A DNA stretch of 64,000 nucleotides from an uncultured Verrucomicrobiota bacterium (GTDB lineage: Bacteria; Verrucomicrobiota; Verrucomicrobiia; Opitutales; Seribacteraceae). Location: NCBI GenBank assembly GCA_902612125.1, contig CACMBV010000010.1, forward strand, positions 1 to 64,000. Reading direction: 5' to 3'. Within the stretch, counting starts at the first letter, position 1. Each line of letters begins with the position of its first letter. The position numbers were made by a program, and so were the translations under genes. Below the pieces are notes generated by a model, which saw nothing but the letters and a program-made list of their open reading frames with translations, had not been told where the DNA came from and searched no databases. Positions 1 through 64,000 of the stretch are shown piece by piece.

Positions 1-2
1 TC

Positions 3-1679
3 TACGGAATGGAATTGGGTGGAGTATCGACCTATCATCTTTTTGGGTATGAAATAATAGCCGCTGTAGTCGACCAACAAGCCAAGGTTTTCGGGTATCT
101 TTTCCACATTGCAGCCTTGGTTGCCGGAATTTATTCATTTCATTTGAGGGATCCTTGGCAGGTGTCCATGGCTTTGTTTTATGCGGCGTCCGCGGTGGGT
201 GTTGCCTTTGCCGGTGATATGTTATCGCTTTTTTTATGGTGGGAAGGTCTGGCGGTGACCTCTGTTTTTCAAATATGGGGGCGGAAGACAAAAAGGGCGG
301 AGGATTCAGGTTTCCGCTACCTGTTTTTTCATATCTCATCGGGTTTACTCCTTCTGTTTGGGATTCTTCTGCGTTACCACGGTGAGGGGGCAAATGCCTT
401 GGCATTAAATTCTTTGACCGATGCCCTGGAGAGTGGAGATACCGGGTCCCAGTTGATTTTATTGGCCATAGGGATCAAAGCGGCTTTTCCCGGGTTGCAT
501 GTCTGGTTGAAGGACGGGTATGCGGAAGCCACCCATACGGGTCCAGTCTGGTTATGTGCATTCACCACAAAATGTGCGGTTTGTATGTTGGCCCGTTTGT
601 TTCCCGGGGCTGAGATCCTGATCACAGTGGGTGCGGTGATGGCTGTGTTTCCGATCTTCTATGCGGTTATCGAAAATGACCTGAGACGGGTTCTTTGCTA
701 CAGCAAAATAAACCAGATTGGATTCATGGTGGTTGGTATTGGGATCGGTACGGAACTGGCCATCGATGGGGCGATTGCCCACGCTTTCACCCACGTTATT
801 TACAAGGGACTTCTCTTTATGACTTTAGGAGCGGTGATGTTCAGGACCGGGGAAGTGCGGGCTTCCCATTTGGGTGGGTTGTATAAGTCCATGCCCTGGA
901 CGACCGCTTTTTGCATAGTCGGGGCTGCATCGATCTCTGCCTTTCCCTTGTTTAGTGGTTTCATCAGTAAATCCATCATCATTACGGAAACGGCTCGCCA
1001 CGGTCATACCCTGGTCTGGATATGCTTGCTTTTCGCTTCGGCGGGAGTTTTCCATAAGGCGGGGATAAAAGTGCCTTTTTTCGCTTTTTTTGCCAAAGAC
1101 TCGGGGTTGCGTCCAAGGGAAGCCCCGCCCCATATGCTAGCGGCCATGGCGGTTTCCGCCTTTCTTTGTATATTCCTAGGTTGCAATCCCCAATGGCTTT
1201 ACAATTTACTTCCAAACGCAGCAATGGGTTATCATCCTTATGACGGAACCCATGTGATCACCCAGCTGGAAATCCTGCTGTTTTCAGCCCTCACCTTTAT
1301 TCTGCTAAATCTTTGGGATAAATATCCCAAGGAGATGCCGTCCGTGAACCTCGATGCCGATTGGATATACCGAAAGCTGGGGCGGGGGTTTCTGCGGTTT
1401 GGTGCCTTTTTCTGGAATGGACTCAATGACCTGGCCCACGCTTTGCTTTTGGCCGGTTTGACCCACAGGGTTTGTTTGTTTGCTAAGCAGGCTCAGGTTA
1501 ACTGTGGAATTTTTATATCCGTTGTTCATCGGGGACTGGGCTTTTCAGGCTTTTTGGGCTCTAAGAGTGAGCAGATGATGAAAAGAAGAATAAAATTGGG
1601 AATCTACCCCATCGGACTGACCGCCCTTTTTGTGCTCTTTCTGGTGCTCGCCTTTCTTTTTGCTTCGTTCCAAGCCTGA
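3..1679 (+). CDS. Proton-conducting antiporter/complex I-type membrane subunit (MrpD/NuoL/NuoN family), 5' end cut by window
   Basis: Polytopic inner-membrane protein of the family shared by Mrp Na+/H+ antiporter subunit D and the ion-pumping NADH dehydrogenase subunits. Family landmarks are visible: the helix with WWEGL (Glu79 counting from the ATG at 9), the Lys-bearing segment LLLAIGIKAAFPGLHVWL, the YSKINQIGFM helix start and the AHAFTHVIYKGLLF segment. The frame is open to the left edge. What is seen begins around the third helix of the family, so one or two N-terminal helices probably lie upstream of the window. About 550 residues are visible. Which complex it serves cannot be decided without the neighbours to the left. 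Confidence 0.8.
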   Translation, partial: YGMELGGVSTYHLFGYEIIAAVVDQQAKVFGYLFHIAALVAGIYSFHLRDPWQVSMALFYAASAVGVAFAGDMLSLFLWWEGLAVTSVFQIWGRKTKRAEDSGFRYLFFHISSGLLLLFGILLRYHGEGANALALNSLTDALESGDTGSQLILLAIGIKAAFPGLHVWLKDGYAEATHTGPVWLCAFTTKCAVCMLARLFPGAEILITVGAVMAVFPIFYAVIENDLRRVLCYSKINQIGFMVVGIGIGTELAIDGAIAHAFTHVIYKGLLFMTLGAVMFRTGEVRASHLGGLYKSMPWTTAFCIVGAASISAFPLFSGFISKSIIITETARHGHTLVWICLLFASAGVFHKAGIKVPFFAFFAKDSGLRPREAPPHMLAAMAVSAFLCIFLGCNPQWLYNLLPNAAMGYHPYDGTHVITQLEILLFSALTFILLNLWDKYPKEMPSVNLDADWIYRKLGRGFLRFGAFFWNGLNDLAHALLLAGLTHRVCLFAKQAQVNCGIFISVVHRGLGFSGFLGSKSEQMMKRRIKLGIYPIGLTALFVLFLVLAFLFASFQA

Positions 1680-1715
1680 TTCCATTGCCAATGTTTCTTG
1701 CCAAGGGCAAGAGAC

Positions 1716-2270
1716 ATGACTTATTCTAACTCCGTGATGGTTGGAAATGAAGTTTTGTGGCTTGGGTTTACCCGTGCCTGGATGCCCGTGTTTTTTTTAT
1801 TGGCGGGAGGGTGTAAACTTTTCGACCGGGATGGCCGATATATACCCGAGGAGCGGGTATGGAAAAAGATCATCAAGGAAGCTCCAAGTTACGGCTTGGA
1901 ACCAACCTTTGTCTACGCCATATGCCATGCGGAAAGCAGTCTGGACGCCAATGCGGAGTCCTCTGTGGCCAAAGGGATGATGCAATTAACCGAGGCGGCC
2001 TGGTCAGATGTCACCAAACTCCACTATCGTCAGGCATTTGAATGGGAAACCAATGTGGAAATTGGCATGCTTTATCTACAAAGACTCAAGGAAATGCTCG
2101 AAAGTCAGGCTCTTTTTTCTTATCCCCGGCTTGCTGCTAGTTACCGCTATGGGTATGGTGCCTTGCGTAGAGAGAAATTTATGGTGAGCCGTTTAAAAAC
2201 GCCGCTCAATCGAATTTACCGGAAGCTATTTGCCGGTCATTTAAAACCGGTGGAGCCTCCCCAATTGTAA
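1716..2270 (+). CDS. Lytic transglycosylase, SLT-fold (probable lipoprotein)
   Basis: Small soluble lytic transglycosylase-like protein that would cleave peptidoglycan glycan strands. The catalytic-Glu region reads CHAESSLDANAESSVAKGMM, followed by MQL and a later YGYGALRR stretch, matching the ES...GLMQ pattern of SLT enzymes. The N-terminus has a hydrophobic stretch ending FFLLAGGC, an imperfect lipobox, so export and lipidation are likely. The ATG at 1716 was preferred to the TTG at 1698; the ATG at 1737 is another option. It ends 9 bases before the recombinase gene. Family assignment is secure; lipidation is inferred. Confidence 0.8.
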   Translation: MTYSNSVMVGNEVLWLGFTRAWMPVFFLLAGGCKLFDRDGRYIPEERVWKKIIKEAPSYGLEPTFVYAICHAESSLDANAESSVAKGMMQLTEAAWSDVTKLHYRQAFEWETNVEIGMLYLQRLKEMLESQALFSYPRLAASYRYGYGALRREKFMVSRLKTPLNRIYRKLFAGHLKPVEPPQL

Positions 2271-2279
2271 CCACCCAGG

Positions 2280-3230
2280 ATGGTACAAGAGGAGCCAGAG
2301 ATTCAGCCATCCATCCGTCTTATGGCACCTCCCGCTTTTGAGGCATGGATCAATGGATTTCTTGCCTGGGTGCAGCTGGAAAAGGGTCTTTCGAACAACA
2401 CGATTGAATCTTACGAAACCGACTTGAATCAGTGTGCCCTGTTTTTAGATGCTCGGGGGGTTGGCCATTGGAAGGAGGCCGAGCTCGATGATTATTCCGC
2501 GTGGATGATATCGCTGACTGACGATCAATATGCCGTGGCCAGCCTGGCAAGAAAACTATCCGCGTTGCGCATGATGATCGGTTACTTTGTGGGGGAGGGG
2601 GAATTGGATGTGAATCCTACGGAACTTTTGGGCAATCCCAAAAAAAGACGCAGCCTGCCTCATTGCCTGACCATTCCTGAAGTGGAGAAAATGCTGGAAG
2701 CTCCTGATCTCAGCACGCCCCTAGGTAAAAGGGATCGTGCCTTACTCGAATTGATGTACGGAAGCGGGCTGCGGGTTTCTGAGATTTGCTCGATCCCGGT
2801 TAATGCTTTCGATCCGGATGAAGGGTTTGCCCGCGTCTTTGGAAAGGGAGCGAAGGAACGAGTGGTTCCAGTGGGCCGTTTTGCGGTGGAAGCGGTCAGG
2901 AATTATCTTCATGGCGGCCGCCCTTTTTTAAGCAAAGAAGGGACAGGGAGTGAACTTTTTCTCAGTATCCGGGGGAAAGCCATCTCCCGAAAAATGGTCT
3001 GGGTGCTAGTCAGGCAATACGCCCAAAAAGCGGGGATCGAAAAAAAAGTGAGTCCCCATGGCTTGCGTCATTCCTTTGCTTCCCATCTTCTGATGGGAGG
3101 AGCCGATGTCCGCTCCGTACAGGAGATGCTGGGGCATGCTGATATCGGAACCACCCAAATTTATACCCATGTGGGGTCGGAAAGATTGCTGGATGAACAT
3201 GCTAATTTTCATCCTTTGGCACAGGAATAA
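2280..3230 (+). CDS. xerD: Tyrosine recombinase XerC/XerD
   Basis: Site-specific tyrosine recombinase of the Xer type, normally resolving chromosome dimers at dif. Length 316 aa is slightly above the usual 295-310. An N-terminal SAM-like core-binding domain (about residues 20-110) precedes the catalytic domain. The complete active site is readable: Arg165 (GSGLRVSEI), Lys189 (FGKGAKER), His260 and Arg263 (SPHGLRHSFA), His286 (LGHADIGTT) and the nucleophile Tyr295 (QIYTHV). There is no excision or cargo context, so a housekeeping Xer protein is more likely than an integrase. XerC versus XerD cannot be settled from sequence alone. Confidence 0.88.
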   Translation: MVQEEPEIQPSIRLMAPPAFEAWINGFLAWVQLEKGLSNNTIESYETDLNQCALFLDARGVGHWKEAELDDYSAWMISLTDDQYAVASLARKLSALRMMIGYFVGEGELDVNPTELLGNPKKRRSLPHCLTIPEVEKMLEAPDLSTPLGKRDRALLELMYGSGLRVSEICSIPVNAFDPDEGFARVFGKGAKERVVPVGRFAVEAVRNYLHGGRPFLSKEGTGSELFLSIRGKAISRKMVWVLVRQYAQKAGIEKKVSPHGLRHSFASHLLMGGADVRSVQEMLGHADIGTTQIYTHVGSERLLDEHANFHPLAQE

Positions 3231-3308
3231 AGGTAATTCGCAAAGTTTTTTCAAACGTGCGCAAAATAAGGTTGAAAGAAAGTCGAAGGAATCGTTTCAA
3301 GGTTACCG

Positions 3309-3554
3309 ATGAAGGTTACTGTTTTTGTATCTCCCAAGATTACGGTCTTGGATCCGCAAGGAGCGGCGGTCGAACAGGCAATGAAAAGTCTTGGCTACGA
3401 ATCAGTGGAGGGTGTGCGTGTAGGCAAAACCATCACTTTCGAAATGGAGGGCTCCGACTCTCCGGACTCGCGGGAAAAACTGGATAAATTGTGTGACGGC
3501 TTGCTTAGTAATCCAGTCATCGAAGACTTTCGCTACGAAATCGAGGAGGGGTGA
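3309..3554 (+). CDS. purS: Phosphoribosylformylglycinamidine synthase subunit PurS
   Basis: 81-aa PurS, the small subunit that bridges PurQ and PurL in the split FGAM synthase of purine biosynthesis. It starts KVTVFVSPKITVLDPQGAAV, the family's typical N-terminal strand with the 'DPQG' turn, and the length is normal. An AAGG lies 8 bases upstream of the ATG. The stop overlaps the GTG start of the next gene by 4 bases (GTGA), so the two are translationally coupled. purQ and purL follow after one intervening gene, which confirms the assignment. Confidence 0.9.
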   Translation: MKVTVFVSPKITVLDPQGAAVEQAMKSLGYESVEGVRVGKTITFEMEGSDSPDSREKLDKLCDGLLSNPVIEDFRYEIEEG

Positions 3555-4378
3555 GGATATTCCGATATCTTGACCAGTCCGGAAAAATGGGATTTGGTCG
3601 CTTTGACCAAGAAGGAAACACCTTTCTTATTTTGCAAAAGGGTGATGGTGATTTTGAGGCAACCGATGAGCGGATCACACCCTTTCAATTTCTCACCCCT
3701 ATTGATTTTCGCTGTATTTATGCGATTGGTTTGAATTATCGTGCCCATGCCAGGGAAACCGGTCTTGAGATTCCGAAATATCCCATGGTTTTCATGAAAG
3801 CACCCACGGCAACCCAAAATCCGGGAGACCCCATCGTTCTTCCCCGCTATTTACGAAGTGATAAGGTTGATTTTGAAGGTGAACTTGGCCTAGTGATCGG
3901 CCGGCCCTGTAAAAATGTTGAGCCTGAGGAGGCACTTTCCTATGTGCTTGGTTATGTATGTGCCAATGATGTAAGTGCGAGGGATTGGCAGAAAGAAAAG
4001 GGCGGGGGTCAGTTTTGCCGTGGAAAGACTTTTGATACTTTTTGTCCCGTCGGTCCTTGCCTGACCACGGCGGACGAGATTCCCGACCCATCTAATCTGA
4101 CGGTCCGTTCCTTCGTTAATGATCAGAAAATGCAGGAGTCTGGGACGGATGATATGATTTTCGATGTGCCTACCCTTATTTCCTTCCTGAGTGGAAGCAC
4201 TACCTTACTGCCTGGAACTCTTATTCTGACCGGGACCCCTTCCGGGGTTGGCGAGGCCCGTGATCCCCAAAGATATTTGGTGCCCGGGGATGAAGTCACC
4301 GTGGAAATAGATGGAGTTGGGATTCTTTCAAACCCGGTCGTGGAGGAAGTTTTCAAAGAGGAGGAAGAAAAGGCATGA
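3551..4378 (+). CDS. Fumarylacetoacetate hydrolase family protein, embedded in the purine operon
   Basis: FAH-fold hydrolase/isomerase, 275 aa, with a GTG start coupled to purS. The core motifs are YAIGLNYRAHA, the metal-binding DFEGELGLVIG, YVCANDVSARDWQ, and the LTGTPSGVG loop near the C-terminus. Family members act on beta-diketo or 2-keto-enol acids (2-hydroxyhepta-2,4-diene-1,7-dioate isomerase, oxaloacetate decarboxylase, acylpyruvase); the substrate here is unknown. It lies between purS and purQ with 4-base overlaps on both sides, so it must be co-transcribed with the purine genes. A metabolite-repair role is possible but is inference. Confidence 0.82.
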   Translation: MRIFRYLDQSGKMGFGRFDQEGNTFLILQKGDGDFEATDERITPFQFLTPIDFRCIYAIGLNYRAHARETGLEIPKYPMVFMKAPTATQNPGDPIVLPRYLRSDKVDFEGELGLVIGRPCKNVEPEEALSYVLGYVCANDVSARDWQKEKGGGQFCRGKTFDTFCPVGPCLTTADEIPDPSNLTVRSFVNDQKMQESGTDDMIFDVPTLISFLSGSTTLLPGTLILTGTPSGVGEARDPQRYLVPGDEVTVEIDGVGILSNPVVEEVFKEEEEKA

Positions 4379-5064
4379 GGGTGGCGATTCTTCAATTCCC
4401 CGGATCTAATTGCGATTGGGATTCCGAGCACGCAATCCGGGATGTGCTCGGAGTTTCTGCACACCGGGTTTGGCACAAGGCACGGCTGCCTTCGGAAACG
4501 GAAGCAGTGATAGTACCCGGCGGGTTTTCGTTTGGCGATTATTTGCGCTGTGGGGCTATTGCCCGCTTCTCACCGATTATGCATGACCTTAAGGAATTTG
4601 CTGAAAGAGGAGGACAAGTTCTGGGAATATGTAACGGTTTTCAGATATTGTGTGAATCGGGTTTGTTGCCAGGAGCCCTGATCAGAAATGATTGCCTGGA
4701 TTTTAGATGCTTGAATCAAAACCTTACGGTCGAAAATTCAAATGAACGATTCAATCAAAATACCCTGGGCGGTTCGCTTGTTCTACCCATCGCCCATGGG
4801 GAGGGGAATTTCCGGGCGGATGAATCCGTTCTTTCTTCCTTGGAAGAAAATCAGCAAGTCCTGATTCGATACGATGGGAACCCAAACGGATCAGTGAACG
4901 CCATTGCCGGAATCCGTAACTCTGCCGGAAATGTGTACGGAATGATGCCTCATCCGGAAAGGGCGGTGTGTTCTCATCATCCGTGCCTGGATGGACTGCC
5001 CGTTTTGAAAGCTTTTCTTGAACCCCTTTTAGGCTCCATTCCTGTGGAGGTGAACAGCGGATGA
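4375..5064 (+). CDS. purQ: FGAM synthase glutaminase subunit PurQ
   Basis: Class I glutamine amidotransferase subunit that supplies ammonia to PurL. The N-terminus VAILQFPGSNCDWD is typical of PurQ. The nucleophile Cys sits in LGICNGFQILCE and the triad His/Glu in MMPHPERAV. Length 229 aa is normal. ATGA overlaps join it to the FAH gene upstream and to purL downstream, so the purS-FAH-purQ-purL block is tightly coupled. Confidence 0.93.
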   Translation: MRVAILQFPGSNCDWDSEHAIRDVLGVSAHRVWHKARLPSETEAVIVPGGFSFGDYLRCGAIARFSPIMHDLKEFAERGGQVLGICNGFQILCESGLLPGALIRNDCLDFRCLNQNLTVENSNERFNQNTLGGSLVLPIAHGEGNFRADESVLSSLEENQQVLIRYDGNPNGSVNAIAGIRNSAGNVYGMMPHPERAVCSHHPCLDGLPVLKAFLEPLLGSIPVEVNSG

Positions 5065-7373
5065 GTCAAATATCCTCCACTTCACTTCCCCTGAATCCGG
5101 ACCCGGTTCTGAATGTCGAAATTACCGATGATTTGATTGAGCGGCACGGAATTCTGCCGCAAGAGTACCAAGAAATACTCGCGATGTTGGGCCGTGAACC
5201 CAACTTGACCGAGCTTGGTATCTTTTCCGTAATGTGGTCCGAACACTGTGCCTATAAAAATACCCGTAAGCTGCTCCGCTTGTTTCCCACCGAGAAAAAA
5301 GACAAGCAAGCCATCGGGCAGGTTTTGGTAAAAGCAGGGGAAGAAAATGCGGGAGTGATTGATGTGGGTGATGGGTGGGGTGTAGCCTTCAAGATAGAAT
5401 CTCACAACCATCCAAGTGCCATTGAGCCTTTCGAGGGTGCCGCCACGGGGGTGGGTGGAATTGTACGTGATATTTTTACAATGGGTGCCCGTCCGATTCT
5501 TCTCACTAATTCTCTTCGTTTTGGTGACCTCAATGATCCCCATGTAAAAAGACTCTTTCGCGGTGTGGTCAGCGGAATTTCCCATTATGGAAATTGCCTG
5601 GGTATTCCTAATATGGGGGGAGATATTTATTTTGATCAGTGTTACGAGGGTAACCCGTTGGTGAATGCTCTTTGTGCTGGTATTCTACGTCACGAAGATA
5701 TTCAAAAAGGGGCCGCTACGGGTGTGGGAAATCCGGTTTACTATGTTGGGCCAGGCACAGGTCGGGACGGCTTGGGCGGTGCGAGCTTTGCTTCCCGGGA
5801 GCTAACGGCAGAGAGTACCGAAGATCGCCCGGCCGTGCAAAAAGGTGATCCGTTTATGGAAAAGCTCCTACTGGAAGCCTGCCTCGAAATGATGGCTATT
5901 CCCGGACTGGTCGTCGGAATTCAGGATATGGGAGCGGCCGGTCTCACCTGCTCAACCTGTGAGACCGCATCCCGTGGCAATTCGGGAATTGAAATTGATT
6001 TGGATTCAGTCCCTCAGCGTGAGACTGGAATGAATTCCTATGAGATCATGCTTTCGGAGAGTCAGGAAAGAATGCTGGTCATCGTACAAAAGGGGAGGGA
6101 AAAGGAACTCGAGGAAGTTTTCGAGAAGTGGGATCTTCATGCCGCTCACATTGGTGAGGTTAAGCAGGGAGACCGCATGGTCGTTCGTCATAAAGGAGTG
6201 GTGGTTGCTGATTTGCCTGCCAAATCGCTGACCGATGAGGCTCCCGTTTACGATCAACCTGCCTCCGAGCCAGCCCATGTGGTAAAAGCGAGAAATTGGT
6301 CGGTCGAAAGCATTCCAGATATTTCTGTAAAGGAGATAGAGAGCGGATTGAAAAATTTACTTAACCACCCAACCATTGCGTCAAAGCGTTGGGTTTGGCA
6401 GCAATATGATCACATGGTTATGTCGGGTTGTAAAGTTGAGCCCGGAAGCGATGCGGGAGTGGTAAGATTAAGTATTGCAGAAATTGACAAGTACTTGGCG
6501 ATCGCCAATGACTGTAATAATCGTTTCTGTAATCTTGATCCCTATAAAGGTGCTCAAATCGCCTTTGTAGAATGTATGCGTAACCTGGCTTGTTCGGGGG
6601 CAAAAGCGTTGGCGGTCACCGATAACTTGAATTTCGGTAACCCAAACAAGCCAGAAGCATACCACATGCTCAAAGAGTGCGTGAAAGGACTGGCCGATGC
6701 CTGTGCCTTTTTTGATGTTCCCGTGGTCGGGGGAAATGTCAGCCTGTACAATGAGCATGGAGATGGAGCGATTGATCCGACTCCCGTCGTTTCCATGGTT
6801 GGATTGATTGACAATCAGGAACATGTGACAAAGGCTCATCTTGAACATGCCGGCCTGGAACTTATTCTCCTGGGTGGATGGCCAACTGAGTTGGGAGGGA
6901 GTTATTACTTACAGACCCAACATGCGAAAAAAGAGGGGGCTGTGCCTGAAGTCTCCCTCGAAAATGAGAAAAAAGTTCAGGACCTTCTTATTGGACAAAT
7001 CAAAGAAGGGAGATTAGTGGCGGCTCATGATCTTTCCGAGGGTGGTCTGTTGGTTTGCCTAGCAGAAATGCTCTTCGGTAAAAACAAGATCGGCGTTTCA
7101 GTTTCAATTCCCGCAAACGGGAGGATAGATGCCACGCTCTTTGGAGAGAGTCAGGGACGGGTGATCGTTGCCGTCAGTTCGTCAGATTCTAATGCATTTA
7201 TTTCCTGTTCGAAAACTGCCGGTGTGCAGGCTAATTTTTTGGGTCGAACCAGTGACTCAGGCATGATGCAGATTAAGATGGGTGAAAAAGTGGTGCTTTC
7301 GACTTCCATTGCTGATTTACATTCGGTGTGGGAAAATGCCATCCCTGACTGCATGGAGTCATCCCGGAGTTAG
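5061..7373 (+). CDS. purL: FGAM synthase large subunit PurL (short form)
   Basis: Synthetase subunit of the three-component FGAM synthase, 770 aa, the short form that requires PurS and PurQ. Conserved segments include MWSEHCAYKNTRKLL, the nucleotide/metal region HNHPSAIEPFEGAATG with GGIVRDIFTMGARP, and VVGGNVSLYNE in the second half. Two AIRS-type repeats are apparent. It overlaps purQ by 4 bases and purF starts 4 bases after its stop. Confidence 0.93.
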   Translation: MSQISSTSLPLNPDPVLNVEITDDLIERHGILPQEYQEILAMLGREPNLTELGIFSVMWSEHCAYKNTRKLLRLFPTEKKDKQAIGQVLVKAGEENAGVIDVGDGWGVAFKIESHNHPSAIEPFEGAATGVGGIVRDIFTMGARPILLTNSLRFGDLNDPHVKRLFRGVVSGISHYGNCLGIPNMGGDIYFDQCYEGNPLVNALCAGILRHEDIQKGAATGVGNPVYYVGPGTGRDGLGGASFASRELTAESTEDRPAVQKGDPFMEKLLLEACLEMMAIPGLVVGIQDMGAAGLTCSTCETASRGNSGIEIDLDSVPQRETGMNSYEIMLSESQERMLVIVQKGREKELEEVFEKWDLHAAHIGEVKQGDRMVVRHKGVVVADLPAKSLTDEAPVYDQPASEPAHVVKARNWSVESIPDISVKEIESGLKNLLNHPTIASKRWVWQQYDHMVMSGCKVEPGSDAGVVRLSIAEIDKYLAIANDCNNRFCNLDPYKGAQIAFVECMRNLACSGAKALAVTDNLNFGNPNKPEAYHMLKECVKGLADACAFFDVPVVGGNVSLYNEHGDGAIDPTPVVSMVGLIDNQEHVTKAHLEHAGLELILLGGWPTELGGSYYLQTQHAKKEGAVPEVSLENEKKVQDLLIGQIKEGRLVAAHDLSEGGLLVCLAEMLFGKNKIGVSVSIPANGRIDATLFGESQGRVIVAVSSSDSNAFISCSKTAGVQANFLGRTSDSGMMQIKMGEKVVLSTSIADLHSVWENAIPDCMESSRS

Positions 7374-7376
7374 TCC

Positions 7377-9296
7377 ATGAGTGAGGAAATCGGACATTTT
7401 TGTGGTATTGCCCTGATTCGATTAAAAAAGCCTCTCTCGTTCTATGCCGAAAAATACGGCACTCCTTTATGGGGATTTAATCAGCTTTTTCTTTTAATGG
7501 AAAAGCAGCACAACCGGGGACAGGACGGGGCAGGTATCGGATCAATGAAATTGAATGTGGATGCCGGGCAGGCATTCATGTTCAGGGAAAGAAGTACCAG
7601 CAGTAAGGCCCTGGCGAAAATCTTTGAACAGCAAAATAAAACCCTTACCAAACTTTTTAAGAAAGGGATAGCCTTCCCCGAGTTTCCGGAAACAATCAAG
7701 GAATATTTCGATTATGGCGGGGAATTGCTCCTGGGCCATCTCAGGTATGGAACATCAGGTTCCTACGGCTCCACTTCCTGCCATCCCTACTTTAGAAAAA
7801 GTAATTGGCCGGGTAAAAACCTAATGGTTGTGGGTAATTTTAATTTGACCAATGTGGAAGAGTTAAACTCCAAGCTGGTTGATCGTGGTCAGCATCCAGT
7901 TTTTGATACGGACACCCAGGCGATTCTTGAAGAGACTGGTTATCATCTTGACGCGATGAATGATCTGCTGGCCAAGGAGGCGGAGTTGGAAAACATATCC
8001 GGTCAGGACCACTCCCGATGGATTGGTGAACGGGTTGATCTGCCCGAAGTATTTCGAAAGGCATCCGTTAACTGGGATGGCGGGTACGCCCTCGCAGGCA
8101 TAGTTGGCAATGGGGATGCCTTTGCCATGAGGGATCCTCATGGAATCCGCCCGGGTTTTTACTTTGAGGATGAAGAAGTTGTGGCGGTTGCGTCCGAACG
8201 GGCACCCTTGATGACCGTTTTTGAGAAAAAGATAGAGGAAGTTTCGGAAATCGAACCCGGTTCGATTCTGGTGGTTCGATCGAATGGTGTTGTAATCAAG
8301 GAACGTTTTGCGGAGGATCCAGCAAGGAGGGCCGCCTGTTCGTTCGAAAGAATTTATTTTTCCAGGGGGAATGATCCAGATATCTACGCGGAAAGAAAAA
8401 CGCTCGGGGCTTTGCTTGTTCCGCAAGTGCTCGAAGTTGTGGGGAAAGATTTCTCCAAGAGCGTCTTCAGTTATGTACCCAATACCGCGGAGAGTGCATA
8501 TTATGGTTTCATGGAGCAGTTGAGGCTGGTTCGTCGGGCGGAAGTGAAACAAAAATTGCTCGTTGCAAACCAAGCGGGTGAATTGACAGATAAACTCATT
8601 GACGACTTGGTGATGGATAACTGGCCCAAGGGCGAGAAAATTGCGAACAAAGATATCAAACTACGCACTTTTATCAGTCAGGAATCCGGTCGTGATCAGT
8701 TGGTTTCGCATGTTTATGATATTACTTACGGAGTCATTCGGGCCGGGGAAGATGCCTTGGTATGTATCGATGATTCGATTGTTCGGGGCACCACCCTGAA
8801 ACGAAGCATTTTACAAATTCTAGGGCGTTCCAACCCCAACAAGTTGCTGATCGCCTCAACCGCTCCGCAGATCCGCTATCCGGATTGTTATGGGATTGAC
8901 ATGTCAGAACTTGGAAAATTTATCGCCTTTCAGGCAGCCGTCGCCCTGATTAAGGAGCGTGGGTACGATGGGCTTCTCTCAGAGGTGGCAATTAAGTGTA
9001 AAGAAGCTCTGAGAGAACCAAAAGCAAAGCTGAAAAATCATGTTAAGCGGGTCTACGAAAATTTTACTGCCTCCGAAATTTCGTCAAAAGTCGCGGAATT
9101 GGTCAAGCCGGACTGCTTAAATGGCACAACGGAGGTGAAGGTCGTTTACCAAAGTATTGAGAACTTACATGAAGCGTTGCCCGATCATTCGGGAGACTGG
9201 TATTTCACTGGAGATTATCCAACTCCGGGTGGGTATCGTGTAGTACATAAGGCATTTCTGAATTACTACGAAAAAAAGGACGGCCGTAGTTATTAA
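7377..9296 (+). CDS. purF: Amidophosphoribosyltransferase PurF, long form
   Basis: Catalyses the first committed step of purine synthesis, PRPP plus glutamine to phosphoribosylamine. The N-terminal Ntn-type glutaminase would use Cys9 (GHFCGIALIRLKKPL) after processing; MEKQHNRGQDGAG and LLLGHLRYGTSG are typical of that domain. The PRPP-binding loop is CIDDSIVRGTTL. At 639 aa it is far longer than the roughly 470-500 aa E. coli/Bacillus forms and resembles, from memory, the long PurF known from Bacteroidetes and relatives. It closes the purine run. Confidence 0.88.
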   Translation: MSEEIGHFCGIALIRLKKPLSFYAEKYGTPLWGFNQLFLLMEKQHNRGQDGAGIGSMKLNVDAGQAFMFRERSTSSKALAKIFEQQNKTLTKLFKKGIAFPEFPETIKEYFDYGGELLLGHLRYGTSGSYGSTSCHPYFRKSNWPGKNLMVVGNFNLTNVEELNSKLVDRGQHPVFDTDTQAILEETGYHLDAMNDLLAKEAELENISGQDHSRWIGERVDLPEVFRKASVNWDGGYALAGIVGNGDAFAMRDPHGIRPGFYFEDEEVVAVASERAPLMTVFEKKIEEVSEIEPGSILVVRSNGVVIKERFAEDPARRAACSFERIYFSRGNDPDIYAERKTLGALLVPQVLEVVGKDFSKSVFSYVPNTAESAYYGFMEQLRLVRRAEVKQKLLVANQAGELTDKLIDDLVMDNWPKGEKIANKDIKLRTFISQESGRDQLVSHVYDITYGVIRAGEDALVCIDDSIVRGTTLKRSILQILGRSNPNKLLIASTAPQIRYPDCYGIDMSELGKFIAFQAAVALIKERGYDGLLSEVAIKCKEALREPKAKLKNHVKRVYENFTASEISSKVAELVKPDCLNGTTEVKVVYQSIENLHEALPDHSGDWYFTGDYPTPGGYRVVHKAFLNYYEKKDGRSY

Positions 9297-9396
9297 TTGG
9301 GGTGGAATTGTTTGAACTCCAAGGTGGATCACCCATTGCAGACTGGCTATTTTACAAACGCAATAGTGTTGTTACCAAAAAATTGACAAAAATCCT

Positions 9397-9426
9397 TTGA
9401 CATAGGTACTGGTCATTTCGTTATAA
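9397..9426 (+). promoter_or_regulatory. Candidate sigma-70 promoter of the HNH gene
   Basis: TTGACA at 9397-9402 and TTATAA at 9421-9426 are spaced by 18 bases, close to consensus. A second TTGACA lies at 9383-9388. The -10 box ends only 10 bases before the ATG at 9437, so an mRNA from this promoter would have a very short leader or none. Confidence 0.5.
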
Positions 9427-9436
9427 CGGATACAGG

Positions 9437-10024
9437 ATGGACACAAATTATCAGACCCTCGTGTTAAATCGCCTTTGGCAAGCAGTCAATGTTGTGGGGG
9501 TAGAGCGGGCTTTTAGTCTGCTTTCCCTCGATCACGCACAAGTGATTTACGCCGAAGACGGGAGCTTTCGGGTCTTTAATGGCCCGTCTTGGTTTGTGCA
9601 TTGTAGGGAATTGAAAGACATCCCTACGGTACGGGTCATTCGTACGGTTAACCAGCAAGTTGTGGTGCCATCCGTTCTCTTGTTACGATCCTATGACCGG
9701 ATGTTGATGCAGGAAATAAAATTTAACCGGCAAAATCTTTTGGAAAGGGATGATTACAAATGCCAGTATTGTGGTAAAATTCTGCCTCCCAAGGAACTGA
9801 ATATGGATCATGTTATTCCTCGCGACCGAGGAGGGGCGACTTGTTGGGAAAATGTGGTGATCTCCTGTATACGTTGCAACAGTAAGAAGAGCAATCGTTT
9901 GCCAAGAGAGGCAGGAATGAGACTTTTGAAAGAACCAAAACGTCCGCCGCGACGTCCTTTTATGACTTCATTGTACGGAAAGCCGATGGAAGATACCTGG
10001 AGTCATTTTGTGCAGGGCAAGTAG
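9437..10024 (+). CDS. HNH endonuclease family protein
   Basis: 195-aa protein with a C-terminal HNH domain: two CxxC zinc pairs (KCQYCG and SCIRCN) flank the His-Asn-His-like core MDHVIPRDRGGATCWENVV. The N-terminal half, beginning TNYQTLVLNRLWQAVNVV, is common in chromosomal HNH proteins of unknown role. No methyltransferase or phage neighbour is present, so a restriction role is not indicated. It stands alone behind its own promoter. An AGG touches the ATG but is too close for normal Shine-Dalgarno spacing. Confidence 0.82.
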   Translation: MDTNYQTLVLNRLWQAVNVVGVERAFSLLSLDHAQVIYAEDGSFRVFNGPSWFVHCRELKDIPTVRVIRTVNQQVVVPSVLLLRSYDRMLMQEIKFNRQNLLERDDYKCQYCGKILPPKELNMDHVIPRDRGGATCWENVVISCIRCNSKKSNRLPREAGMRLLKEPKRPPRRPFMTSLYGKPMEDTWSHFVQGK

Positions 10025-10037
10025 TTTACATTTTTGA

Positions 10038-11789
10038 ATGTTTCTCGCTTCAGGCGGGAAACTTGCTAATCGTCAAATTATGGAACCGATCACTTCAGGT
10101 AAAGAGTCTGAACGAAAAGCAATTGATGTTCTTTATCGGATCAGCACCCTTGCCGGAAAGGAAAGAAATCCATTGCTGGCTTTGGAAGGTATTCTGGACG
10201 AGGTTATGAACACCTTTGGAGCAAGCAGTGCATCAATCAGTTTGCTTAATGCAGATTCTGATAAGCTCGTGATTGAAGTGGAACGGGGTTTGACCAAATC
10301 CAGCAAAGGGTTTGAATTGCCCCGAGGAATTGGAGTGACCGGGTGGGTTGCGATGCACGGGGAGCCTTTACTATGCCCGGATGTTTCCTTGGAAGAAAGA
10401 TATTTTCAATTGGATGATAAAATCCGCTGTGAAATGGCGGCACCGCTCAGTGAGGGGAATCGTACGGTGGGGGCTCTCAATGTTGATGCGACTGAAACTT
10501 ATGCTTTCACTCCTGCTGATTTAAGGCTGCTCGTTCTTATGGCCAATGAAGCAAGCCGTGTGCTTGAAAATATGTGGATGATCCAACAATTGCGGAGAAA
10601 AGCAGAGCAGTTGCAAACTTTGGTTCTGGTTGGACAGGATATGGCAGGAACCCGAAAGGTTGAAGAGGTTTTGGAATCAATTACCAGGGAAGCACTTTTG
10701 CTTCTCGATTGCAGTATGTCTGCTTTTTTTCTTTATGAATCTGAGACGGATGAGTTAAAACTGAACTCCCTTCAGGATAAATCCGGATCGTTATATCATG
10801 AAGAAACTCTCAATCCGGCTGACAGTCTTTTGGGTACTTCTCTAAGAGGACACCGGCAGGTTCAAACCCGTGATCTTTTCCGGACTGAAGAGCACCATTT
10901 TACTGATTTAATTAGAGAGAAGAACCTCCACTCCATGCTTGTGACACCGGTGGTATATGAAGAGGAACCCATCGGTCTTTTAACTTTATATGTGGATCGT
11001 TCACATCGTTACAATGACGATGAGCGCTTGATCGCTCGTGCTTTGGCAGACCTCGGTGCTATTGCGATCCAAAATGCTTTTCTCTATGACCGTGTGTTCT
11101 CTTCGGAGGAAATTCTAAGAAAAAGTGAACGGCTTACCACTCTGGGTACCTTGGCTGCCGAGATTGCCCATGAGATTCGGAATCCTCTGATGGTTGTCCG
11201 GCTTTTGTTTGATTCTTTGGAATTGAGTGAGCAGGCGGATTCCCATCAGGAGAAAGATCTTCTCATTATCCGTGAAAAACTAAATGACCTTGATCAAATC
11301 GCTGGACGAATTTTGGATTTTGGAAAGAGCCGAGAGGCCTTCCGGGTGAAATGTCCGATGCGAGAGATCATGACCGAGGCTGCCCTTTTGGTACGGTTGA
11401 AATTGGAACAGTCAAAAGTTACCCTTACCATGAATGAGCCGGGGGCCGATTATTTGGTTTTTGTGGATAAGGGACAAATTCAGCAAGCTCTGCTCAATCT
11501 GATCCTCAATGCACTGGGAGCGATGCCCAATGGGGGACATCTAACTTTGGAAACGGCGGTTGAAGAAAATAGGTGGGTCCGGGTATTGGTTAAAGATACG
11601 GGTAGGGGAATACCCGAAGAATTTAAAAATCGAATTTTTGATTCTTTTCTTACTGCCAGGGTTGGAGGCACCGGACTCGGCCTGGCTATTTCCAAGCGCA
11701 TTATGCGGGCACATGACGGGGATTTGGAATTGATGGAGTCCACAGCACAGGGAACCGTCTTCCGCCTCAGTCTGCCAATCGTGGAATAA
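10038..11789 (+). CDS. GAF-domain sensor histidine kinase
   Basis: Soluble two-component kinase of 583 aa with no membrane segment. Two GAF domains (about residues 30-180 and 195-350) precede the dimerisation domain with phospho-acceptor His378 in AAEIAHEIRNPLMVV. The ATPase domain carries the N box (LLNLILNALGAMPNGG), G1 (VKDTGRGIPEEF) and G2 (GGTGLGLAI). No response regulator is adjacent, so the partner is elsewhere. The ATG at 10080 is an alternative start that removes 14 residues; neither start has a clear ribosome-binding site. It converges on glnD with a 3-base gap. Confidence 0.87.
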   Translation: MFLASGGKLANRQIMEPITSGKESERKAIDVLYRISTLAGKERNPLLALEGILDEVMNTFGASSASISLLNADSDKLVIEVERGLTKSSKGFELPRGIGVTGWVAMHGEPLLCPDVSLEERYFQLDDKIRCEMAAPLSEGNRTVGALNVDATETYAFTPADLRLLVLMANEASRVLENMWMIQQLRRKAEQLQTLVLVGQDMAGTRKVEEVLESITREALLLLDCSMSAFFLYESETDELKLNSLQDKSGSLYHEETLNPADSLLGTSLRGHRQVQTRDLFRTEEHHFTDLIREKNLHSMLVTPVVYEEEPIGLLTLYVDRSHRYNDDERLIARALADLGAIAIQNAFLYDRVFSSEEILRKSERLTTLGTLAAEIAHEIRNPLMVVRLLFDSLELSEQADSHQEKDLLIIREKLNDLDQIAGRILDFGKSREAFRVKCPMREIMTEAALLVRLKLEQSKVTLTMNEPGADYLVFVDKGQIQQALLNLILNALGAMPNGGHLTLETAVEENRWVRVLVKDTGRGIPEEFKNRIFDSFLTARVGGTGLGLAISKRIMRAHDGDLELMESTAQGTVFRLSLPIVE

Positions 11790-11792
11790 GTT

Positions 11793-14603
11793 CTAAACTT
11801 CGTGAAAAAACTTTTCTCTGTTCAAGGCCTGCGAAAGTTTTTCCCTAAGTTCAAGAAACTGGATAGGTTTAGTTTTTCCTTCGCCCCCACCTTTTGATAC
11901 AATGTGAAAAATATCGGTGGCAATCCTTTGCTCCGTGGAAATTCGGGCAAATTCAATGCCAAATCCGCATTCTGAAATTGTTTTCGCAAGAAGGTGGAGT
12001 AAACCCACCCGATCCGGTGCTTTAACTTCCACGATCGTTCTTCCTAGGTTCATGTCTCGATAAACATCCACTTGGGAAGGAATTCTTTCGCCCAGTTTTT
12101 CTCGATTCGAAAATAATCGACTTCCATCAATCTTCTTTCGAAATTCAGAAATTTTCCTTTCGGGCGAGATTTGATTGCGAAGAAAAGTGCGGATTGAATT
12201 CTCGCAGGAATCTTTAGTTTCTTCGTCCTCCACAAATCCACTTTTCTCCATTTCCACATAGAAGGCATCAATGGCAATCCCATCCTCCCGGGTGACCGCC
12301 CTTGCTCCCAATATGTTTAAGCCTGAAACAGAAATAGCCCCTGTTACTTTTTCAAATAAGCCGACCTGATCCTTTGTGATGATGTCGATTACGGTGAGCG
12401 TTCGTCTTAGGTCATTTCGCCAATGGATGACAGCGGATTCCTCTAATGAATTCTTGGCAAGGAATTCACTGAGCATTGAAACATGCAAGGCCACTTCTTC
12501 CCTGCCTGAATGAGAGAAATATCTCATGGGTACCTGATCCAAATGTTCCCTGAGTTCAGATTTGTTTACACCTTTAACAACTAAATCCATGTAAGATTCT
12601 TTTATGGTCTCAGGATTGGTTGGTGCCCGTTTACCTTCGAGCACGGCAATTGTATTGGTATAAAGTTGGGTATGCAGTTCTTCTTTATGAGCACTCCATA
12701 AATCGGGTGCGGTGGCATTCGCATCGCAATAAGTGTGAGCATACAGGAAGCGAAGTCTCTGCTCACCTTCCACAAACTTGGCAAAGACATCGATGGATTT
12801 GGGATCTTCCAAGTCAAATTTGTTTGCAAAACGGACCATTTCTAAATGATTCCGGATGACAAATAAGATTCGATCGTGCATCTCTTCTGAGATTCCAAGT
12901 CTTTTGAGCAGAGGAATGGCAATGTCCACCCCACGCTCGCAATGGCCTTTCGGTCCCTCGTCTTTTCCCAGATCGTGCAGGAATAAAATCAGGTAAAGTA
13001 AGCCGGGAACTTCATTTTTTCGAATTGCATCCAGGTATTGTTGAGAATCTGATCTTTTCCCCTGAAAAACTTCGTCCAAAACTGTTATGCAATGCAGGAT
13101 ATGAACATCCGCAGTAAATCGGTGATAGAGATCATGCTGAACTTTGCAGTTTAATTTTCCAAACTCTGGGATAAAGCGCCCCAACACCCCAAGTTCATGC
13201 ATTTCACATAGGGTCGGGCTGACATTTCCAATTTCTTGCAAAATAGAACGAAAGCTAACATTGGCGGAGACAGAATTAATCAGGAAGGAATCAATCAAAG
13301 AGAGACGGTTACGGACCAATGAACGTAAATCGGGAGATAAGGTTGCAGATAATCGTTGGGAATGACGAAAAAGTCGTAGAATCCTCTCTGGGTCTTCATC
13401 GAAAATTTGGGGGTTGGATGAACTTAATTGGTTGTTGAGAAGCTCGAAACCATCAACAGATTTTCTCGGTTCTGCACGATAGGCAGAGAGAACTTTACGA
13501 AAGCTGAGCTTTGCAGTGGAACCTGAGTTGGCATACACCAATCTTTGTTCGAGGACCCCGGTAATTTGGCTGATCGTTCTTGCATGCGAATAATAATCCC
13601 CCATGAACATTTCGACTCTCCGAAATATATCCTTCTCCCCATATCCGAGTCCCAGTGCCACTTCGGGTTGTTTTTCTAGATGAAGAATATTTACGGGTCG
13701 CTTGCTTAGAAAATGTAACTCGTTGCGCACCCGGAGAAGAAATGAATATGCATCGGAATAGGATTTGGCTTCCTGTTCAGAGAGATATTTTCTTCGGATG
13801 AGTTCATCCAACCCGTGGTTTCCGAATTTTACCTTTATCATCCAGAGAATACCCTGATAATCCCGCAACCCGCCAGCACCGCTTTTTACATCGGGGGCTT
13901 GTAGGTAAACGGTGCTTTGTTTTTCCAGTCTTCTTTCTTTTTGATGAGCCTGAAGTTCTTGGAAGTATTTTTCCGGCTCATGACTGCGGCAGTGTTTGAG
14001 AAACTTTTGCATGAACCGTTCGCTCATCTTACGGTCACCGCATATGAACCTGGCTTCCAACATGGAGTTTTTGTTACGAATATCACTCTGAGATTCAATG
14101 ATTGCCTCCTTCATGTCGCGGGATGCATGGCCAACCTTCAAAGCTGAGTCCCACAAGGGGTAGAGGATTTCCCGGGTCATGGTCTCCTTGAGAGCCTCCT
14201 GCTTTTTTCCTCCCAGTGATTTTGAATATAAGAACATTAAATCGATATCACTTTGGGGGCATAATTCACCGCGACCATAACCTCCTGTGGCCAAAATGCA
14301 AAGGGGACGGAGCTTGCCCACAACTGCAACGGCAATCTCATGTGCGTATTTAAAAAGACATTGTATCAGCACATCCACAATGACTGCCCGGGCTCTAGTG
14401 AGCCGTAAACCTGAGTCACCCTTACGATGATAGCGCAGGAGCATTTCTTTTTCCAGCCGCAGGAATTCTTTTATATCTTTAAGCCTTTGTTTATCCGATT
14501 TTGCACCATTAAAGACCAGCCTTTTTTCGGCGTGTTGTCTGGTTCTTCTAAATAATGGATCGTCTTCCATGGTAACGGATTTGCAACAGATAAGTTTAAT
14601 CAT
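11793..14603 (-). CDS. glnD: PII uridylyltransferase/uridylyl-removing enzyme GlnD
   Basis: Bifunctional nitrogen sensor of 936 aa that uridylylates and deuridylylates PII proteins according to glutamine level. The nucleotidyltransferase signature GGYGRGELCPQSDIDL is near residues 107-122. An HD hydrolase motif (FLHDLGKDEG) lies around residue 543. Two C-terminal ACT domains that sense glutamine lie around residues 734 and 868. All four domains are present in the usual order. The start may instead be the ATG at 14570 (MEDDPLF), 11 residues in. It is the only minus-strand gene in the window and is divergent from the Wzi gene. Confidence 0.92.
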   Translation of the reverse strand: MIKLICCKSVTMEDDPLFRRTRQHAEKRLVFNGAKSDKQRLKDIKEFLRLEKEMLLRYHRKGDSGLRLTRARAVIVDVLIQCLFKYAHEIAVAVVGKLRPLCILATGGYGRGELCPQSDIDLMFLYSKSLGGKKQEALKETMTREILYPLWDSALKVGHASRDMKEAIIESQSDIRNKNSMLEARFICGDRKMSERFMQKFLKHCRSHEPEKYFQELQAHQKERRLEKQSTVYLQAPDVKSGAGGLRDYQGILWMIKVKFGNHGLDELIRRKYLSEQEAKSYSDAYSFLLRVRNELHFLSKRPVNILHLEKQPEVALGLGYGEKDIFRRVEMFMGDYYSHARTISQITGVLEQRLVYANSGSTAKLSFRKVLSAYRAEPRKSVDGFELLNNQLSSSNPQIFDEDPERILRLFRHSQRLSATLSPDLRSLVRNRLSLIDSFLINSVSANVSFRSILQEIGNVSPTLCEMHELGVLGRFIPEFGKLNCKVQHDLYHRFTADVHILHCITVLDEVFQGKRSDSQQYLDAIRKNEVPGLLYLILFLHDLGKDEGPKGHCERGVDIAIPLLKRLGISEEMHDRILFVIRNHLEMVRFANKFDLEDPKSIDVFAKFVEGEQRLRFLYAHTYCDANATAPDLWSAHKEELHTQLYTNTIAVLEGKRAPTNPETIKESYMDLVVKGVNKSELREHLDQVPMRYFSHSGREEVALHVSMLSEFLAKNSLEESAVIHWRNDLRRTLTVIDIITKDQVGLFEKVTGAISVSGLNILGARAVTREDGIAIDAFYVEMEKSGFVEDEETKDSCENSIRTFLRNQISPERKISEFRKKIDGSRLFSNREKLGERIPSQVDVYRDMNLGRTIVEVKAPDRVGLLHLLAKTISECGFGIEFARISTEQRIATDIFHIVSKGGGEGKTKPIQFLELREKLSQALNREKFFHEV

Positions 14604-14675
14604 TCAAATGAGCGAGATTAAACCATTGTGGATTGGAATTGCCTCCTTAATGAATTTAAAATAGCAAACAGACTA

Positions 14676-16163
14676 ATGTATCTATTCCCATCTGGTCTTA
14701 GGAAGAACTTACACTTTCTGTTTTTCTTGAAGTTGACACTTTTTACTTTTGGTGAACCGTTTTTGACCCCCAATGATCCATTTATTCGTCACGAGATTCG
14801 ATTGCTGAGTGATGAAGGGGGCTTCAATGGTTTGCAAAATAGCTGGCCTTTGGATTTGGGTAGAATTAATCTGGGCTTACAGGAATCTGAATACAACAGC
14901 GAACTTCTCGACAATCTTCTTTCGGATGAGTCGAATTCCGGATGGTCTTCCATATTTACAACAATTGGCTTGGCTGATGATCGAGTTATTGCACGCGGGT
15001 TTAGCTCGAAACCAAGATCCAGTTTTGCCACCAATGCATCAGTCTCGTGGATGAATGATCGTTTTGCAGCGAAGTTATCCCTCAACGCATTCTATGGCAT
15101 GGAAAGTGACTGGAAGGGAAGGGCGGATGAAGGTTTTGCTCTAGATGGATCCTACATTGCCGCCAGATTGGGAAATTGGTCGGCGAGTTTTGGTCAGCAG
15201 GAACGCTGGTGGGGGCCGGGTTGGGATGGTAGTTTGATTCTTTCCACCAATGCCCGCCCTATTCCCGCCATTTCCATCGATCGCCGTATCGCTGAGCCTT
15301 TTGAGACCAAATGGTTGTCTTGGATTGGCCCCTGGAGCTTTCACTCCTTTATTGGTAGGATGGAGGAAGAGAGGACGGTACCGAAACCCTACCTTTGGGG
15401 AATGCGGGGGGAAGTTAAGCCAACTATCTTGGGTGGTCTTGAGATTGGCTTCTTTCGGATGATGCAATTAGGCGGAGATGGTCGCCCGGAAGGATTTAAC
15501 ACATGGGTCGATGCTTTTTTAAGTCAGGACAACTATGGTGCAAACACAGGAAACAATGACCGATCAAAGGAACCAGGCAATCAATTAGCAGGCATTGATC
15601 TCAGGTGGCAACCATTCGATTCTACATTTGCTCTTTACGGACAAGTAGTCGGGGAAGACGAAGACAAGTTCCTTCCGAATTGTCTGATGTTCCAGTACGG
15701 AATTGAAGCATGGACAAATCTAGAAGATTCCACTCTGAGAGTATTTGCGGAATTTGTAGACCTTACCTCTTACTGGTGGACCGATGATTCCCGAACACGG
15801 AACATCACCTATGGCCATCACATTTATAACGACGGCTATCGCTATCGGGGTCGACCTGTTGGACACTGGGCCGACCAAGATTCCCAAATTCTAAGCATTG
15901 GGGTTCTTCTTCATCAAGTTGACGGGATCGGGTGGGCGGCAATTGGGCGTATTGGAGATTTAAATGAAGACGGTATCGGAGAAAGCACTGTCGCTAATGG
16001 TACCACCTCTGAATATTTCTCCTTCGATATTTTGAACTCACGAGAATATCCAAACTACAATTTATCAGTTAGTACCTCAATAGGATGGGAGAGCATAGAA
16101 CCGATGGGCAGAGGCACCGAAGATGGATTGGCGGGATATTTGACTTTAACAAGAATGTTTTAA
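14676..16163 (+). CDS. Capsule assembly Wzi-like outer-membrane protein
   Basis: Predicted outer-membrane beta-barrel of the Wzi family, which tethers capsule polysaccharide to the cell surface. After a signal-peptide-like N-terminus (hydrophobic LHFLFFLKLTLFTFG) comes the family start PNDPFIRHEIRLLSDEG. The body shows alternating strands with WWGPGWDGSLILSTNARP, IGPWSFHSFIGRMEEE and a terminal aromatic strand ending in Phe. The ATG at 14676 was chosen because it places the signal peptide first; a GTG at 14628 would add 16 residues. It opens the polysaccharide locus, 16 bases ahead of the exporter gene. Confidence 0.78.
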   Translation: MYLFPSGLRKNLHFLFFLKLTLFTFGEPFLTPNDPFIRHEIRLLSDEGGFNGLQNSWPLDLGRINLGLQESEYNSELLDNLLSDESNSGWSSIFTTIGLADDRVIARGFSSKPRSSFATNASVSWMNDRFAAKLSLNAFYGMESDWKGRADEGFALDGSYIAARLGNWSASFGQQERWWGPGWDGSLILSTNARPIPAISIDRRIAEPFETKWLSWIGPWSFHSFIGRMEEERTVPKPYLWGMRGEVKPTILGGLEIGFFRMMQLGGDGRPEGFNTWVDAFLSQDNYGANTGNNDRSKEPGNQLAGIDLRWQPFDSTFALYGQVVGEDEDKFLPNCLMFQYGIEAWTNLEDSTLRVFAEFVDLTSYWWTDDSRTRNITYGHHIYNDGYRYRGRPVGHWADQDSQILSIGVLLHQVDGIGWAAIGRIGDLNEDGIGESTVANGTTSEYFSFDILNSREYPNYNLSVSTSIGWESIEPMGRGTEDGLAGYLTLTRMF

Positions 16164-16179
16164 ATTTTCTCACTTTCAT

Positions 16180-18804
16180 ATGAATTCACTATCCAAGTTT
16201 CTACCTATCCTGATTGGAATTTTCTCCCTAAACTTTTTGTACGCTCAGTTTGATCCTTCGGTTATGTCATCTCTTTCTAAATTACCCCGAGAAGAAAGGG
16301 AAAGACTGATCAAAAAATATGGGAGTGGGAATGTTCAACCGATCAATTTTTTGCAAAAGTCGAATCAGAAGGAAGACATAATTGAAGACGATGAAGCAGT
16401 AAAATCATCAAACGATCAAGACAATCTAAACAATCCTTCTGAAAATCTGAGAGAAATGGAGCAGCAGATCTCCGAGGATATTGTAAGATTGGAAGTTTCC
16501 ATTGCTAATGAAATTTCTGAAAATGAGAAAAGTGCAACTCAGGATGTGCTGAGAAAAAGCAAAGTGCTTCTGGCGAAAATAAAAGAACTGCAGCGATTGG
16601 AAATTCAAAAATACACCAAAGAATTGGAATCGGTTTCTTCTTCATCCAACTTATTTCCGTTTGGTTATGATATTTTTTCCTCACTTGCAACTGATACTGA
16701 TAATTATGGAGCCCCCATCCCATCTGATTATCGCGTTGGACCTGGAGACTTAATTGAGATTCAACTATTTGGACAAAAGAACCAATCCTACAGTTTGGAA
16801 ATCTCAAGGGAAGGAATTATGCGATTTCCTGATATTGGCCCAATCAATGCCTTTGAAAGAGGGACTTCATTCATCGATCTCAAAAATCTATTGAAGGAAA
16901 AGATTCGCGAAAATCTTGGAGAAGGAGTACAAAGCTCGATTACATTGGGGGCTTTTCGAAGCATCCGAATTTTTCTTTTCGGAGAGGTCGAGAAGCAGGG
17001 GGCTGTGAATGTGAGTGCTTACACATCTTTGATTAACGCTCTCCTAAGCTGTGGTGGAATCAAAGAAACGGGAAGTTTACGCAATGTTCAATTAAAACGC
17101 TCTGGGGAAACCGTTGCTACTCTGGATCTCTATGATCTCTTACTTCGAGGCGATACAAGTGGGGATTTGGTGCTGCAACCAGGTGATGTTATTTTTGTTC
17201 CAGTCATTAAAAACCAGATAGCAGTCAGCGGAGCTGTTCGACGTCCTGCTAAATATGAGACTTTAGAGGAAGAAACCTTGCAGAATGTAGTCGATCTTGC
17301 TGGTGGCACAACAGATCGTTCTATGTTAAGCAGAATACGAGTCGAACGACTAAATAACAATTTTCAACCTGAAGTTAGAAACTTTAACTATCAAGAAAAC
17401 AAAGAAGCAAAAATCCTGTCAGGCGATCGTATTTCAGTCGGTGTTGCAAGTGTCAACATTAGAAATGTTGTTACCATCGTCGGACCTGTAGAAAATAATG
17501 GAGAATATGAGTGGAGAGAGGAACTCTTATTATCTGATTTAGTTGTTAGTTCGGATAGTCTACTTCCGGAAATTGATCTGGATTATGGTTTAATACAAAG
17601 AAAAAAGATCGACGGTACCTTTCATTGCCTGTCTTTTCGGCCGAGTTGTCTGTTTGATTCTAAAATACAGATACCGTTGAAAGAGCAAGATATTGTTTAC
17701 TTTTTTAAGAGAGAACCACGTGGTGACGCGTTAAAGAACTTGTTATCCGACATTCGCAAGCAAAGCAGTGCTGGAGAAAATTCAAGATTGATTAAAGTTT
17801 CTGGGGCAGTTCATTTTCCGGGTGAATATCCGTTTACTGATTCTATGATGCTTGCTGATTTAATCCGTGCCGCGGGAGGCACCAAAGATTCTGCGTATTT
17901 GATGGATGCAGAGATTACCCGTCTAGGCATAGATGAGGAACAAAAAGCCTTTGTTGAGCACCTGAAAATAGACCAGAGTGTGCTGATAGATAGTAACCGA
18001 TCACAAGACTATCTTCTTAAGCCATATGACTCACTCTCTATTAAGCCGATACCTTTATGGCGAGAAGGGGAAAGTATTGAAATTAGCGGTGAAGTTAATT
18101 TCCCTGGCACTTACTCCATCAAGCTGGGGGAAACTCTCTTCGATGTGATTCAGCGAGCTGGAGGATTGACGGATCGAGCTTTTCCAGATGGGACGATTTT
18201 TTCCCGTGAAAATCTTCGAGTTAAGGAGGATGAACAAAGAGAAAGGTTGATCAAACAACTGGAATCTGATCTTGCCACGGCAACTCTCTCCGCAACTGAT
18301 TCAGAGGAAGCAGCAAAAGCTCAGTCAGCGGCTCGGGCTATGTTGTCTAGGCTTCAAAATACTGAATCTCAGGGAAGATTAGTCATTGATTTAAATAAAA
18401 TCTTAAAGGATGCAGAGCGTTCAGATTTATTAGTTAAGGATCAGGATAATCTTCTAATACCTTCAGCTCCTTACGCAGTCAGTGTATCTGGCGAGGTTCA
18501 GTTCCCTACATCTCATTTACATGATGAAAAGCTGGACTTAGATGACTATCTCAACCGGAGTGGTGGTTACACTCAAAATGCCGATAAAGATCGTACCTTT
18601 GTGGTCAAAGCAAATGGTGCTGTTACGAGTAAAGGGGGAAACGGTTGGTTTGGCAAAGGTTCCGGTGGAAACAACATTTCTCCGGGGGATGTCATCGTGG
18701 TTCCGATTGATGTTCAACAAACCCGTTTTCTTGAAAACCTGACTTACAGCACCCAAATTATATACCAATTGGCAGTTGCCGCTGCTGCTGTTAATTCGTT
18801 TTAG
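16180..18804 (+). CDS. Polysaccharide export protein with multiple SLBB domains (Wza-like)
   Basis: Periplasmic/outer-membrane export protein of 874 aa with a signal peptide cleaved near LNFLYA-QF. A coiled-coil-rich spacer (about residues 85-150) leads to the Poly_export domain, marked by YRVGPGDLIEIQLFG. Repeated SLBB domains follow; their starts can be read at VFLFGEV-like FLFGEVEKQGAVNV, ISGEVNFPGTYSI and SVSGEVQFPTSHL. At about twice Wza length it resembles the large SLBB exporters of Bacteroidetes/Verrucomicrobia type. No lipobox is seen. It would form the channel for the polymer made by the downstream genes. Confidence 0.83.
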   Translation: MNSLSKFLPILIGIFSLNFLYAQFDPSVMSSLSKLPREERERLIKKYGSGNVQPINFLQKSNQKEDIIEDDEAVKSSNDQDNLNNPSENLREMEQQISEDIVRLEVSIANEISENEKSATQDVLRKSKVLLAKIKELQRLEIQKYTKELESVSSSSNLFPFGYDIFSSLATDTDNYGAPIPSDYRVGPGDLIEIQLFGQKNQSYSLEISREGIMRFPDIGPINAFERGTSFIDLKNLLKEKIRENLGEGVQSSITLGAFRSIRIFLFGEVEKQGAVNVSAYTSLINALLSCGGIKETGSLRNVQLKRSGETVATLDLYDLLLRGDTSGDLVLQPGDVIFVPVIKNQIAVSGAVRRPAKYETLEEETLQNVVDLAGGTTDRSMLSRIRVERLNNNFQPEVRNFNYQENKEAKILSGDRISVGVASVNIRNVVTIVGPVENNGEYEWREELLLSDLVVSSDSLLPEIDLDYGLIQRKKIDGTFHCLSFRPSCLFDSKIQIPLKEQDIVYFFKREPRGDALKNLLSDIRKQSSAGENSRLIKVSGAVHFPGEYPFTDSMMLADLIRAAGGTKDSAYLMDAEITRLGIDEEQKAFVEHLKIDQSVLIDSNRSQDYLLKPYDSLSIKPIPLWREGESIEISGEVNFPGTYSIKLGETLFDVIQRAGGLTDRAFPDGTIFSRENLRVKEDEQRERLIKQLESDLATATLSATDSEEAAKAQSAARAMLSRLQNTESQGRLVIDLNKILKDAERSDLLVKDQDNLLIPSAPYAVSVSGEVQFPTSHLHDEKLDLDDYLNRSGGYTQNADKDRTFVVKANGAVTSKGGNGWFGKGSGGNNISPGDVIVVPIDVQQTRFLENLTYSTQIIYQLAVAAAAVNSF

Positions 18805-18818
18805 ATACCAACGTCAAA

Positions 18819-18857
18819 TTTTTACAATATGAGAATTGAATTCTTATATTGTAAAAA
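18819..18857. repeat. Long AT-rich inverted repeat after the exporter gene
   Basis: Two 18-base arms (18819-18836 and 18840-18857) around a 3-base loop pair throughout, with one G:T position. It lies 15 bases after the SLBB gene stop. As RNA it would form a strong hairpin starting with a U-run and ending with an A-run, without a trailing U-tract on the plus strand. A transcription attenuator or terminator variant, or a DNA operator, are all possible. Confidence 0.6.
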
Positions 18858-18969
18858 AGGAGAGCGATTGGAAATATTTGGTTATTTGATCCACGAAGGC
18901 ACCTGATCAAACAGAATAGTCAGGTATCCGATGCTTCTTGTAATGGATTTTTTTAAAAACCTAAGTCAC

Positions 18970-18993
18970 TTTGTTCAAAAAAACTTGAACAAA
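18970..18993. promoter_or_regulatory. Perfect palindromic operator candidate upstream of the GbsR-like gene
   Basis: Arm TTTGTTCAA at 18970-18978 is matched by TTGAACAAA at 18985-18993 with a 6-base A-rich spacer. It ends 10 bases before the regulator's ATG. A 9-bp perfect dyad in this position is typical of MarR-superfamily autoregulatory sites, so the adjacent regulator is the obvious candidate to bind it. I noticed no second complete copy elsewhere in the window. Confidence 0.5.
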
Positions 18994-19003
18994 CGAATTT
19001 TTA

Positions 19004-19573
19004 ATGCCAAAAAGAAACTGCATGACCGCTTTTTCAGTAGCAGATGTTTCAACGCCCGATCAGAAAGACATTCTTGATGAATGGGAAATTGCGGTCATCG
19101 ATCTTTTCCTGAACGCCGCAAGTTCTTTTGGTTTACCTAAATCTTATGGCCAGATTTATGGACTTCTTTTTTGCAGGGATCAATCCCTCCCCATGAATGA
19201 AGTAATGAAACTCCTTCAAATTAGCAAGGGATCAGCCAGTCAGGGCTTGCGAGCATTACGGCAATTAGGTGCGGTTTCATCTGTTTTTGAACCGGGGGAT
19301 CGAAAAGAGAGATTTGTTGCTGAAATTCGTCTTCGAAAGTTAGTCGGTGGCTTTTTGCGAGAACAGGCAGATCCACATTTGGATAAAGGTGTGGGTCGTC
19401 TCAAACAAATTGAAGCCCTTTTAGGAAATTTGGATAACACAGACTCCTTGAAAAGAGGAATCCGAAAGCATGAAATTTTATCGGGTTGGCACCGACAAAT
19501 GAGCCGGCTGCTTCCCTGGGTAAAAATGATCGTGGGAAAGAGCGATCGTTTACCCAAAAAAAGTTCTTATTAA
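19004..19573 (+). CDS. GbsR/MarR-family transcriptional regulator
   Basis: Winged-helix regulator of 189 aa. The DNA-binding part reads SYGQIYGLLFCRDQSLPMNE, then EVMKLLQISKGSASQGLRAL and a wing-like DRKERFVAE, matching the GbsR branch of the MarR superfamily (SKGxxSxxLRxL recognition helix). It sits between the exporter and Wzz genes, so it most likely controls polysaccharide production and possibly its own transcription through the palindrome just upstream. Start at 19004; an in-frame ATG at 19022 would also fit. Confidence 0.8.
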   Translation: MPKRNCMTAFSVADVSTPDQKDILDEWEIAVIDLFLNAASSFGLPKSYGQIYGLLFCRDQSLPMNEVMKLLQISKGSASQGLRALRQLGAVSSVFEPGDRKERFVAEIRLRKLVGGFLREQADPHLDKGVGRLKQIEALLGNLDNTDSLKRGIRKHEILSGWHRQMSRLLPWVKMIVGKSDRLPKKSSY

Positions 19574-19651
19574 ACAAAAAGTAATGGTTTCCACCGATTG
19601 GCTTTGCTTGTCGCAAACGGCCAACAGCGGTAGCGTGTAAAAATAAATTAT

Positions 19652-20581
19652 ATGAGCGAAGACCCCAAATCATCAACCAAATATGTCATGGTCGAATCCG
19701 GTCCCTCATCCGATGAGGACGAGATCGATCTTCTCGAACTAATCCGCACCCTCCTACAGGCATGGAAAAGCGTTGTGGGCGTTACCATCCTTTGCCTTGG
19801 CTTTGCGTTTGCCTATGCCCTGTATGCCCCCGAGGTCTTTAAGGCTGAAACTTTATTGGCTCCAGCTCAGGAAGAGAAATCCGGAACATCCTCTGCCCTA
19901 AGTCAATTTGGTGGACTCGCTGCCATGGCGGGTGTCACTATTCCCGCTGATTCAAATATTGAGAGAGTATTGGCTACGCTTAAGACTAGAGTTTTTCTTA
20001 AAAAATTTATTGAGGAAAAAAAACTCCTTCCTGTTATTTTTGAGGATTTTTGGGATGCAACTTCTAGCTCATGGAAATCACCGGCAGATCAACAGGCTTT
20101 TATCACGGAAGATGGAATTATTCCACTCCGAGGAGCCATTGATGTGAATCAAGAAAAATCAGGTCTGATCAATCTTGCGATTTCCTGGAAAGATCCGGAA
20201 GTGGCTGCCCAATGGGCAAATGATTTGGTCAAGCAGTTGAATGAGCAACTCCGCGAGCAGGCAATTGCCGATTCTAAAAAACGGGTAGGGTACCTTGAGC
20301 AGGAATTGGCCAAGACCACTTTGCAGGACATGCGTGCCGTTCTCTACAACCTGCTCGAATCCGAGAAGCAAAAAGCAATGCTGGCCAATGTAAACGAGGA
20401 CTTTGCTTTGGAAGTTATCGATCCTGCCGTTGCCCCGGAAACCTGCGAAAAGCCAAAACGTAAACTCATTGTCGCCCTTGGTGGGGTAGGTGGAGGATTT
20501 CTTGGAATCTTTGCCGTCTTCTTTGCTCAGTTCCTAAAAAAATTAAAAGCCACCAATTCTGAACCTACAATTAATTCTTGA
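19652..20581 (+). CDS. Wzz-like chain-length/polysaccharide co-polymerase
   Basis: Inner-membrane co-polymerase of 309 aa with the expected topology: a first membrane helix around residues 39-60 (SVVGVTILCLGFAFAYALYA), a periplasmic domain, and a second helix near residues 270-293 (LIVALGGVGGGFLGIFAVFF). The N-terminal EIDLLELIRTLLQAWKS preceding helix 1 is typical of Wzz proteins. No C-terminal tyrosine-kinase domain is attached. Its last codon overlaps the TTG start of the dehydrogenase gene by 4 bases. Confidence 0.85.
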   Translation: MSEDPKSSTKYVMVESGPSSDEDEIDLLELIRTLLQAWKSVVGVTILCLGFAFAYALYAPEVFKAETLLAPAQEEKSGTSSALSQFGGLAAMAGVTIPADSNIERVLATLKTRVFLKKFIEEKKLLPVIFEDFWDATSSSWKSPADQQAFITEDGIIPLRGAIDVNQEKSGLINLAISWKDPEVAAQWANDLVKQLNEQLREQAIADSKKRVGYLEQELAKTTLQDMRAVLYNLLESEKQKAMLANVNEDFALEVIDPAVAPETCEKPKRKLIVALGGVGGGFLGIFAVFFAQFLKKLKATNSEPTINS

Positions 20582-21858
20582 GTAAAAAGTTTTCCAAAAT
20601 ATCGGTCATTGGACTTGGTTATGTCGGTCTTCCTCTGTCTTTGCAATTTGCCCGATCTGGGGTTTCCGTCCTTGGGTTTGATCTCGATAAACAAAAAGTC
20701 AATTCGATCAATGCCGGACAAACTTATCTCAAGCATTTTCGGTCGGAAACCATTGCCGAACAGGTGGATGAAAATCGTCTGGAAGCTACTACAAATCCCT
20801 CCCGACTGTCTGAAGTCGAAGCCATTCTTATTTGTGTGCCCACTCCCCTGGATGATCATCGCGAGCCCGATCTTTCTTTTGTTTTGGATACCGCAAAAAC
20901 GATAGCTCCACACTTCGCAAAAGGAGTGCTGGTTACCTTAGAATCTACGACCTATCCCGGTACCACAGAGGACGAACTTCGTATCGTTCTGGAAGAAGGG
21001 TCAGGAATGAAGGCAGGCACAGACTTCCATTTGGCTTATTCCCCTGAACGGGAAGACCCAGGCCGGGATGATGCATCAGTCAAAACCATACCCAAGGTGG
21101 TCGGTGGATACACTAAAAATTGTGCTGAACTGGCTGAAGCTTTATATGGACAGGCTTTGGACAAAATCCATCGGGTATCTTCCTGCCGGGCAGCGGAGGC
21201 TACGAAACTTTTGGAAAATATTTTTCGCAGTGTAAACATTGCCTTGGTCAATGAGCTCAAGGTTGTTTACGAAGCCATGGGCATCGATGTGCATGAGGTA
21301 ATCGAAGCCGCCGCAACCAAGCCCTTTGGTTTTATGGCATTCCGTCCCGGACCGGGTTTGGGTGGGCACTGCATCCCGATTGACCCTTTTTACTTAACCT
21401 GGAAGGCAAGAGAGTTTGACAAGCATACCCGCTTTATTGAACTCGCAGGCGAAATCAATACCGCCATGCCTGATTATGTAATATCCAAGGTTGCGGATGC
21501 TCTGAACGAGGAGGGTAAAGCAATCAAAGGGTCCAATATTTTAATTCTTGGTCTGGCTTACAAGGCAAATGTCGATGACTGCCGGGAATCCCCCAGTTTT
21601 GTATTGATGGAGAAATTGGAAGCCAAGGGAGCAATGGTAGAATACAATGATTCATTTGTTCCGGTTGTCCCGCCCACCAGAGAACATGCTCATTTTACAG
21701 GTAAACAATCCGTGGAAATTGAAGATAGGTATGATCTCATTTTGGTGTCCACCGATCATTCCGAATATAAAACTTTTAATTTCATTAGTTATGCCTGCCC
21801 ACTTGTGGATTCCCGAAACTGTATCAGTAAAAAGCCGCAAAAATATTATCACGCTTGA
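20578..21858 (+). CDS. UDP-sugar 6-dehydrogenase (WbpA-like, UDP-GlcNAc to UDP-GlcNAcA)
   Basis: NAD-dependent nucleotide-sugar dehydrogenase of 426 aa. The Rossmann motif is VIGLGYVGLPLSLQFA, the substrate clamp reads LESTTYPGTTEDEL, and the catalytic Cys is in GPGLGGHCIPIDPFY. Followed by WbpB-, WbpD- and WbpE-like genes, it fits UDP-N-acetylglucosamine 6-dehydrogenase (WbpA) better than UDP-glucose dehydrogenase, though this is a context call. The only start ahead of the Rossmann strand is TTG at 20578, which overlaps the wzz stop. Confidence 0.85.
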   Translation: MSKKFSKISVIGLGYVGLPLSLQFARSGVSVLGFDLDKQKVNSINAGQTYLKHFRSETIAEQVDENRLEATTNPSRLSEVEAILICVPTPLDDHREPDLSFVLDTAKTIAPHFAKGVLVTLESTTYPGTTEDELRIVLEEGSGMKAGTDFHLAYSPEREDPGRDDASVKTIPKVVGGYTKNCAELAEALYGQALDKIHRVSSCRAAEATKLLENIFRSVNIALVNELKVVYEAMGIDVHEVIEAAATKPFGFMAFRPGPGLGGHCIPIDPFYLTWKAREFDKHTRFIELAGEINTAMPDYVISKVADALNEEGKAIKGSNILILGLAYKANVDDCRESPSFVLMEKLEAKGAMVEYNDSFVPVVPPTREHAHFTGKQSVEIEDRYDLILVSTDHSEYKTFNFISYACPLVDSRNCISKKPQKYYHA

Positions 21859-22841
21859 GTAAAAAATACTTACTCACTGGTGTCGCAGGTTTTATTGCCT
21901 CCCAAGTCAGTAAACAATTACTGGATAAGGGTGACCATGTTGTGGGCGTCGATAACCTCAACGATTACTACAATGTTAAAATCAAGAACTGGCGTCTCGA
22001 ACAACTCAAAGCTCACCCCAATGCAGAGAATTTTTCCTTTTCTGATCTAGATATCGAAGATCAAGCCAAGTTAGCCAATCTTTTTCAGGCAGAGGGCATA
22101 TTTGATGCCGTGCTCAACTTGGCTGCCCGTGCAGGGGTTCGCTACAGCATGGAGAATCCCCATATTTATCTTTCCACCAATGCCGAAGGTACGCTTAACT
22201 TACTCGAGTGCATGCGGGCACAAGGATGCAAAAAACTCGTCTTCGCTTCCACATCCTCCCTCTATGCGGGACAAAAGATGCCCTTTACTGAAGACCTTGC
22301 GGTAAATGAGCCCCTCTCCCCCTATGCCGCCTCCAAGAAAGCGGGTGAACTCATGGCTTACAGTTATCACAAACTTTATCAAATGGATGTATCCGTGGTG
22401 AGGTATTTTACGGTTTTTGGACCCGCGGGTCGTCCTGACATGTCTCCCTACCGATTCATTAAATGGATCGCCGAGGATGAAACCATAGAAATTTTTGGGG
22501 ATGGTTCTCAATCCCGTGATTTCACATATGTCGACGATATCGCAAGGGGAACCGTTGCAGCTATCCAAGATGTTGGGTATGAGATTTTTAATCTTGGCGG
22601 TGGGCGAAACCCAGTTTCCTTAAATACCATTATTTCCAAGTTAGAAGAGTTAATAGGCAAAAAAGCGAAGATTAATTACAAACCATTTCATGTGGCAGAC
22701 CTCATGGAAACTTGGGCAGATATTTCTAAGACAAAAAGATTACTTGATTGGAAACCGCAGGTTTCTCTTGATGAAGGCCTCGAAAAATCAGTTCAGTGGT
22801 ACATGGTCAACCGTCATTGGCTCAAGGAGGCACAGGTCTGA
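21855..22841 (+). CDS. NAD-dependent nucleotide-sugar epimerase (UDP-glucuronate 4-epimerase type)
   Basis: Extended SDR of 328 aa with TGVAGFIAS in place of the usual GxxGxxG strand-turn and the catalytic YAASKK motif (SPYAASKKAGELM). The segment GVDNLNDYYNVKIKNWRLEQL is split from the family of UDP-glucuronate 4-epimerases (CapI/LspL), which makes UDP-galacturonate. A UDP-GlcNAcA 4-epimerase would look similar. The TTG start overlaps the preceding stop. Its last bases contain the AAGGAGG that serves the next gene. Confidence 0.82.
   Translation: MSKKYLLTGVAGFIASQVSKQLLDKGDHVVGVDNLNDYYNVKIKNWRLEQLKAHPNAENFSFSDLDIEDQAKLANLFQAEGIFDAVLNLAARAGVRYSMENPHIYLSTNAEGTLNLLECMRAQGCKKLVFASTSSLYAGQKMPFTEDLAVNEPLSPYAASKKAGELMAYSYHKLYQMDVSVVRYFTVFGPAGRPDMSPYRFIKWIAEDETIEIFGDGSQSRDFTYVDDIARGTVAAIQDVGYEIFNLGGGRNPVSLNTIISKLEELIGKKAKINYKPFHVADLMETWADISKTKRLLDWKPQVSLDEGLEKSVQWYMVNRHWLKEAQV
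22824..22830 (+). promoter_or_regulatory. Strong Shine-Dalgarno that selects a CTG start
   Basis: AAGGAGG at 22824-22830 lies 7 bases before a CTG at 22838. The only other in-frame start-like codons nearby (GTG at 22796, TTG at 22817) lack any ribosome-binding site. Initiation at the CTG gives a protein starting MSATPQIALIGCGYWG, the normal N-terminus for the family. Confidence 0.7.
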
Positions 22842-23830
22842 GTGCCACACCACAGATTGCCCTGATTGGCTGCGGGTACTGGGGCAAAAACCTTTGTCGC
22901 AACTTTTTCGCCTTAGATTCCCTTAAATCCGTTGTCGATACTACGGAGAGTGGACAAGCCACTGCCCGAACCCTTGCTCCAGATGCCCAAATAACTGATA
23001 GCTTGGATGATGTGCTTCGGAATGATCAAATTCAGGGCGTTGCTCTTGCTACACCTGCAGAGACCCATCCTGAGTTAGCGATCCAAGCGATGCAGGCAGG
23101 CAAAGATGTCTTTGTCGAAAAACCCATGGCCATGACCTTCGAGGATGCCGAAAAGATGAAAAAGGTGGCAGAAGAAACCAAATGTATTTTAATGGTAGGG
23201 CATCTCCTTGAATACCACCCTGCGGTTCTCAAACTTCGAGAAATGATTGATTTTGGAGAGTTGGGCAAAATCAACTACATTTATTCGAATCGTCTGAACT
23301 TTGGGAAGGTGCGGACCGAGGAAAATGCCCTCTGGAGTTTCGCTCCCCATGATGTGGCGGTCATTCTTCGTTTGATGGGACAGGCACCGGTAGACGTTTC
23401 CACCTGCGGAGGATCTTACCTGACCAATGGAATTGCAGATACCACCATGTCCAATATGAGGTTCGTAAACGAATCCCGGGCTCATGTTTTTGTCAGTTGG
23501 TTGCATCCATTCAAAGAGCAGCGACTCGTAGTTGTGGGAGATAAAAAGATGGCGATCTTCAATGATGTTGCTCCCTTTGGTGAAAAACTTCAACTATACC
23601 CACAAAATGTCGAGTTCGATGGGTTAATGCCCATTCTCAAAAAAGAAGATGCAGAATTTGTAGATCATGCAAACACCGAGCCGTTGCGTGAGGAATGCAA
23701 CCATTTCCTGGATTGCATCCAATCCAGAAACCAACCTTTAACCAATGCCCAATCCGGTATTGATGTATTACAAGTTCTGCATGCCTGCCAGCAGAGCATT
23801 GAGCAAAATGGAGCACCAGTTTCACTATGA
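22838..23830 (+). CDS. Gfo/Idh/MocA oxidoreductase (WbpB/WlbA-like, UDP-GlcNAcA 3-dehydrogenase)
   Basis: Oxidoreductase of about 330 aa. The NAD(P)-binding strand IALIGCGYWGKNLCRNF is followed by the family signature EKPMAMT and the catalytic-region Lys. In this context it would oxidise C3 of UDP-GlcNAc-uronate before transamination, the WbpB step. It appears to start at CTG 22838, overlapping the epimerase stop (CTGA) behind a consensus AAGGAGG. It ends by overlapping the acetyltransferase ATG by 4 bases. The family is certain; the exact substrate is inferred from neighbours. Confidence 0.83.
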   Translation: MSATPQIALIGCGYWGKNLCRNFFALDSLKSVVDTTESGQATARTLAPDAQITDSLDDVLRNDQIQGVALATPAETHPELAIQAMQAGKDVFVEKPMAMTFEDAEKMKKVAEETKCILMVGHLLEYHPAVLKLREMIDFGELGKINYIYSNRLNFGKVRTEENALWSFAPHDVAVILRLMGQAPVDVSTCGGSYLTNGIADTTMSNMRFVNESRAHVFVSWLHPFKEQRLVVVGDKKMAIFNDVAPFGEKLQLYPQNVEFDGLMPILKKEDAEFVDHANTEPLREECNHFLDCIQSRNQPLTNAQSGIDVLQVLHACQQSIEQNGAPVSL

Positions 23831-24480
23831 GTGACTCCAGTCCAATAAAAATTCATCCATCTGCTGTTGTGGATGAGGGTGCAGTCATTGGTGACGGCAC
23901 GGCCATCTGGCATTTTTCTCATATTTGTTCAGGTGTAGTTATTGGAAATAGTTGTTCGCTCGGTCAAAATGTTTTGGTAGCGGACAATGCCTCCCTCGGA
24001 AACAATGTGAAGGTACAAAATAATGTGGCGATTTACGGAGGTATAACCGTAGACGACGATGTCTTCCTCGGACCTTCCTGTGTGCTCACCAATGTGACTA
24101 ATCCCCGTTCGCAGGTGAGTCGAAAATCACTTTACGAAAAAACCCTGATCAAGAGAGGGGCAACGATTGGAGCCAATGCCACGGTAGTCTGTGGAATTAC
24201 TCTCGGTCGCTACTGTTTTGTCGGTGCTGGTGCCGTAGTTACAAAAGATATTCCAGATTACGGGTTGGTATTGGGCAACCCCGGTAAATTGTCTGGCTAC
24301 ATGAGCCGTCACGGGCACAAGCTTACTTTTAACAAGTCGGTTAGGGCAACCTGCCCTGAATCAAAGTTCGTATACGAAAAAATAGAGAATCAGGTACGCT
24401 GCCTGGATTTGGGTGAAGATGATCCGTTGCCATCCGAGCTTGCTTTTGTATCAAAGAATTATGATTCTTTTAAGAAATAG
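23827..24480 (+). CDS. wbpD: UDP-2-acetamido-3-amino-glucuronate N-acetyltransferase, WbpD-like
   Basis: Left-handed beta-helix acetyltransferase of 217 aa. Hexapeptide repeats run from IHPSAVVDEGAVIGDG through VQNNVAIYGGITV, and the block RGATIGANATVVCG followed by GRYCFVGAGAVVTKD matches WbpD closely as I recall it. It would acetylate the 3-amino group made by the WbpE-like aminotransferase. It carries a C-terminal extension of about 25 residues past the helix (CPESKFVYEK onward), a mild oddity. It is coupled to the oxidoreductase upstream. Confidence 0.85.
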   Translation: MSDSSPIKIHPSAVVDEGAVIGDGTAIWHFSHICSGVVIGNSCSLGQNVLVADNASLGNNVKVQNNVAIYGGITVDDDVFLGPSCVLTNVTNPRSQVSRKSLYEKTLIKRGATIGANATVVCGITLGRYCFVGAGAVVTKDIPDYGLVLGNPGKLSGYMSRHGHKLTFNKSVRATCPESKFVYEKIENQVRCLDLGEDDPLPSELAFVSKNYDSFKK

Positions 24481-24503
24481 ATTTTGAGTTTCTTCGACTT
24501 AAC

Positions 24504-25478
24504 ATGCCCGTAGCCATCATCACCGGAATTACCGGACAAGACGGTTCTTATCTTACGGAATTACTCTTGGAGAAAGGTTACTCAGTTCATGGTATTGTTC
24601 GTAGGTCTAGTTCGATGAACCGTTGGCGGATCGACCACCTAGTCCAAGATGAAAGTATTTATGGGAAGTCACTGTTTTTACATTATGCCGATTTGTCCGA
24701 TGATGCATCCCTCCGCCGAATTTTCTCCAAATTACATCCCGATGAGGTCTATCACTTGGCAGGCCAAAGCCATGTGGCTTTGAGCTTTGAGATACCTGAG
24801 CTTACTATGCATGAAATCTCCAATGCTACCCTCAAACTTTTGGAGATTTGCCGGGATCAGACAAAATCGCCCAAAATCTACCTCGCGGGCTCCTCAGAAA
24901 TCTTTGGTCATGCACAAGAATCGATGCAGACAGAAGAGACACCGTTTAACCCAACCTCTCCCTACGGGGTCAGCAAAGCATTCTGTGTGCAAATGGGAAA
25001 GGTCTACCGAACTGGATATGGTATGCATGTATCCAATGGCATTCTCTATAATCACGAATCTCCCCGTCGTGGAGAAAACTTTGTTACCCAAAAAATTGTT
25101 CGGGGTGCGGCATCGATCGCTCAAGGAAAGACTGAATTTCTAGAACTTGGTAACCTGGACATTAAACGGGACTGGGGATATGCACCGGATTATGTTTTGG
25201 GGATGTGGATGATGCTTCAGCAGGAACAAGGGGCTGATTATATTTTAGCGACTGGAAAAACTCATAAGCTTTCCGATTTCCTCCAAATGGCTTTCGAATA
25301 TTTTGGGCTCGATCACCAGAAACATATCCGGATTAATCCGAAGTTTGTTCGCCCAATTGAACCCACTCAACTATGTGGAGATTCATCCAAGGCTCAAAAT
25401 GTACTAGGATGGAAACCATCTATTACATTTGAACAAATGGTAAAGAGTATGTGCGAAGCTGCCGAAAAAAGCAATTAA
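24504..25478 (+). CDS. gmd: GDP-mannose 4,6-dehydratase
   Basis: Extended SDR of 324 aa that converts GDP-mannose to GDP-4-keto-6-deoxymannose, the precursor of GDP-fucose, GDP-rhamnose and GDP-perosamine. Diagnostic stretches are IITGITGQDGSYLTELLLEKG, HGIVRRSSSMN, the SEIFGHAQES active-site region and YNHESPRRGENFVT. No GDP-fucose synthase or perosamine synthase lies beside it, so the end product is unresolved. It interrupts the wbp-type run between the acetyltransferase and aminotransferase genes. Confidence 0.92.
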   Translation: MPVAIITGITGQDGSYLTELLLEKGYSVHGIVRRSSSMNRWRIDHLVQDESIYGKSLFLHYADLSDDASLRRIFSKLHPDEVYHLAGQSHVALSFEIPELTMHEISNATLKLLEICRDQTKSPKIYLAGSSEIFGHAQESMQTEETPFNPTSPYGVSKAFCVQMGKVYRTGYGMHVSNGILYNHESPRRGENFVTQKIVRGAASIAQGKTEFLELGNLDIKRDWGYAPDYVLGMWMMLQQEQGADYILATGKTHKLSDFLQMAFEYFGLDHQKHIRINPKFVRPIEPTQLCGDSSKAQNVLGWKPSITFEQMVKSMCEAAEKSN

Positions 25479-25502
25479 TCCTGGAAATCTTAAATATAAG
25501 TT

Positions 25503-26603
25503 ATGCAATTCATTGATCTAAAATCACGTCACCAACTCATAGGTGATAAGATTAATGCCCGTATTCAAAAGGTGATGGCACATGGCCAGTTTATATTAGG
25601 TCCAGAAGTTCGGGAGGTGGAGCAAAAACTTGCTCAATACACAGGTTCCAAACATTGCGTAACTGTATCCAGCGGTACCGATTCGTTGCTTATCGCACTC
25701 ATGGCATTGGGCGTTGGGGCAGGGGACGAGGTAATCACTGTTCCCTACACTTGGATCTCCACCGCAGAGGTCATTTCACTTTTGGGGGCAAAACCCGTAT
25801 TTGTAGATATTCGTCCAGATACCTGGAATATAGATGAGACTCTATTGGAGGCCGCTATTGCAGATAAGACCAAAGCAATTATGCCAGTTTCCATTTATGG
25901 CCAATGCCCGGATATGGATGCCATCAACGAGGTCGCAAAGAAATACCACTTACCTGTAATCGAAGATGCTGCACAAAGCTTTGGTGCTACTTACAAAGGA
26001 AAAAAATCCTGTAATCTATCAACCATCGGCAGCGCATCCTTTTTCCCATCCAAACCACTCGGTTGCTATGGTGACGGGGGTGCCTTATTCACCAACGATG
26101 ATGAACTGGCCGAAAAGTTCCGTTGGATTCGTGTACACGGACAGGAACGCAAGCACCACCATCCCATTTTAGGCATTAATGGACGTATGGACACCCTTCA
26201 GGCAGCAATCTTATTGGAAATTTTGGAAGTTTTTCCCGATGAAGTCCAAAAGCGGGGGCAACTTGGCCAAACTTACTCAGAAGGCTTAGCCCATCTCGAT
26301 GGTCTGGAAACCCCGAGAATTGGAGAGCATAACACCTCGGTCTATGCTCAGTATACGATTCTAGCTGAGCAAAGAGAGGAGATTCAACAATCCCTGAAAG
26401 AAAAAGATATTCCTTCGGTTGCCTATTACGCTGTTCCTCTTCACCTACAGCCCGTTTTCAATCATCTTGGTCATCAACCAGGGAATTTTCCTGTAGCCGA
26501 ACAAGTGGCAAATCAATGTCTCAGCTTACCCATGAGTCCTTACCTCACTCAGAAAGATCAGTCAAAGGTGATTGATGCGATCTCCAAAATAGAAAAATCC
26601 TAA
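25503..26603 (+). CDS. wbpE: DegT/DnrJ/EryC1 aminotransferase, WbpE-like
   Basis: PLP-dependent sugar aminotransferase of 366 aa. The PLP lysine is Lys184 in SFFPSKPLGCYGDGG; the PLP-binding VIEDAAQSFGA and SGTDSLLIAL are also present. Sequence features such as GQFILGPEV and SCNLSTIG with HGQERKHHHP match WbpE, which makes the 3-amino group of UDP-2,3-diacetamido-glucuronate. A second, broken copy of its last ~65 codons lies at 27555-27752. The downstream boundary of this gene marks the left edge of the AT-rich cassette. Confidence 0.88.
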   Translation: MQFIDLKSRHQLIGDKINARIQKVMAHGQFILGPEVREVEQKLAQYTGSKHCVTVSSGTDSLLIALMALGVGAGDEVITVPYTWISTAEVISLLGAKPVFVDIRPDTWNIDETLLEAAIADKTKAIMPVSIYGQCPDMDAINEVAKKYHLPVIEDAAQSFGATYKGKKSCNLSTIGSASFFPSKPLGCYGDGGALFTNDDELAEKFRWIRVHGQERKHHHPILGINGRMDTLQAAILLEILEVFPDEVQKRGQLGQTYSEGLAHLDGLETPRIGEHNTSVYAQYTILAEQREEIQQSLKEKDIPSVAYYAVPLHLQPVFNHLGHQPGNFPVAEQVANQCLSLPMSPYLTQKDQSKVIDAISKIEKS

Positions 26604-26630
26604 TCTCACGATATATCTTCTAATTCTTTC

Positions 26631-26852
26631 ATGTCTAAAATAACCCTCAATCTTGAAGACCGCATTCTTGAGTCATTGAAGCTCAAAGCGACAGGAACGA
26701 AGCAGTCCATTTCAGAACTTGTAAATGATGCTCTCAAGGCTAGCCTGCAGGAAGACCTAGAAGACTTAAAATCTTGGGAAGAGCGTAAAGGTGAAGATGC
26801 TTACAGTTACAAAAATTTTCTTGGATTACTCAAGAAAGAGCAGGTAATTTAG
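26631..26852 (+). CDS. Ribbon-helix-helix antitoxin-like protein (orphan)
   Basis: 73-aa protein beginning SKITLNLEDRILESLKLKAT, the strand-helix-helix pattern of RHH/CopG-type DNA-binding antitoxins, with ISELVNDALKASLQ as the second helix and a charged C-terminal tail that would neutralise a toxin. No intact toxin gene follows; the next 200 bases contain only a degraded frame. It may be an orphan antitoxin left after cassette turnover. Confidence 0.6.
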   Translation: MSKITLNLEDRILESLKLKATGTKQSISELVNDALKASLQEDLEDLKSWEERKGEDAYSYKNFLGLLKKEQVI

Positions 26853-26868
26853 AAAATGCTAAACTTAA

Positions 26869-27051
26869 TTAATCCCCTTAAAACCTTATTTAAGTCGACC
26901 TATTAGTTTTTCTAAGACTACAATTACAATAGATCAAAGAAAATTTATCTGTCCAAGCGACCCCGGAGATTACTGGCATATGGTGAACGACTTCCCACTC
27001 GAGACTCTTTATTCGATCGCACCAACTAACCTGCGTTCTTCCGCATACTAA
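26869..27051 (+). pseudogene. Degenerate open frame, possibly a glycosyltransferase fragment
   Basis: A frame without a usable start runs to the TAA at 27049. Its product includes FICPSDPGDYWHMVNDF, in which the aromatic-Trp-His-x-x-x-Asp pattern is vaguely like the NYxHW region of GT61-type glycosyltransferases. No ATG precedes it in frame. A short ATG frame at 26856 in another phase stops after 16 codons. I consider it debris; the family hint is weak. Confidence 0.25.
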
Positions 27052-27057
27052 GATTTC

Positions 27058-27381
27058 GTGAAAAAAAGATATTCATCTCAGGAACATTGCAATCGCTCGC
27101 ATATTCCTGACAAAAAAACCATTGAAGCAATAGCATTGGCGGATCATGGACATGAGTTGGAAAGCTTTGATAATTTGGAAGACTTATTTATGAGTTGGGA
27201 AGATTCCACTTACAAAGATGAGGAATTCGATTCAAGCATTAAACATCATTCTTTAGACAGAAAAACGAAAGAAAAAATTCTTTCCAGATTATTAAATGAA
27301 TCTGCAGGTAAGTTCTATCGAGATACCGATGCGGCACATAGCCAAGATTTTCTTTATGGTGAAGATGGTATGCCTAATTGA
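27058..27381 (+). CDS. Hypothetical protein, possible antitoxin relic
   Basis: 107-aa acidic protein with a GTG start. The stretch IPDKKTIEAIALADHGHELESF followed by DNLEDLF resembles the C-terminal part of RelB/DinJ-type antitoxins as I recall them. The rest (from about residue 50) matches nothing I recognise and ends FLYGEDGMPN. No toxin is adjacent. It may be a fusion of antitoxin fragments or a diverged small protein; function unknown. Confidence 0.4.
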   Translation: MKKRYSSQEHCNRSHIPDKKTIEAIALADHGHELESFDNLEDLFMSWEDSTYKDEEFDSSIKHHSLDRKTKEKILSRLLNESAGKFYRDTDAAHSQDFLYGEDGMPN

Positions 27382-27400
27382 GTCCTTGTTAGATTAATTT

Positions 27401-27553
27401 ATGATTCCAGATTTTATAAATTACAAATTAGATGAAATTAAGGAAATCTGTAAGAATTACCGAATTAATGCAGCATATGTATTTGTATCTGTATTAACCG
27501 ATAAATTTTCGGATAAAAGTGATATTGATTTAGTTGTAGATTTTGATGATTAA
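27401..27553 (+). pseudogene. Truncated MNT-type nucleotidyltransferase (antitoxin) fragment
   Basis: 50-codon frame whose product ends FSDKSDIDLVVDFDD. This is the core of minimal nucleotidyltransferases (G-S-x9-DxD), such as the MntA antitoxin of HEPN-MNT modules. The conserved Gly of the GS motif is Val here (YVFVSVLTDKF) and the protein stops right after the DxD motif, about half of normal length. The stop falls exactly where aminotransferase-like sequence begins, so this is a recombination junction. No HEPN partner is visible. Confidence 0.55.
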
Positions 27554-27554
27554 A

Positions 27555-27752
27555 TCCTTCAAAGAAAAAAATATTCCATCCGTTTCCTATTATTCAGTCC
27601 CTCATCACCTACAGCCTGTCTTTGAAAATCTTGGACATAATGAAGGGGATTTCCCAGTTGCAGAAAAAGTTGCAAATAAATGTCTAAACTTGCCGATAAG
27701 TCCTTATTTGACTTCTCAGGAGCAAAGTCAGGTGATTGATGCGATTTCATAA
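27555..27752 (+). pseudogene. Duplicated 3' fragment of a WbpE-like aminotransferase gene
   Basis: About 65 codons whose product closely parallels the C-terminus of the aminotransferase encoded at 25503-26603: IPSVSYYSVPHHLQPVF against IPSVAYYAVPLHLQPVF, and FPVAEKVANKCLNLP against FPVAEQVANQCLSLP. The N-terminal 300 residues, including the PLP lysine, are missing. It is therefore a non-functional remnant of a second, diverged copy, probably the original junction gene of the inserted cassette. Confidence 0.85.
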
Positions 27753-27776
27753 TGGGTAAACCGTATTGAAAAAGTT

Positions 27777-29240
27777 TTGAAGTCCGAATTAAAAATAAAT
27801 AAAATACTAAAATCAATTGGTAAGAACAGTTTGATTTACGGAACCTCAACCGCACTTCAACCTCTTGGAGGGTTTATACTTTTACCTCTTTATTCTGATT
27901 ATTTCGAAAAATCTGAGTTTGGAATTTATACCCTTATTTTACTTATTTCTACTATATTTAGCACAGTATTTCATTTAGGTATAAATTCTGCGTTTATTCG
28001 CTCTTATTATGATTATGATTTGGAAGAAGACCGTGTCAAAGTGTTCAACACTTCCTTGTTTATTTTGTTAATTGGACTTTTCCTACAAATACTTACATGT
28101 TTTCTTGCTAAAAATATTCTTTCAGTATCGATCTTGAAGGATGAAAGTTATGTCAAGATTTTAACTATTTCTGTAATAACATCTGGTGTTGGCTTTGTTA
28201 ATACGGGTCTTTTGAATTACTTAAGAGTTAAGGAGAAAGCGCTAAAATATACACTTGTGAGTTCTTTTTCATTAGTTATAAATATTACCTTAACCTTATA
28301 TCTTTTCGAATATTTTAGTAAGAGTATTAATTCGCCAATATATTCTGCTTTATTCAGCCAATTTTTAACACTACTTTTGCTGATATTAATACATATTAAA
28401 GACATAAACTTATTTAATATAAATAAGTCGGAAATTAAAACCTTACTGCATTTTGGTTTGCCTTCAATTTTAGCAGGCAGTGCTATTATGATTGGGGAGT
28501 GGGGTGATAAGTTATTAATAAATGAATTTCTTCATAAGGATGAACTCGGAATTTTTTCTATGGGATTTAGAATTGCGATGATTTACAATGTAATTGTAGC
28601 TATGCCATTTGCTCTAGTTTGGAATCCATTAATGATGAAAATTCGAGCACATAGCAATGCCAAGTACATTTTTAGCCGAGTAGCATATCTTTATTTCGCG
28701 TTTAGTTTAATTTTTATTTTTGCAACCTATGTTATTCTTGAACCTATTCTTACGCTTTTGGGATTTCACTCAAAATTCTATGACTCATTAAATTATGTTC
28801 CCTTATTGATGATGGCACTTGCATTGGGTAGTTTGCAAAACATTTATTCTGCTGGTATTACATTCGCCAGAAAGCCAATAATTTTCGCTTTCATTTACTC
28901 GGTTGTTGGCTGTGCAAATTTCTTGATATCTTATTATGCTATCATCAAATATGGAATTTACGGGATAGTCATTACCTTTATTTTGTTCAAATTTATTATT
29001 TCTATTACAATCTATTATTTTTCTTCTAAACATTTCAGCTTTCATATTTTTGACTTTGGATATGTAAAGCTAATTACTTTACTTTTTGCAGGTATTTTTC
29101 TTTATATGAATTATTTCACTTACTATAACTCCTTTGTTTTTTTATTTTTTTATGTACTTATTTACTTTTTATTTTTATTTAAAGAAGAAATTTTACATAT
29201 TATTACTCGCCTTATAAAGGTATCTAGATCTAATACATGA
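27777..29240 (+). CDS. wzx: Polysaccharide flippase, Wzx/MATE-like
   Basis: Integral membrane protein of 487 aa with roughly 12-14 hydrophobic segments. It begins IGKNSLIYGTSTALQPLGGF, a typical start for PST/Wzx flippases, and carries the conserved mid-protein GEWGDKLLINEFL segment. It would move undecaprenyl-linked repeat units across the inner membrane. TTG at 27777 is the likely start. It is the first intact gene of the AT-rich cassette and overlaps the carbamoyltransferase start by 4 bases. Confidence 0.85.
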   Translation: MKSELKINKILKSIGKNSLIYGTSTALQPLGGFILLPLYSDYFEKSEFGIYTLILLISTIFSTVFHLGINSAFIRSYYDYDLEEDRVKVFNTSLFILLIGLFLQILTCFLAKNILSVSILKDESYVKILTISVITSGVGFVNTGLLNYLRVKEKALKYTLVSSFSLVINITLTLYLFEYFSKSINSPIYSALFSQFLTLLLLILIHIKDINLFNINKSEIKTLLHFGLPSILAGSAIMIGEWGDKLLINEFLHKDELGIFSMGFRIAMIYNVIVAMPFALVWNPLMMKIRAHSNAKYIFSRVAYLYFAFSLIFIFATYVILEPILTLLGFHSKFYDSLNYVPLLMMALALGSLQNIYSAGITFARKPIIFAFIYSVVGCANFLISYYAIIKYGIYGIVITFILFKFIISITIYYFSSKHFSFHIFDFGYVKLITLLFAGIFLYMNYFTYYNSFVFLFFYVLIYFLFLFKEEILHIITRLIKVSRSNT

Positions 29241-31048
29241 CATATACTTTAGGATTATCTGCATACTATCATGATAGTGCAGCTTGTATATTGAAAAATT
29301 CAGAAATTGTTGCAGCTGCACAAGAGGAAAGATTTACCAGAATTAAACACGACGCAGGTTTTCCTCTTGAGGCTATTAGATATTGCTGCCAAGAAGCGGG
29401 AATCACTTTTTCAGATATCAATTTAGTCGGATATTATGAAATCCCTAAACTTAAATTGGATCGATTGACAAAAACATTTGAACACTATGTTCCTTTGGGT
29501 TTTGATGCTTTTTCCAATGCGATCTCTAAGTGGGTTGGCGGAAAAGGTGATGTTAGAAATGAAATCCGTAATCTTTTCCCCAATGCATCGATTCATTTCA
29601 ATGAGCATCATCAATCTCATGCGATGTCAGCTTATTATCCTTCCCCTTTTGATGATTCCGCTATTTTAACAATCGATGGGGTTGGAGAATGGGCAACTAC
29701 AACCGTTTCACATGGCATCGGAAATGAATTAAAAATTTTAAAGGAGCTTCATTTTCCGCATTCTTTGGGACTCCTTTATTCAGCATTTACCGCGTTTACA
29801 GGTTTCAGAGTTAACTCTGGTGAATATAAGGTTATGGGTTTGGCTCCTTACGGTGAAGCTAAGTATGCTCAAAAAATCTTTGATGAATTAATCGATATTA
29901 AAGAAGATGGATCGTTAAGGCTGAACATGCAATACTTCTCTTTTCCTTATTGCACTGAAATGACAAACGATAAATTTGCTAATTTATTCGGTGGTCCCGG
30001 AAGACAGGCTGAATCAGATTTGACCCAAAGGGAAATGGACTTAGCTAGGTCAGTACAGGTTGTAGTGGAGGAGGTCGTTCAGCGAATGGCTGGTCATGCA
30101 TTTGAAATCACAAAAAGCCAAAACTTATGTCTTGCTGGTGGGGTTGCTCTTAATTGTGTTTCCAATGGTAAATTACTAAAATCTAAAATATTTAAAAACA
30201 TTTGGATTCAACCTGCCTCTGGTGATGCTGGAGGAGCTTTGGGGGCTGCCTTTGGAGCATACTTTAAAAATAATCAACGAAAGCGTTCTGCTGAAAAAAA
30301 TGATTCTATGAAAGGATCTTTTCTTGGTCCTAAATTTTCTGCAAGAGAGATTTCTGAATTTTTACGAGTAAGGTCCATAAAACACATACATCTAGATGAT
30401 TCTAATTTATTTTCGAAGGTAGCAGAAATCATTTCTGCAGAAAATGTAGTTGGATGGTTTCAAGGCAGGATGGAATTTGGGCCACGAGCATTGGGTAATC
30501 GTTCAATTTTGGGTGATCCCAGATCTTGCCGCATGCAAGAGGTAATGAATTTAAAAATAAAATACAGAGAAAGTTTCAGGCCTTTCGCTCCGGCCGTTCT
30601 TGCTCATAAGCAGGCTGAATGGTTTGATTTTGATTCTGAAAGTCCCTACATGCTTTTGGTTGGAGACATCCTTAAGAAACATCACATTGATGTAGCTTCC
30701 GGTAAAGATCTTTTTGGAATCGAAAAACTCAAAGTTCCTAGATCCAGCATTCCTGCAGTTACGCATGTTGATTATTCAGCTAGAGTTCAAAGCGTTGACG
30801 AAAAAAGAAATCCGCTTTTTTATAAGTTAATATCTGAGTTCGAAAACCTAACTGGTGTCCCAATTTTAATTAACACATCATTTAATGTTCGAGGAGAACC
30901 TCCAGTATGTTCGATTGAAGATGCATATACTTGTTTTATGCGTACTGAAATGGATTTTTTAGTTATGGGAAATTTTATACTGGATAAGAAAGAAATGAAT
31001 ATGGAAGATGTTGATCATGATTGGAGAAAGGAGTTCGCTCTTGATTAG
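29237..31048 (+). CDS. Carbamoyltransferase, NodU/CmcH family
   Basis: 603-aa enzyme that transfers carbamoyl from carbamoyl phosphate to a sugar hydroxyl. The N-terminal Kae1-like domain starts LGLSAYYHDSAACIL and has the metal-binding His residues in HHQSHAMSAYY. The C-terminal domain shows GRMEFGPRALGNRSILGDPR and the FNVRGEPPVCS segment. Length and motifs are complete. It is coupled to the flippase upstream and to a tiny membrane protein downstream, followed by an SGNH hydrolase: a carbamoylated sugar and further tailoring of the exported polymer are likely. Confidence 0.9.
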   Translation: MTYTLGLSAYYHDSAACILKNSEIVAAAQEERFTRIKHDAGFPLEAIRYCCQEAGITFSDINLVGYYEIPKLKLDRLTKTFEHYVPLGFDAFSNAISKWVGGKGDVRNEIRNLFPNASIHFNEHHQSHAMSAYYPSPFDDSAILTIDGVGEWATTTVSHGIGNELKILKELHFPHSLGLLYSAFTAFTGFRVNSGEYKVMGLAPYGEAKYAQKIFDELIDIKEDGSLRLNMQYFSFPYCTEMTNDKFANLFGGPGRQAESDLTQREMDLARSVQVVVEEVVQRMAGHAFEITKSQNLCLAGGVALNCVSNGKLLKSKIFKNIWIQPASGDAGGALGAAFGAYFKNNQRKRSAEKNDSMKGSFLGPKFSAREISEFLRVRSIKHIHLDDSNLFSKVAEIISAENVVGWFQGRMEFGPRALGNRSILGDPRSCRMQEVMNLKIKYRESFRPFAPAVLAHKQAEWFDFDSESPYMLLVGDILKKHHIDVASGKDLFGIEKLKVPRSSIPAVTHVDYSARVQSVDEKRNPLFYKLISEFENLTGVPILINTSFNVRGEPPVCSIEDAYTCFMRTEMDFLVMGNFILDKKEMNMEDVDHDWRKEFALD

Positions 31049-31181
31049 GATAGTTTGGGCAATTTTTTATTTTTTAATTTTTTGGCCTACTGCTTGGGTA
31101 AAGAGATTTTTTTCTACTGTGAATTCGTTCGGCATAACAAAAGATGAAAAGACTTATTGGATAAGTAAAAAATCTAAATGA
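31041..31181 (+). CDS. 46-aa single-pass membrane protein coupled to the carbamoyltransferase
   Basis: TTG start with AAAGGAG at 31027-31033 and a 7-base spacer; overlaps the carbamoyltransferase end by 8 bases and the next ATG by 4. The product has one hydrophobic segment (VWAIFYFLIFWPTAWV), then a basic linker and the ending TYWISKKSK. Similar tiny SxtJ-like proteins ending in a Y-W-I-basic tail accompany carbamoyltransferase/SGNH pairs in other polysaccharide loci, as far as I recall. It may anchor or organise the modification enzymes at the membrane. Function not established. Confidence 0.65.
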   Translation: MIRIVWAIFYFLIFWPTAWVKRFFSTVNSFGITKDEKTYWISKKSK

Positions 31182-32179
31182 ATTTAAGATACAAAATAAC
31201 GCCCCAAATCAAAGATTATGATTTAATTGGGGAATCATTTCGACCTCATTTGATGCGTTTTGATAATCCAAATAAAAGCTTTCGCTCAGTATCAACAAAT
31301 GAGCATGGTTTCCGGAATTCCATTGACATGAATGGCAATGTTATTGACCACTCGAAAATTTTTTTAGATCCAAATAATAATTTTAGTATCATGCTTGGAT
31401 CGAGTTCTGTTTTTGGAGTTGGGGCTACATCTGATGCTACATCAATGCCAAGTCTTTTGAGTAAACTAAGATCTGAGAATTGGCTAAATTTTGGTGGAAG
31501 AGCTTATAATTCAACTCAAGAACTCTTACTGCTTAGTCTGCATTTACATGCTAAACCAAAAAAAATAATAATTTTTTCGGGTGTTAATAACCTTACTCTT
31601 GCCTATCTTTCAGAAAAAACATCAGACATTTATAATTCATTTTATGGGGAAAGTTCTTTTCGTAACGCTCTTTCTACCACACAAAATAAGAAAATTGGTG
31701 TTCGTCGTTCATTTTTAAACCTAATGGATGAAATTTATACTAAATTCCGTTCTCATAAAAATATGGCTTCAACTAGGACCAGCAAAGATATTTCAAGGGA
31801 TTACAACAACATTCTCAAATGCTTCCAGCGAGATTTATTTTGTGCGAAGGCGATCGCTGATGGTCATGGGAGTCAAATTACATTTGTACTTCAACCCCTA
31901 GCCACTTGGATAGATAAGAAATTGTGTAATGAAGAATTTCGCCTTTTTGAATTTCTTGATTCACTAAATAATGATTGGAAAGTTCTCTCTGAATATCTCG
32001 GTCTGTGGAAAGATAAGTATTTTGAAGATCTTGAAAGAATTTGTACAAAATTGGGTGTCCCTTTTATCAACTTGAATTGCGAAGAATTTAGATCTTCTGA
32101 TTGGCTTTTTGTTGATAGAGTGCACTTAACTGACAATGGATATAAAATGGCAGTTAATCTTATCAACGATAAAATATAG
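31178..32179 (+). CDS. SGNH/GDSL-type hydrolase or acyltransferase
   Basis: 333-aa protein with an SGNH fold: block I is IMLGSSSVFGVGA with the nucleophile Ser, block III is IFSGVNNL with Asn, and block V is VDRVHLTDNGYKMA with the Asp-His pair. No signal peptide is apparent, so it probably works in the cytoplasm or with a membrane partner. In the pairing with NodU-type carbamoyltransferase, such proteins are thought to acylate or deacylate sugars; that role is inference. Its ATG overlaps the small membrane gene. Confidence 0.75.
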   Translation: MNLRYKITPQIKDYDLIGESFRPHLMRFDNPNKSFRSVSTNEHGFRNSIDMNGNVIDHSKIFLDPNNNFSIMLGSSSVFGVGATSDATSMPSLLSKLRSENWLNFGGRAYNSTQELLLLSLHLHAKPKKIIIFSGVNNLTLAYLSEKTSDIYNSFYGESSFRNALSTTQNKKIGVRRSFLNLMDEIYTKFRSHKNMASTRTSKDISRDYNNILKCFQRDLFCAKAIADGHGSQITFVLQPLATWIDKKLCNEEFRLFEFLDSLNNDWKVLSEYLGLWKDKYFEDLERICTKLGVPFINLNCEEFRSSDWLFVDRVHLTDNGYKMAVNLINDKI

Positions 32180-32181
32180 TC

Positions 32182-32289
32182 ATGAAATTCTTACTTTCTG
32201 CTCTTGTTAAAATAATTTCTTTTTTCAAAAAAGGTAATAAACAGAAGGATAAAATTGATGTACCTAAGGATAATTATCCTTTGTTTTAG
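32182..32289 (+). CDS. Possible 35-aa small protein
   Basis: ATG frame starting three bases after the SGNH gene stop and ending 17 bases before the aldolase gene. The product begins with an amphipathic/hydrophobic stretch (MKFLLSALVKIISFFKK) followed by a charged tail. No clear ribosome-binding site. Tight spacing inside an operon of overlapping genes is the main support. No family recognised. Confidence 0.35.
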   Translation: MKFLLSALVKIISFFKKGNKQKDKIDVPKDNYPLF

Positions 32290-32306
32290 AATCACTTTCT
32301 TACAAA

Positions 32307-33053
32307 ATGTTACTTGGTTCATGGATACAGTTTAGCCAACAGGCTCATGCGGAAATTTTAGCGAAAGCCGGATTTGATTGGCTTGCAGTCGATCTTGAGC
32401 ACAGTGTTATAAGCATAAAAGAAGCTGAAGATCTGGTGCGAATCATTGAGCTTTGCGGTGTAGTTCCTTTTGTGAGAATGTCCTCGAACAACCCTGTGCA
32501 GATTGCCAGGATTATGGATGCTGGTGCTCACGGAGTTATCGTTCCGATGGTTAACACTAAACAAGAAGCACTAAAAGCAGTAGAATCAGTTTTTTATCCT
32601 CCAAAGGGCAAGAGAGGGGTGGGGTTAGCCAGAGCACATGAATATGGTGCAAGATTTGAAGATTACCGGCAATGGCTGAAGGAAAATGGAAAGGTAATCG
32701 TACAAATTGAAAATATCGAGGGAGTTAAAAATCTCTCAGAGATTTTCTCTGTCGAAGGCGTTTTCGGTTTTATTGTAGGACCTTATGATTTATCCTCTTC
32801 ATTAGGAATTTCTGGACAATTAGACCACCCCATTATGATAGATACTCTTAGGGAAATTAATGAAGTTGCATCACAATTTCCTCACATTAAGAAAGGGGTG
32901 CATAAAATTTCGATAAATCCACAACCAGTTTTGGATGCTATTGAAGATGGTTACGATTTGATCGCTTATTCTACAGATATGCTATTCTTGGGAGACTCGT
33001 GCAGGAATGGCATACAAGAAATAAAAAAAGTTCTCAGCAATAGAAGTTTATAA
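32307..33053 (+). CDS. HpcH/HpaI-family class II pyruvate aldolase
   Basis: 248-aa TIM-barrel aldolase that would make or cleave 2-keto-3-deoxy acids from pyruvate and an aldehyde. Landmarks are FDWLAVDLEHS near the start, PFVRMSSNNPVQIARIMDAG, GVIVPMVNT and the metal-binding VQIENIEGV. Close relatives include 2-keto-3-deoxy-L-rhamnonate and 4-hydroxy-2-oxo-heptane-dioate aldolases. With a KdsB-like cytidylyltransferase nearby it could replace a PEP-dependent synthase (KdsA/NeuB type), none of which is seen in the window. Fold secure; biosynthetic role inferred. Confidence 0.82.
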   Translation: MLLGSWIQFSQQAHAEILAKAGFDWLAVDLEHSVISIKEAEDLVRIIELCGVVPFVRMSSNNPVQIARIMDAGAHGVIVPMVNTKQEALKAVESVFYPPKGKRGVGLARAHEYGARFEDYRQWLKENGKVIVQIENIEGVKNLSEIFSVEGVFGFIVGPYDLSSSLGISGQLDHPIMIDTLREINEVASQFPHIKKGVHKISINPQPVLDAIEDGYDLIAYSTDMLFLGDSCRNGIQEIKKVLSNRSL

Positions 33054-33060
33054 TATTTAT

Positions 33061-33630
33061 ATGAAACAATGGATTTCTAATTATATCAATGAGTACAAAC
33101 GTGTGCTTGATGCAATACCTGCTGATCAAGTTGAAGCGATTATCTATAAATTTAAGAATTGTTTAAGCAATGATTCACAAATTTTTGTTATCGGAAATGG
33201 TGGTAGTGCTGCAAATGCATCGCATTTTGTAACTGATTTAGGCAAAGGCTCGTCTGATGCAGTTGGCAAAAGATTTCGCTGCATGTCATTGAACGATAAT
33301 GTCGCATGGATGACCGCATTGGGGAATGACTACTCCTACGCGGATGTTTTTCAAAAACAGATATCCAATTTTGCGAGACCAGGAGATTTACTTATCATTT
33401 TGAGCGTAAGTGGTAATTCGCCTAATGTTGTAAAGGCTATTTCATGGGCTAAAGACAACGGAATTAAAACTTTGGCATTGGCTGGTGGTCAGTGTGGTAA
33501 GATTACAGAGATTGCAGATGAAAGCCTAATCATTGATTCAAAACATTATGGACATGTTGAGGATGCTCAAATGACAATTGCTCACATTCTTTGCTATGCA
33601 TTTATGGAAAATAATGATCTTGTGGATTAA
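33061..33630 (+). CDS. SIS-domain sugar isomerase, GmhA-like
   Basis: 189-aa SIS-fold protein resembling sedoheptulose 7-phosphate isomerase GmhA. Conserved parts are IFVIGNGGSAANASHFVTDL, LSVSGNSPNVVKAI and the C-terminal HVEDAQMTIAHI helix with the catalytic His. GmhA normally makes D-glycero-D-manno-heptose 7-phosphate. The other heptose genes (HldE/HddA) are not in the window, so this may be a paralogue working on another ketose phosphate in this pathway. It starts 7 bases after the aldolase. Confidence 0.82.
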   Translation: MKQWISNYINEYKRVLDAIPADQVEAIIYKFKNCLSNDSQIFVIGNGGSAANASHFVTDLGKGSSDAVGKRFRCMSLNDNVAWMTALGNDYSYADVFQKQISNFARPGDLLIILSVSGNSPNVVKAISWAKDNGIKTLALAGGQCGKITEIADESLIIDSKHYGHVEDAQMTIAHILCYAFMENNDLVD

Positions 33631-33709
33631 GGGATTTTGACTCTCTTTTTAAAGTAAAATTAAAGAATCTGAGATCAGAAATGCATCAATTCATGACCAA
33701 TATTTGAAC

Positions 33710-34651
33710 ATGGTCAGGGAGGACGCTTTGGCATACTTTAGCGATCCAGGTCGTTGCGAAGAAATTAATTGTCCTGCATGCTCTTGTGATCAAACCGTTT
33801 TTGAGTTTGAGAAATTTGGATTTAATTACCATTCGTGTCCGGACTGCGGTACACTCTTCGTCAATCCTCGACCCAAATTAGTTTTTTTGGAAGACTTTTA
33901 TGTTAATTCACCTTCGAGTCGGTTTTGGGCAGAAGAATTCTTCAAACCAGTTGCAGAGGCAAGGAGAGAGAAAATCTTTCGGCCTCGTGCTAAACATTTC
34001 AATAATTTAATTACAACAGACGATGAAATTACCGTAGGTGATATCGGTGCTGGCTACGGTCTTTTTTTAGAAGAATTGTCAAAACTCAGAAAAAATGTTC
34101 GTCCATTTGCGATAGAGCCAAGTCCTGAAATGGCGGCAATTTGCAAGACTAAGAATTTTGAGGTACTTGAATCTATTATCGAGAAAATTGAAGGATATGA
34201 TTCAAGCTTTGATTTTTTATGTTCTTTTGAATTATTTGAGCATTTACACACCCCAGCAACCATGCTGACTGCAGCATTTAAGTTACTCAAGCCAGGAGGA
34301 TCTCTGCTATTAACCACACTTAACGGCAAGGGTTTTGATATTCAGCTTTTGTGGGAGAAGTCGAAATCTGTATTTCCTCCCCATCATTTAAATTTTTGTA
34401 GCCCAGATTCTCTATCTCTTCTTCTAAATAAAGTTGGATTTGAAGTTCTCGAGGCCGAAACACCCGGTGTTTTGGATTGGGATATTATTGAGGGAAATAT
34501 CAAAAGAGATCAGTTTTCTGCCGATCGATTTTGGAACTCAATTGCTGATCATGCCTCAATCGAGTGCAAGCAGGATCTTCAGTCTTGGATTACTAAACAC
34601 AAGCTCAGTTCACATATGCGATTAGTTGCCAGAAAGCCGATCCAATCATGA
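33710..34651 (+). CDS. Class I SAM-dependent methyltransferase with N-terminal zinc ribbon
   Basis: About 313 aa. Two CxxC pairs (CPACSC and CPDCGT, about residues 22-46) form a zinc ribbon, followed by a Rossmann methyltransferase core: VGDIGAGYGLFLEEL (motif I), then LFEHLHTPATML and LKPGGSLLLTTLN. Such zinc-ribbon methyltransferases are frequent in polysaccharide clusters. Target unknown; a sugar O- or C-methylation is likely. ATG at 33710 was chosen over a TTG at 33704. It overlaps kdsB by 4 bases. Confidence 0.75.
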   Translation: MVREDALAYFSDPGRCEEINCPACSCDQTVFEFEKFGFNYHSCPDCGTLFVNPRPKLVFLEDFYVNSPSSRFWAEEFFKPVAEARREKIFRPRAKHFNNLITTDDEITVGDIGAGYGLFLEELSKLRKNVRPFAIEPSPEMAAICKTKNFEVLESIIEKIEGYDSSFDFLCSFELFEHLHTPATMLTAAFKLLKPGGSLLLTTLNGKGFDIQLLWEKSKSVFPPHHLNFCSPDSLSLLLNKVGFEVLEAETPGVLDWDIIEGNIKRDQFSADRFWNSIADHASIECKQDLQSWITKHKLSSHMRLVARKPIQS

Positions 34652-35406
34652 AATCTAAAATTGTAGCTGTAATTCCCGCTCGCATGGCTTCTTCTCGATT
34701 GCCAGGGAAACCTTTGTCTAAGATTTGTGGTTTAACTATGATTGAGCATGTTCGCAGAAGGGCAGAACTTTCTGAATTTTTGGAACAAGTAATCGTGGCC
34801 ACTTGTGATCAGGAAATTTATAAAGAAGTAAAGAGACACGGGGGACAAGTTGTAATGACATCTGATCGCCATGAGCGCTGTACGGACCGAGTTGCTGAGG
34901 CTGTTAAGAACTTCGAAGCGGATATCGTTGTTAATATTCAGGGAGATGAACCATTCCTGGATCCTCAGCATATAGATGCATTAGTTAAACCCTTGTTGGC
35001 AGATAATTCCTTAGAATGCTCTAACTTAATTGCTCAAATTCCGTCTGAATTTGCAGATAACCCAAATCTTGTAAAAGTAGTTTTTGATAAGCAAGATCGT
35101 GCACTTTATTTCTCCAGAGAAGCTATTCCATCACGAAAAAAATCAGGAAATCTTCCTGTTCAATTTTTTAGGCAGCTGGGTATAATAGCATTTCGAACTG
35201 CATTCCTTGATCGTTTCTTGACTTTGAATGCCACCCCTCTAGAGGCAATTGAATCATGTGATATGATGAGAGCTGTGGAGCATGGGATTGAAGTGCGAAC
35301 GGTTGCAGTTAAATTTGATAAGTTTGGGGTGGATACTCCAGAGGATCTTGATTCAGCCAACTTGGCAATGCTAACAGACCCCATTTTAAAACTTTACAGT
35401 TCTTGA
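34648..35406 (+). CDS. kdsB: 3-deoxy-manno-octulosonate cytidylyltransferase-like (KdsB family)
   Basis: 252-aa CMP-sugar synthetase. VAVIPARMASSRLPGKPL is the CTP-binding signature, with VIVATCDQ, MTSDRHERCTDRVAEA and VVNIQGDEPFL, all as in KdsB. It would activate a 2-keto-3-deoxy sugar acid with CMP. Housekeeping KdsB serves lipopolysaccharide, but here it lies inside the AT-rich cassette, is coupled to a methyltransferase and sits near an aldolase. A second, cassette-specific KdsB acting on a modified ulosonate is therefore likely. Confidence 0.88.
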   Translation: MKSKIVAVIPARMASSRLPGKPLSKICGLTMIEHVRRRAELSEFLEQVIVATCDQEIYKEVKRHGGQVVMTSDRHERCTDRVAEAVKNFEADIVVNIQGDEPFLDPQHIDALVKPLLADNSLECSNLIAQIPSEFADNPNLVKVVFDKQDRALYFSREAIPSRKKSGNLPVQFFRQLGIIAFRTAFLDRFLTLNATPLEAIESCDMMRAVEHGIEVRTVAVKFDKFGVDTPEDLDSANLAMLTDPILKLYSS

Positions 35407-35407
35407 T

Positions 35408-36457
35408 TTGAGAAAGCAATTTAAGGTTGGTATTGCTGGCTACGGTGTAGTTGGCAAAAGAAGGCAAAAATATATTGAGCAGCACCCTGCACTTGAAGTG
35501 GTTGCCGTATGTGATGTAAATTTTTCAAGTAAGGGCATCTTCGATAACGGAGTAAAATTTTTCACTAACTACACTGATTTAATTAAGGAGTCCTTGGATA
35601 TTTTATTTGTGTGCTTACCAAATTTTCTCGCAGCAGAAGTAACAATAGCCGGACTCGATGCGAATTTTCATGTTTTTTGTGAAAAGCCGCCTGGTCGTAC
35701 ACTTGATGATATTGCTCGAGTTATAGAAGCAGAAAAATGCAAAAGTGGTCTTTGTCTAAAATACGGATTTAATCATCGTTACCACCATTCGATTAGGGAT
35801 GCACTGTCCATCGTTCAATCGGGTGATTTAGGTGAAGTTGTGGATCTTCGGGGTGTGTACGGAAAATCAAAGATTATTAGTTTCGATTCTAGCTGGAGAA
35901 CAAAAAGAGAACTATGTGGTGGTGGAATTCTTTTGGATCAAGGAATTCATATGGTTGATATGATGCGCCTGTTTGCTGGAGAGTTTTCCGAAGTACACAG
36001 TTTCATATCGAATAAATTTTGGAATCATGATGTAGAGGACAACGCTTATGCAATTATGAAAACGAGAAACGATGTGGTAGCGATGTTGCACTCATCAGCA
36101 ACCCAATGGCGACATCGTTTTCAGTTGGAGATTACACTGTCTAAAGGACAAATTATTTTGGATGGTATACTATCTGGTTCCAAAAGCTATGGTGCCGAAA
36201 CTTTAACAATTGCATATGCATCTGAAAATGATGCTGGGGAACCCCTTGAAAAAACTACAAAGTATAATGAAGACCCTTCTTGGAAAGACGAAATCGATGA
36301 TTTTGCCGATGCTATAATAACGGGTAGAAAAGTGGTCGATGGATCGTCTCTCGACGCATTTAAAACTATGCAACTCGTCTATCAAATTTATTGTGCAGAT
36401 ATAGATTGGAAATTAGCACACGATCTATCTGCTGTACCTGCAATTAATTCACAATGA
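35408..36457 (+). CDS. Gfo/Idh/MocA family oxidoreductase
   Basis: 349-aa NAD(P)-dependent sugar oxidoreductase with VGIAGYGVVGKRRQKYI, the family EKPPGRTLDD motif in the catalytic region, and DQGIHMVDMMRLF later. Substrate unknown. TTG start directly after the kdsB stop, and a 4-base overlap with the next gene, place it firmly in the same operon. It is not closely similar to the WbpB-like protein encoded at 22838. Confidence 0.8.
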   Translation: MRKQFKVGIAGYGVVGKRRQKYIEQHPALEVVAVCDVNFSSKGIFDNGVKFFTNYTDLIKESLDILFVCLPNFLAAEVTIAGLDANFHVFCEKPPGRTLDDIARVIEAEKCKSGLCLKYGFNHRYHHSIRDALSIVQSGDLGEVVDLRGVYGKSKIISFDSSWRTKRELCGGGILLDQGIHMVDMMRLFAGEFSEVHSFISNKFWNHDVEDNAYAIMKTRNDVVAMLHSSATQWRHRFQLEITLSKGQIILDGILSGSKSYGAETLTIAYASENDAGEPLEKTTKYNEDPSWKDEIDDFADAIITGRKVVDGSSLDAFKTMQLVYQIYCADIDWKLAHDLSAVPAINSQ

Positions 36458-36933
36458 TTTATGGTACATTATCCCATTCTAATCAGCTCAGGATGTTATG
36501 CAGTAATGAAACTTGGAAAGAGGCATTTGATTGGTTAGGTAATTTACTTCCTGACTCACCTTGCGGCACTGAAGAACGACATGATGGCAAATTTAAACTC
36601 AGTATCGATTCTTATTCTACCAAAGCATTTAAAGATTGTAGATTTGAAAGTCATCGTGAGTTCATTGACATCCAGTTTTGTCTGTCGGGTGGTGAATTTA
36701 TTCATTCTACCAATCATCTTAACTTAGAACTGGATGGTCATTACACAGCATCTGGAGATGTTCAGTTTTACAAAACTCCTGAAGTGCGGAAAGAGGTCGT
36801 TCTCCAAATGGTATGGGGAACTTATGCTATTTTTTATCCGGAAGATGCACACTGCCCTCAAGTTGCAGACATGCATAATCAACATTCAAAAAAGGTTGTT
36901 CTAAAGATTCATCGCAATTTGCTTGAATCATAA
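36454..36933 (+). CDS. YhcH/YjgK/YiaL family protein (NanQ-like)
   Basis: 159-aa beta-sandwich protein of the DUF386 family. The core SHREFIDIQFCLSGGEFI and the metal-binding end IFYPEDAHCPQ are visible. E. coli YhcH/NanQ acts on sialic acids and helps open the ring form for the aldolase NanA. A member beside a pyruvate aldolase and a CMP-ulosonate synthetase suggests handling of the cyclic and open forms of a 2-keto-3-deoxy acid. Family call firm; role inferred. Confidence 0.83.
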   Translation: MIYGTLSHSNQLRMLCSNETWKEAFDWLGNLLPDSPCGTEERHDGKFKLSIDSYSTKAFKDCRFESHREFIDIQFCLSGGEFIHSTNHLNLELDGHYTASGDVQFYKTPEVRKEVVLQMVWGTYAIFYPEDAHCPQVADMHNQHSKKVVLKIHRNLLES

Positions 36934-36944
36934 AAAAATTCTTT

Positions 36945-37652
36945 GTGAAGAGAGTATTAATTACAGGCGCTAGTCGTGGCATAGGTGAAGGAATTGCAAA
37001 ACGATTTTCTGCCGAAGGTGCCTATGTAGTCGGCACTGCAACAAAGAAACCTGAATTGGAACAAGGATTTATCAATCAATGGATTGAAGCTGACTTTTCA
37101 TGTAATCAATCTTTGGAATATTATTGTAACTGCTTATCAGGATTGGAAGGATTTGACATCTGTATTAACAATGCCGGTATCAATATTATTAAACCTTTGG
37201 AAGATGTATCATCTAAAGATTATTTTAGAATCCAAAAAATCAACCTAGAATCTCCATACCTCATCTCTCGTGCATTGGTAAGTGGAATGAAATCTCGTGG
37301 TGGTGGTAAAATCATAAACATTGCTTCAATTTGGGGATGTATTACCAAAAAGCATCGATCTCTTTATTCCACTATGAAAACAGGTATCGTTGGGATGACT
37401 CGTGCTCTAGCCGTTGAGCTAGCTCCTTCTAATATTCTCGTTAATGCGGTTTCGCCTGGTTTTACGATGACTGACTTGACTAAAAATTCGCTCAGTATTG
37501 AGCAAATTAATTTGCTAACAAAAGATATCCCTTTGGGCAGGTTTGCTGAGGTAGATGAGATTGCATCAATTGTTACTTTTCTTGCGAGCGAACAAAATAC
37601 CTATTTAACAGGTCAAAATATTGTAGTTGATGGTGGATTTACTACCATCTAA
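36945..37652 (+). CDS. Short-chain dehydrogenase/reductase
   Basis: 235-aa classical SDR: cofactor motif ITGASRGIGEGIAKRF, the INNAGIN strand and the C-terminal NILVNAVSPGF and LTGQNIVVDGGF. The catalytic Tyr-x-x-x-Lys is in HRSLYSTMKTGIVGM, preceded by Ser in INIASIWG. GTG start at 36945. Part of the ulosonate-like operon; substrate unknown. Confidence 0.83.
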   Translation: MKRVLITGASRGIGEGIAKRFSAEGAYVVGTATKKPELEQGFINQWIEADFSCNQSLEYYCNCLSGLEGFDICINNAGINIIKPLEDVSSKDYFRIQKINLESPYLISRALVSGMKSRGGGKIINIASIWGCITKKHRSLYSTMKTGIVGMTRALAVELAPSNILVNAVSPGFTMTDLTKNSLSIEQINLLTKDIPLGRFAEVDEIASIVTFLASEQNTYLTGQNIVVDGGFTTI

Positions 37653-37665
37653 TGAACCTTTTTTT

Positions 37666-38730
37666 ATGAACATTAAATCTTACAAAGGTAACTATCATAT
37701 TCATTTTACTGATTGTTTTTTAAGTAGTCTAAAATCTGAAGCAAAAACGGAAGATATTTTTTTAATTGATGAAAATGTTTGGCATCTTTATCGGAAGCAA
37801 TTTTCATATTTTGAAAAATCTAATTCTATTATCTGTCTCCCATCGGGAGAGAAAACTAAGAGTTTTGATGCCGCAGGAAAATTGATTTTCGATTTGATGG
37901 AACTTGGTTTCAAGAGAAATCATAGACTCATTGCTGTTGGTGGAGGAATTGTTCAAGACGCGGTTGCTTTTGTTGCTTCGATTCTCTTTAGGGGGGTAGA
38001 GTGGATTTTTGTACCAACGACCTTATTGGCACAAGGCGATAGTTGTATAGGGAGTAAAACTTCTGTAAATTTTGATAATTACAAAAATCTACTTGGCGGT
38101 TTTTATCCACCTTCCAATATATATATTGATGCTGCTTTTCTTGACACTCTAAGCGATCATGAAATTAGATCTGGCTTAGGTGAGATGCTTCATTTTTTTA
38201 TGATTGGCGGACGGAGCGACTTTGAAATTTTTAGAGATAACTTTGAGCATTGTTTCGATGATAAGAATGCAATTAAAAAGCTTACTGAGCGTAGTCTTGA
38301 AATCAAAAAAGAGATGATTGAGCGTGACGAGTTTGATGAAGGACCCAGGAAAGTTTTTAACTACGGACATACATTTGGGCATGCGTTGGAAGGTATTACT
38401 AATTATCAGATACCTCATGGTATCGCAGTTTCCTATGGTATGGACATGGCAAATAAAGTATCTGTTTATCTTGGATTACTTGAGGAAAATATTGCTTTGG
38501 AGAGTCGAAAACTACTTTCTCAGGTTTGGGGAAATACAGTTTTCCCCAAAATTGATACCAAAGAATACCTTAACTTATTATCTAAAGATAAAAAGAATGT
38601 GGGGAGCAAACTTAACCTGATTTTAACCAGCGGATGGGGAAATATGTTCATGCAAGAAGTAATTCCGGATGAAGGATTTTCAGAACTAGTTAATCAAATT
38701 CTTAATTTTTACTATTCAAATAATAATTAG
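37666..38730 (+). CDS. 3-dehydroquinate synthase-like cyclase
   Basis: About 354-aa member of the AroB/DOI synthase/EVS superfamily, which uses NAD and a metal to cyclise sugar phosphates. Visible are the NAD loop AVGGGIVQDAVAFVAS, FVPTTLLAQGDSCIGSKTSVN, RSGLGEMLHFFMI and the metal-binding NYGHTFGHALEG. The usual DHQ synthase has GGGVVGDL and KxAVN; here the loop is GGGIVQD and S-V-N, so a non-shikimate substrate is likely. The ATG at 37666 gives a normal N-terminus. Lying among 2-keto-3-deoxy acid genes, it could act on a DAHP-like intermediate. Confidence 0.8.
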   Translation: MNIKSYKGNYHIHFTDCFLSSLKSEAKTEDIFLIDENVWHLYRKQFSYFEKSNSIICLPSGEKTKSFDAAGKLIFDLMELGFKRNHRLIAVGGGIVQDAVAFVASILFRGVEWIFVPTTLLAQGDSCIGSKTSVNFDNYKNLLGGFYPPSNIYIDAAFLDTLSDHEIRSGLGEMLHFFMIGGRSDFEIFRDNFEHCFDDKNAIKKLTERSLEIKKEMIERDEFDEGPRKVFNYGHTFGHALEGITNYQIPHGIAVSYGMDMANKVSVYLGLLEENIALESRKLLSQVWGNTVFPKIDTKEYLNLLSKDKKNVGSKLNLILTSGWGNMFMQEVIPDEGFSELVNQILNFYYSNNN

Positions 38731-38735
38731 AATCG

Positions 38736-39539
38736 ATGAATTTTTGGAAAAATACTGCTACACTTGATGCTCTGGTTCCCGAATTGCTCGATACCGTCGA
38801 AGCCGCTGAAGCAGAGATTGCGGTAATTGGCGGTAAACCGATTGACCTTGCATCAATGCCTAAGTTAAAAATCATCTTCAAGTGTGGTGTGGGAGTAGAT
38901 AATATTCCATTTAAAGAGGCGGAAAAAAGGAAAATAGAAGTTATCCTGCCATCTGAAGCTACCAAAAGGTTTATTTTTGAAGAGACAGCAAACTTCGCGG
39001 TACATTTAATTATTCAAGCACTTTACAGAGATTTGGGCTCGGTTGAAATATGGGAGAAAAAACTGAGACCTTTCCTTGGTGATTACAAGGTACTTGTACT
39101 TGGGCAGGGAAATATTGGAAAACAGGTCGCAGATAAGTTAAATCCTTTGGTTGCCGTTAGTACCTACGATCCTCTACAAAACTCTGAGGAAGAACTCGAA
39201 GAACTATTTAAGCAGTCAGATGTTATATCTCTTCATATCCCTCTAAATGAGCATACCTTGTCTTTTGTTGATGAAGAAAAGCTTAGTTGGATGAAAGATG
39301 GTGCTACCCTTGTAAACACTGCAAGGGGGCCAATTGTTAACGAAAATGCACTACACAACGAAATTAAAAACGAAAGACTTTGTGCCGCATTTGATGTGTT
39401 TTGGGACGAACCATACGGTGGGATGTTGAAAGCATTTCATCCTGATGGGTTTTATATGACTCCCCATGTGGCTAGCAATTGTAGTAATTTCCTTGAGGGT
39501 CTTGCGGAAGATTTCAAGAATCTTCAGAATAAGTTATGA
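38736..39539 (+). CDS. D-isomer-specific 2-hydroxyacid dehydrogenase
   Basis: 267-aa NAD-dependent dehydrogenase, short for the family (usually 310-330). The dinucleotide motif LVLGQGNIGKQVADKL, the VDNIPFKEAEK substrate region, ARGPIVNENAL and the final catalytic His in TPHVASNCSNF are present. It may reduce or oxidise a 2-keto/2-hydroxy acid in the pathway. The N-terminus appears trimmed by about 40 residues compared with typical members, though the fold core is intact. Confidence 0.78.
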   Translation: MNFWKNTATLDALVPELLDTVEAAEAEIAVIGGKPIDLASMPKLKIIFKCGVGVDNIPFKEAEKRKIEVILPSEATKRFIFEETANFAVHLIIQALYRDLGSVEIWEKKLRPFLGDYKVLVLGQGNIGKQVADKLNPLVAVSTYDPLQNSEEELEELFKQSDVISLHIPLNEHTLSFVDEEKLSWMKDGATLVNTARGPIVNENALHNEIKNERLCAAFDVFWDEPYGGMLKAFHPDGFYMTPHVASNCSNFLEGLAEDFKNLQNKL

Positions 39540-40318
39540 AAATTTATCAATCAAGTTTCCACACTGTTAAATTTACAGATCTGGAGGTTGACTGGGAGAG
39601 ATACTATTTACAAAGACCTGACAAAATTTTTTTTGAGAAAGTATACGAGAAGTGGGCTTCAATCGATAATGAACTATTGGATGAGAAAAACTTCACAAGG
39701 GCGAAAAAATCACATGCAGTGAAAATTCATGAGCTTTTTCAAAATCAAAGAAAAATTTTATCTATTGGGATTGGAAATGGAATCACCGAATCCGAACTAC
39801 TAAATATGGATCCATCTTACGAAATAAATGGGGTTGATTTTGTTCGAGACAAAAGATGGGATTCTAGAATTCAATATTTTAATAATTTAAAGGCATGCAA
39901 TGGCTTCTCCTATGAAGGAATATTATTAAATAGCGTCATATACAATTTTTCAGATACAAAGTTAAGTGATCTTGTCTCTTCCTTGCATAAGATTGTTGTT
40001 GAAGGAGGTAAGGTCATTGTTTGGGACCAAGATCTACCAACATTAGCTGATTTAAAGGAGATTAAACGCAGGCACTCTAGGTTACCCAAGAAAGGTAAGG
40101 GAGTTGTTCTCTGGGGTGAATTAAGATCACCATCTAAAATAAAAAATTTTTTTAGGAAGAAGTTCCGTCATATCGAAAGTAAATACTACTATGTCGGTCA
40201 TGATCTCCAGGATCACGAGACCAAACCCTTTTTTAGAATAATGGGTTATAAAATATGGCAGAGTAAAGATTTTCACGCTAACACATCACAATTGCATATT
40301 TTTAAGAAAATTAATTAA
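39536..40318 (+). CDS. SAM-dependent methyltransferase-like protein
   Basis: 260-aa protein with a degenerate class I methyltransferase core: ILSIGIGNGITESELL resembles motif I, YEINGVDF the acidic loop, and VVEGGKVIVWDQDLP the post-motif strand. Overlaps the dehydrogenase by 4 bases. Substrate unknown. Its C-terminal third is strongly basic (PSKIKNFFRKKFRHIESK). Confidence 0.55.
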   Translation: MKIYQSSFHTVKFTDLEVDWERYYLQRPDKIFFEKVYEKWASIDNELLDEKNFTRAKKSHAVKIHELFQNQRKILSIGIGNGITESELLNMDPSYEINGVDFVRDKRWDSRIQYFNNLKACNGFSYEGILLNSVIYNFSDTKLSDLVSSLHKIVVEGGKVIVWDQDLPTLADLKEIKRRHSRLPKKGKGVVLWGELRSPSKIKNFFRKKFRHIESKYYYVGHDLQDHETKPFFRIMGYKIWQSKDFHANTSQLHIFKKIN

Positions 40319-40323
40319 TCCTA

Positions 40324-41388
40324 TTGAAAATAATTGATGTTTCAGGATTTGGTCACTCTGGAAAAACTGCTGTTTCTGATCTCCTTCGTGAAGTTAAAGG
40401 TGTAGAGGCACACGATCATAGTTTTGAATTTGGTTTGATTAGGTATGCAGATGGAATATTGGACCTTCATAGCAACTTAGTGGATAACTGGTCACCCATA
40501 AGGAGTGATCGTGCAATCAAGAGATTTCGCGAACTTTGTCTGAAATTAGCAAGCGGTTATTCAAAGCACCTTAATCCATCTTTCCTTGAAATTTCTGATA
40601 AGTATATAGAGTCACTTATAGATGGTCGTCTTTTTATAAATGGTTGGTTTGATCCTTTATATGACCAACAAAAATTAGATATAAACAGAGAAATTCTTAA
40701 AAAGTTTGGACTGCTAGAAATAGCAAAGGTATTTGCCAAAATTCTGCGAAATAAAAAAGTTTACGAGGCTAAAAAAACTGAAGTATTTATATCAAGTGGG
40801 TCTGATTTTATTTTAAAAACAAAAAAATATTTAGAAGAAATATTTATTTTAAATAAGTCGATAAAGTCTGAATTTATCTTAACGAACAATATGTTTGAAC
40901 CTTTCTCTCCTACATCTGCCCTTGACTATTTTGAAGACGCTTATTGTATTGCAGTCGAAAGAGATCCACGAGACATATACGCATCTGTCATAAATTATGA
41001 TCAGTCATTTATCCCTGATTTTGAGGAGAATAACAAAACCTACAGTAAAAATTATCTCAAGGGGCTTAAAGAAGATATGCTAGGGATTATGAACGTTCAG
41101 TCTTTTATTACTCGGCAGAAAATTTATTATCAAAGAACAAACTCTTCTATAGATGATGATCGGATAATTCGCATCAAATATGAGGATTTGGTTTTAAGTT
41201 ATGAAAGTACTGTTGAGTATTTGTTCCAACGATTAAATATAGACCCAAAGAATCATTTTAAAAAGAATGTATATTTTGATCCAAATCGATCATCAATAAA
41301 TGTTGGTTTGTGGAGAAAATTTGCTAATAATGATGAGATTCGCATGGTTGAAGAAGAATTATCTGTACAACTTTATTCATTCAATTGA
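40324..41388 (+). CDS. P-loop sulfotransferase-like protein
   Basis: 354-aa protein with a Walker A-type loop near the N-terminus (SGFGHSGKTAVSDLL) and sulfotransferase-like later elements: AVERDPRDIYASVIN resembles the 3'-phosphate-binding R-x-P-R-D region, IRIKYEDLV follows, and the ending NVGLWRKF resembles the RxGxxxxW region. It may sulfate a sugar using PAPS, or be a kinase of the same fold. TTG start. A 130-base AT-rich gap follows, so this probably ends a transcription unit. Confidence 0.55.
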   Translation: MKIIDVSGFGHSGKTAVSDLLREVKGVEAHDHSFEFGLIRYADGILDLHSNLVDNWSPIRSDRAIKRFRELCLKLASGYSKHLNPSFLEISDKYIESLIDGRLFINGWFDPLYDQQKLDINREILKKFGLLEIAKVFAKILRNKKVYEAKKTEVFISSGSDFILKTKKYLEEIFILNKSIKSEFILTNNMFEPFSPTSALDYFEDAYCIAVERDPRDIYASVINYDQSFIPDFEENNKTYSKNYLKGLKEDMLGIMNVQSFITRQKIYYQRTNSSIDDDRIIRIKYEDLVLSYESTVEYLFQRLNIDPKNHFKKNVYFDPNRSSINVGLWRKFANNDEIRMVEEELSVQLYSFN

Positions 41389-41490
41389 TTGGGGATATTA
41401 TTGAAATACCCAAAATATTTGTTAACCGTTAGAACCTTTCTATTTTTTACTAAAACTTTGTAATCAATAATCTTTTATAAATTTAGCTTC

Positions 41491-41496
41491 TATAAT
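41491..41496 (+). promoter_or_regulatory. Possible -10 element before the C-methyltransferase
   Basis: A perfect TATAAT lies 22 bases upstream of the ATG at 41519 in one of the few intergenic gaps of the cassette. No good -35 box is found at normal spacing, so this is a weak call. Confidence 0.25.
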
Positions 41497-41518
41497 AGCA
41501 AGCTACTGTGTTCTAAAA

Positions 41519-42712
41519 ATGAAAACAATTAATTCCTGCGAAATATGTAATAATACTGATCTGACAAGTGTTCTTGATCTTGGTTCTCATCCACTTTGTG
41601 ATGACCTTGTTCAGATTGGGTCAGATAGAATATGCAAGGAATACCCTATAGAAATATTGTATTGTAAAGATTGTAATAGTGCACATCAGAAGTATCAGGT
41701 ACCAAAGGAGGAATTATTTCAGCCAGATTACCACTATCGAGCTAGAATGACAGGCAGTGTTTTGACTGGTATGTCAGATCTTGTTGAAAGCTGTTATAAA
41801 AGATTTGGTGATTTGGAAGGTAAAATAGTTCTAGACATTGGTTGTAATGACGGAAGTTTGTTGAATTTTTTTAAGAAGAAAGGATGTCGCACTGTAGGAA
41901 TTGACCCCACAGATGCGGCAAAAGATTCAATCCATCCAACGATTCAGTCATATTTCGATTTAGAATCTGCCAAAAAAGTTTTATCCGATTTTGGTAAACC
42001 AGATATAATTACTTTTACTAATGTATTTGCTCATATAGATGATTTAGGTGGTTTGCTATCGAATTTGTCCTTATTGTTGAAGGGAGAAACAAAAGTTGTC
42101 ATCGAAAATCACTATTTAGGAGCGGTCCTTGACACTGGACAGTTCGATACTTTTTATCACGAACATCCTCGTACTTACAGTAGAAAATCTTTTGAGGTTA
42201 TTGCCAAAAGACTTGGACTAAATTTATTACATGTTCAGTATGTCAGTCGTTACGGAGGAAATATTAGAGTTTTCTTAGGGAAGGGTTCTCCCAGTGATGA
42301 AGACTCCAAGAGTGAATCAACTTTTTTGGAAGAATTTTCTGCACTAAAAGAAGATGTTGAACTTTGGCAAAAGGATATGAAAGTAATCATTCAGGATTAT
42401 GTGAAAAAGTATGGACCTTTGAGAGCAAAGGCTTTTCCTGGGAGGGCAGCTATTCTTGTTAAAATGTTAAAATTAAGCCATGCTGATATATCAGCCGTAT
42501 ATGAGATAAAGGGTTCAATTAAAGTAGGGCATTATGTACCAGGCACAAGGATTCCCATACTGCCTGAAGTTGAATTATACCAACTTGATGATCAATCACT
42601 TCCAATTTTAAATTTAGCTTGGCATCTGCCTGGAGAAGTTAGGGCAAATCTAGAACTTAATGGATATGCAGGTGAAGTTGTTGATATTAAACCAATGAAT
42701 GCAGGAAGTTAA
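41519..42712 (+). CDS. Nucleotide-sugar C-methyltransferase (TylC3/EvaC-like)
   Basis: 397-aa methyltransferase with the three-part build of sugar C-methyltransferases: an N-terminal zinc domain (CEICNN, then LYCKDCNSAH), a SAM core (VLDIGCNDGSLLNFF) with the catalytic-region FYHEHPRTYS, and a C-terminal domain containing FPGRAAILVKML. These enzymes add a branch methyl to C3 of 4-keto-6-deoxy sugar nucleotides. The neighbouring aminotransferases, cupin and CDP-glucose genes suggest a branched amino sugar. Confidence 0.83.
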   Translation: MKTINSCEICNNTDLTSVLDLGSHPLCDDLVQIGSDRICKEYPIEILYCKDCNSAHQKYQVPKEELFQPDYHYRARMTGSVLTGMSDLVESCYKRFGDLEGKIVLDIGCNDGSLLNFFKKKGCRTVGIDPTDAAKDSIHPTIQSYFDLESAKKVLSDFGKPDIITFTNVFAHIDDLGGLLSNLSLLLKGETKVVIENHYLGAVLDTGQFDTFYHEHPRTYSRKSFEVIAKRLGLNLLHVQYVSRYGGNIRVFLGKGSPSDEDSKSESTFLEEFSALKEDVELWQKDMKVIIQDYVKKYGPLRAKAFPGRAAILVKMLKLSHADISAVYEIKGSIKVGHYVPGTRIPILPEVELYQLDDQSLPILNLAWHLPGEVRANLELNGYAGEVVDIKPMNAGS

Positions 42713-42721
42713 TTTGATTAA

Positions 42722-43189
42722 GTGAATGCTTCTTTTATACATCGCTTAGCTGATGTACAAACATCAGAAATAGGTAAAGGATCTCAGATTTGGCAGTTTG
42801 CAATAATTCTCGATGGTGTCTCGATAGGAGAAAATTGTAACATAAACTCTCATACATTTATAGAAAATGATGTTGTGATAGGAAATAATGTTACAATTAA
42901 GTGCGGTGTTTATCTTTGGAAAAGAACTATAATCGAAGATAATGTATTTGTTGGTCCAAATGTAACATTTACCAATGAAAAATATCCCAAGTCAAAAGAA
43001 TATTCTGATAAATACCTAGGTGCTATCCTAAAATCTGGTTCGTCAATTGGTGCGAATGCTACAATTTTGCCTAATGTGGTTATTGGTAAAAATGCTATGG
43101 TAGGTGCTGGTAGTGTTGTTACTAAAGATGTTCCTGATAGATGTTGTGTTGTTGGTAATCCAGCAAGAAGAATGAGTCACTTAACTTGA
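42722..43189 (+). CDS. Sugar N-acetyltransferase, left-handed beta-helix
   Basis: 155-aa hexapeptide transferase starting with GTG. Repeats run from [15 protein letters not shown] to [14 protein letters not shown] and [15 protein letters not shown]. It resembles the FdtC/WbpD group that acetylates 3-amino sugar nucleotides. It is placed directly before an aminotransferase gene, its likely partner. Confidence 0.8.
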
Positions 43190-43195
43190 GTTTTG

Positions 43196-44311
43196 ATGAT
43201 TACTAATATGATAGACTTTCTTGATCTAAAAAAAATTAATTTCCGTAACAGTAACGAAATTCGAGACGCAACACTTCGTGTTTTTAACTCAGGTTGGTAT
43301 ATTTTGGGGAAAGAAGTTGATGAATTTGAGAAAAGATTTAGTAGTTATTGTGGAGTTAACCATACAATTGGAATGGGCAATTGTCTTGATGCATTGATTT
43401 TAATTTTTAGAGCTTTTATTGAGACAGGACTCTTGAAAGAAGGAGATGAAGTAATAGTTCCTTCTAATACCTACATCGCCTCTATTTTATCAATTACCGA
43501 AAACAGATTAGTTCCAGTTTTTGTGGAACCGAATATTGATTCTTACAACATAGACCCTCAACTCATTGAAGACAAAATAACTTCCAAAACTAAAGCAATC
43601 CTAATTGTTCACCTTTATGGACAAGTAGCCTTTTCAGAAAAACTGAAGACTCTTGCTAAAAAGTATGAACTGAAAATCATTGAAGATTGTGCGCAGGCAC
43701 ATGGGGCATCGCTGAATGGAGTAAAAACAGGGAACTTTGGAGATGCTGCAGGTTTTAGTTTTTATCCTTCGAAAAATTTGGGTGCATTAGGAGATGCGGG
43801 TGCAGTAACAACCAATGACCAGGAGCTCGCTGATGTTGTAAGGGCACTTGGCAACTATGGTAGTCACATTAAGTATGAAAATCTATATAAGGGACAAAAT
43901 AGTAGACTAGATGAAATACAAGCTGCGATTCTCTCTGTAAAATTGGAGAGTCTCGATGGCGACAATGACAGAAGAAAGCAAATCGCTAATTATTATAAAA
44001 AAAATATCCAAAACGATAAAGTAATCCTGCCCAAAAGGGTACATGAAGATACAAATTCTCATGTTTATCATTTATTCGTGATTAGAGTTAAAAATAGAGA
44101 AAATTTCAGAGAATTTTTAAAGCAGAAGAATATTGCAACAGATGTTCATTACCCTATCCCGCCGCATAAACAAAAAGCATTCAGTGAGCTTAATGAAAAT
44201 AGCTATCCATTATCAGAAAAAATACATAAGGAGGTCGTAAGCATTCCATGTGGATTACATTTAACCGATGATGAGGTTGAATACATCGCATCTTCAATCA
44301 ATCAATACTGA
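43196..44311 (+). CDS. DegT/DnrJ aminotransferase, 3-aminotransferase type (FdtB-like)
   Basis: About 371 aa. The PLP lysine is in [16 protein letters not shown], with [11 protein letters not shown] and [10 protein letters not shown] as cofactor-site segments. This subtype (FdtB/TylB-like) usually aminates C3 of keto-deoxy sugar nucleotides. ATG at 43196 follows a TTG at 43193; ATG at 43208 is another choice. Together with the acetyltransferase it would give an N-acylated amino sugar. Confidence 0.85.
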
Positions 44312-44319
44312 ATAAACCT

Positions 44320-45546
44320 TTGGATAATCTTCCATTAGTGCTTTACTTCCCTTATCCTTCAGTGGGTGGGGTTTCAACGCTTTTTCTACGGGTTGCGAAG
44401 CTGTATTCTGAATCGCAAAGGATTATTCTTATGGATTACATCGATGGTTATATGGCGAAAAATCTTCCTCTAGGGGTTGAGTTTCTTGAATACGATAAGA
44501 AAGAACATATTCCATCAAATTCTATTATAATTTTCCAGGGTGTTTACCCATGGAGAATAAAAGATTTTAACCTTTTTCCGAGTACTTGTAGAGTCCTTTT
44601 TTGGCATTTACATCCTGAGAATTTTCTTCCTTATCAAAGGCTTCTTTCTGATAAAAAATCAAATTTTGTTACAAGAATTTCTTCGATTTTAAAAAAAAGA
44701 GCAGGCAAAAAATTAGTTAATTCACTTTTGTTAAATAAATCTCTATGTTTTATGGATTTACCTAATAAAAGAAAAACATGTAATTATTTCGGTTTAAATA
44801 GAGTAGAAGATGAATACCTACGAATATTTTCTGCAGACATAGACTCAAAAAAAAAAATAGTTTTAAAAGCTTTAAATAAAGATTTTTTAAACTTTGGGTG
44901 GATAGGACGAATAGAAGATTTTAAAACACCAATACTATTACATACATTAAATAGATTAAGTAGAGTAAAGGGTATTCAATTTGACTTTACCGTAATTGGA
45001 AAAGGTAGAGATACCCGCAAACTTGAAAAGTTTCGTCAAAGATGCACAGACTACGAAATAAAAATTGTAGAAGAGGTGCATCCAAGTGAGATAACTTCTC
45101 ATTTGTCTAGATTTGATATTTTGTTTGCTATGGGAACATCAGCTTTGGAGGGTGCAAAAATCGGTAAACCCACCATACTTTTAGATTACTCTTTCGAGAA
45201 AATAAATAGACTGTACAGATTTGAACTGATATATGAAAAGAAAGGCTTCAGCCTGGGAGAATCGATTACAAAATTACATTTTGAAGAAATATGTTCTTTA
45301 GAAAAAAAGATTTTTTCAATATTAAATAATTACTCTGAAGTATCCAGTGAGTGCCAAAACTATTGGAAAAAAAACTTCTCTTCCGAAGTCTTTATTTCGA
45401 GTTTCTCGAACGCAATTTCTAAATCTTCAATGCAAATCAAAGATTTATTATATTTGAATTTCCATAAACCCGATCTTCAAACAAAAATCATTTACAAACT
45501 TAAAAATATTCCTGCTAGTGTTGCAGGACCTGCTTGGCAATATTAA
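44320..45546 (+). CDS. Glycosyltransferase, GT-B fold (family 4-like)
   Basis: 408-aa GT-B protein. The N-terminal YFPYPSVGGVSTLFLRV is the acceptor-domain glycine loop; the C-terminal domain has FGWIGRIEDFKTP, FTVIGKGRD and the nucleotide-sugar region ILFAMGTSALEGAKIGKP. The usual E-x7-E signature is reduced to a single Glu. TTG start. Its stop overlaps the ATG of the dehydratase gene by one base. Confidence 0.72.
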   Translation: MDNLPLVLYFPYPSVGGVSTLFLRVAKLYSESQRIILMDYIDGYMAKNLPLGVEFLEYDKKEHIPSNSIIIFQGVYPWRIKDFNLFPSTCRVLFWHLHPENFLPYQRLLSDKKSNFVTRISSILKKRAGKKLVNSLLLNKSLCFMDLPNKRKTCNYFGLNRVEDEYLRIFSADIDSKKKIVLKALNKDFLNFGWIGRIEDFKTPILLHTLNRLSRVKGIQFDFTVIGKGRDTRKLEKFRQRCTDYEIKIVEEVHPSEITSHLSRFDILFAMGTSALEGAKIGKPTILLDYSFEKINRLYRFELIYEKKGFSLGESITKLHFEEICSLEKKIFSILNNYSEVSSECQNYWKKNFSSEVFISSFSNAISKSSMQIKDLLYLNFHKPDLQTKIIYKLKNIPASVAGPAWQY

Positions 45547-46631
45547 TGAATTGTTTTAACAACAAAAAAGTAGCAATTACAGGACATACCGGTTTTAAAG
45601 GCTCTTGGTTGTCCGCTTGGTGCAAGCTTCTCGGATCTGAAGTATTGGGTTTATCTGACAAAATCCCAACGAATCCTTCGCATTTTGCTATTGTTGAAAG
45701 AGCAGTTGATCACGATGTACGTTTTGATGTCAGGAATTGTGATGAAATTGTTAAGTCTCTTAATTCTTATTCACCTGATTTTGTTTTTCATCTTGCAGCA
45801 CAGCCAATCGTCTTTGATGCATACGAAAACCCATTTGATACTTTTGCAATAAATACCATGGGCACTGCTAGTGTTCTTGAATATTTAAAACAGGCAACAA
45901 GTAATTGTGTGGCTGTTTTTATTACCAGTGATAAGTGCTACGATAATGTTGAATGGACATACGGATATAGGGAAACGGACCGCTTGGGCGGAAAAGATCC
46001 TTACAGTGGTTCTAAAGGAACCGCGGAATTAGTGATTAAGAGTTACTTTGAGTCCTTCATATCAAAACTTTCGCCACAAATTAAATTAGGAATTGGCAGG
46101 GCTGGAAATGTTATTGGTGGCGGTGATTGGGCCCCCTTCCGCATTGTACCTGATTGTGTACGATCATGGTCCATTAATGAAAAGCCTGAAATTAGATGTC
46201 CGCAAGCAACTCGCCCTTGGCAGCATGTATTGGAACCCCTAAGCGGTTACATTTCACTCGCGACTAATTTGTACAATGAAAATAAGTTAAACGGAGAAGC
46301 CTTCAATTTCGGTCCCCCTGCTGCTCAAAACCATTCAGTCAGAGAATTAGTTGAAGAAATAATGCTATACTGGGAAGGTACAGGCTGGCTTGATAGTTCA
46401 GAGGGTAACGATATGCCAGCGGAAGCTGGGCTGCTCAAGCTATGTTGTGATAAAGCACTCCATAAATTACACTGGAATTCTACCCTTAATTTTCAAGAGA
46501 CGGCAAAATGGACTGCTGACTGGTACCGCACTTTTTATCAATCAGGTCAAGTCCATGCCAGCAAGTTGACATACAAACAGATTACTGAATACATGAAGCT
46601 TTCTCAAGAAAGGCAAACATCTAAATTTTAA
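45546..46631 (+). CDS. rfbG: CDP-glucose 4,6-dehydratase
   Basis: Extended SDR of about 361 aa making CDP-4-keto-6-deoxyglucose. VAITGHTGFKGSWLSAWCK is the highly typical N-terminus; FHLAAQPIVFDAYENP, ITSDKCYDNVEW and the catalytic DPYSGSKGTAELV follow. The ATG at 45546 was chosen over an upstream TTG that would overlap the previous gene. The partner cytidylyltransferase lies two genes downstream. Confidence 0.92.
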   Translation: MNCFNNKKVAITGHTGFKGSWLSAWCKLLGSEVLGLSDKIPTNPSHFAIVERAVDHDVRFDVRNCDEIVKSLNSYSPDFVFHLAAQPIVFDAYENPFDTFAINTMGTASVLEYLKQATSNCVAVFITSDKCYDNVEWTYGYRETDRLGGKDPYSGSKGTAELVIKSYFESFISKLSPQIKLGIGRAGNVIGGGDWAPFRIVPDCVRSWSINEKPEIRCPQATRPWQHVLEPLSGYISLATNLYNENKLNGEAFNFGPPAAQNHSVRELVEEIMLYWEGTGWLDSSEGNDMPAEAGLLKLCCDKALHKLHWNSTLNFQETAKWTADWYRTFYQSGQVHASKLTYKQITEYMKLSQERQTSKF

Positions 46632-46636
46632 TTTTA

Positions 46637-47077
46637 ATGGCTAATCCTATTCTAAAAACTGATCTCAAGATTATTAATGCTGAAGAAGGTTCAGTTTTTC
46701 ACTTTATTAAGAATACCGATGTAGGATTCAAAAATTTTGGTGAGGTTTATTTCTCTAATGTTGAAAAAGACTGCATAAAAGCATGGAAAATGCATAAGGA
46801 AATGACTCTTAATTTAGTAGTGCCGGTAGGGCGTGTCTTATTTCATTTTATTGATGGAAGAAAAGATTCTGAGGAGTTTAATAAATTGCATTCCGTAGTT
46901 CTCTCTCAAGATCCTTACTTCCGATTAACCGTTCCTCCTATGTTTTGGTTCGGCTTTAAGGGACTTGCGGATGGACTTAACCTGATATCAAATCAAGCAG
47001 ATTTGGTGCATGACCCTGAGGAGGTGGATAGAAAGCCAATTGATGCTTTTGATGTTAATTGGAACATGAACCTATGA
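46637..47077 (+). CDS. RmlC-like cupin, sugar-nucleotide epimerase type
   Basis: 146-aa cupin related to dTDP-4-dehydrorhamnose 3,5-epimerases: GEVYFSNVEKDCIKAWKMH and MTLNLVVPVGRVLFHFID are the conserved sheet strands, and PPMFWFGFKGL the C-terminal one. Located between CDP-glucose 4,6-dehydratase and glucose-1-phosphate cytidylyltransferase genes, it probably epimerises or isomerises the CDP-4-keto-6-deoxy sugar. It overlaps the next ATG by 4 bases. Confidence 0.75.
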   Translation: MANPILKTDLKIINAEEGSVFHFIKNTDVGFKNFGEVYFSNVEKDCIKAWKMHKEMTLNLVVPVGRVLFHFIDGRKDSEEFNKLHSVVLSQDPYFRLTVPPMFWFGFKGLADGLNLISNQADLVHDPEEVDRKPIDAFDVNWNMNL

Positions 47078-47838
47078 AAGTTGTTATATTAGCGGGCGGT
47101 TTTGGTACTCGCCTTTCCGAGTATACAGAGTCAATTCCAAAGCCAATGGTGACCATCAGAGGAAAGCCTATTCTTTGGCATATAATGAAGAGGTATGCAT
47201 CATTCGGTCATAAAGAATTTATTCTTGCCCTTGGATACAAATCCGAAGTTGTAAAATCCTATTTTTTATCGATGCGTTCTGTTCATTCGGATTTCACATT
47301 AGACATGTCCAATGGCCAGATTGAGATCCATGACAAATCAAATATTGATTGGAGGATTACTTTGGTCGATACAGGGCAGGGAACTATGACTGGCGGTAGG
47401 GTAAAGCGATTAGAAAAATATATTGGTAACGAACCGTTTATGCTAACCTATGGTGACGGCTTGTCTGATGTTGATTTTGATAATTTAATTAAATTTCATG
47501 TGTCGAAGAGTAAACTGCTTACAGTAACTGCTGTACGGCCCATTGCTCGATTTGGTGAATTATCGTTGGATGGAGATTTAGTTACCTCTTTTCAGGAAAA
47601 ACCTCAAGTTACTAGAGGGTGGATCAATGGTGGCTTTTTTGTCTGCCAACCAGAAATTTTTGAGTACATTGAAAGTGATAAAACTATACTTGAGCGAGAA
47701 CCCTTAGAATCTATTTCTAAAAAGGGTGAACTTATTGCATACAAACACGAAGGCTTTTGGCAGTGTATGGATACCAAAAGAGATAAAGATTATTTGGAAG
47801 AACTATGGCAAAAGAAACAAGCTCCTTGGGTGATTTGA
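47074..47838 (+). CDS. rfbF: Glucose-1-phosphate cytidylyltransferase
   Basis: 254-aa nucleotidyltransferase forming CDP-glucose. VVILAGGFGTRLSEYTESIP is diagnostic, with KPMVTIRGKPILWHIMK, TGQGTMTGGRVKRL and TYGDGLSDVDF. The ATG at 47074 overlaps the cupin stop and gives the expected N-terminus. RfbF and RfbG together establish CDP-4-keto-6-deoxyglucose as a local intermediate. Confidence 0.93.
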   Translation: MKVVILAGGFGTRLSEYTESIPKPMVTIRGKPILWHIMKRYASFGHKEFILALGYKSEVVKSYFLSMRSVHSDFTLDMSNGQIEIHDKSNIDWRITLVDTGQGTMTGGRVKRLEKYIGNEPFMLTYGDGLSDVDFDNLIKFHVSKSKLLTVTAVRPIARFGELSLDGDLVTSFQEKPQVTRGWINGGFFVCQPEIFEYIESDKTILEREPLESISKKGELIAYKHEGFWQCMDTKRDKDYLEELWQKKQAPWVI

Positions 47839-48968
47839 ATAAAAATAAATTAATTCGGCTCTCCAAGTCATGCATTGGAGATGCCGAAAAGAATGCAGTT
47901 ATGCGTGTTTTAGACAAAGAGTTTTTGGGCATGGGAGAACAGGTTCGAATCTTTGAAGAAAAGTTGAGTCACTTTTTTGGGAGAGAAGCAGTTTGTGTTG
48001 TAAATGGGACTGCGGCATTGCATCTCGCACTACAAGCTTGCGAAATAGGTATTGGCGATGAAGTACTTGTTCCATCAATTACTTATGTTGCTTCTTTTCA
48101 GGCAATAACTGCCACTGGTGCAATTCCTGTTGCTTGTGATGTAGAGGAAACCTCCCTTTGTTTGGATTGGCTTGATGCAGAAAAAAGAATTACATCAAAA
48201 ACAAAGGCGATTATGCCAGTTCATTATTCAGGTGGAGTAGGGGAATTAGACAAAATATACAAACTTGCAGAGAAGTATAAATTAAGAGTTGTTGAAGACG
48301 CTGCCCATGCTTTTGGAACTACTTACAAAAATCAAAAAGTAGGGGGATTTGGAGATATTTCGTGCTTCAGCTTTGATGGTATTAAAAATATTACCTCAGG
48401 AGAAGGTGGATGTATTGTAACAGACGATGATAAAGTTTTGGATCTGGTTAAAGATGCTAGGTTACTTGGGGTAGAGAAAGACTCAGACAAAAGATATAAG
48501 GGCCAAAGGAGTTGGGATTTTAATGTAAGCAAACAGGGCTGGCGCTACCATATGAGTGATATAATGGCTGCCATTGGAATTGAACAATTGAATAGGTTCG
48601 ATACTATATCAGCTCAACGAAAGGAGATTGCGATTACATATACAAATGAATTGGGTAACTGTGATCAGATTACCTATATTGATCACGACTACGAAGAAGT
48701 TGTTCCTCATATTTTTCCAACCATATTAGCAGATGGAAATTCTCGAGATGACATATCTAAGGCACTAAACCAATATGGAATACAAACTGGAATTCACTAT
48801 ATCCCTAACCACTTACATTCCTTTTTTAAGAAGAGTACAAAATCAGAAACAATCTTGAGTGAAACAGATAGTATTTACCATTCTTTACTCACATTACCTC
48901 TACATGAAGAAGTCAGTAAAAGTGATGTGAAATACATAGTAGGAAAACTAACTGGAATTCTAAAGTAG
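47805..48968 (+). CDS. DegT/DnrJ aminotransferase acting on a 4-keto sugar nucleotide
   Basis: 387-aa PLP aminotransferase with Lys194 in CFSFDGIKNITSGEGG and VVEDAAHAFGT. The Lys shows it is an aminotransferase and not the RfbH-type 3-dehydratase, which has His. The GIKNITSGEGG context resembles perosamine/4-amino-4,6-dideoxy sugar synthases. It overlaps rfbF by 34 bases. Its last ~20 codons are duplicated in degraded form at 51598-51660. Confidence 0.83.
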   Translation: MAKETSSLGDLNKNKLIRLSKSCIGDAEKNAVMRVLDKEFLGMGEQVRIFEEKLSHFFGREAVCVVNGTAALHLALQACEIGIGDEVLVPSITYVASFQAITATGAIPVACDVEETSLCLDWLDAEKRITSKTKAIMPVHYSGGVGELDKIYKLAEKYKLRVVEDAAHAFGTTYKNQKVGGFGDISCFSFDGIKNITSGEGGCIVTDDDKVLDLVKDARLLGVEKDSDKRYKGQRSWDFNVSKQGWRYHMSDIMAAIGIEQLNRFDTISAQRKEIAITYTNELGNCDQITYIDHDYEEVVPHIFPTILADGNSRDDISKALNQYGIQTGIHYIPNHLHSFFKKSTKSETILSETDSIYHSLLTLPLHEEVSKSDVKYIVGKLTGILK

Positions 48969-49218
48969 CATATATATTTGAGTCTGTAATCGAAACATCT
49001 CCACTAGTGAGTGTGATTATGAATTGCTATAATGGAGAAAAATTTCTTCGGGAGGCAATTGATAGTGTATTATCGCAGACCTATACAAACTGGGAAGTTA
49101 TCTTCTGGGATAACCAATCAACGGATTCAAGTGCAACAATAGTAAAATCATACAGTGATAAAAGGATAAAGTATTTTTATGCTCCTAAGCATTCTGCACT
49201 TTACGCAGCAAGAAATTG
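48904..49218. repeat. Duplicated segment, copy A (aminotransferase 3' end plus GT2 5' end)
   Basis: About 315 bases with a near-identical counterpart at 51598-51911. It runs from the last ~20 codons of the aminotransferase gene, across the intergenic gap, through the first ~70 codons of the GT2 gene. The central 150 bases, coding for the GT2 N-terminus, look almost unchanged between copies; the ends diverge gradually. Confidence 0.85.
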
Positions 49219-49897
49219 TGCCGTAGAGAAAGTTAATGGTGAATATATAGCCTTTTTAGATAGCGATGACATTTGGTATGCTGAAAAGTTAGAAGAACAA
49301 CTAAAACTATTTGTTGATAATGAGGTTGGGTTTGTGTGTAGTAATTACAACATCTTAAACACACATTCCAACCAAATTAGAAAAGCGTTTACAAAACCCA
49401 TTCCTTGCGGATATGTGTTCAGATTATTGGCACAAGACTATAGAGTAGGTTTGCTCACTCTAATTATAAAAAAAAGTGCTTTTGATTCTCTAAAAGAAAA
49501 ATTTAACAGTAAATTTAATATTATTGGTGATTACGATGCTGTTTTCAGATTAGCAATGAATTTCAAAATGAATGCTTCACAAGAAACACTTGCTATTTAT
49601 AGAGCTCATGCGAAAAATTACTCAAATGATAGCGAACTTCTTTTTCATGAGTTAAATTTTTGGTTAGATTTTTACGAAAAAAAGATAATTGACTACGATA
49701 AAAAATCCTTTGAAATTTTGAAAAACAAATATCAATCACGTCTTTTTAAGTATTATTATTCAATTAATAAAAAAAAAGAAATAATTAAGCTCTTTAGTGA
49801 ATTCAATTTAAAGCTAAAATTTTTTTCAATACTTTCATTATTAATTCCATATAAATTTGTAATCATTTCTTTAAATATTAAAAAATTTTTGAATTAA
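49007..49897 (+). CDS. Glycosyltransferase family 2, with shortened N-terminus
   Basis: 296-aa GT-A enzyme: SVIMNCYNGEKFLREAIDS at the start, the YIAFLDSDDIWY DxD motif near residue 85, and a basic C-terminus. The GTG at 49007 is the first canonical start. Its paralogue at 51667 has an ATG 11 codons further upstream, and the aligned codon here (48974) is ATA. The protein would start right at the first beta strand and is probably still functional. After about residue 70 the two paralogues diverge, so acceptor specificity likely differs. Confidence 0.82.
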   Translation: MSVIMNCYNGEKFLREAIDSVLSQTYTNWEVIFWDNQSTDSSATIVKSYSDKRIKYFYAPKHSALYAARNCAVEKVNGEYIAFLDSDDIWYAEKLEEQLKLFVDNEVGFVCSNYNILNTHSNQIRKAFTKPIPCGYVFRLLAQDYRVGLLTLIIKKSAFDSLKEKFNSKFNIIGDYDAVFRLAMNFKMNASQETLAIYRAHAKNYSNDSELLFHELNFWLDFYEKKIIDYDKKSFEILKNKYQSRLFKYYYSINKKKEIIKLFSEFNLKLKFFSILSLLIPYKFVIISLNIKKFLN

Positions 49898-50176
49898 TGT
49901 TCATATTGGAATGATGTTTAAGATACGATGTCAGTATGTGAAATTATTCATTAATTTTATGTTTATAATTGTTGGATTTATGTTTCTTACTACCCATTAT
50001 TTTGCATTTTTAGTTCGACTATGATAGAGCTAATTTCGTAGCTATTGCTAATGTCCTACCTTCGATTTTTTTCATGGTGTTTTACACTTACCTGTATCTT
50101 AAATTATTATCACTACCTTGTTCTCTTTTCTTATAGCATTAATTTTTTTTCGTAAAAAAATCCATAAATCATAATA
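49898..50176 (+). other. Gap with remnants of a membrane protein
   Basis: No intact gene. Two short frames encode hydrophobic peptides: FINFMFIIVGFMFLTTHYF (from about 49947) and, just after an in-frame stop, YDRANFVAIANVLPSIFF (from about 50021). The succession looks like a decayed multi-pass protein, perhaps a polymerase (Wzy-like). The assignment is weak. Confidence 0.35.
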
Positions 50177-51265
50177 ATGAGACCAATTGCCTTTTTTATT
50201 CCAAATTTGTCTGTTGGTGGTGCACAAAAAGTGGTTGTAAATTTGGTTAATGGTTTATCTTTAATTACTGACCACCCTATCCATGTGATAACTCTAAGAA
50301 AAGAGGGAGAATTTTTAAGTCATATTAGTCCTAGCGTTACAATTTATGCGTTGAACAAAAATAGGGTCTTGTCCTGTTGCTTTGCTTTGTCATTTTATAT
50401 TTTTAAAAATAAACCACTAATTCTGTGTTCTAGTTTATTTTATTCAAATCTTTGTGCCGTAGTATCATGGATGATTTCTTTTTGTTCATGCCGGTTGATT
50501 TTAAGAGAGGATTGTCTATTCGATAATACTATGTCTCATTGTTCTTTATTTAAAGGGAAACTTATTCGTTTCCTTATGAAGTTACTTTATCGTTATGCAT
50601 ATTCCGTAGTTGCCATTAGTAACCCAGTCAAAAAATCCTTAATAGAGAACAAAATTTGTAAAACTAATTTGATATCCGTCATTCCGAATCCAGTAGATAT
50701 TAATTTTTTCAATAATTTTGTTAAAAAATATAAATTAAGTCTGTCTGAACATGACAATTATATTTGTGCAGTTGGTCGGCTTAGTTTTGAAAAAGGATTT
50801 GATATACTTCTAAAAGCGTTTTCAGAAATAGACAATACTCATATTCATTTGGTTATAATTGGCGATGGTAAACTCAAGAAAGAACTTTTAGATTATGCTA
50901 ATGAATTTTCTATATCCGATAAAGTTCATTTCACAGGTTTTATTAATCCTTACAAAGTACTTCAAAATTCTTCCTTATTTGTTTTACCCTCAAGGTCTGA
51001 GGGTTTTGGGCTTGCTCTTCTTGAGGCACTTGCTTTGGGAGTACCAGTTGTCGCTACTAGTTGTCCAGGTGCACCTCGGGAAATACTTTTAAATGGGAAG
51101 TTAGGCCATTTGGTCGAAACTGAGAATGCTAGTGCTCTTACTTCTGCTATTAATGATGCTCTCATCAACCCTAGATCTAACTCAATAGACAGAAAATTAC
51201 GAGCACAAGAGTATTCTACTCCTGTTATTTGCAAGAGGTACTTATCCGAGGTGTTTAATATTTAA
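50177..51265 (+). CDS. Glycosyltransferase family 4
   Basis: 362-aa GT-B retaining glycosyltransferase. The N-terminal FFIPNLSVGGAQKVVVNLV is the glycine loop; the C-terminal domain shows ICAVGRLSFEKGFDILLKAF, VIIGDGKLKKEL and the E-x7-E signature SRSEGFGLALLEALALGVP. Complete. It is the only intact gene between two zones of debris. Confidence 0.9.
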   Translation: MRPIAFFIPNLSVGGAQKVVVNLVNGLSLITDHPIHVITLRKEGEFLSHISPSVTIYALNKNRVLSCCFALSFYIFKNKPLILCSSLFYSNLCAVVSWMISFCSCRLILREDCLFDNTMSHCSLFKGKLIRFLMKLLYRYAYSVVAISNPVKKSLIENKICKTNLISVIPNPVDINFFNNFVKKYKLSLSEHDNYICAVGRLSFEKGFDILLKAFSEIDNTHIHLVIIGDGKLKKELLDYANEFSISDKVHFTGFINPYKVLQNSSLFVLPSRSEGFGLALLEALALGVPVVATSCPGAPREILLNGKLGHLVETENASALTSAINDALINPRSNSIDRKLRAQEYSTPVICKRYLSEVFNI

Positions 51266-51286
51266 AATCTATTTTTAGATGAAAAA

Positions 51287-51609
51287 ATGCATATCATTAC
51301 CAGCCTGAGTGATGGAGGTGCTAAATCAGTACTTTTTCGTTTATGTACTAATGACAATGAAAATCAGCATATAGTTGTTTCTTAATTTAATCATAGTAAA
51401 TATCCTCTATTTATCGAAAAAAATTATTACACAGGCATTGAATTTAAACTTCGATTTACATTTAATACTTTCATTTTTAATTTATGCTAATTAACGGTAG
51501 ACCCAAACCTTATGAATTGTAATATTGGATTTATAATGCAGATCTAGGTGCTTCATTCGTTCCTTCTCTTTTAGGCATAAGAAATTTTGATTGGGGAATG
51601 AAGAAGTAA
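51287..51609 (+). pseudogene. Decayed family 4 glycosyltransferase
   Basis: An ATG frame at 51287 encodes a typical GT4 N-terminus (HIITSLSDGGAKSVLFRLC, then NQHIVVS) and stops at 51385 after 32 codons. A second piece from 51526 encodes WIYNADLGASFVPSLLGIR and NFDWGM, matching the W-x-Y-H-A-D-L...GIRN-x-x-WG block found about 80-110 residues into such enzymes. The intervening part is shortened and frame-broken, and the rest of the gene is missing. The fragment ends at the start of repeat copy B. Confidence 0.7.
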
Positions 51610-51911
51610 GTAAAAGAGGTGTGAATTGTATAATAGAAAACTAACCGAAATTCTAAAGTAGAATATATGTCTGAGTCTGTAATCAAATCGTCTCCGTTAG
51701 TAAGTGTGATTATAAATTGCTATAATGGAGAAAAATATCTTCGGGAGGCAATTGATAGTGTATTATCGCAGACCTATACAAACTGGGAAGTTATCTTCTG
51801 GGATAACCAATCAACGGATTCAAGTGCAACAATAGTAAAATCATACAGTGATAAAAGGATAAAATATTTTTATGCTCCTGAACATACCGTGCTTTATGCA
51901 GCAAGAAATCA
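51598..51911. repeat. Duplicated segment, copy B (broken aminotransferase tail plus GT2 5' end)
   Basis: Counterpart of 48904-49218. The first ~60 bases repeat the last codons of the aminotransferase gene but with a one-base deletion and substitutions, so they are non-coding here; the RKLTEILK-stop end is still readable just before the GT2 start. The rest is the 5' part of the intact GT2 gene at 51667. Confidence 0.85.
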
Positions 51912-52584
51912 TGCTTTATCAAAAGCAAAAGGTGATTACATTTCATTCCTTGATTGTGACGACTGGTGGGATAAATCAAAACTAAAACTACAGATTATTT
52001 TGTTTAATAATGCAAATGTGGGATTAGTGTACAGCAATGCTCGATTACATTATCAAGGTAAAGGAAAAAATAAAATAATTTTTAAAAGTCTTCCTGAAGG
52101 ATATATATATGGAAAATTGCTTAAAAGATATTGCGTCGTTCTTTCCACTATTGTTGTAAGTAAAGAAGCCATTAATTTGTTAGAAAAAAAATTTGATAAT
52201 AGATTTCAAATTATAGGGGATTTGGACCTAATTTTGAGACTCTCAACTATCACTGTGACCAAATGCGTAAATGAAGCAGTTGTTAACTACAGATGGCACG
52301 GTAACAATTTATCGATTAAACAGATTGATAAGAAGATTTATGAAGTTAATATTCTAATTAAAGACTTACTGAAAAACAAGAAAATAGCAGAACACAAAAA
52401 TTTTAAATTCTTATACAGTTTGATTCAAGATATTAAAATTGAAGAATTTTTAAGAAATAAAAGAAGATTAAAAGTTATTATGGAGTTATTTAGTTATCCA
52501 ATTTGTTTTAAAAAATTGAAATATATTCTTGCAACAATTTTGCCCTACAGTGTTACTAATTACTTTATGAAGTTTAAAACATGA
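51667..52584 (+). CDS. Glycosyltransferase family 2 (paralogue of the 49007 protein)
   Basis: 305-aa GT-A glycosyltransferase with VSVIINCYNGEKYLREAID and the DxD-type ISFLDCDDWWDKS. Its first ~70 residues are nearly identical to the protein encoded at 49007 and then diverge, consistent with a hybrid formed by recombination in the conserved 5' part. ATG start. It overlaps the polymerase gene by 4 bases. Confidence 0.85.
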   Translation: MSESVIKSSPLVSVIINCYNGEKYLREAIDSVLSQTYTNWEVIFWDNQSTDSSATIVKSYSDKRIKYFYAPEHTVLYAARNHALSKAKGDYISFLDCDDWWDKSKLKLQIILFNNANVGLVYSNARLHYQGKGKNKIIFKSLPEGYIYGKLLKRYCVVLSTIVVSKEAINLLEKKFDNRFQIIGDLDLILRLSTITVTKCVNEAVVNYRWHGNNLSIKQIDKKIYEVNILIKDLLKNKKIAEHKNFKFLYSLIQDIKIEEFLRNKRRLKVIMELFSYPICFKKLKYILATILPYSVTNYFMKFKT

Positions 52585-53714
52585 TAAGTAGAAATTATTT
52601 AATTTTTTATGGTATTTTATTATCTTATTTTTTTGCTTTCTCTGATTTGTACATGTTATCACTAAATCTTTATACAAGTGGTTTTGAAACTAGTACTTTA
52701 TCATTCATAAAAGTGTTCAAAGACGTTTATTATATCTTAATTTTATATTTTGTTTTAATTAAAATAAATAACAATCAATTTGTTTTTATATTTGTGATAT
52801 TACTAGTTATTTTACCATCTCTAGCGTACACAGTATTGGGTAATGGTCTTTTAACTGTATTGTTTGGTTTAAGATGGATTTTACCATTCGTTGTAGGAGG
52901 CAGTCTTCTGTTTAGTGATTACAGGGAAAAGTTTTCAACTAAAAATGCATATTTTATATTAAGTTTTATGTTCTTTAATATTGCAATCCAATTATTACAA
53001 ACTTACCTTTTCACTAATCACAGATATTTCAGCGAAGAACTTGGTGTATTACGTTCACCTGGAATGTTTTTCCTACCTTCCGCCTCATCTTTTATTATGT
53101 GTTTTTCATATCTATATATAAAAAAATGCCACATTAATAAATTAGTCAGTACGAGTTTGTGTAACTATTCACTATTCATTTTTTCTTATTCAACTTTCCT
53201 TGCTGACTCTGCATCTGTTATCGGTATTGTAATTATATGCATAATGTTCCATTTCAAAATTTTAAAATCTAACATAAAAGGTTTCTTAATTTCTTTTTTG
53301 TTAGTTATTATATCAATATTGACTATTGTTAATTTTTCACCAAGAGGAATGGATATTCTTAATCGTTCTCTACTTGCTCGGATTGATTTATTTTTAAATA
53401 ATCTCCCAAATTTTAATGTAGTTTCGAACAACTTCGGTTTAGCAACTTCTGCAGGAATACAACTTAGTGATTTCAATGGATATATTACTCTAGAATCCTC
53501 ACTTAGTACAATTTTTTACAATGCTGGTTACTTATCTGGCTTTGTTTTAATGTTTTTCTATATTCTTTTTTTATATGTAGCTTTTTTAAGAAACAAAGTA
53601 TCTCAAAATGTTGTCCCATGTTTATTGCTTTGTGCATCAAGTTTCATTACGCTCAATTCCTTCGAGTTCTTCCCACTAGGTGCTTTAATATTTGTTGGAA
53701 TTAGGAATTATTAA
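52581..53714 (+). CDS. O-antigen/polysaccharide polymerase-like membrane protein (Wzy candidate)
   Basis: 377-aa very hydrophobic protein with about ten membrane segments and a larger periplasmic loop late in the sequence (after NFSPRGMDILNRSLLARID). No strict motif defines Wzy, but size, topology and place among glycosyltransferases next to Wzx fit. It has few family-specific residues, so the function is inferred. Coupled to the GT2 gene by ATGA. Confidence 0.65.
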   Translation: MISRNYLIFYGILLSYFFAFSDLYMLSLNLYTSGFETSTLSFIKVFKDVYYILILYFVLIKINNNQFVFIFVILLVILPSLAYTVLGNGLLTVLFGLRWILPFVVGGSLLFSDYREKFSTKNAYFILSFMFFNIAIQLLQTYLFTNHRYFSEELGVLRSPGMFFLPSASSFIMCFSYLYIKKCHINKLVSTSLCNYSLFIFSYSTFLADSASVIGIVIICIMFHFKILKSNIKGFLISFLLVIISILTIVNFSPRGMDILNRSLLARIDLFLNNLPNFNVVSNNFGLATSAGIQLSDFNGYITLESSLSTIFYNAGYLSGFVLMFFYILFLYVAFLRNKVSQNVVPCLLLCASSFITLNSFEFFPLGALIFVGIRNY

Positions 53715-53834
53715 TCTCAAACACCAATTTATATAAATTGCGAGTTATTATCATTCTTTTTTTATGTTTGTTTAACTTATAATAAATTTTAACATAGTTT
53801 TAATATTTTAACGTCGTAATTAAATCTTACTTTT

Positions 53835-54488
53835 ATGAAATTATTAAAAAAACTATTTACCAACAATCTTACTTATAATTATAATCTTTTTTATTCATAT
53901 ATTCTTACAAAAATATTCTATTTTAATTGTCGGTTAATAAGGTATCCTATTTTCATTAGGGGAAAACATAAGATATATTTAGGAAAAAATTTTACATGTG
54001 GTCGTTTTAATCGTATAGATGCTTTTGGAGAAAACGCAGAAATCAAGTTTGGTTCAAATGTCCAAATCAACGATTATAACCATATCTCTGCTGTATCAAA
54101 AATATCTATTGGTGATAATTGTTTAATAGCGAGTAATGTTTTTATTAGTGATCATAACCATGGAATATTTTCAGACGACTCACTTTCTAGCGGTATCAGA
54201 ACATGGGATCATAAGTATATTAATAGTAATGATATAAAACATTCTGATCCTTCCATCATATTTCGAGAAGCAAATCTTTCCGTTAAGCCTGTATATATTT
54301 ACAATAATGTATGGATTGGGCAATCAGTTGCTATTCTACCAGGAGTTACGATAGGGTGTGGAGCTGTAGTAGGGGCTAATTCTGTAGTTACAAAAAATAT
54401 AAAACCTTATACTCTTAGTGCAGGGAACCCTGCCAAAGAAATTAAATACTACGAACAGAAATCACAAAAATGGTTACCAAGCCTATAA
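53835..54488 (+). CDS. Acyltransferase, left-handed beta-helix (WcaF/maltose-acetyltransferase-like)
   Basis: 217-aa hexapeptide O-acetyltransferase. [15 protein letters not shown], the catalytic-His region [10 protein letters not shown], and the final coils [16 protein letters not shown] and [10 protein letters not shown] are visible. It would O-acetylate a sugar of the repeat unit. A 120-base AT-rich gap precedes it; I see no promoter there. Confidence 0.82.
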
Positions 54489-54513
54489 TTTGATTAATTA
54501 GAAATATAAAAAT

Positions 54514-55314
54514 ATGAAAGATATACTGATTGACGAAATCGCAAATAAGCTTAGCACGCATCTTCAAACTTTACAAAAATCCTTCATGCAATCTGGCAAG
54601 ATAAAGTTTTTTTACCTAGATAATTTAATTTCAGAGTCATTTTTAAAGCAGATTTCCGCAGCTTTCGATAAAAATATTTCAAAGTTGTTCGATAGAAAAT
54701 CTTTACGAGAAAATAAGAAGGTTGGTGTAAAATATGATGACTATGATCAAATTCTAAGCGATTTTACCGCTGCAATTCATTCACCAAGAATTATTGAATT
54801 GATTTCACATATTACTGAATTAGATGGGTTAGAACCTGACTCTAGTATGTATGCTGCAGGTCTAAGTTCAATGGGTTACGGAAATTTTCTTAATCCTCAT
54901 TTGGATAATTCTCACAACTTTGACAGATCCAAATATAGATGTCTCAATCTGCTTTACTATTGTACTCCTAATTGGGATGAAAAAAATGGTGGCAATCTTG
55001 AGCTATGGCCTGAAGGTCCACAAACAACTTCATTAACTATTTCTTCATTATGTAACAGACTTGTTGTTATGAAGACCGATAGGAATTCATGGCACTCAGT
55101 TTCTAAGGTTATTGTAAATAAAAATCGTAACTGTATATCAAATTACTACTTTAGTAAATTCTCACCCGATACTTCTGATTACAATCATGTCACAAGTTTT
55201 AGAGGAAACAAAGATCAGAAGTTTGTTGATATTCTTCTTAAATACGATGCTAAATTTAGAAATCTGTTAAGAAAAGTTTACAAGAAACAACATACTCGCC
55301 ATATCAAAGATTAA
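54514..55314 (+). CDS. 2-oxoglutarate/Fe(II)-dependent oxygenase
   Basis: 266-aa prolyl-4-hydroxylase-like dioxygenase. The iron triad is readable: His and Asp in NPHLDNSHNF and the distal His in DRNSWHSVSKV; Arg in NRNCISNYYFS would bind 2-oxoglutarate. An oxygenase within a polysaccharide cassette may hydroxylate a sugar or a lipid/protein acceptor. Substrate unknown. Confidence 0.75.
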   Translation: MKDILIDEIANKLSTHLQTLQKSFMQSGKIKFFYLDNLISESFLKQISAAFDKNISKLFDRKSLRENKKVGVKYDDYDQILSDFTAAIHSPRIIELISHITELDGLEPDSSMYAAGLSSMGYGNFLNPHLDNSHNFDRSKYRCLNLLYYCTPNWDEKNGGNLELWPEGPQTTSLTISSLCNRLVVMKTDRNSWHSVSKVIVNKNRNCISNYYFSKFSPDTSDYNHVTSFRGNKDQKFVDILLKYDAKFRNLLRKVYKKQHTRHIKD

Positions 55315-55368
55315 CTTTTTTAGATTATCTTCGATAACTTTTCTCAGAATCTAATACATCTTTGAAGT

Positions 55369-56484
55369 ATTAAAAATTTCCAACAAGAAAAATTAATTGT
55401 TGTTTCAGCAATAAACTTTATTGAAGGTGGACCATTAACTGTTTTACATAATCTCTTAGATGCTTTCAATTCAATAAATTCTAATAATTTTCGTATAATT
55501 ATTTTAATAAACAACAGAGAACTTTTAAAAGATTATCAATTTGATTATATTGAGTTTAAAAACTCAAAAAAATCATGGTTTTTTCGCCTTTATTATGAAT
55601 ATATACATTTTTATTTTCTGTCTTCTCGTTTAAATCCTTATATGTGGTTGTCTCTTCACGATATATCACCGTTTGTTAAATCTTCTCACAAATTAGTATA
55701 TTGTCATAATCCAGCACCTTTTTATAAGACAAATCTTAAAGATTTTTTCCTTTGTCCAAAGTTTTATCTTTTTTCCAAATTTTATTTATTTCTATACAAA
55801 TTCAATATTAAGAGCAATGACTATGTAATAGTTCAACAAGAATGGCTGCGAAATGAGTTTTCAAATTTTTTTAATAAATCTAATATTGTGGTATCACATC
55901 CAGTTTCAACTACACAGAAAAAAGTTACTATTTCTATCGAAAAATCTTTCGACGACGAAAAACTTATTCTTTTTTATCCAGCATTTCCAAGATCTTTTAA
56001 AAATTTTGAGGTCGTTTGCGCAGCGATATCTTTACTAGAAAAAAAATTACAGGAAAACTTAGAATTACGCTTGACGATACATGGTAACGAAAATCGTTAC
56101 TCACGGTTCATTTACAGAAAATATAATTCATTAGATTCGATCAATTTTATTGGTCTTAAAAATAAGGTTCAAATCATCGATGAGTACAATAATGCATCTT
56201 TCATTATATTCCCTTCTAAACTAGAAACATGGGGTCTACCTATTTCTGAAGCTAAAGTTTTAAACAAACCTTTGCTTGTTTCCGATCTACATTATGCCAG
56301 AGAAACTGTTGGTAATTACGAGTTTGTCTCTTTTTTGCCTCCTGATGAACCTCAAAAATGGGCTGATTGTTTCCAAAATATTATCGATAAAAATTTCCAA
56401 TTTACAGGGAACACTCTTGAAACCCCTGCTGAACCTTTTGCAAAAGATTGGTATTCGCTTTCATCATTTGTTTTAAATCTGTAA
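55369..56484 (+). CDS. Family 4 glycosyltransferase, apparent ATT start
   Basis: The open frame extends 91 codons upstream of its first ATG (55642) and encodes a full N-terminal domain: EKLIVVSAINFIEGGPLTVL carries the acceptor-domain glycine loop. The in-frame stop TGA at 55363 leaves ATT at 55369 as the only plausible initiator, giving MKNFQQEKLIVV. The C-terminal domain has FYPAFPRSFKNFEVV and FIIFPSKLETWGLPISEA. A start at 55642 would delete half the enzyme. Either a rare ATT start is used or the gene lost its ATG recently. Confidence 0.68.
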   Translation: MKNFQQEKLIVVSAINFIEGGPLTVLHNLLDAFNSINSNNFRIIILINNRELLKDYQFDYIEFKNSKKSWFFRLYYEYIHFYFLSSRLNPYMWLSLHDISPFVKSSHKLVYCHNPAPFYKTNLKDFFLCPKFYLFSKFYLFLYKFNIKSNDYVIVQQEWLRNEFSNFFNKSNIVVSHPVSTTQKKVTISIEKSFDDEKLILFYPAFPRSFKNFEVVCAAISLLEKKLQENLELRLTIHGNENRYSRFIYRKYNSLDSINFIGLKNKVQIIDEYNNASFIIFPSKLETWGLPISEAKVLNKPLLVSDLHYARETVGNYEFVSFLPPDEPQKWADCFQNIIDKNFQFTGNTLETPAEPFAKDWYSLSSFVLNL

Positions 56485-56491
56485 TACGATA

Positions 56492-57205
56492 ATGAGAACT
56501 TTATTTACTTTTTCAATTGTAAGTCATAATCAGGCAATTCTTGTTAACAAGCTTCTTGACGACTTAAATAATATTAAAGAAAGGTGTTTTGATGTTATCG
56601 TAACTTCTAATATTCCTGAAATTGTACCAATAAACCAAGTACACAGCTTTTCATTTACACTACTTAAAAATATTGATCCTCTTGGGTTCGGAGCAAATCA
56701 TAATCAAGCATTTCTACACTGTAAATCAGACTATTTCGTAATTTTAAATCCAGACATTTCAATTGACGAAATCAACATGAATAGTCTAACATCACACTTT
56801 CAAGACAAAAGTATCGGCATTGTTGCTCCTGCAATTGTTAACCCTCTTGGTTTTGTAGAAGATAGTGTTAGAGATTTTCCTACCCCATTAAATTTACTTT
56901 TAAGAATACTTCGCTTGCGAAAATGCAATATCCCTTCCGATATATCTATCGTTGATTGGGTTGCAGGAATGTTTATTTTAATTAAAAGTGATGTTTTTGT
57001 TGGAGTGAATGGTTTTGATGAAAAAAGATTTTACATGTACTTTGAAGATGTTGATTTATGTAAACGTGTTAATAAAAAAGGATATTCAATAATATATGAT
57101 CCTTCCCAGAAAGTTATTCACGACGCAAGGAGATCCAGCAGGAGGAACATCCGACATATTTCCTGGCATCTTTCAAGCATGCTACGATATTTTACAAATT
57201 ATTAA
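56492..57205 (+). CDS. Glycosyltransferase family 2, rhamnosyltransferase-like
   Basis: 237-aa GT-A enzyme resembling WbbL-type rhamnosyltransferases: LGFGANHNQAFLHC, the FVILNPDISI metal-binding strand, and WVAGMFILIKSDVF with FDEKRFYMYFEDVDLCKRV. It is shorter than usual (about 290) because the C-terminal extension is missing. It is the last intact gene of the AT-rich cassette. A dTDP-rhamnose donor would be expected, yet the adjacent rml genes are broken. Confidence 0.82.
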   Translation: MRTLFTFSIVSHNQAILVNKLLDDLNNIKERCFDVIVTSNIPEIVPINQVHSFSFTLLKNIDPLGFGANHNQAFLHCKSDYFVILNPDISIDEINMNSLTSHFQDKSIGIVAPAIVNPLGFVEDSVRDFPTPLNLLLRILRLRKCNIPSDISIVDWVAGMFILIKSDVFVGVNGFDEKRFYMYFEDVDLCKRVNKKGYSIIYDPSQKVIHDARRSSRRNIRHISWHLSSMLRYFTNY

Positions 57206-57263
57206 TTAAGGTTTTGTCGAAAATTTGTTTTTTAAAATTCTCGTTATTTATCTATTATAAATT

Positions 57264-58130
57264 ATGAAATACCTTTTGATTGGAAAGAATGGTTATGTTG
57301 GAAAAAAGTTTTGCTTAATTTCAAAACTTAAAAATAACTTAATTTCAATTGGAAGGGATACTTTAAACTACTACGACAAGGCACTTATAAGTAATTTTAT
57401 TACACAAAATAAAATTTATTTTTTGATTAATGCAGCTGGGTATACCGGAAAGCCTAATGTGGATGCCTGCGAACTGGCAAAAGCAGAATGTTTATCTGGA
57501 AACGCGGTATTGCCGGGGATTATTCGTGAAGTTTGTGAAGATTTGAACATACCATGGGGTCATGTTTCCAGTGGTTGTAGCTTTTCCGGAAGAAGGCAGG
57601 ACGGTAAGGGTTGGGCAGAAGAAGATGAACCCAATTTTTCATTTCGATCACCTCCCTGCAGTTTTTACAGTGGTACCAAGTCTTTAGGTGAATAAGTTTT
57701 GGAAGGATCAAGAAATTGCTACATTTGGAGACTATGTATTCCATTCAATGATGAGAGAAGTCCGAGGAATTACCTTAAGAAATTACTGAATTACGATTCC
57801 TTGCTGGAGGCTGAAAATTCAGTTTCTCATTTGTAAGAGTTTGTTCAAAAGTGCATAGAATGTTTCGTGAAAAAAGTCGAACCTAGGATATACAATATGA
57901 CGAACCCTGGATCCGTGACGACCAACCAAGTTACGGAATGGATGCTGGAAGAGGAGGTGACGGATAAACAATTTCAATTTTTTGAGAATGAAGAGCAATT
58001 TATGAGTAATCCGGCAATATCTCCTCGTTCTAATTGCGTTTTGGATACAACTAAAGCAGAAAAGGCCGGAATTGGTATGAGACCCGTTGAGGAGGCAATG
58101 CATGAATCCATGCAAAAATGGTTAAGTTAG
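57264..58130 (+). pseudogene. RmlD-like sugar-nucleotide reductase, two in-frame stops
   Basis: One continuous 288-codon frame for an SDR-type dTDP-sugar reductase, interrupted by TAA at 57693-57695 and TAA at 57834-57836. Recognisable parts on both sides of the stops: LIGKNGYVGKKF, LINAAGYTGKPNVDACE, FYSGTKSLGE before the first stop, then YIWRLCIPFNDERSPRNY between, and IYNMTNPGSVTTNQVTEWM after the second. The first stop fits a GAA to TAA change. The downstream part could start only internally. The 5' 170 bases are AT-rich, whereas the rest has the higher GC of the flank, so the cassette boundary lies inside this gene. Confidence 0.82.
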
Positions 58131-58137
58131 CCGCAGT

Positions 58138-59190
58138 ATGAAAAATATTTTAGCAACGGGAGGTCTCGGGTTTATCGGGTCTAATTTCATTCGTCTTCTA
58201 CTGAAAAGCGGTAATTTCGATCAGGTCATTAACTTCGACAAGCTTACCTATGCGGGGAACCCGGAAAACCTGCAAAATCTGGAAAAAGAGAATTAATATC
58301 ATTTTATCCAAGCATATATATGTGATGAGGATGCTGTGCTCCAAGCACTGGAAGGCTACGAGGTTGATGCAGTAGTAAATTTTGCTGCGGAGAGTCATGT
58401 TGATGGCTCGATCGATGGCCCTGAACCCTTCGTGCATACAAATGTTGTGGGTACCCTTCGACTACTTGAATCCACCAAATCATACCTAGCTGAAGTTGCC
58501 GGAGATAAAAGGGATTCCTTTCGTTTTCTGCATGTTTCCACAGATGAAGTGTATGGATCATTAAAACCTGAAGATCCTGCCTTCAGTGAAACCAACCCAT
58601 ACGCTCCAAAGAGCCCGTATTCCGCTTCCAAGGCATCGGCAGATCATTTAGTTCGTGCGTATCATCATACTTTCGGACTGCCTGTGCTCACGACTAATTG
58701 CTCGAACAATTACGGACCCTATCAGTTTCCTGAAAAGTTGATTCCTTTGATGATCTTGAATGCCTGTGAGGGAAAAAATCTTCCGATTTACGGCGACGGC
58801 TCAAACATCAGGGATTAGTTACATGTGGAAGATCATTGCTCCGGGATTTTAGCAGTTCTTCAACAAGGAAGGGTGGGGGAAACTTATTGTATTGGAGGAG
58901 CTTCAGAAAAGACAAATATGGAAGTCATTGATATGCTATGCAATATTTTGGATCGGCACCATCCTAGTGGTGCACCTCATAATCAATTGAAGACTTTTGT
59001 TACCGATCGCCCGGGGCATGATCATCAGTATGCGATTGATTTATCTAAGATTAAAAACGAGCTGGGTTGGCAACCTTCCTATTCCTTTGAAGAAGGAATG
59101 GAGCAAACTGTGGAATGGTATCGCATCCATCAAGAATGGTGCACAAATGTGACTTCAGGTACGTATCAAAGAGAGAGGCTAGGCATCTAA
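58138..59190 (+). pseudogene. rmlB: dTDP-glucose 4,6-dehydratase gene with two in-frame stops
   Basis: Full-length 350-codon rmlB frame with TAA at 58294-58296 and TAG at 58816-58818; no frameshift. Protein landmarks: [95 protein letters not shown]. The TAG replaces the Trp of the invariant N-I-R-D-W motif, one base from TGG. The longest uninterrupted piece, 58336-58818, lacks both the N-terminal NAD motif and the C-terminal domain, so the gene should be inactive unless the stops are read through. Confidence 0.85.
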
Positions 59191-60080
59191 TGAGCAACCG
59201 AAAAGGAATTGTATTGGCTGGCGGATCAGGAACCCGTCTCTATCCACTGACGATGGCGGTAAGTAAGCAGTTGATGCCGGTTTATGACAAGCCGATGATT
59301 TACTACCCGATCTCAATATTAATGCTTTCTGGGACTCGTGAAATTCTGATCATCTCCACTCCAAGAGATTTACCTATGTTCAGGCAACTATTGGGTGATG
59401 GGTCTCGCTTTGGAGTCTCTTTTTCTTATGAGGAACAACCCAGTCCGGATGGATTAGCACAGGCTTTTCTAATTGGGGAACAATTTCTTGGAGATTCTCC
59501 ATCAACTTTAATATTAGGGGATAATTTCTTTTACGGACATGAATTGGAGAAAACCCTCTATGATGCCAACGCTAAGGAGTTGGGTGCCATGATCTTTGGA
59601 TATCATTTTTCGGATCCTGAAAACTACGGAGTGGTTGAGTTTGATAAATCCGGAAAAGCGGTGTCGCTTGAAGAGAAACCCGAAGAACCCAAATCCAAAT
59701 ATGCGGTCCCTGGGCTCTATTTTTACAATCAGCAAGTATGTTCGATTGTCAAAGAATTAAAACCTTCCGCTCGGGGTGAACTTGAGATTACCGATCTTAA
59801 CCGGGTTTACTTGGAGGGAGGAAATCTATCAGTTGAAGTAATGGGACGAGGTACAGCTTGGTTGGATACGGGCAGTCATGAGAATTTGGCATCGGCTACG
59901 GAATTCGTTAAAGTAATCGAGCGACGCCAAGGATTGAAGATCGCCTGCCTGGAAGAAATCGCCTTTTACAAAAATTGGATGTCTACTGATGAGCTGGAAA
60001 AAGCAGTTACTGCACACGGTTCTTCCAGTTATGGGCTATATTTGAAGAGGATTTTGAATAATGCATCCGAAACTAAATAA
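59190..60080 (+). CDS. rmlA: Glucose-1-phosphate thymidylyltransferase
   Basis: 296-aa RmlA, forming dTDP-glucose. [59 protein letters not shown] and [19 protein letters not shown] are all intact, and the length is normal. The ATG at 59190 overlaps the last base of the rmlB frame. It remains open although the rmlB and rmlD-like genes before it carry stops, which suggests recent inactivation or an independent use of dTDP-glucose. Confidence 0.93.
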
Positions 60081-60082
60081 GA

Positions 60083-60166
60083 CTTTCAGCAAATTATAAA
60101 CAGGTAGCCGGAATTTCTGATGTCAACATGACTACCGATCAGATAATGAATTTAACTCGCGATTAG
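60083..60166 (+). pseudogene. Antitoxin gene remnant (3' part)
   Basis: A frame lacking its own 5' end encodes SANYKQVAGISDVNMTTDQI followed by MNLTRD and stop, typical of the C-terminus of short antitoxins paired with PIN toxins. It begins directly after the rmlA stop, so a deletion probably joined the two. The PIN gene follows two bases later. Confidence 0.5.
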
Positions 60167-60167
60167 T

Positions 60168-60573
60168 TTGGTTATTTTGGTCGATTCAAATGTTTTGTTA
60201 GATATTTTTACCCGAGACTCCAATTGGTTTGATTGGTCTTTAAAGGCTTTATCTGATGCCTCAAGCATCCGCAGACTTGTCATCAACCCGATAATTTATT
60301 CTGAAATCTCTATTGGATTCAATTCAGTTCAAGAATTAGATTTATTGCTTAATGAAATCGGTTTATTGAATGAGCCACTCTTAACTGAGGTTTCTTTCTT
60401 AGGAGGCAAAGCTTTTATGGGATAGTCAAAAGGGAGGAACTAAGAATTCTCCATTAACAGATTTTTATATTGGAGCACACGCTTCGAATGCAAACTATAA
60501 ATTGCTAACCAGAGATAAACACAGATTTTTAAATTACTTCTCCCAATTGCAAATCATTGGACCCAATAATTAA
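60168..60573 (+). pseudogene. PIN-domain (VapC-like) toxin, frameshifted
   Basis: The first frame (TTG at 60168 to the stop at 60423-60425) encodes ILVDSNVLLDIFTRDSNWFD, with the first catalytic Asp, and ends GGKAFMG. The domain continues in the +1 frame from about 60412 to 60573 with GGTKNSPLTDFYIGAHA and LLTRDKHRF, which carry the remaining acidic residues and the conserved C-terminal TRD. A single indel near 60410-60420 therefore broke an otherwise complete ~130-aa PIN toxin. Confidence 0.78.
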
Positions 60574-60752
60574 AGTTTTCAACATCTGTCTAAAGAGCAT
60601 ACTGTAGAGGAATGGGGCGGTTGTTGAAGATTAGTTTGATTGGAGTACTACATAATTTTATAGCTTAGAGAATGGTTGTTTCAAACCAAAATTTAAACCA
60701 CCTTTCAGAAATTGACTAATTTGCAATTTTATGTCATTCAATCTCTAGTAAT

Positions 60753-62270
60753 GTGATTCCATCCATTTACAGTTTATTTGTTTTAGGAGCTATTTTCACC
60801 TGTATCATTACTCCAATTATCAGGCATTTGGCCATGCGTAAGGGGTTTGTGGATTGTCCCCAGCGTGCCCGTAAAGTCCATCAACAAGCCACTCCAAGAC
60901 TTGGCGGTGCTGCGATCTTGCTCTCTTTTCTAGCGGTGATGTGTTTAGGAGGATTTTCTGTTCCTCAAATTCGTGAAATGATGTGGGGGAACAATCCGAT
61001 TATCGGATCTATACTCATTGGATCGATTGGGATCTTCGCAATTGGTTTTTTGGATGATTTAGCGCGTTTATCACCCAAAACGAAGCTTTTTGGTGAGTTT
61101 TTGATTGCAGGACTTGTTGTTTGGGGTGCTGAATTATCATTTTCCACTGTCCAGTTTCTTGGTCTTGGATCGATTGACTTCTCTGCGTGGGTTGCGTTTG
61201 GTTTAGCCTGTCTGTGGATCGTGGGAATGGCAAATGCCATCAACTTAATTGACGGATTAGATGGTCTTGCATCAGGAATAACCGTTGCTGGTTTGCTTGC
61301 AGTTTCATTAGTTGGTTATCTTGCAGGAATTACAAGTGTCACTTGGATGTCGACCCTTCTAATCGGTTGCTTGCTTGGTTTCTTAGTCTACAACAGTCGC
61401 CCAGCCTCTATCTTTCTTGGAGATTGTGGTAGCCTGACTATTGGATACCTGGCCGGATGTTTAACCCTATTGGCGAGCTTCCGCGAAGGAGGTGTGCTTG
61501 ATGGTATCTTCCCAGTGCTTGCATTTGCCCTACCCATATTGGATTGCGTGTTCGCCATTATTCGGAGAACAATGCGTGGCCGATCTCCATTTTCTCCGGA
61601 CATGGAGCATTTTCACCATCGCTTGATGGCGAAAGGATTATCTCATGGCAAGGCAGTGCTTGCCATGTGGGCGATGGCTTTTGCTTCTTCATTAGTTGCG
61701 ATTGCGGCCGCTTTCGGAAAAGGAGATCAATTGTTTGCGGTTTTTGTCTTTTTTGGATTGGGCGGTTTCATACTGCTGCGATATCTTGGATACTTTCGTT
61801 TTGAGTTTTTCGGCGAAGGTTTATCTACACTTATGCACGATCGTAAAAGTGCTAAGTCTGTTGAGTTGGCAATTAAGGAAGCTGAGAGTATGGCTTGCGG
61901 TTTAGACTCTCTGGACAAAGTGCATGCATGCTTGGGTAAAGTAGGAGAAGCCATGAGATTTCACGATGTGCAGGCATCGTTTTTTACCTCAAATGGGAGG
62001 CTGGGTTCAGACTTAAGTTTAGATGATCCAAATGTTGGAAGAGTTGTTTCATGGAAAGATCCACAACAAAATGGATATTTTTCCAGAGATAAAGAATTTG
62101 TGGTGGAGTTTCAAATTTCCGGTAGAAATTATTCCTATGGAAAAATCCGATATGTTTTTATGGACGGGCGTAGCAATTTAAGCGTTCAGGATGAAGTACT
62201 CTTAGAACGGGTTCATGACGCATTAGCCATATTGGCTGGTAGACTTCGAAAGACTGAATATAAAATTTAA
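60753..62270 (+). CDS. Undecaprenyl-phosphate sugar-1-phosphate transferase (WecA/TagO family) with C-terminal extension
   Basis: 505-aa polytopic enzyme that starts repeat-unit synthesis by loading a HexNAc-1-phosphate (probably GlcNAc) on undecaprenyl phosphate. Family motifs: RKVHQQATPRLGGAAILLSF, the Mg-binding GFLDDLARLSPKTKL, NAINLIDGLDGLASG, FLGDCGSL and HFHHRLM. WecA proteins end near residue 350-370; here about 140 further residues form a soluble domain (from roughly DRKSAKSVELAIKEAESM) that I do not recognise. GTG start. Similar long forms occur in some Verrucomicrobiota/Planctomycetota, as far as I recall. Confidence 0.85.
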   Translation: MIPSIYSLFVLGAIFTCIITPIIRHLAMRKGFVDCPQRARKVHQQATPRLGGAAILLSFLAVMCLGGFSVPQIREMMWGNNPIIGSILIGSIGIFAIGFLDDLARLSPKTKLFGEFLIAGLVVWGAELSFSTVQFLGLGSIDFSAWVAFGLACLWIVGMANAINLIDGLDGLASGITVAGLLAVSLVGYLAGITSVTWMSTLLIGCLLGFLVYNSRPASIFLGDCGSLTIGYLAGCLTLLASFREGGVLDGIFPVLAFALPILDCVFAIIRRTMRGRSPFSPDMEHFHHRLMAKGLSHGKAVLAMWAMAFASSLVAIAAAFGKGDQLFAVFVFFGLGGFILLRYLGYFRFEFFGEGLSTLMHDRKSAKSVELAIKEAESMACGLDSLDKVHACLGKVGEAMRFHDVQASFFTSNGRLGSDLSLDDPNVGRVVSWKDPQQNGYFSRDKEFVVEFQISGRNYSYGKIRYVFMDGRSNLSVQDEVLLERVHDALAILAGRLRKTEYKI

Positions 62271-62405
62271 AATCCAAAAAACATCAAAGATTTCTGAAAA
62301 AATCCAACCTATTTTTTAGTCTAATTTTGAAACTAGAAACACCTCTCTTTTATTTGTGAACTAAGCTACCGGCAAATTATTATCATAAATTTTGCAACCC
62401 GATAA

Positions 62406-63638
62406 GTGCTTCAATCTAATCCATTAATCCATCTTTTCACTCATGAATATCCATATGGAAAAGCTGAATCATTTATTGAAGAGGAAGTACGTCGACTACA
62501 AAAATATGGTGTTGTGGTTGTAGTTCCTGCGTTTTGTAAAAACACAGAAAAAAGAACCCTACCTCATGGTGCTAAACTTGAAAAATCTCTCTCCCAGTAC
62601 AGTTGGTTTCAAATCTTTAAATCGCCCTACATACTTAAGAGTGTAATCTCAGAATTACCAAAAGAAGTTTTTGACAGAGGACTTTTGATTTTTCGGCTAA
62701 AGTCTCAGATTGCTATTTGGTCTTACATTTTCCGAGTTGCTAGGTTTATGTGCTGGATTTTAGGAACACCTGCAGGTCAACAAGTTCGAAAGGCAATGAG
62801 TTTTTGGTCCAACTCAGAGGCTGTTGGTCTTGCTGTTGCAAAAAAACACAGAACTAGTCTTCGCTTTGTAAGTCGTTCGCATCGTTTTGATATTTGGGAA
62901 CAATACAATCCTTATAGCTACCTTCCTTTTCGGAGTTTACTTGCCAGTCAAGCATCATTTCTCTTACCTTGCTCTTCTGCAGGTGCTGAACATATTAAAA
63001 AGAAAATAAGTGGTTCAATGCGTGTGCTAGTTGCTCCTCTTGGTGTTGACCGCCTTGTAGAGCCCAATCTCAATGAGTGTAGGCAAACTGTAGATCAAGC
63101 CGTTATTTTAACTTGCTCAAGTGGAGCAGTCGTGAAGCGATTGGGGTTGATTACTCAATCAATGATTTTGGCAGCAAAAAAGGACCCAGATATATCGTGG
63201 AGATGGATACATCTAGGCGAAGGAATTGAACAGATTAAACCTATATTAGAAATGTGTCCAAAAAATCTTAATGTTGAACTTCCCGGTCCGGTATCTCGTT
63301 TAGAAGTTTTTCATTATCACCGAGATCACAAACCAAATGTATTCGTAAACCTTTCATCTTCAGAAGGTGTCCCAATAACGGTAATGGAAGCACTGTCTAT
63401 GGGAACTCCAGTGGTAGCCACAGCAGCAGGTGGAACAGGAGATATTGTTGATGCAGAGGTGGGTGTACTTTTACCAGTTGAGATTGATTCAGCATCAGCA
63501 GCAGCATCGATTCGGTATGTTTTAGAAACTTCAGAATCCAAGCGTGTTGCGGCTATCGATCGATGGCAAAAGACTGCATCAAGTGAGGTTGCTCAAGCAG
63601 TGCTTGATTTTGTAATACCTAAACTTCTAACTGATTAG
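62406..63638 (+). CDS. Glycosyltransferase, GT-B fold family 4
   Basis: 410-aa GT4-type enzyme. The N-terminal LIHLFTHEYPYGKAESFIEEE matches a subgroup found in exopolysaccharide loci. The C-terminal domain has LTCSSGAVVKRLGLI, IHLGEGIEQIKPIL and the nucleotide-sugar signature SSSEGVPITVMEALSMGTP. GTG start. Located between the initiating transferase and the 2-epimerase, it may add the second sugar. Confidence 0.85.
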   Translation: MLQSNPLIHLFTHEYPYGKAESFIEEEVRRLQKYGVVVVVPAFCKNTEKRTLPHGAKLEKSLSQYSWFQIFKSPYILKSVISELPKEVFDRGLLIFRLKSQIAIWSYIFRVARFMCWILGTPAGQQVRKAMSFWSNSEAVGLAVAKKHRTSLRFVSRSHRFDIWEQYNPYSYLPFRSLLASQASFLLPCSSAGAEHIKKKISGSMRVLVAPLGVDRLVEPNLNECRQTVDQAVILTCSSGAVVKRLGLITQSMILAAKKDPDISWRWIHLGEGIEQIKPILEMCPKNLNVELPGPVSRLEVFHYHRDHKPNVFVNLSSSEGVPITVMEALSMGTPVVATAAGGTGDIVDAEVGVLLPVEIDSASAAASIRYVLETSESKRVAAIDRWQKTASSEVAQAVLDFVIPKLLTD

Positions 63639-63938
63639 CGTTCAAGAGTGAATACGACCTCTTTTTTTTTGTGTTAATTTGTAAAATAATATGTAGCTCC
63701 AACTCATATTTTTTTTAGGAGCTTCAGTTGGCTTTGAATGTACTCATTAGAATCATCCTTAGCGTTATTATCGGTATTAAATTATAGAACTCAGCTTATA
63801 TGCTTTATGCATAAGTTTTTAAACGAAATGGCTAAAAACAAACAAAAAAAGTATTTTACTTTTTGCCAAGATATATTTTTTAAGATCTCCAAAGTTCAGT
63901 TTTTTTAAAATAGGGCTTTTGTACAAAAATATGTCATA
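63639..63938. other. AT-rich intergenic region
   Basis: About 300 bases without a convincing gene. A T-run at about 63661-63670 could end transcription, but I find no stable hairpin before it. Around 63692-63730 short inverted matches (AGCTCC with GGAGCT, CCAACT with AGTTGG) would form competing stems; their purpose is unclear. Confidence 0.4.
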
Positions 63939-64000
63939 ATGGTTGTTCTCACAGTAATTGGTGCACGTCCTCAATTTATTAAAGCTGCTGTTGTTTCAAG
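63939..64000 (+). CDS. UDP-GlcNAc 2-epimerase family (WecB/WbpI-like), 5' part only
   Basis: The first 20 codons, running off the window, encode VVLTVIGARPQFIKAAVVS, the strictly conserved N-terminus of non-hydrolysing UDP-HexNAc 2-epimerases. WbpI, which acts on UDP-2,3-diacetamido-glucuronate, shares the IGARPQFIKA form, so this could complete the WbpA-B-E-D pathway encoded at 20.6-26.6 kb. WecB-type activity on UDP-GlcNAc is the alternative. Confidence 0.75.
   Translation, partial: MVVLTVIGARPQFIKAAVVS

Follow-up and report, generated by a model that had tools for sequence, protein, structure and literature searches.

A candidate pathway for a CMP-activated ulosonic-type sugar acid in a Verrucomicrobiota polysaccharide locus, with relatives in Bacteroidota and viral contigs

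Within a polysaccharide locus of an uncultured Verrucomicrobiota bacterium, nine contiguous forward-strand genes occupy positions 32307..39539 of the 64,000-nucleotide stretch of DNA that was analyzed (hereafter the window). Eight of them form a cassette whose product, in a judgment which we hold at about even confidence and base on sequence comparison, would be a ulosonic-type sugar acid distinct from Kdo, activated with CMP and used in the surface polysaccharide that the surrounding locus encodes. Comparison with related clusters supports the core of an earlier note on this DNA, which had proposed a new acid of this type. A CMP-transferase is encoded in 13 and a YhcH-like protein in five of 16 clusters, and DUF115/MptE-like or GT29-like genes lie nearby, all of which would fit such an acid. 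The gene set looks like a real pathway; in the open PMC literature we recognized no paper on it, an absence as strong as the searches made.

Only a few CMP-activated acids are known (Kdo, sialic, pseudaminic, and legionaminic acids), and they matter biologically. With a further pathway, recurring in Verrucomicrobiota, Bacteroidota, and viral contigs, surface glycans would gain another acidic sugar, and TIGR04425, still hypothetical at NCBI, would acquire a function. It would also mean that a CMP-transferase can be supplied by a shikimate-type enzyme, an HpcH aldolase, and a Gfo/HADH pair.

Gene Content and Proposed Pathway

Pfam and NCBIfam profiles bear out the enzyme families named in the earlier note (Table 1), which counted eight genes while naming nine; nine are present. 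As it also stated, no PEP-dependent synthase is seen among the nine. Elsewhere, the window genome (G000, incomplete at 63.8%) carries two NeuB-family genes and, on another contig, its sole DAHP_synth_1-family match, which from its sequence appears to be the DAHP synthase of the aromatic pathway. The suggested methylation step is less well supported, as the 15 other clusters gave no match to the methyltransferase at E 1e-6. The carbamoyltransferase upstream of the cassette has a homolog in a viral cluster (L115, 391 bits).

Table 1. Genes of the window cassette and a neighboring carbamoyltransferase gene.
Gene product	Position	Strand	Profile evidence
ALD, HpcH/HpaI-family pyruvate (2-keto acid) aldolase	32307..33053	+	PF03328, 108.7 bits
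SIS_2 sugar-phosphate isomerase, GmhA-like	33061..33630	+	PF13580, 71.7 bits
Methyltransferase, probably accessory, outside the conserved set	33704..34651	+	PF13489
KdsB-family CMP-transferase, second copy, altered sugar pocket	34648..35406	+	TIGR00466, 180.4 bits (cut-off 155.2)
Gfo/Idh-family sugar oxidoreductase	35408..36457	+	PF22725/PF01408
YhcH/NanQ-like protein (DUF386), putative sugar-acid anomerase	36454..36933	+	PF04074, 98.9 bits
SDR, short-chain dehydrogenase, paired with AroB-like gene	36945..37652	+	PF13561
AroB-like sugar-phosphate phospholyase/cyclase	37627..38730	+	TIGR04425, 423.7 bits (cut-off 400)
HADH, short D-2-hydroxyacid dehydrogenase, 267 aa	38736..39539	+	PF02826, 110.8 bits
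NodU-type carbamoyltransferase, possible decoration gene	29237..31048	+	137 bits, far below equivalog cut-off 1000

From the observed families, their co-occurrence, the exchange of CMP-transferases between clusters, the KdsB pocket, and the AroB-like active site, we infer substrates, an order of steps, and a product. The SIS isomerase would convert a ketose phosphate to an aldose phosphate. In clusters bearing the aldolase, condensation with pyruvate would then provide the 2-keto acid group; in those lacking it, Gfo would oxidize C1 and HADH C2 to the same end. Acting on the ulosonate phosphate, the AroB-like enzyme would oxidize it and eliminate the phosphate, leaving a product for the SDR to reduce; where this pair is missing, some clusters apparently rely on a phosphatase of the IMPase family. 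YhcH may equilibrate the anomers, after which the KdsB-like (elsewhere NeuA-like) enzyme would form the CMP-sugar for use by a transferase.

Recurrence in Bacteria and Viral Contigs

The eight families of the window cassette, namely HpcH aldolase, HADH, Gfo/Idh, SIS, SDR, AroB-like TIGR04425, YhcH, and a CMP-transferase, recur as a single tight operon in one Bacteroidota genome (L285, 6252-12556). Both this operon and the window are compact sets suited to direct reconstitution. Overlapping subsets are present in four other Verrucomicrobiota, another Bacteroidota (L282; for both L282 and L285 the phylum follows from how the samples were drawn, by the phylum of the L014 genome and then the order of G648), and nine IMG/VR viral contigs, which may include host DNA. 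Of ten flanking proteins compared, six clearly belong to phage replication, packaging, or nucleotide families (L090, L137, L056, L095, L104, L105), with a weak match in L192 and none in L064, L191, and L115.

Among the 16 clusters (the window and 15 others, with its near-copies L008 and L009 left out), HADH is found in 15, SIS in 14, the AroB-like gene in eight, and the aldolase in three, counts biased by the anchors, as clusters were reached through HADH, Gfo, or AroB-like genes, and by profiles trained partly on these clusters. IMPase-family genes are present in three clusters, none of which has the AroB-like gene, and five (L190, L137, L138, L192, L195) show neither within the stretch, although on the L192 contig such a gene lies a little beyond its limits (the AroB-like gene of L125). 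No CMP-transferase was seen in L189, L191, and L195, the last two of which stop at a contig end. These gaps weigh against the proposed pathway. As a control, 80 viral loci were collected around a polysaccharide gene taken from L064; among them, HADH occurs once (L221, on the contig of L192), the AroB-like gene three times (two on test-set contigs), Gfo six, SIS nine, and CMP-transferase ten times. The earlier note had asked whether related genomes conserve the association or never keep these genes together; genomes in two phyla do keep them together, and the set is not a chance neighborhood.

A scan of genome contigs returned two near relatives (L008 and L009) and five Bacteroidota matches at 29-32% identity, whose flanks gave no further matches when compared with 19 window proteins; the two of the five with scored genomes (L012 and L014) reach 180-201 bits, well short of the cut-off for TIGR04425. 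Matches in plasmids (those listed, 40 of 115, 15 of 2574, and 12 of 114 records) and in INPHARED phages (all 2 and 15 records) have identities of 36% or less. We read them, as a group and not one by one, as plain AroB, generic dehydrogenases, generic aldolases, or bacterial DNA; one supplied the 2-deoxy-scyllo-inosose synthase (DOIS) reference used below.

Formation of the 2-Keto Acid

Within clusters of the window's type, HADH-Gfo-SIS is the most constant combination, each of the three being present in nearly every cluster, with Gfo/Idh relatives adjoining HADH and SIS in two phyla and in viral contigs. The window SIS has as its best solved relatives the phosphoheptose isomerases 5i01 and 1tk9, and falls under the equivalog cut-off for GmhA, D-sedoheptulose 7-phosphate isomerase (114.8 vs. 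209.45 bits). HADH shares 65% identity with the L047 copy and keeps the Arg, Glu, and His positions that we take to be catalytic. This short form is rare, detected in 5 of 387 Verrucomicrobiota and 1 of 247 Bacteroidota genomes at E 1e-55, a search that misses the long type of L285. The HADH of L285, L191, L115, L129, and L195 is of this longer, distant type (68-141 bits; 28-29% identity to the window HADH where compared), and so could be another member of this enzyme family with its own function, a further point against the proposed pathway.

The window aldolase is closest, among solved structures, to HpaI (4b5s), and its His, Arg, Glu, and Asp positions, presumed to be catalytic, are shared with HpaI and with the L285 and L282 copies. 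The aldolase was found in three of seven bacterial clusters (window, L285, L282) and in none of the nine viral stretches; with the window protein as sole seed and stretches of 10-20 kb, it was not found in L047, L188, L189, and L190, and a viral scan with the aldolase gave no relative. The claim that the acid is made by a pyruvate aldolase is thus supported only in part, and the acid's "3-deoxy" character is possible rather than established.

It is nonetheless possible, and we hold this tentatively, that, in line with the earlier note, the aldolase condenses pyruvate with an aldose or its phosphate to a 2-keto-3-deoxy acid that the KdsB-like enzyme activates, with Gfo, HADH, SDR, and the AroB-like enzyme acting in tailoring. 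The aldolase positions are intact in the window, L285, and L282, and the window lineage has both an aldolase and a KdsB-type transferase, known substrates of which are 3-deoxy acids. Further, an aldolase-like gene (ALD2) or a NeuB-like synthase gene stands beside the AroB-like gene in 30 of 33 non-redundant loci of the ThDP type. Clusters without the aldolase (L047, L188-L190, and the nine viral ones), however, keep much of the remaining set. If the aldolase and the Gfo/HADH pair both supplied the 2-keto acid, one of them would be superfluous, and the window has both; this is a point against our main reading, that of a CMP-activated ulosonic-type acid.

The AroB-like Enzyme and Its SDR Partner

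The most widely reused pair is the AroB-like (TIGR04425) enzyme and the SDR, to which too little weight was given earlier: an SDR accompanies the AroB-like gene in 74 of 80 viral loci (80 kept of 112 relatives), a count that includes near-identical contigs (83 AroB-like proteins collapse to 69 at 90% identity). NCBI names TIGR04425 an "AroB-related putative sugar phosphate phospholyase (cyclizing)" and marks it a hypothetical equivalog; the window protein falls below the aroB cut-off (284.1 vs. 305 bits). TIGR04425 proteins separate on one branch (support 0.996) from 21 AroB-type proteins and one DOIS, in a tree that omits EEVS and EboD and whose AroB-type set includes L054, a protein without the residues typical of AroB and perhaps a different paralog.

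The window protein keeps 12 of 13 positions that we take, by assumed AroB numbering, to form the active site, the exception being K197, replaced by H. R264, K250, and N268, presumably substrate contacts, are kept in 83/83 AroB-like proteins, whereas DOIS has G and E at positions 264 and 268. Among non-redundant loci, position 197 carries H in 28 of the 34 of CMP type and K in all 31 of ThDP type, a difference that partly follows the tree and is not an independent count, with Fisher values that take no account of kinship; in the locus counts the window lineage (L008) was scored as lacking a CMP-transferase, its KdsB lying outside that protein cluster. In the ThDP-type sister loci (n = 33), ALD2 is found in 20 and the NeuB-like synthase in ten, never together, with neither in three. 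Pfam assigned the ALD2 label through a single marginal match (L045, 27.2 vs. 25), while a second member tested (L116) gave none. These partners tie the AroB-like enzyme to 2-keto acid formation. Viral loci with both an AroB-like gene and a CMP-transferase mostly have no aldolase, NeuB, or Gfo/HADH in the stretch read, which counts against our main reading.

We suggest that the AroB-like enzyme may act at phosphate removal, although AroB chemistry normally closes a ring and destroys the 2-keto group, another point against that reading. A true cyclase, yielding a carbocyclic quinate-like acid (carba-ulosonate) for the CMP-transferase, would agree with the retention of all examined positions except K197 and with "cyclizing" in the family name; we regard it as unlikely, since carbocycles have no anomers while anomerase-like YhcH occurs in three AroB-like clusters (window, L047, L285), and since clusters with an IMPase in place of the AroB-like gene retain much of the remaining set. 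A little more doubtful still is a phage-borne and bacterial pathway in which the quinate-like acid would become a CMP-carbasugar moved by sialyltransferase-like enzymes; if true, this would be a new class of nucleotide-activated building block.

To return to the ulosonic-type acid, the window YhcH passes the broad family TIGR00022 (65.0 vs. 45.5) and falls under the equivalog cut-off for NanQ, N-acetylneuraminate anomerase (65.6 vs. 160 bits). A GT29-like putative transferase is encoded nearby in L062 (26.3 vs. 23), and MptE-like/DUF115 putative transferases, presumably linked to nonulosonate transfer, score over the cut-off in L188 and L047 and below it in L190 and L192.

The CMP-Transferase and Ordinary Kdo Synthesis

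The earlier note had held that a KdsB found only once in the genome would speak for ordinary Kdo synthesis, and a second, ordinary KdsB is found elsewhere in G000. Two copies over the cut-off are also present in G559, compared with one in eight of nine checked genomes lacking a cluster KdsB; in the remaining genome, G453, the match is split and scores under the cut-off. The window KdsB differs at 12 columns from all 13 ordinary KdsB rows (12 distinct), which are invariant there. Seven of these columns fall at 176-207 in the C-terminal part, and changes include H to Q176, Y to I180, Y to F182, and LEQL to CDMM at 204-207. We take residues of this part to include Kdo contacts, and by row comparison the window enzyme departs from the conserved Kdo-pocket residues. 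In PMC3149649, the C-terminal domain of KdsB is described as binding Kdo.

KdsA (TIGR01362) is over its cut-off in 10 of 12 genomes searched, with no match in the 63.8% complete G000 and none in the cluster. In L285 a NeuA-like enzyme replaces KdsB, and the CMP-transferases of other clusters are NeuA/PseF-like, under the PseF cut-off where scored. On these sequence grounds we reject ordinary Kdo synthesis, given the second KdsB copy, KdsA in relatives, and the altered pocket: a KdsB duplicated by chance into a polysaccharide locus is very improbable, even with a score over the TIGR00466 cut-off and Kdo occurring in many capsules. The NeuA/PseF-like transferases of the other clusters also speak against it.

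Relation to Known Systems

The proposed pathway resembles CMP-Kdo synthesis (KdsD, KdsA, KdsC, KdsB) in its SIS-type isomerase, 2-keto acid, phosphate removal, and KdsB-family activation. It differs in lacking a recognized KdsA or KdsC in the window cluster, in having aldolase, Gfo, HADH, AroB-like, SDR, and YhcH genes, and in a changed KdsB pocket with the ordinary KdsB kept elsewhere in the genome. In the Kdo8N pathway of Shewanella, the extra genes KdnA and KdnB, an aminotransferase and an iron alcohol dehydrogenase, modify the KdsB substrate; the window cluster similarly has additional genes that would alter a KdsB substrate, but not of the KdnA/KdnB families.

Neu5Ac, pseudaminic, and legionaminic acid pathways (NeuB/NeuA type) share with the related clusters the NeuA/PseF-like CMP-transferases, YhcH/NanQ-like proteins, and GT29-like or MptE-like/DUF115 genes. 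The window cluster, however, has no NeuB, and to our knowledge these pathways use neither an AroB-like enzyme nor the HADH/Gfo unit. Bradyrhizose was considered as a parallel and set aside, as PMC4743980 gives its synthesis genes as unknown, hence no link.

With the sugar phosphate cyclases (AroB, DOIS, EEVS, EboD), TIGR04425 shares the AroB-like family and active site, and EboD of the ebo operon (PMC5133447) is an AroB homolog reused outside aromatic synthesis. TIGR04425 is distinguished by its branch apart from the AroB-type and DOIS proteins and by its coupling to CMP-transferases or ThDP enzymes.

The cassette and its setting

The nine ORFs of the cassette lie where the earlier note had placed them, and their families were confirmed (Pfam and NCBIfam); the unusual gene set recognized from sequence alone is therefore real. 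The cassette sits in a polysaccharide locus, as it is surrounded by a NodU-type carbamoyltransferase-like gene, by sulfotransferase, DegT and glycosyltransferase genes, and by ORFs read as Wzx-like and SGNH-like. Viral contig L115 has a NodU-type carbamoyltransferase near its cassette too, matching the window's at 391 bits. The near relatives L008 (Verrucomicrobia record AG-919-G08) and L009 (casp15-mb.89) keep the cassette in unchanged gene order. MT2 is one ORF in the window and two MT2-like ORFs in L008; no MT2 match was found between the HADH (2-hydroxyacid dehydrogenase) and sulfotransferase genes of L009. The genome of the window (G000; 84 contigs, 2.41 Mb, 63.8% complete) carries two NeuB-family genes away from the cassette, on contigs C6 and C7 (L006, L007), and thus may also make other nonulosonic acids.

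Positions of the cassette, the L285 operon and associated features
Stretch	Feature	Coordinates	Strand
Window	NodU-type carbamoyltransferase-like gene	29237-31048	
Window	Cassette: aldolase, SIS, MT1, KdsB, Gfo, YhcH, SDR, AroB-like, HADH	32307-39539	plus
Window	MT1 (methyltransferase)	33704-34651	plus
Window	MT2	39536-40318	
L008	Two MT2-like ORFs	12023-13514	
L115	NodU-type carbamoyltransferase	12856-14553	
L191	FGGY-family carbohydrate kinase	11939-13090	
L282	Genes beside main set	14089-18178	
L285	Operon: aldolase, HADH, Gfo, SIS, SDR, AroB-like, YhcH, CMP-transferase (transcription order)	12556 to 6252	minus
L285	Aldolase	12556-11801	minus

Clusters of the window's type

The defining feature of window-type clusters is a HADH-Gfo-SIS unit. 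HADH and Gfo profile searches, followed by fetching of the regions, gave 16 clusters counting the window: seven bacterial (the window, L047, L188, L189 and L190 in Verrucomicrobiota; L282 and L285 in Bacteroidota) and nine viral (L090, L104, L115, L129, L137, L138, L191, L192 and L195). HADH is present in 15 of them (exception L104), SIS in 14 (exceptions L115, L191) and a CMP-transferase in 13 (exceptions L189, L191, L195), while YhcH occurs in five, all bacterial. Eight clusters have the AroB-like gene and three an IMPase gene, never together; both are absent from the stretch in the other five, although for L192 the AroB-like gene lies on the contig just past the stretch (L125). Among 80 control viral loci, anchored on an NDP-sugar-dehydratase-like gene of L064, HADH was found in one (L221, the contig of L192) and AroB-like in three (L201 and L234, the contigs of L064 and L081, plus L249). 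Six of the control loci have Gfo, nine have SIS, ten have a CMP-transferase and six have the class III aminotransferase. L282 bears further genes beside its main set: an aldolase, a HAD hydrolase, a GAPDH/erythrose-4-phosphate-dehydrogenase-like gene, and a second gene each for CMP-transferase and HADH.

The decisive parallel to the window cassette is the operon of L285, whose genes are separated by short gaps or overlap and whose eight families were all confirmed by Pfam. Its AroB-like protein scores 424.3 to TIGR04425, over the cut-off, and identity to the window proteins is 37% for the aldolase, 35% for SIS, 29% for HADH and 25% for YhcH. Its CMP-transferase is NeuA-like and its gene order is unlike the window's. 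That the set stays together at moderate identity, in changed order and with a different CMP-transferase argues for functional linkage of the eight families and against the recent transfer of a single block.

The earlier note had proposed a CMP-activated 2-keto-3-deoxy acid, made by a pyruvate aldolase and possibly methylated. A new CMP-activated acid is supported by comparative genomics, through the set conserved in two phyla and a second, altered KdsB. The pyruvate aldolase as its maker and its 3-deoxy nature were not established, with the HpcH aldolase in 3/16 clusters (window, L282, L285); nor was methylation, as no MT1 counterpart was found in the 15 other clusters.

KdsB copies and the sugar pocket

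A sole genomic KdsB, which the earlier note had set against its own reading, is not what G000 has: a second copy over the TIGR00466 cut-off lies on contig C3, flanked by two ORFs, one interpreted as trpB and the other as an LptF/G-like permease. The TIGR00466 search covered twelve genomes and found two full copies in G000 and G559 and only the cluster copy in G569 (the genome of L008), which is incomplete. Eight of the nine genomes without a cluster KdsB have one copy over the cut-off, and the ninth, G453, a split hit under it; G172 and G140, both without a cluster KdsB, bear other TIGR04425 clusters (L047, L046). KdsA is over the cut-off in 10/12 genomes, missing in G000 and G569.

When aligned with 13 ordinary KdsB rows, of which 12 are distinct, the cluster copies, represented by four rows from three lineages, depart at 12 columns invariant in 13/13. 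The changes are H to Q176, Y to I180, Y to F182 and LEQL to CDMM at 204-207, the other differing columns being P30, D53, S77, G78 and I216. Additional columns set the cluster copies apart from 12/13 ordinary rows. Given these cluster-specific residues and the placing of Kdo binding in the C-terminal domain (PMC3149649), the sugar pocket is probably changed in an enzyme that by family remains a CMP-transferase.

The SDR/AroB-like pair in two module types

The SDR/AroB-like pair is found in two kinds of company: a CMP-transferase and a SIS protein, frequently joined by a class III aminotransferase, in one, and a ThDP enzyme in the other. In a set of 69 non-redundant loci (the viral ones, with L008 and L045-L048 added where their proteins clustered), the CMP-transferase occurs alone in 34 and the ThDP enzyme alone in 31; two loci carry both and two carry neither (Fisher P 6e-15, ignoring kinship). 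The class III aminotransferase is found in 29/80 AroB-like viral loci, in CMP-type modules such as L062, L064, L192 and L125, which often include GT29-like or MptE-like genes; bacterial L047 has its CMP-transferase fused to a cupin domain.

Of the 33 ThDP loci, 20 have the aldolase-like protein ALD2, 10 have a NeuB-like gene and three have neither, with no locus combining the two; we read these as alternative routes to the same kind of 2-keto acid. As an HpcH-type aldolase, ALD2 gave one marginal Pfam match (L045) and none for L116. The viral ThDP module (L083, L091, L093, L099, L105, L108, L095, L101 and others) consists of the ThDP enzyme, SDR, AroB-like TIGR04425 and often an RfbH-like DegT, plus ALD2 or the NeuB-like gene. 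L105 and bacterial L045 add RfbF/RfbG-like genes, so this sister module may make a branched sugar.

The window AroB-like protein scores 423.7 bits to TIGR04425 and falls under the aroB cut-off. Matches of at least 362 bits occur in 5/387 sampled Verrucomicrobiota genomes; the next match has 273 bits, and those under the five strong ones read as ordinary aroB. Within the order, 4/233 genomes have AroB-like matches at E 1e-95 or better. An IMG/VR scan yielded 112 AroB-like relatives, of which 80 were kept (identity 35-47%). In a tree of 108 tips, 86 TIGR04425-type proteins split from 21 AroB-type proteins and one DOIS on a single branch (support 0.996). Of 13 AroB active-site positions, 12 are invariant in 83/83 AroB-like proteins; the DOIS is without R264 and N268. 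Position 197 is K in 21/21 AroB-type proteins and 31/31 non-redundant ThDP-only loci, and H in 28/34 CMP-transferase-only loci as well as in the window and L285. An AroB-type protein of L054 (G569 contig C16), with H, A, D and E at the K250, R264, N268 and K356 positions, is possibly another sugar phosphate cyclase paralogue. In L191, the FGGY-family kinase gene comes immediately after the AroB-like gene.

Proposed chemistry

CMP-transferases of the NeuA kind join CMP to 2-keto sugar acids through the C2 hydroxyl. KdsB does likewise (PMC3149649), and YhcH points to a sugar acid with anomers. The HADH family includes a solved probable 2-ketogluconate reductase, the best matches of HADH itself being phosphoglycerate dehydrogenases, and the relatives of Gfo are inositol and aldose oxidoreductases. 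Together, HADH and Gfo could turn an aldose (phosphate) into a 2-keto acid by oxidation, without an aldolase. Clusters with the HpcH aldolase could have a second route, addition of pyruvate or of hydroxypyruvate, a donor for this family. Residues that hold the DAHP carboxylate in AroB are retained in the AroB-like enzyme, from which our best guess for its substrate would be a heptulosonate-7-phosphate-like compound. The IMPase-family genes of the three clusters without AroB-like suggest that the AroB-like enzyme may act at the stage of phosphate removal.
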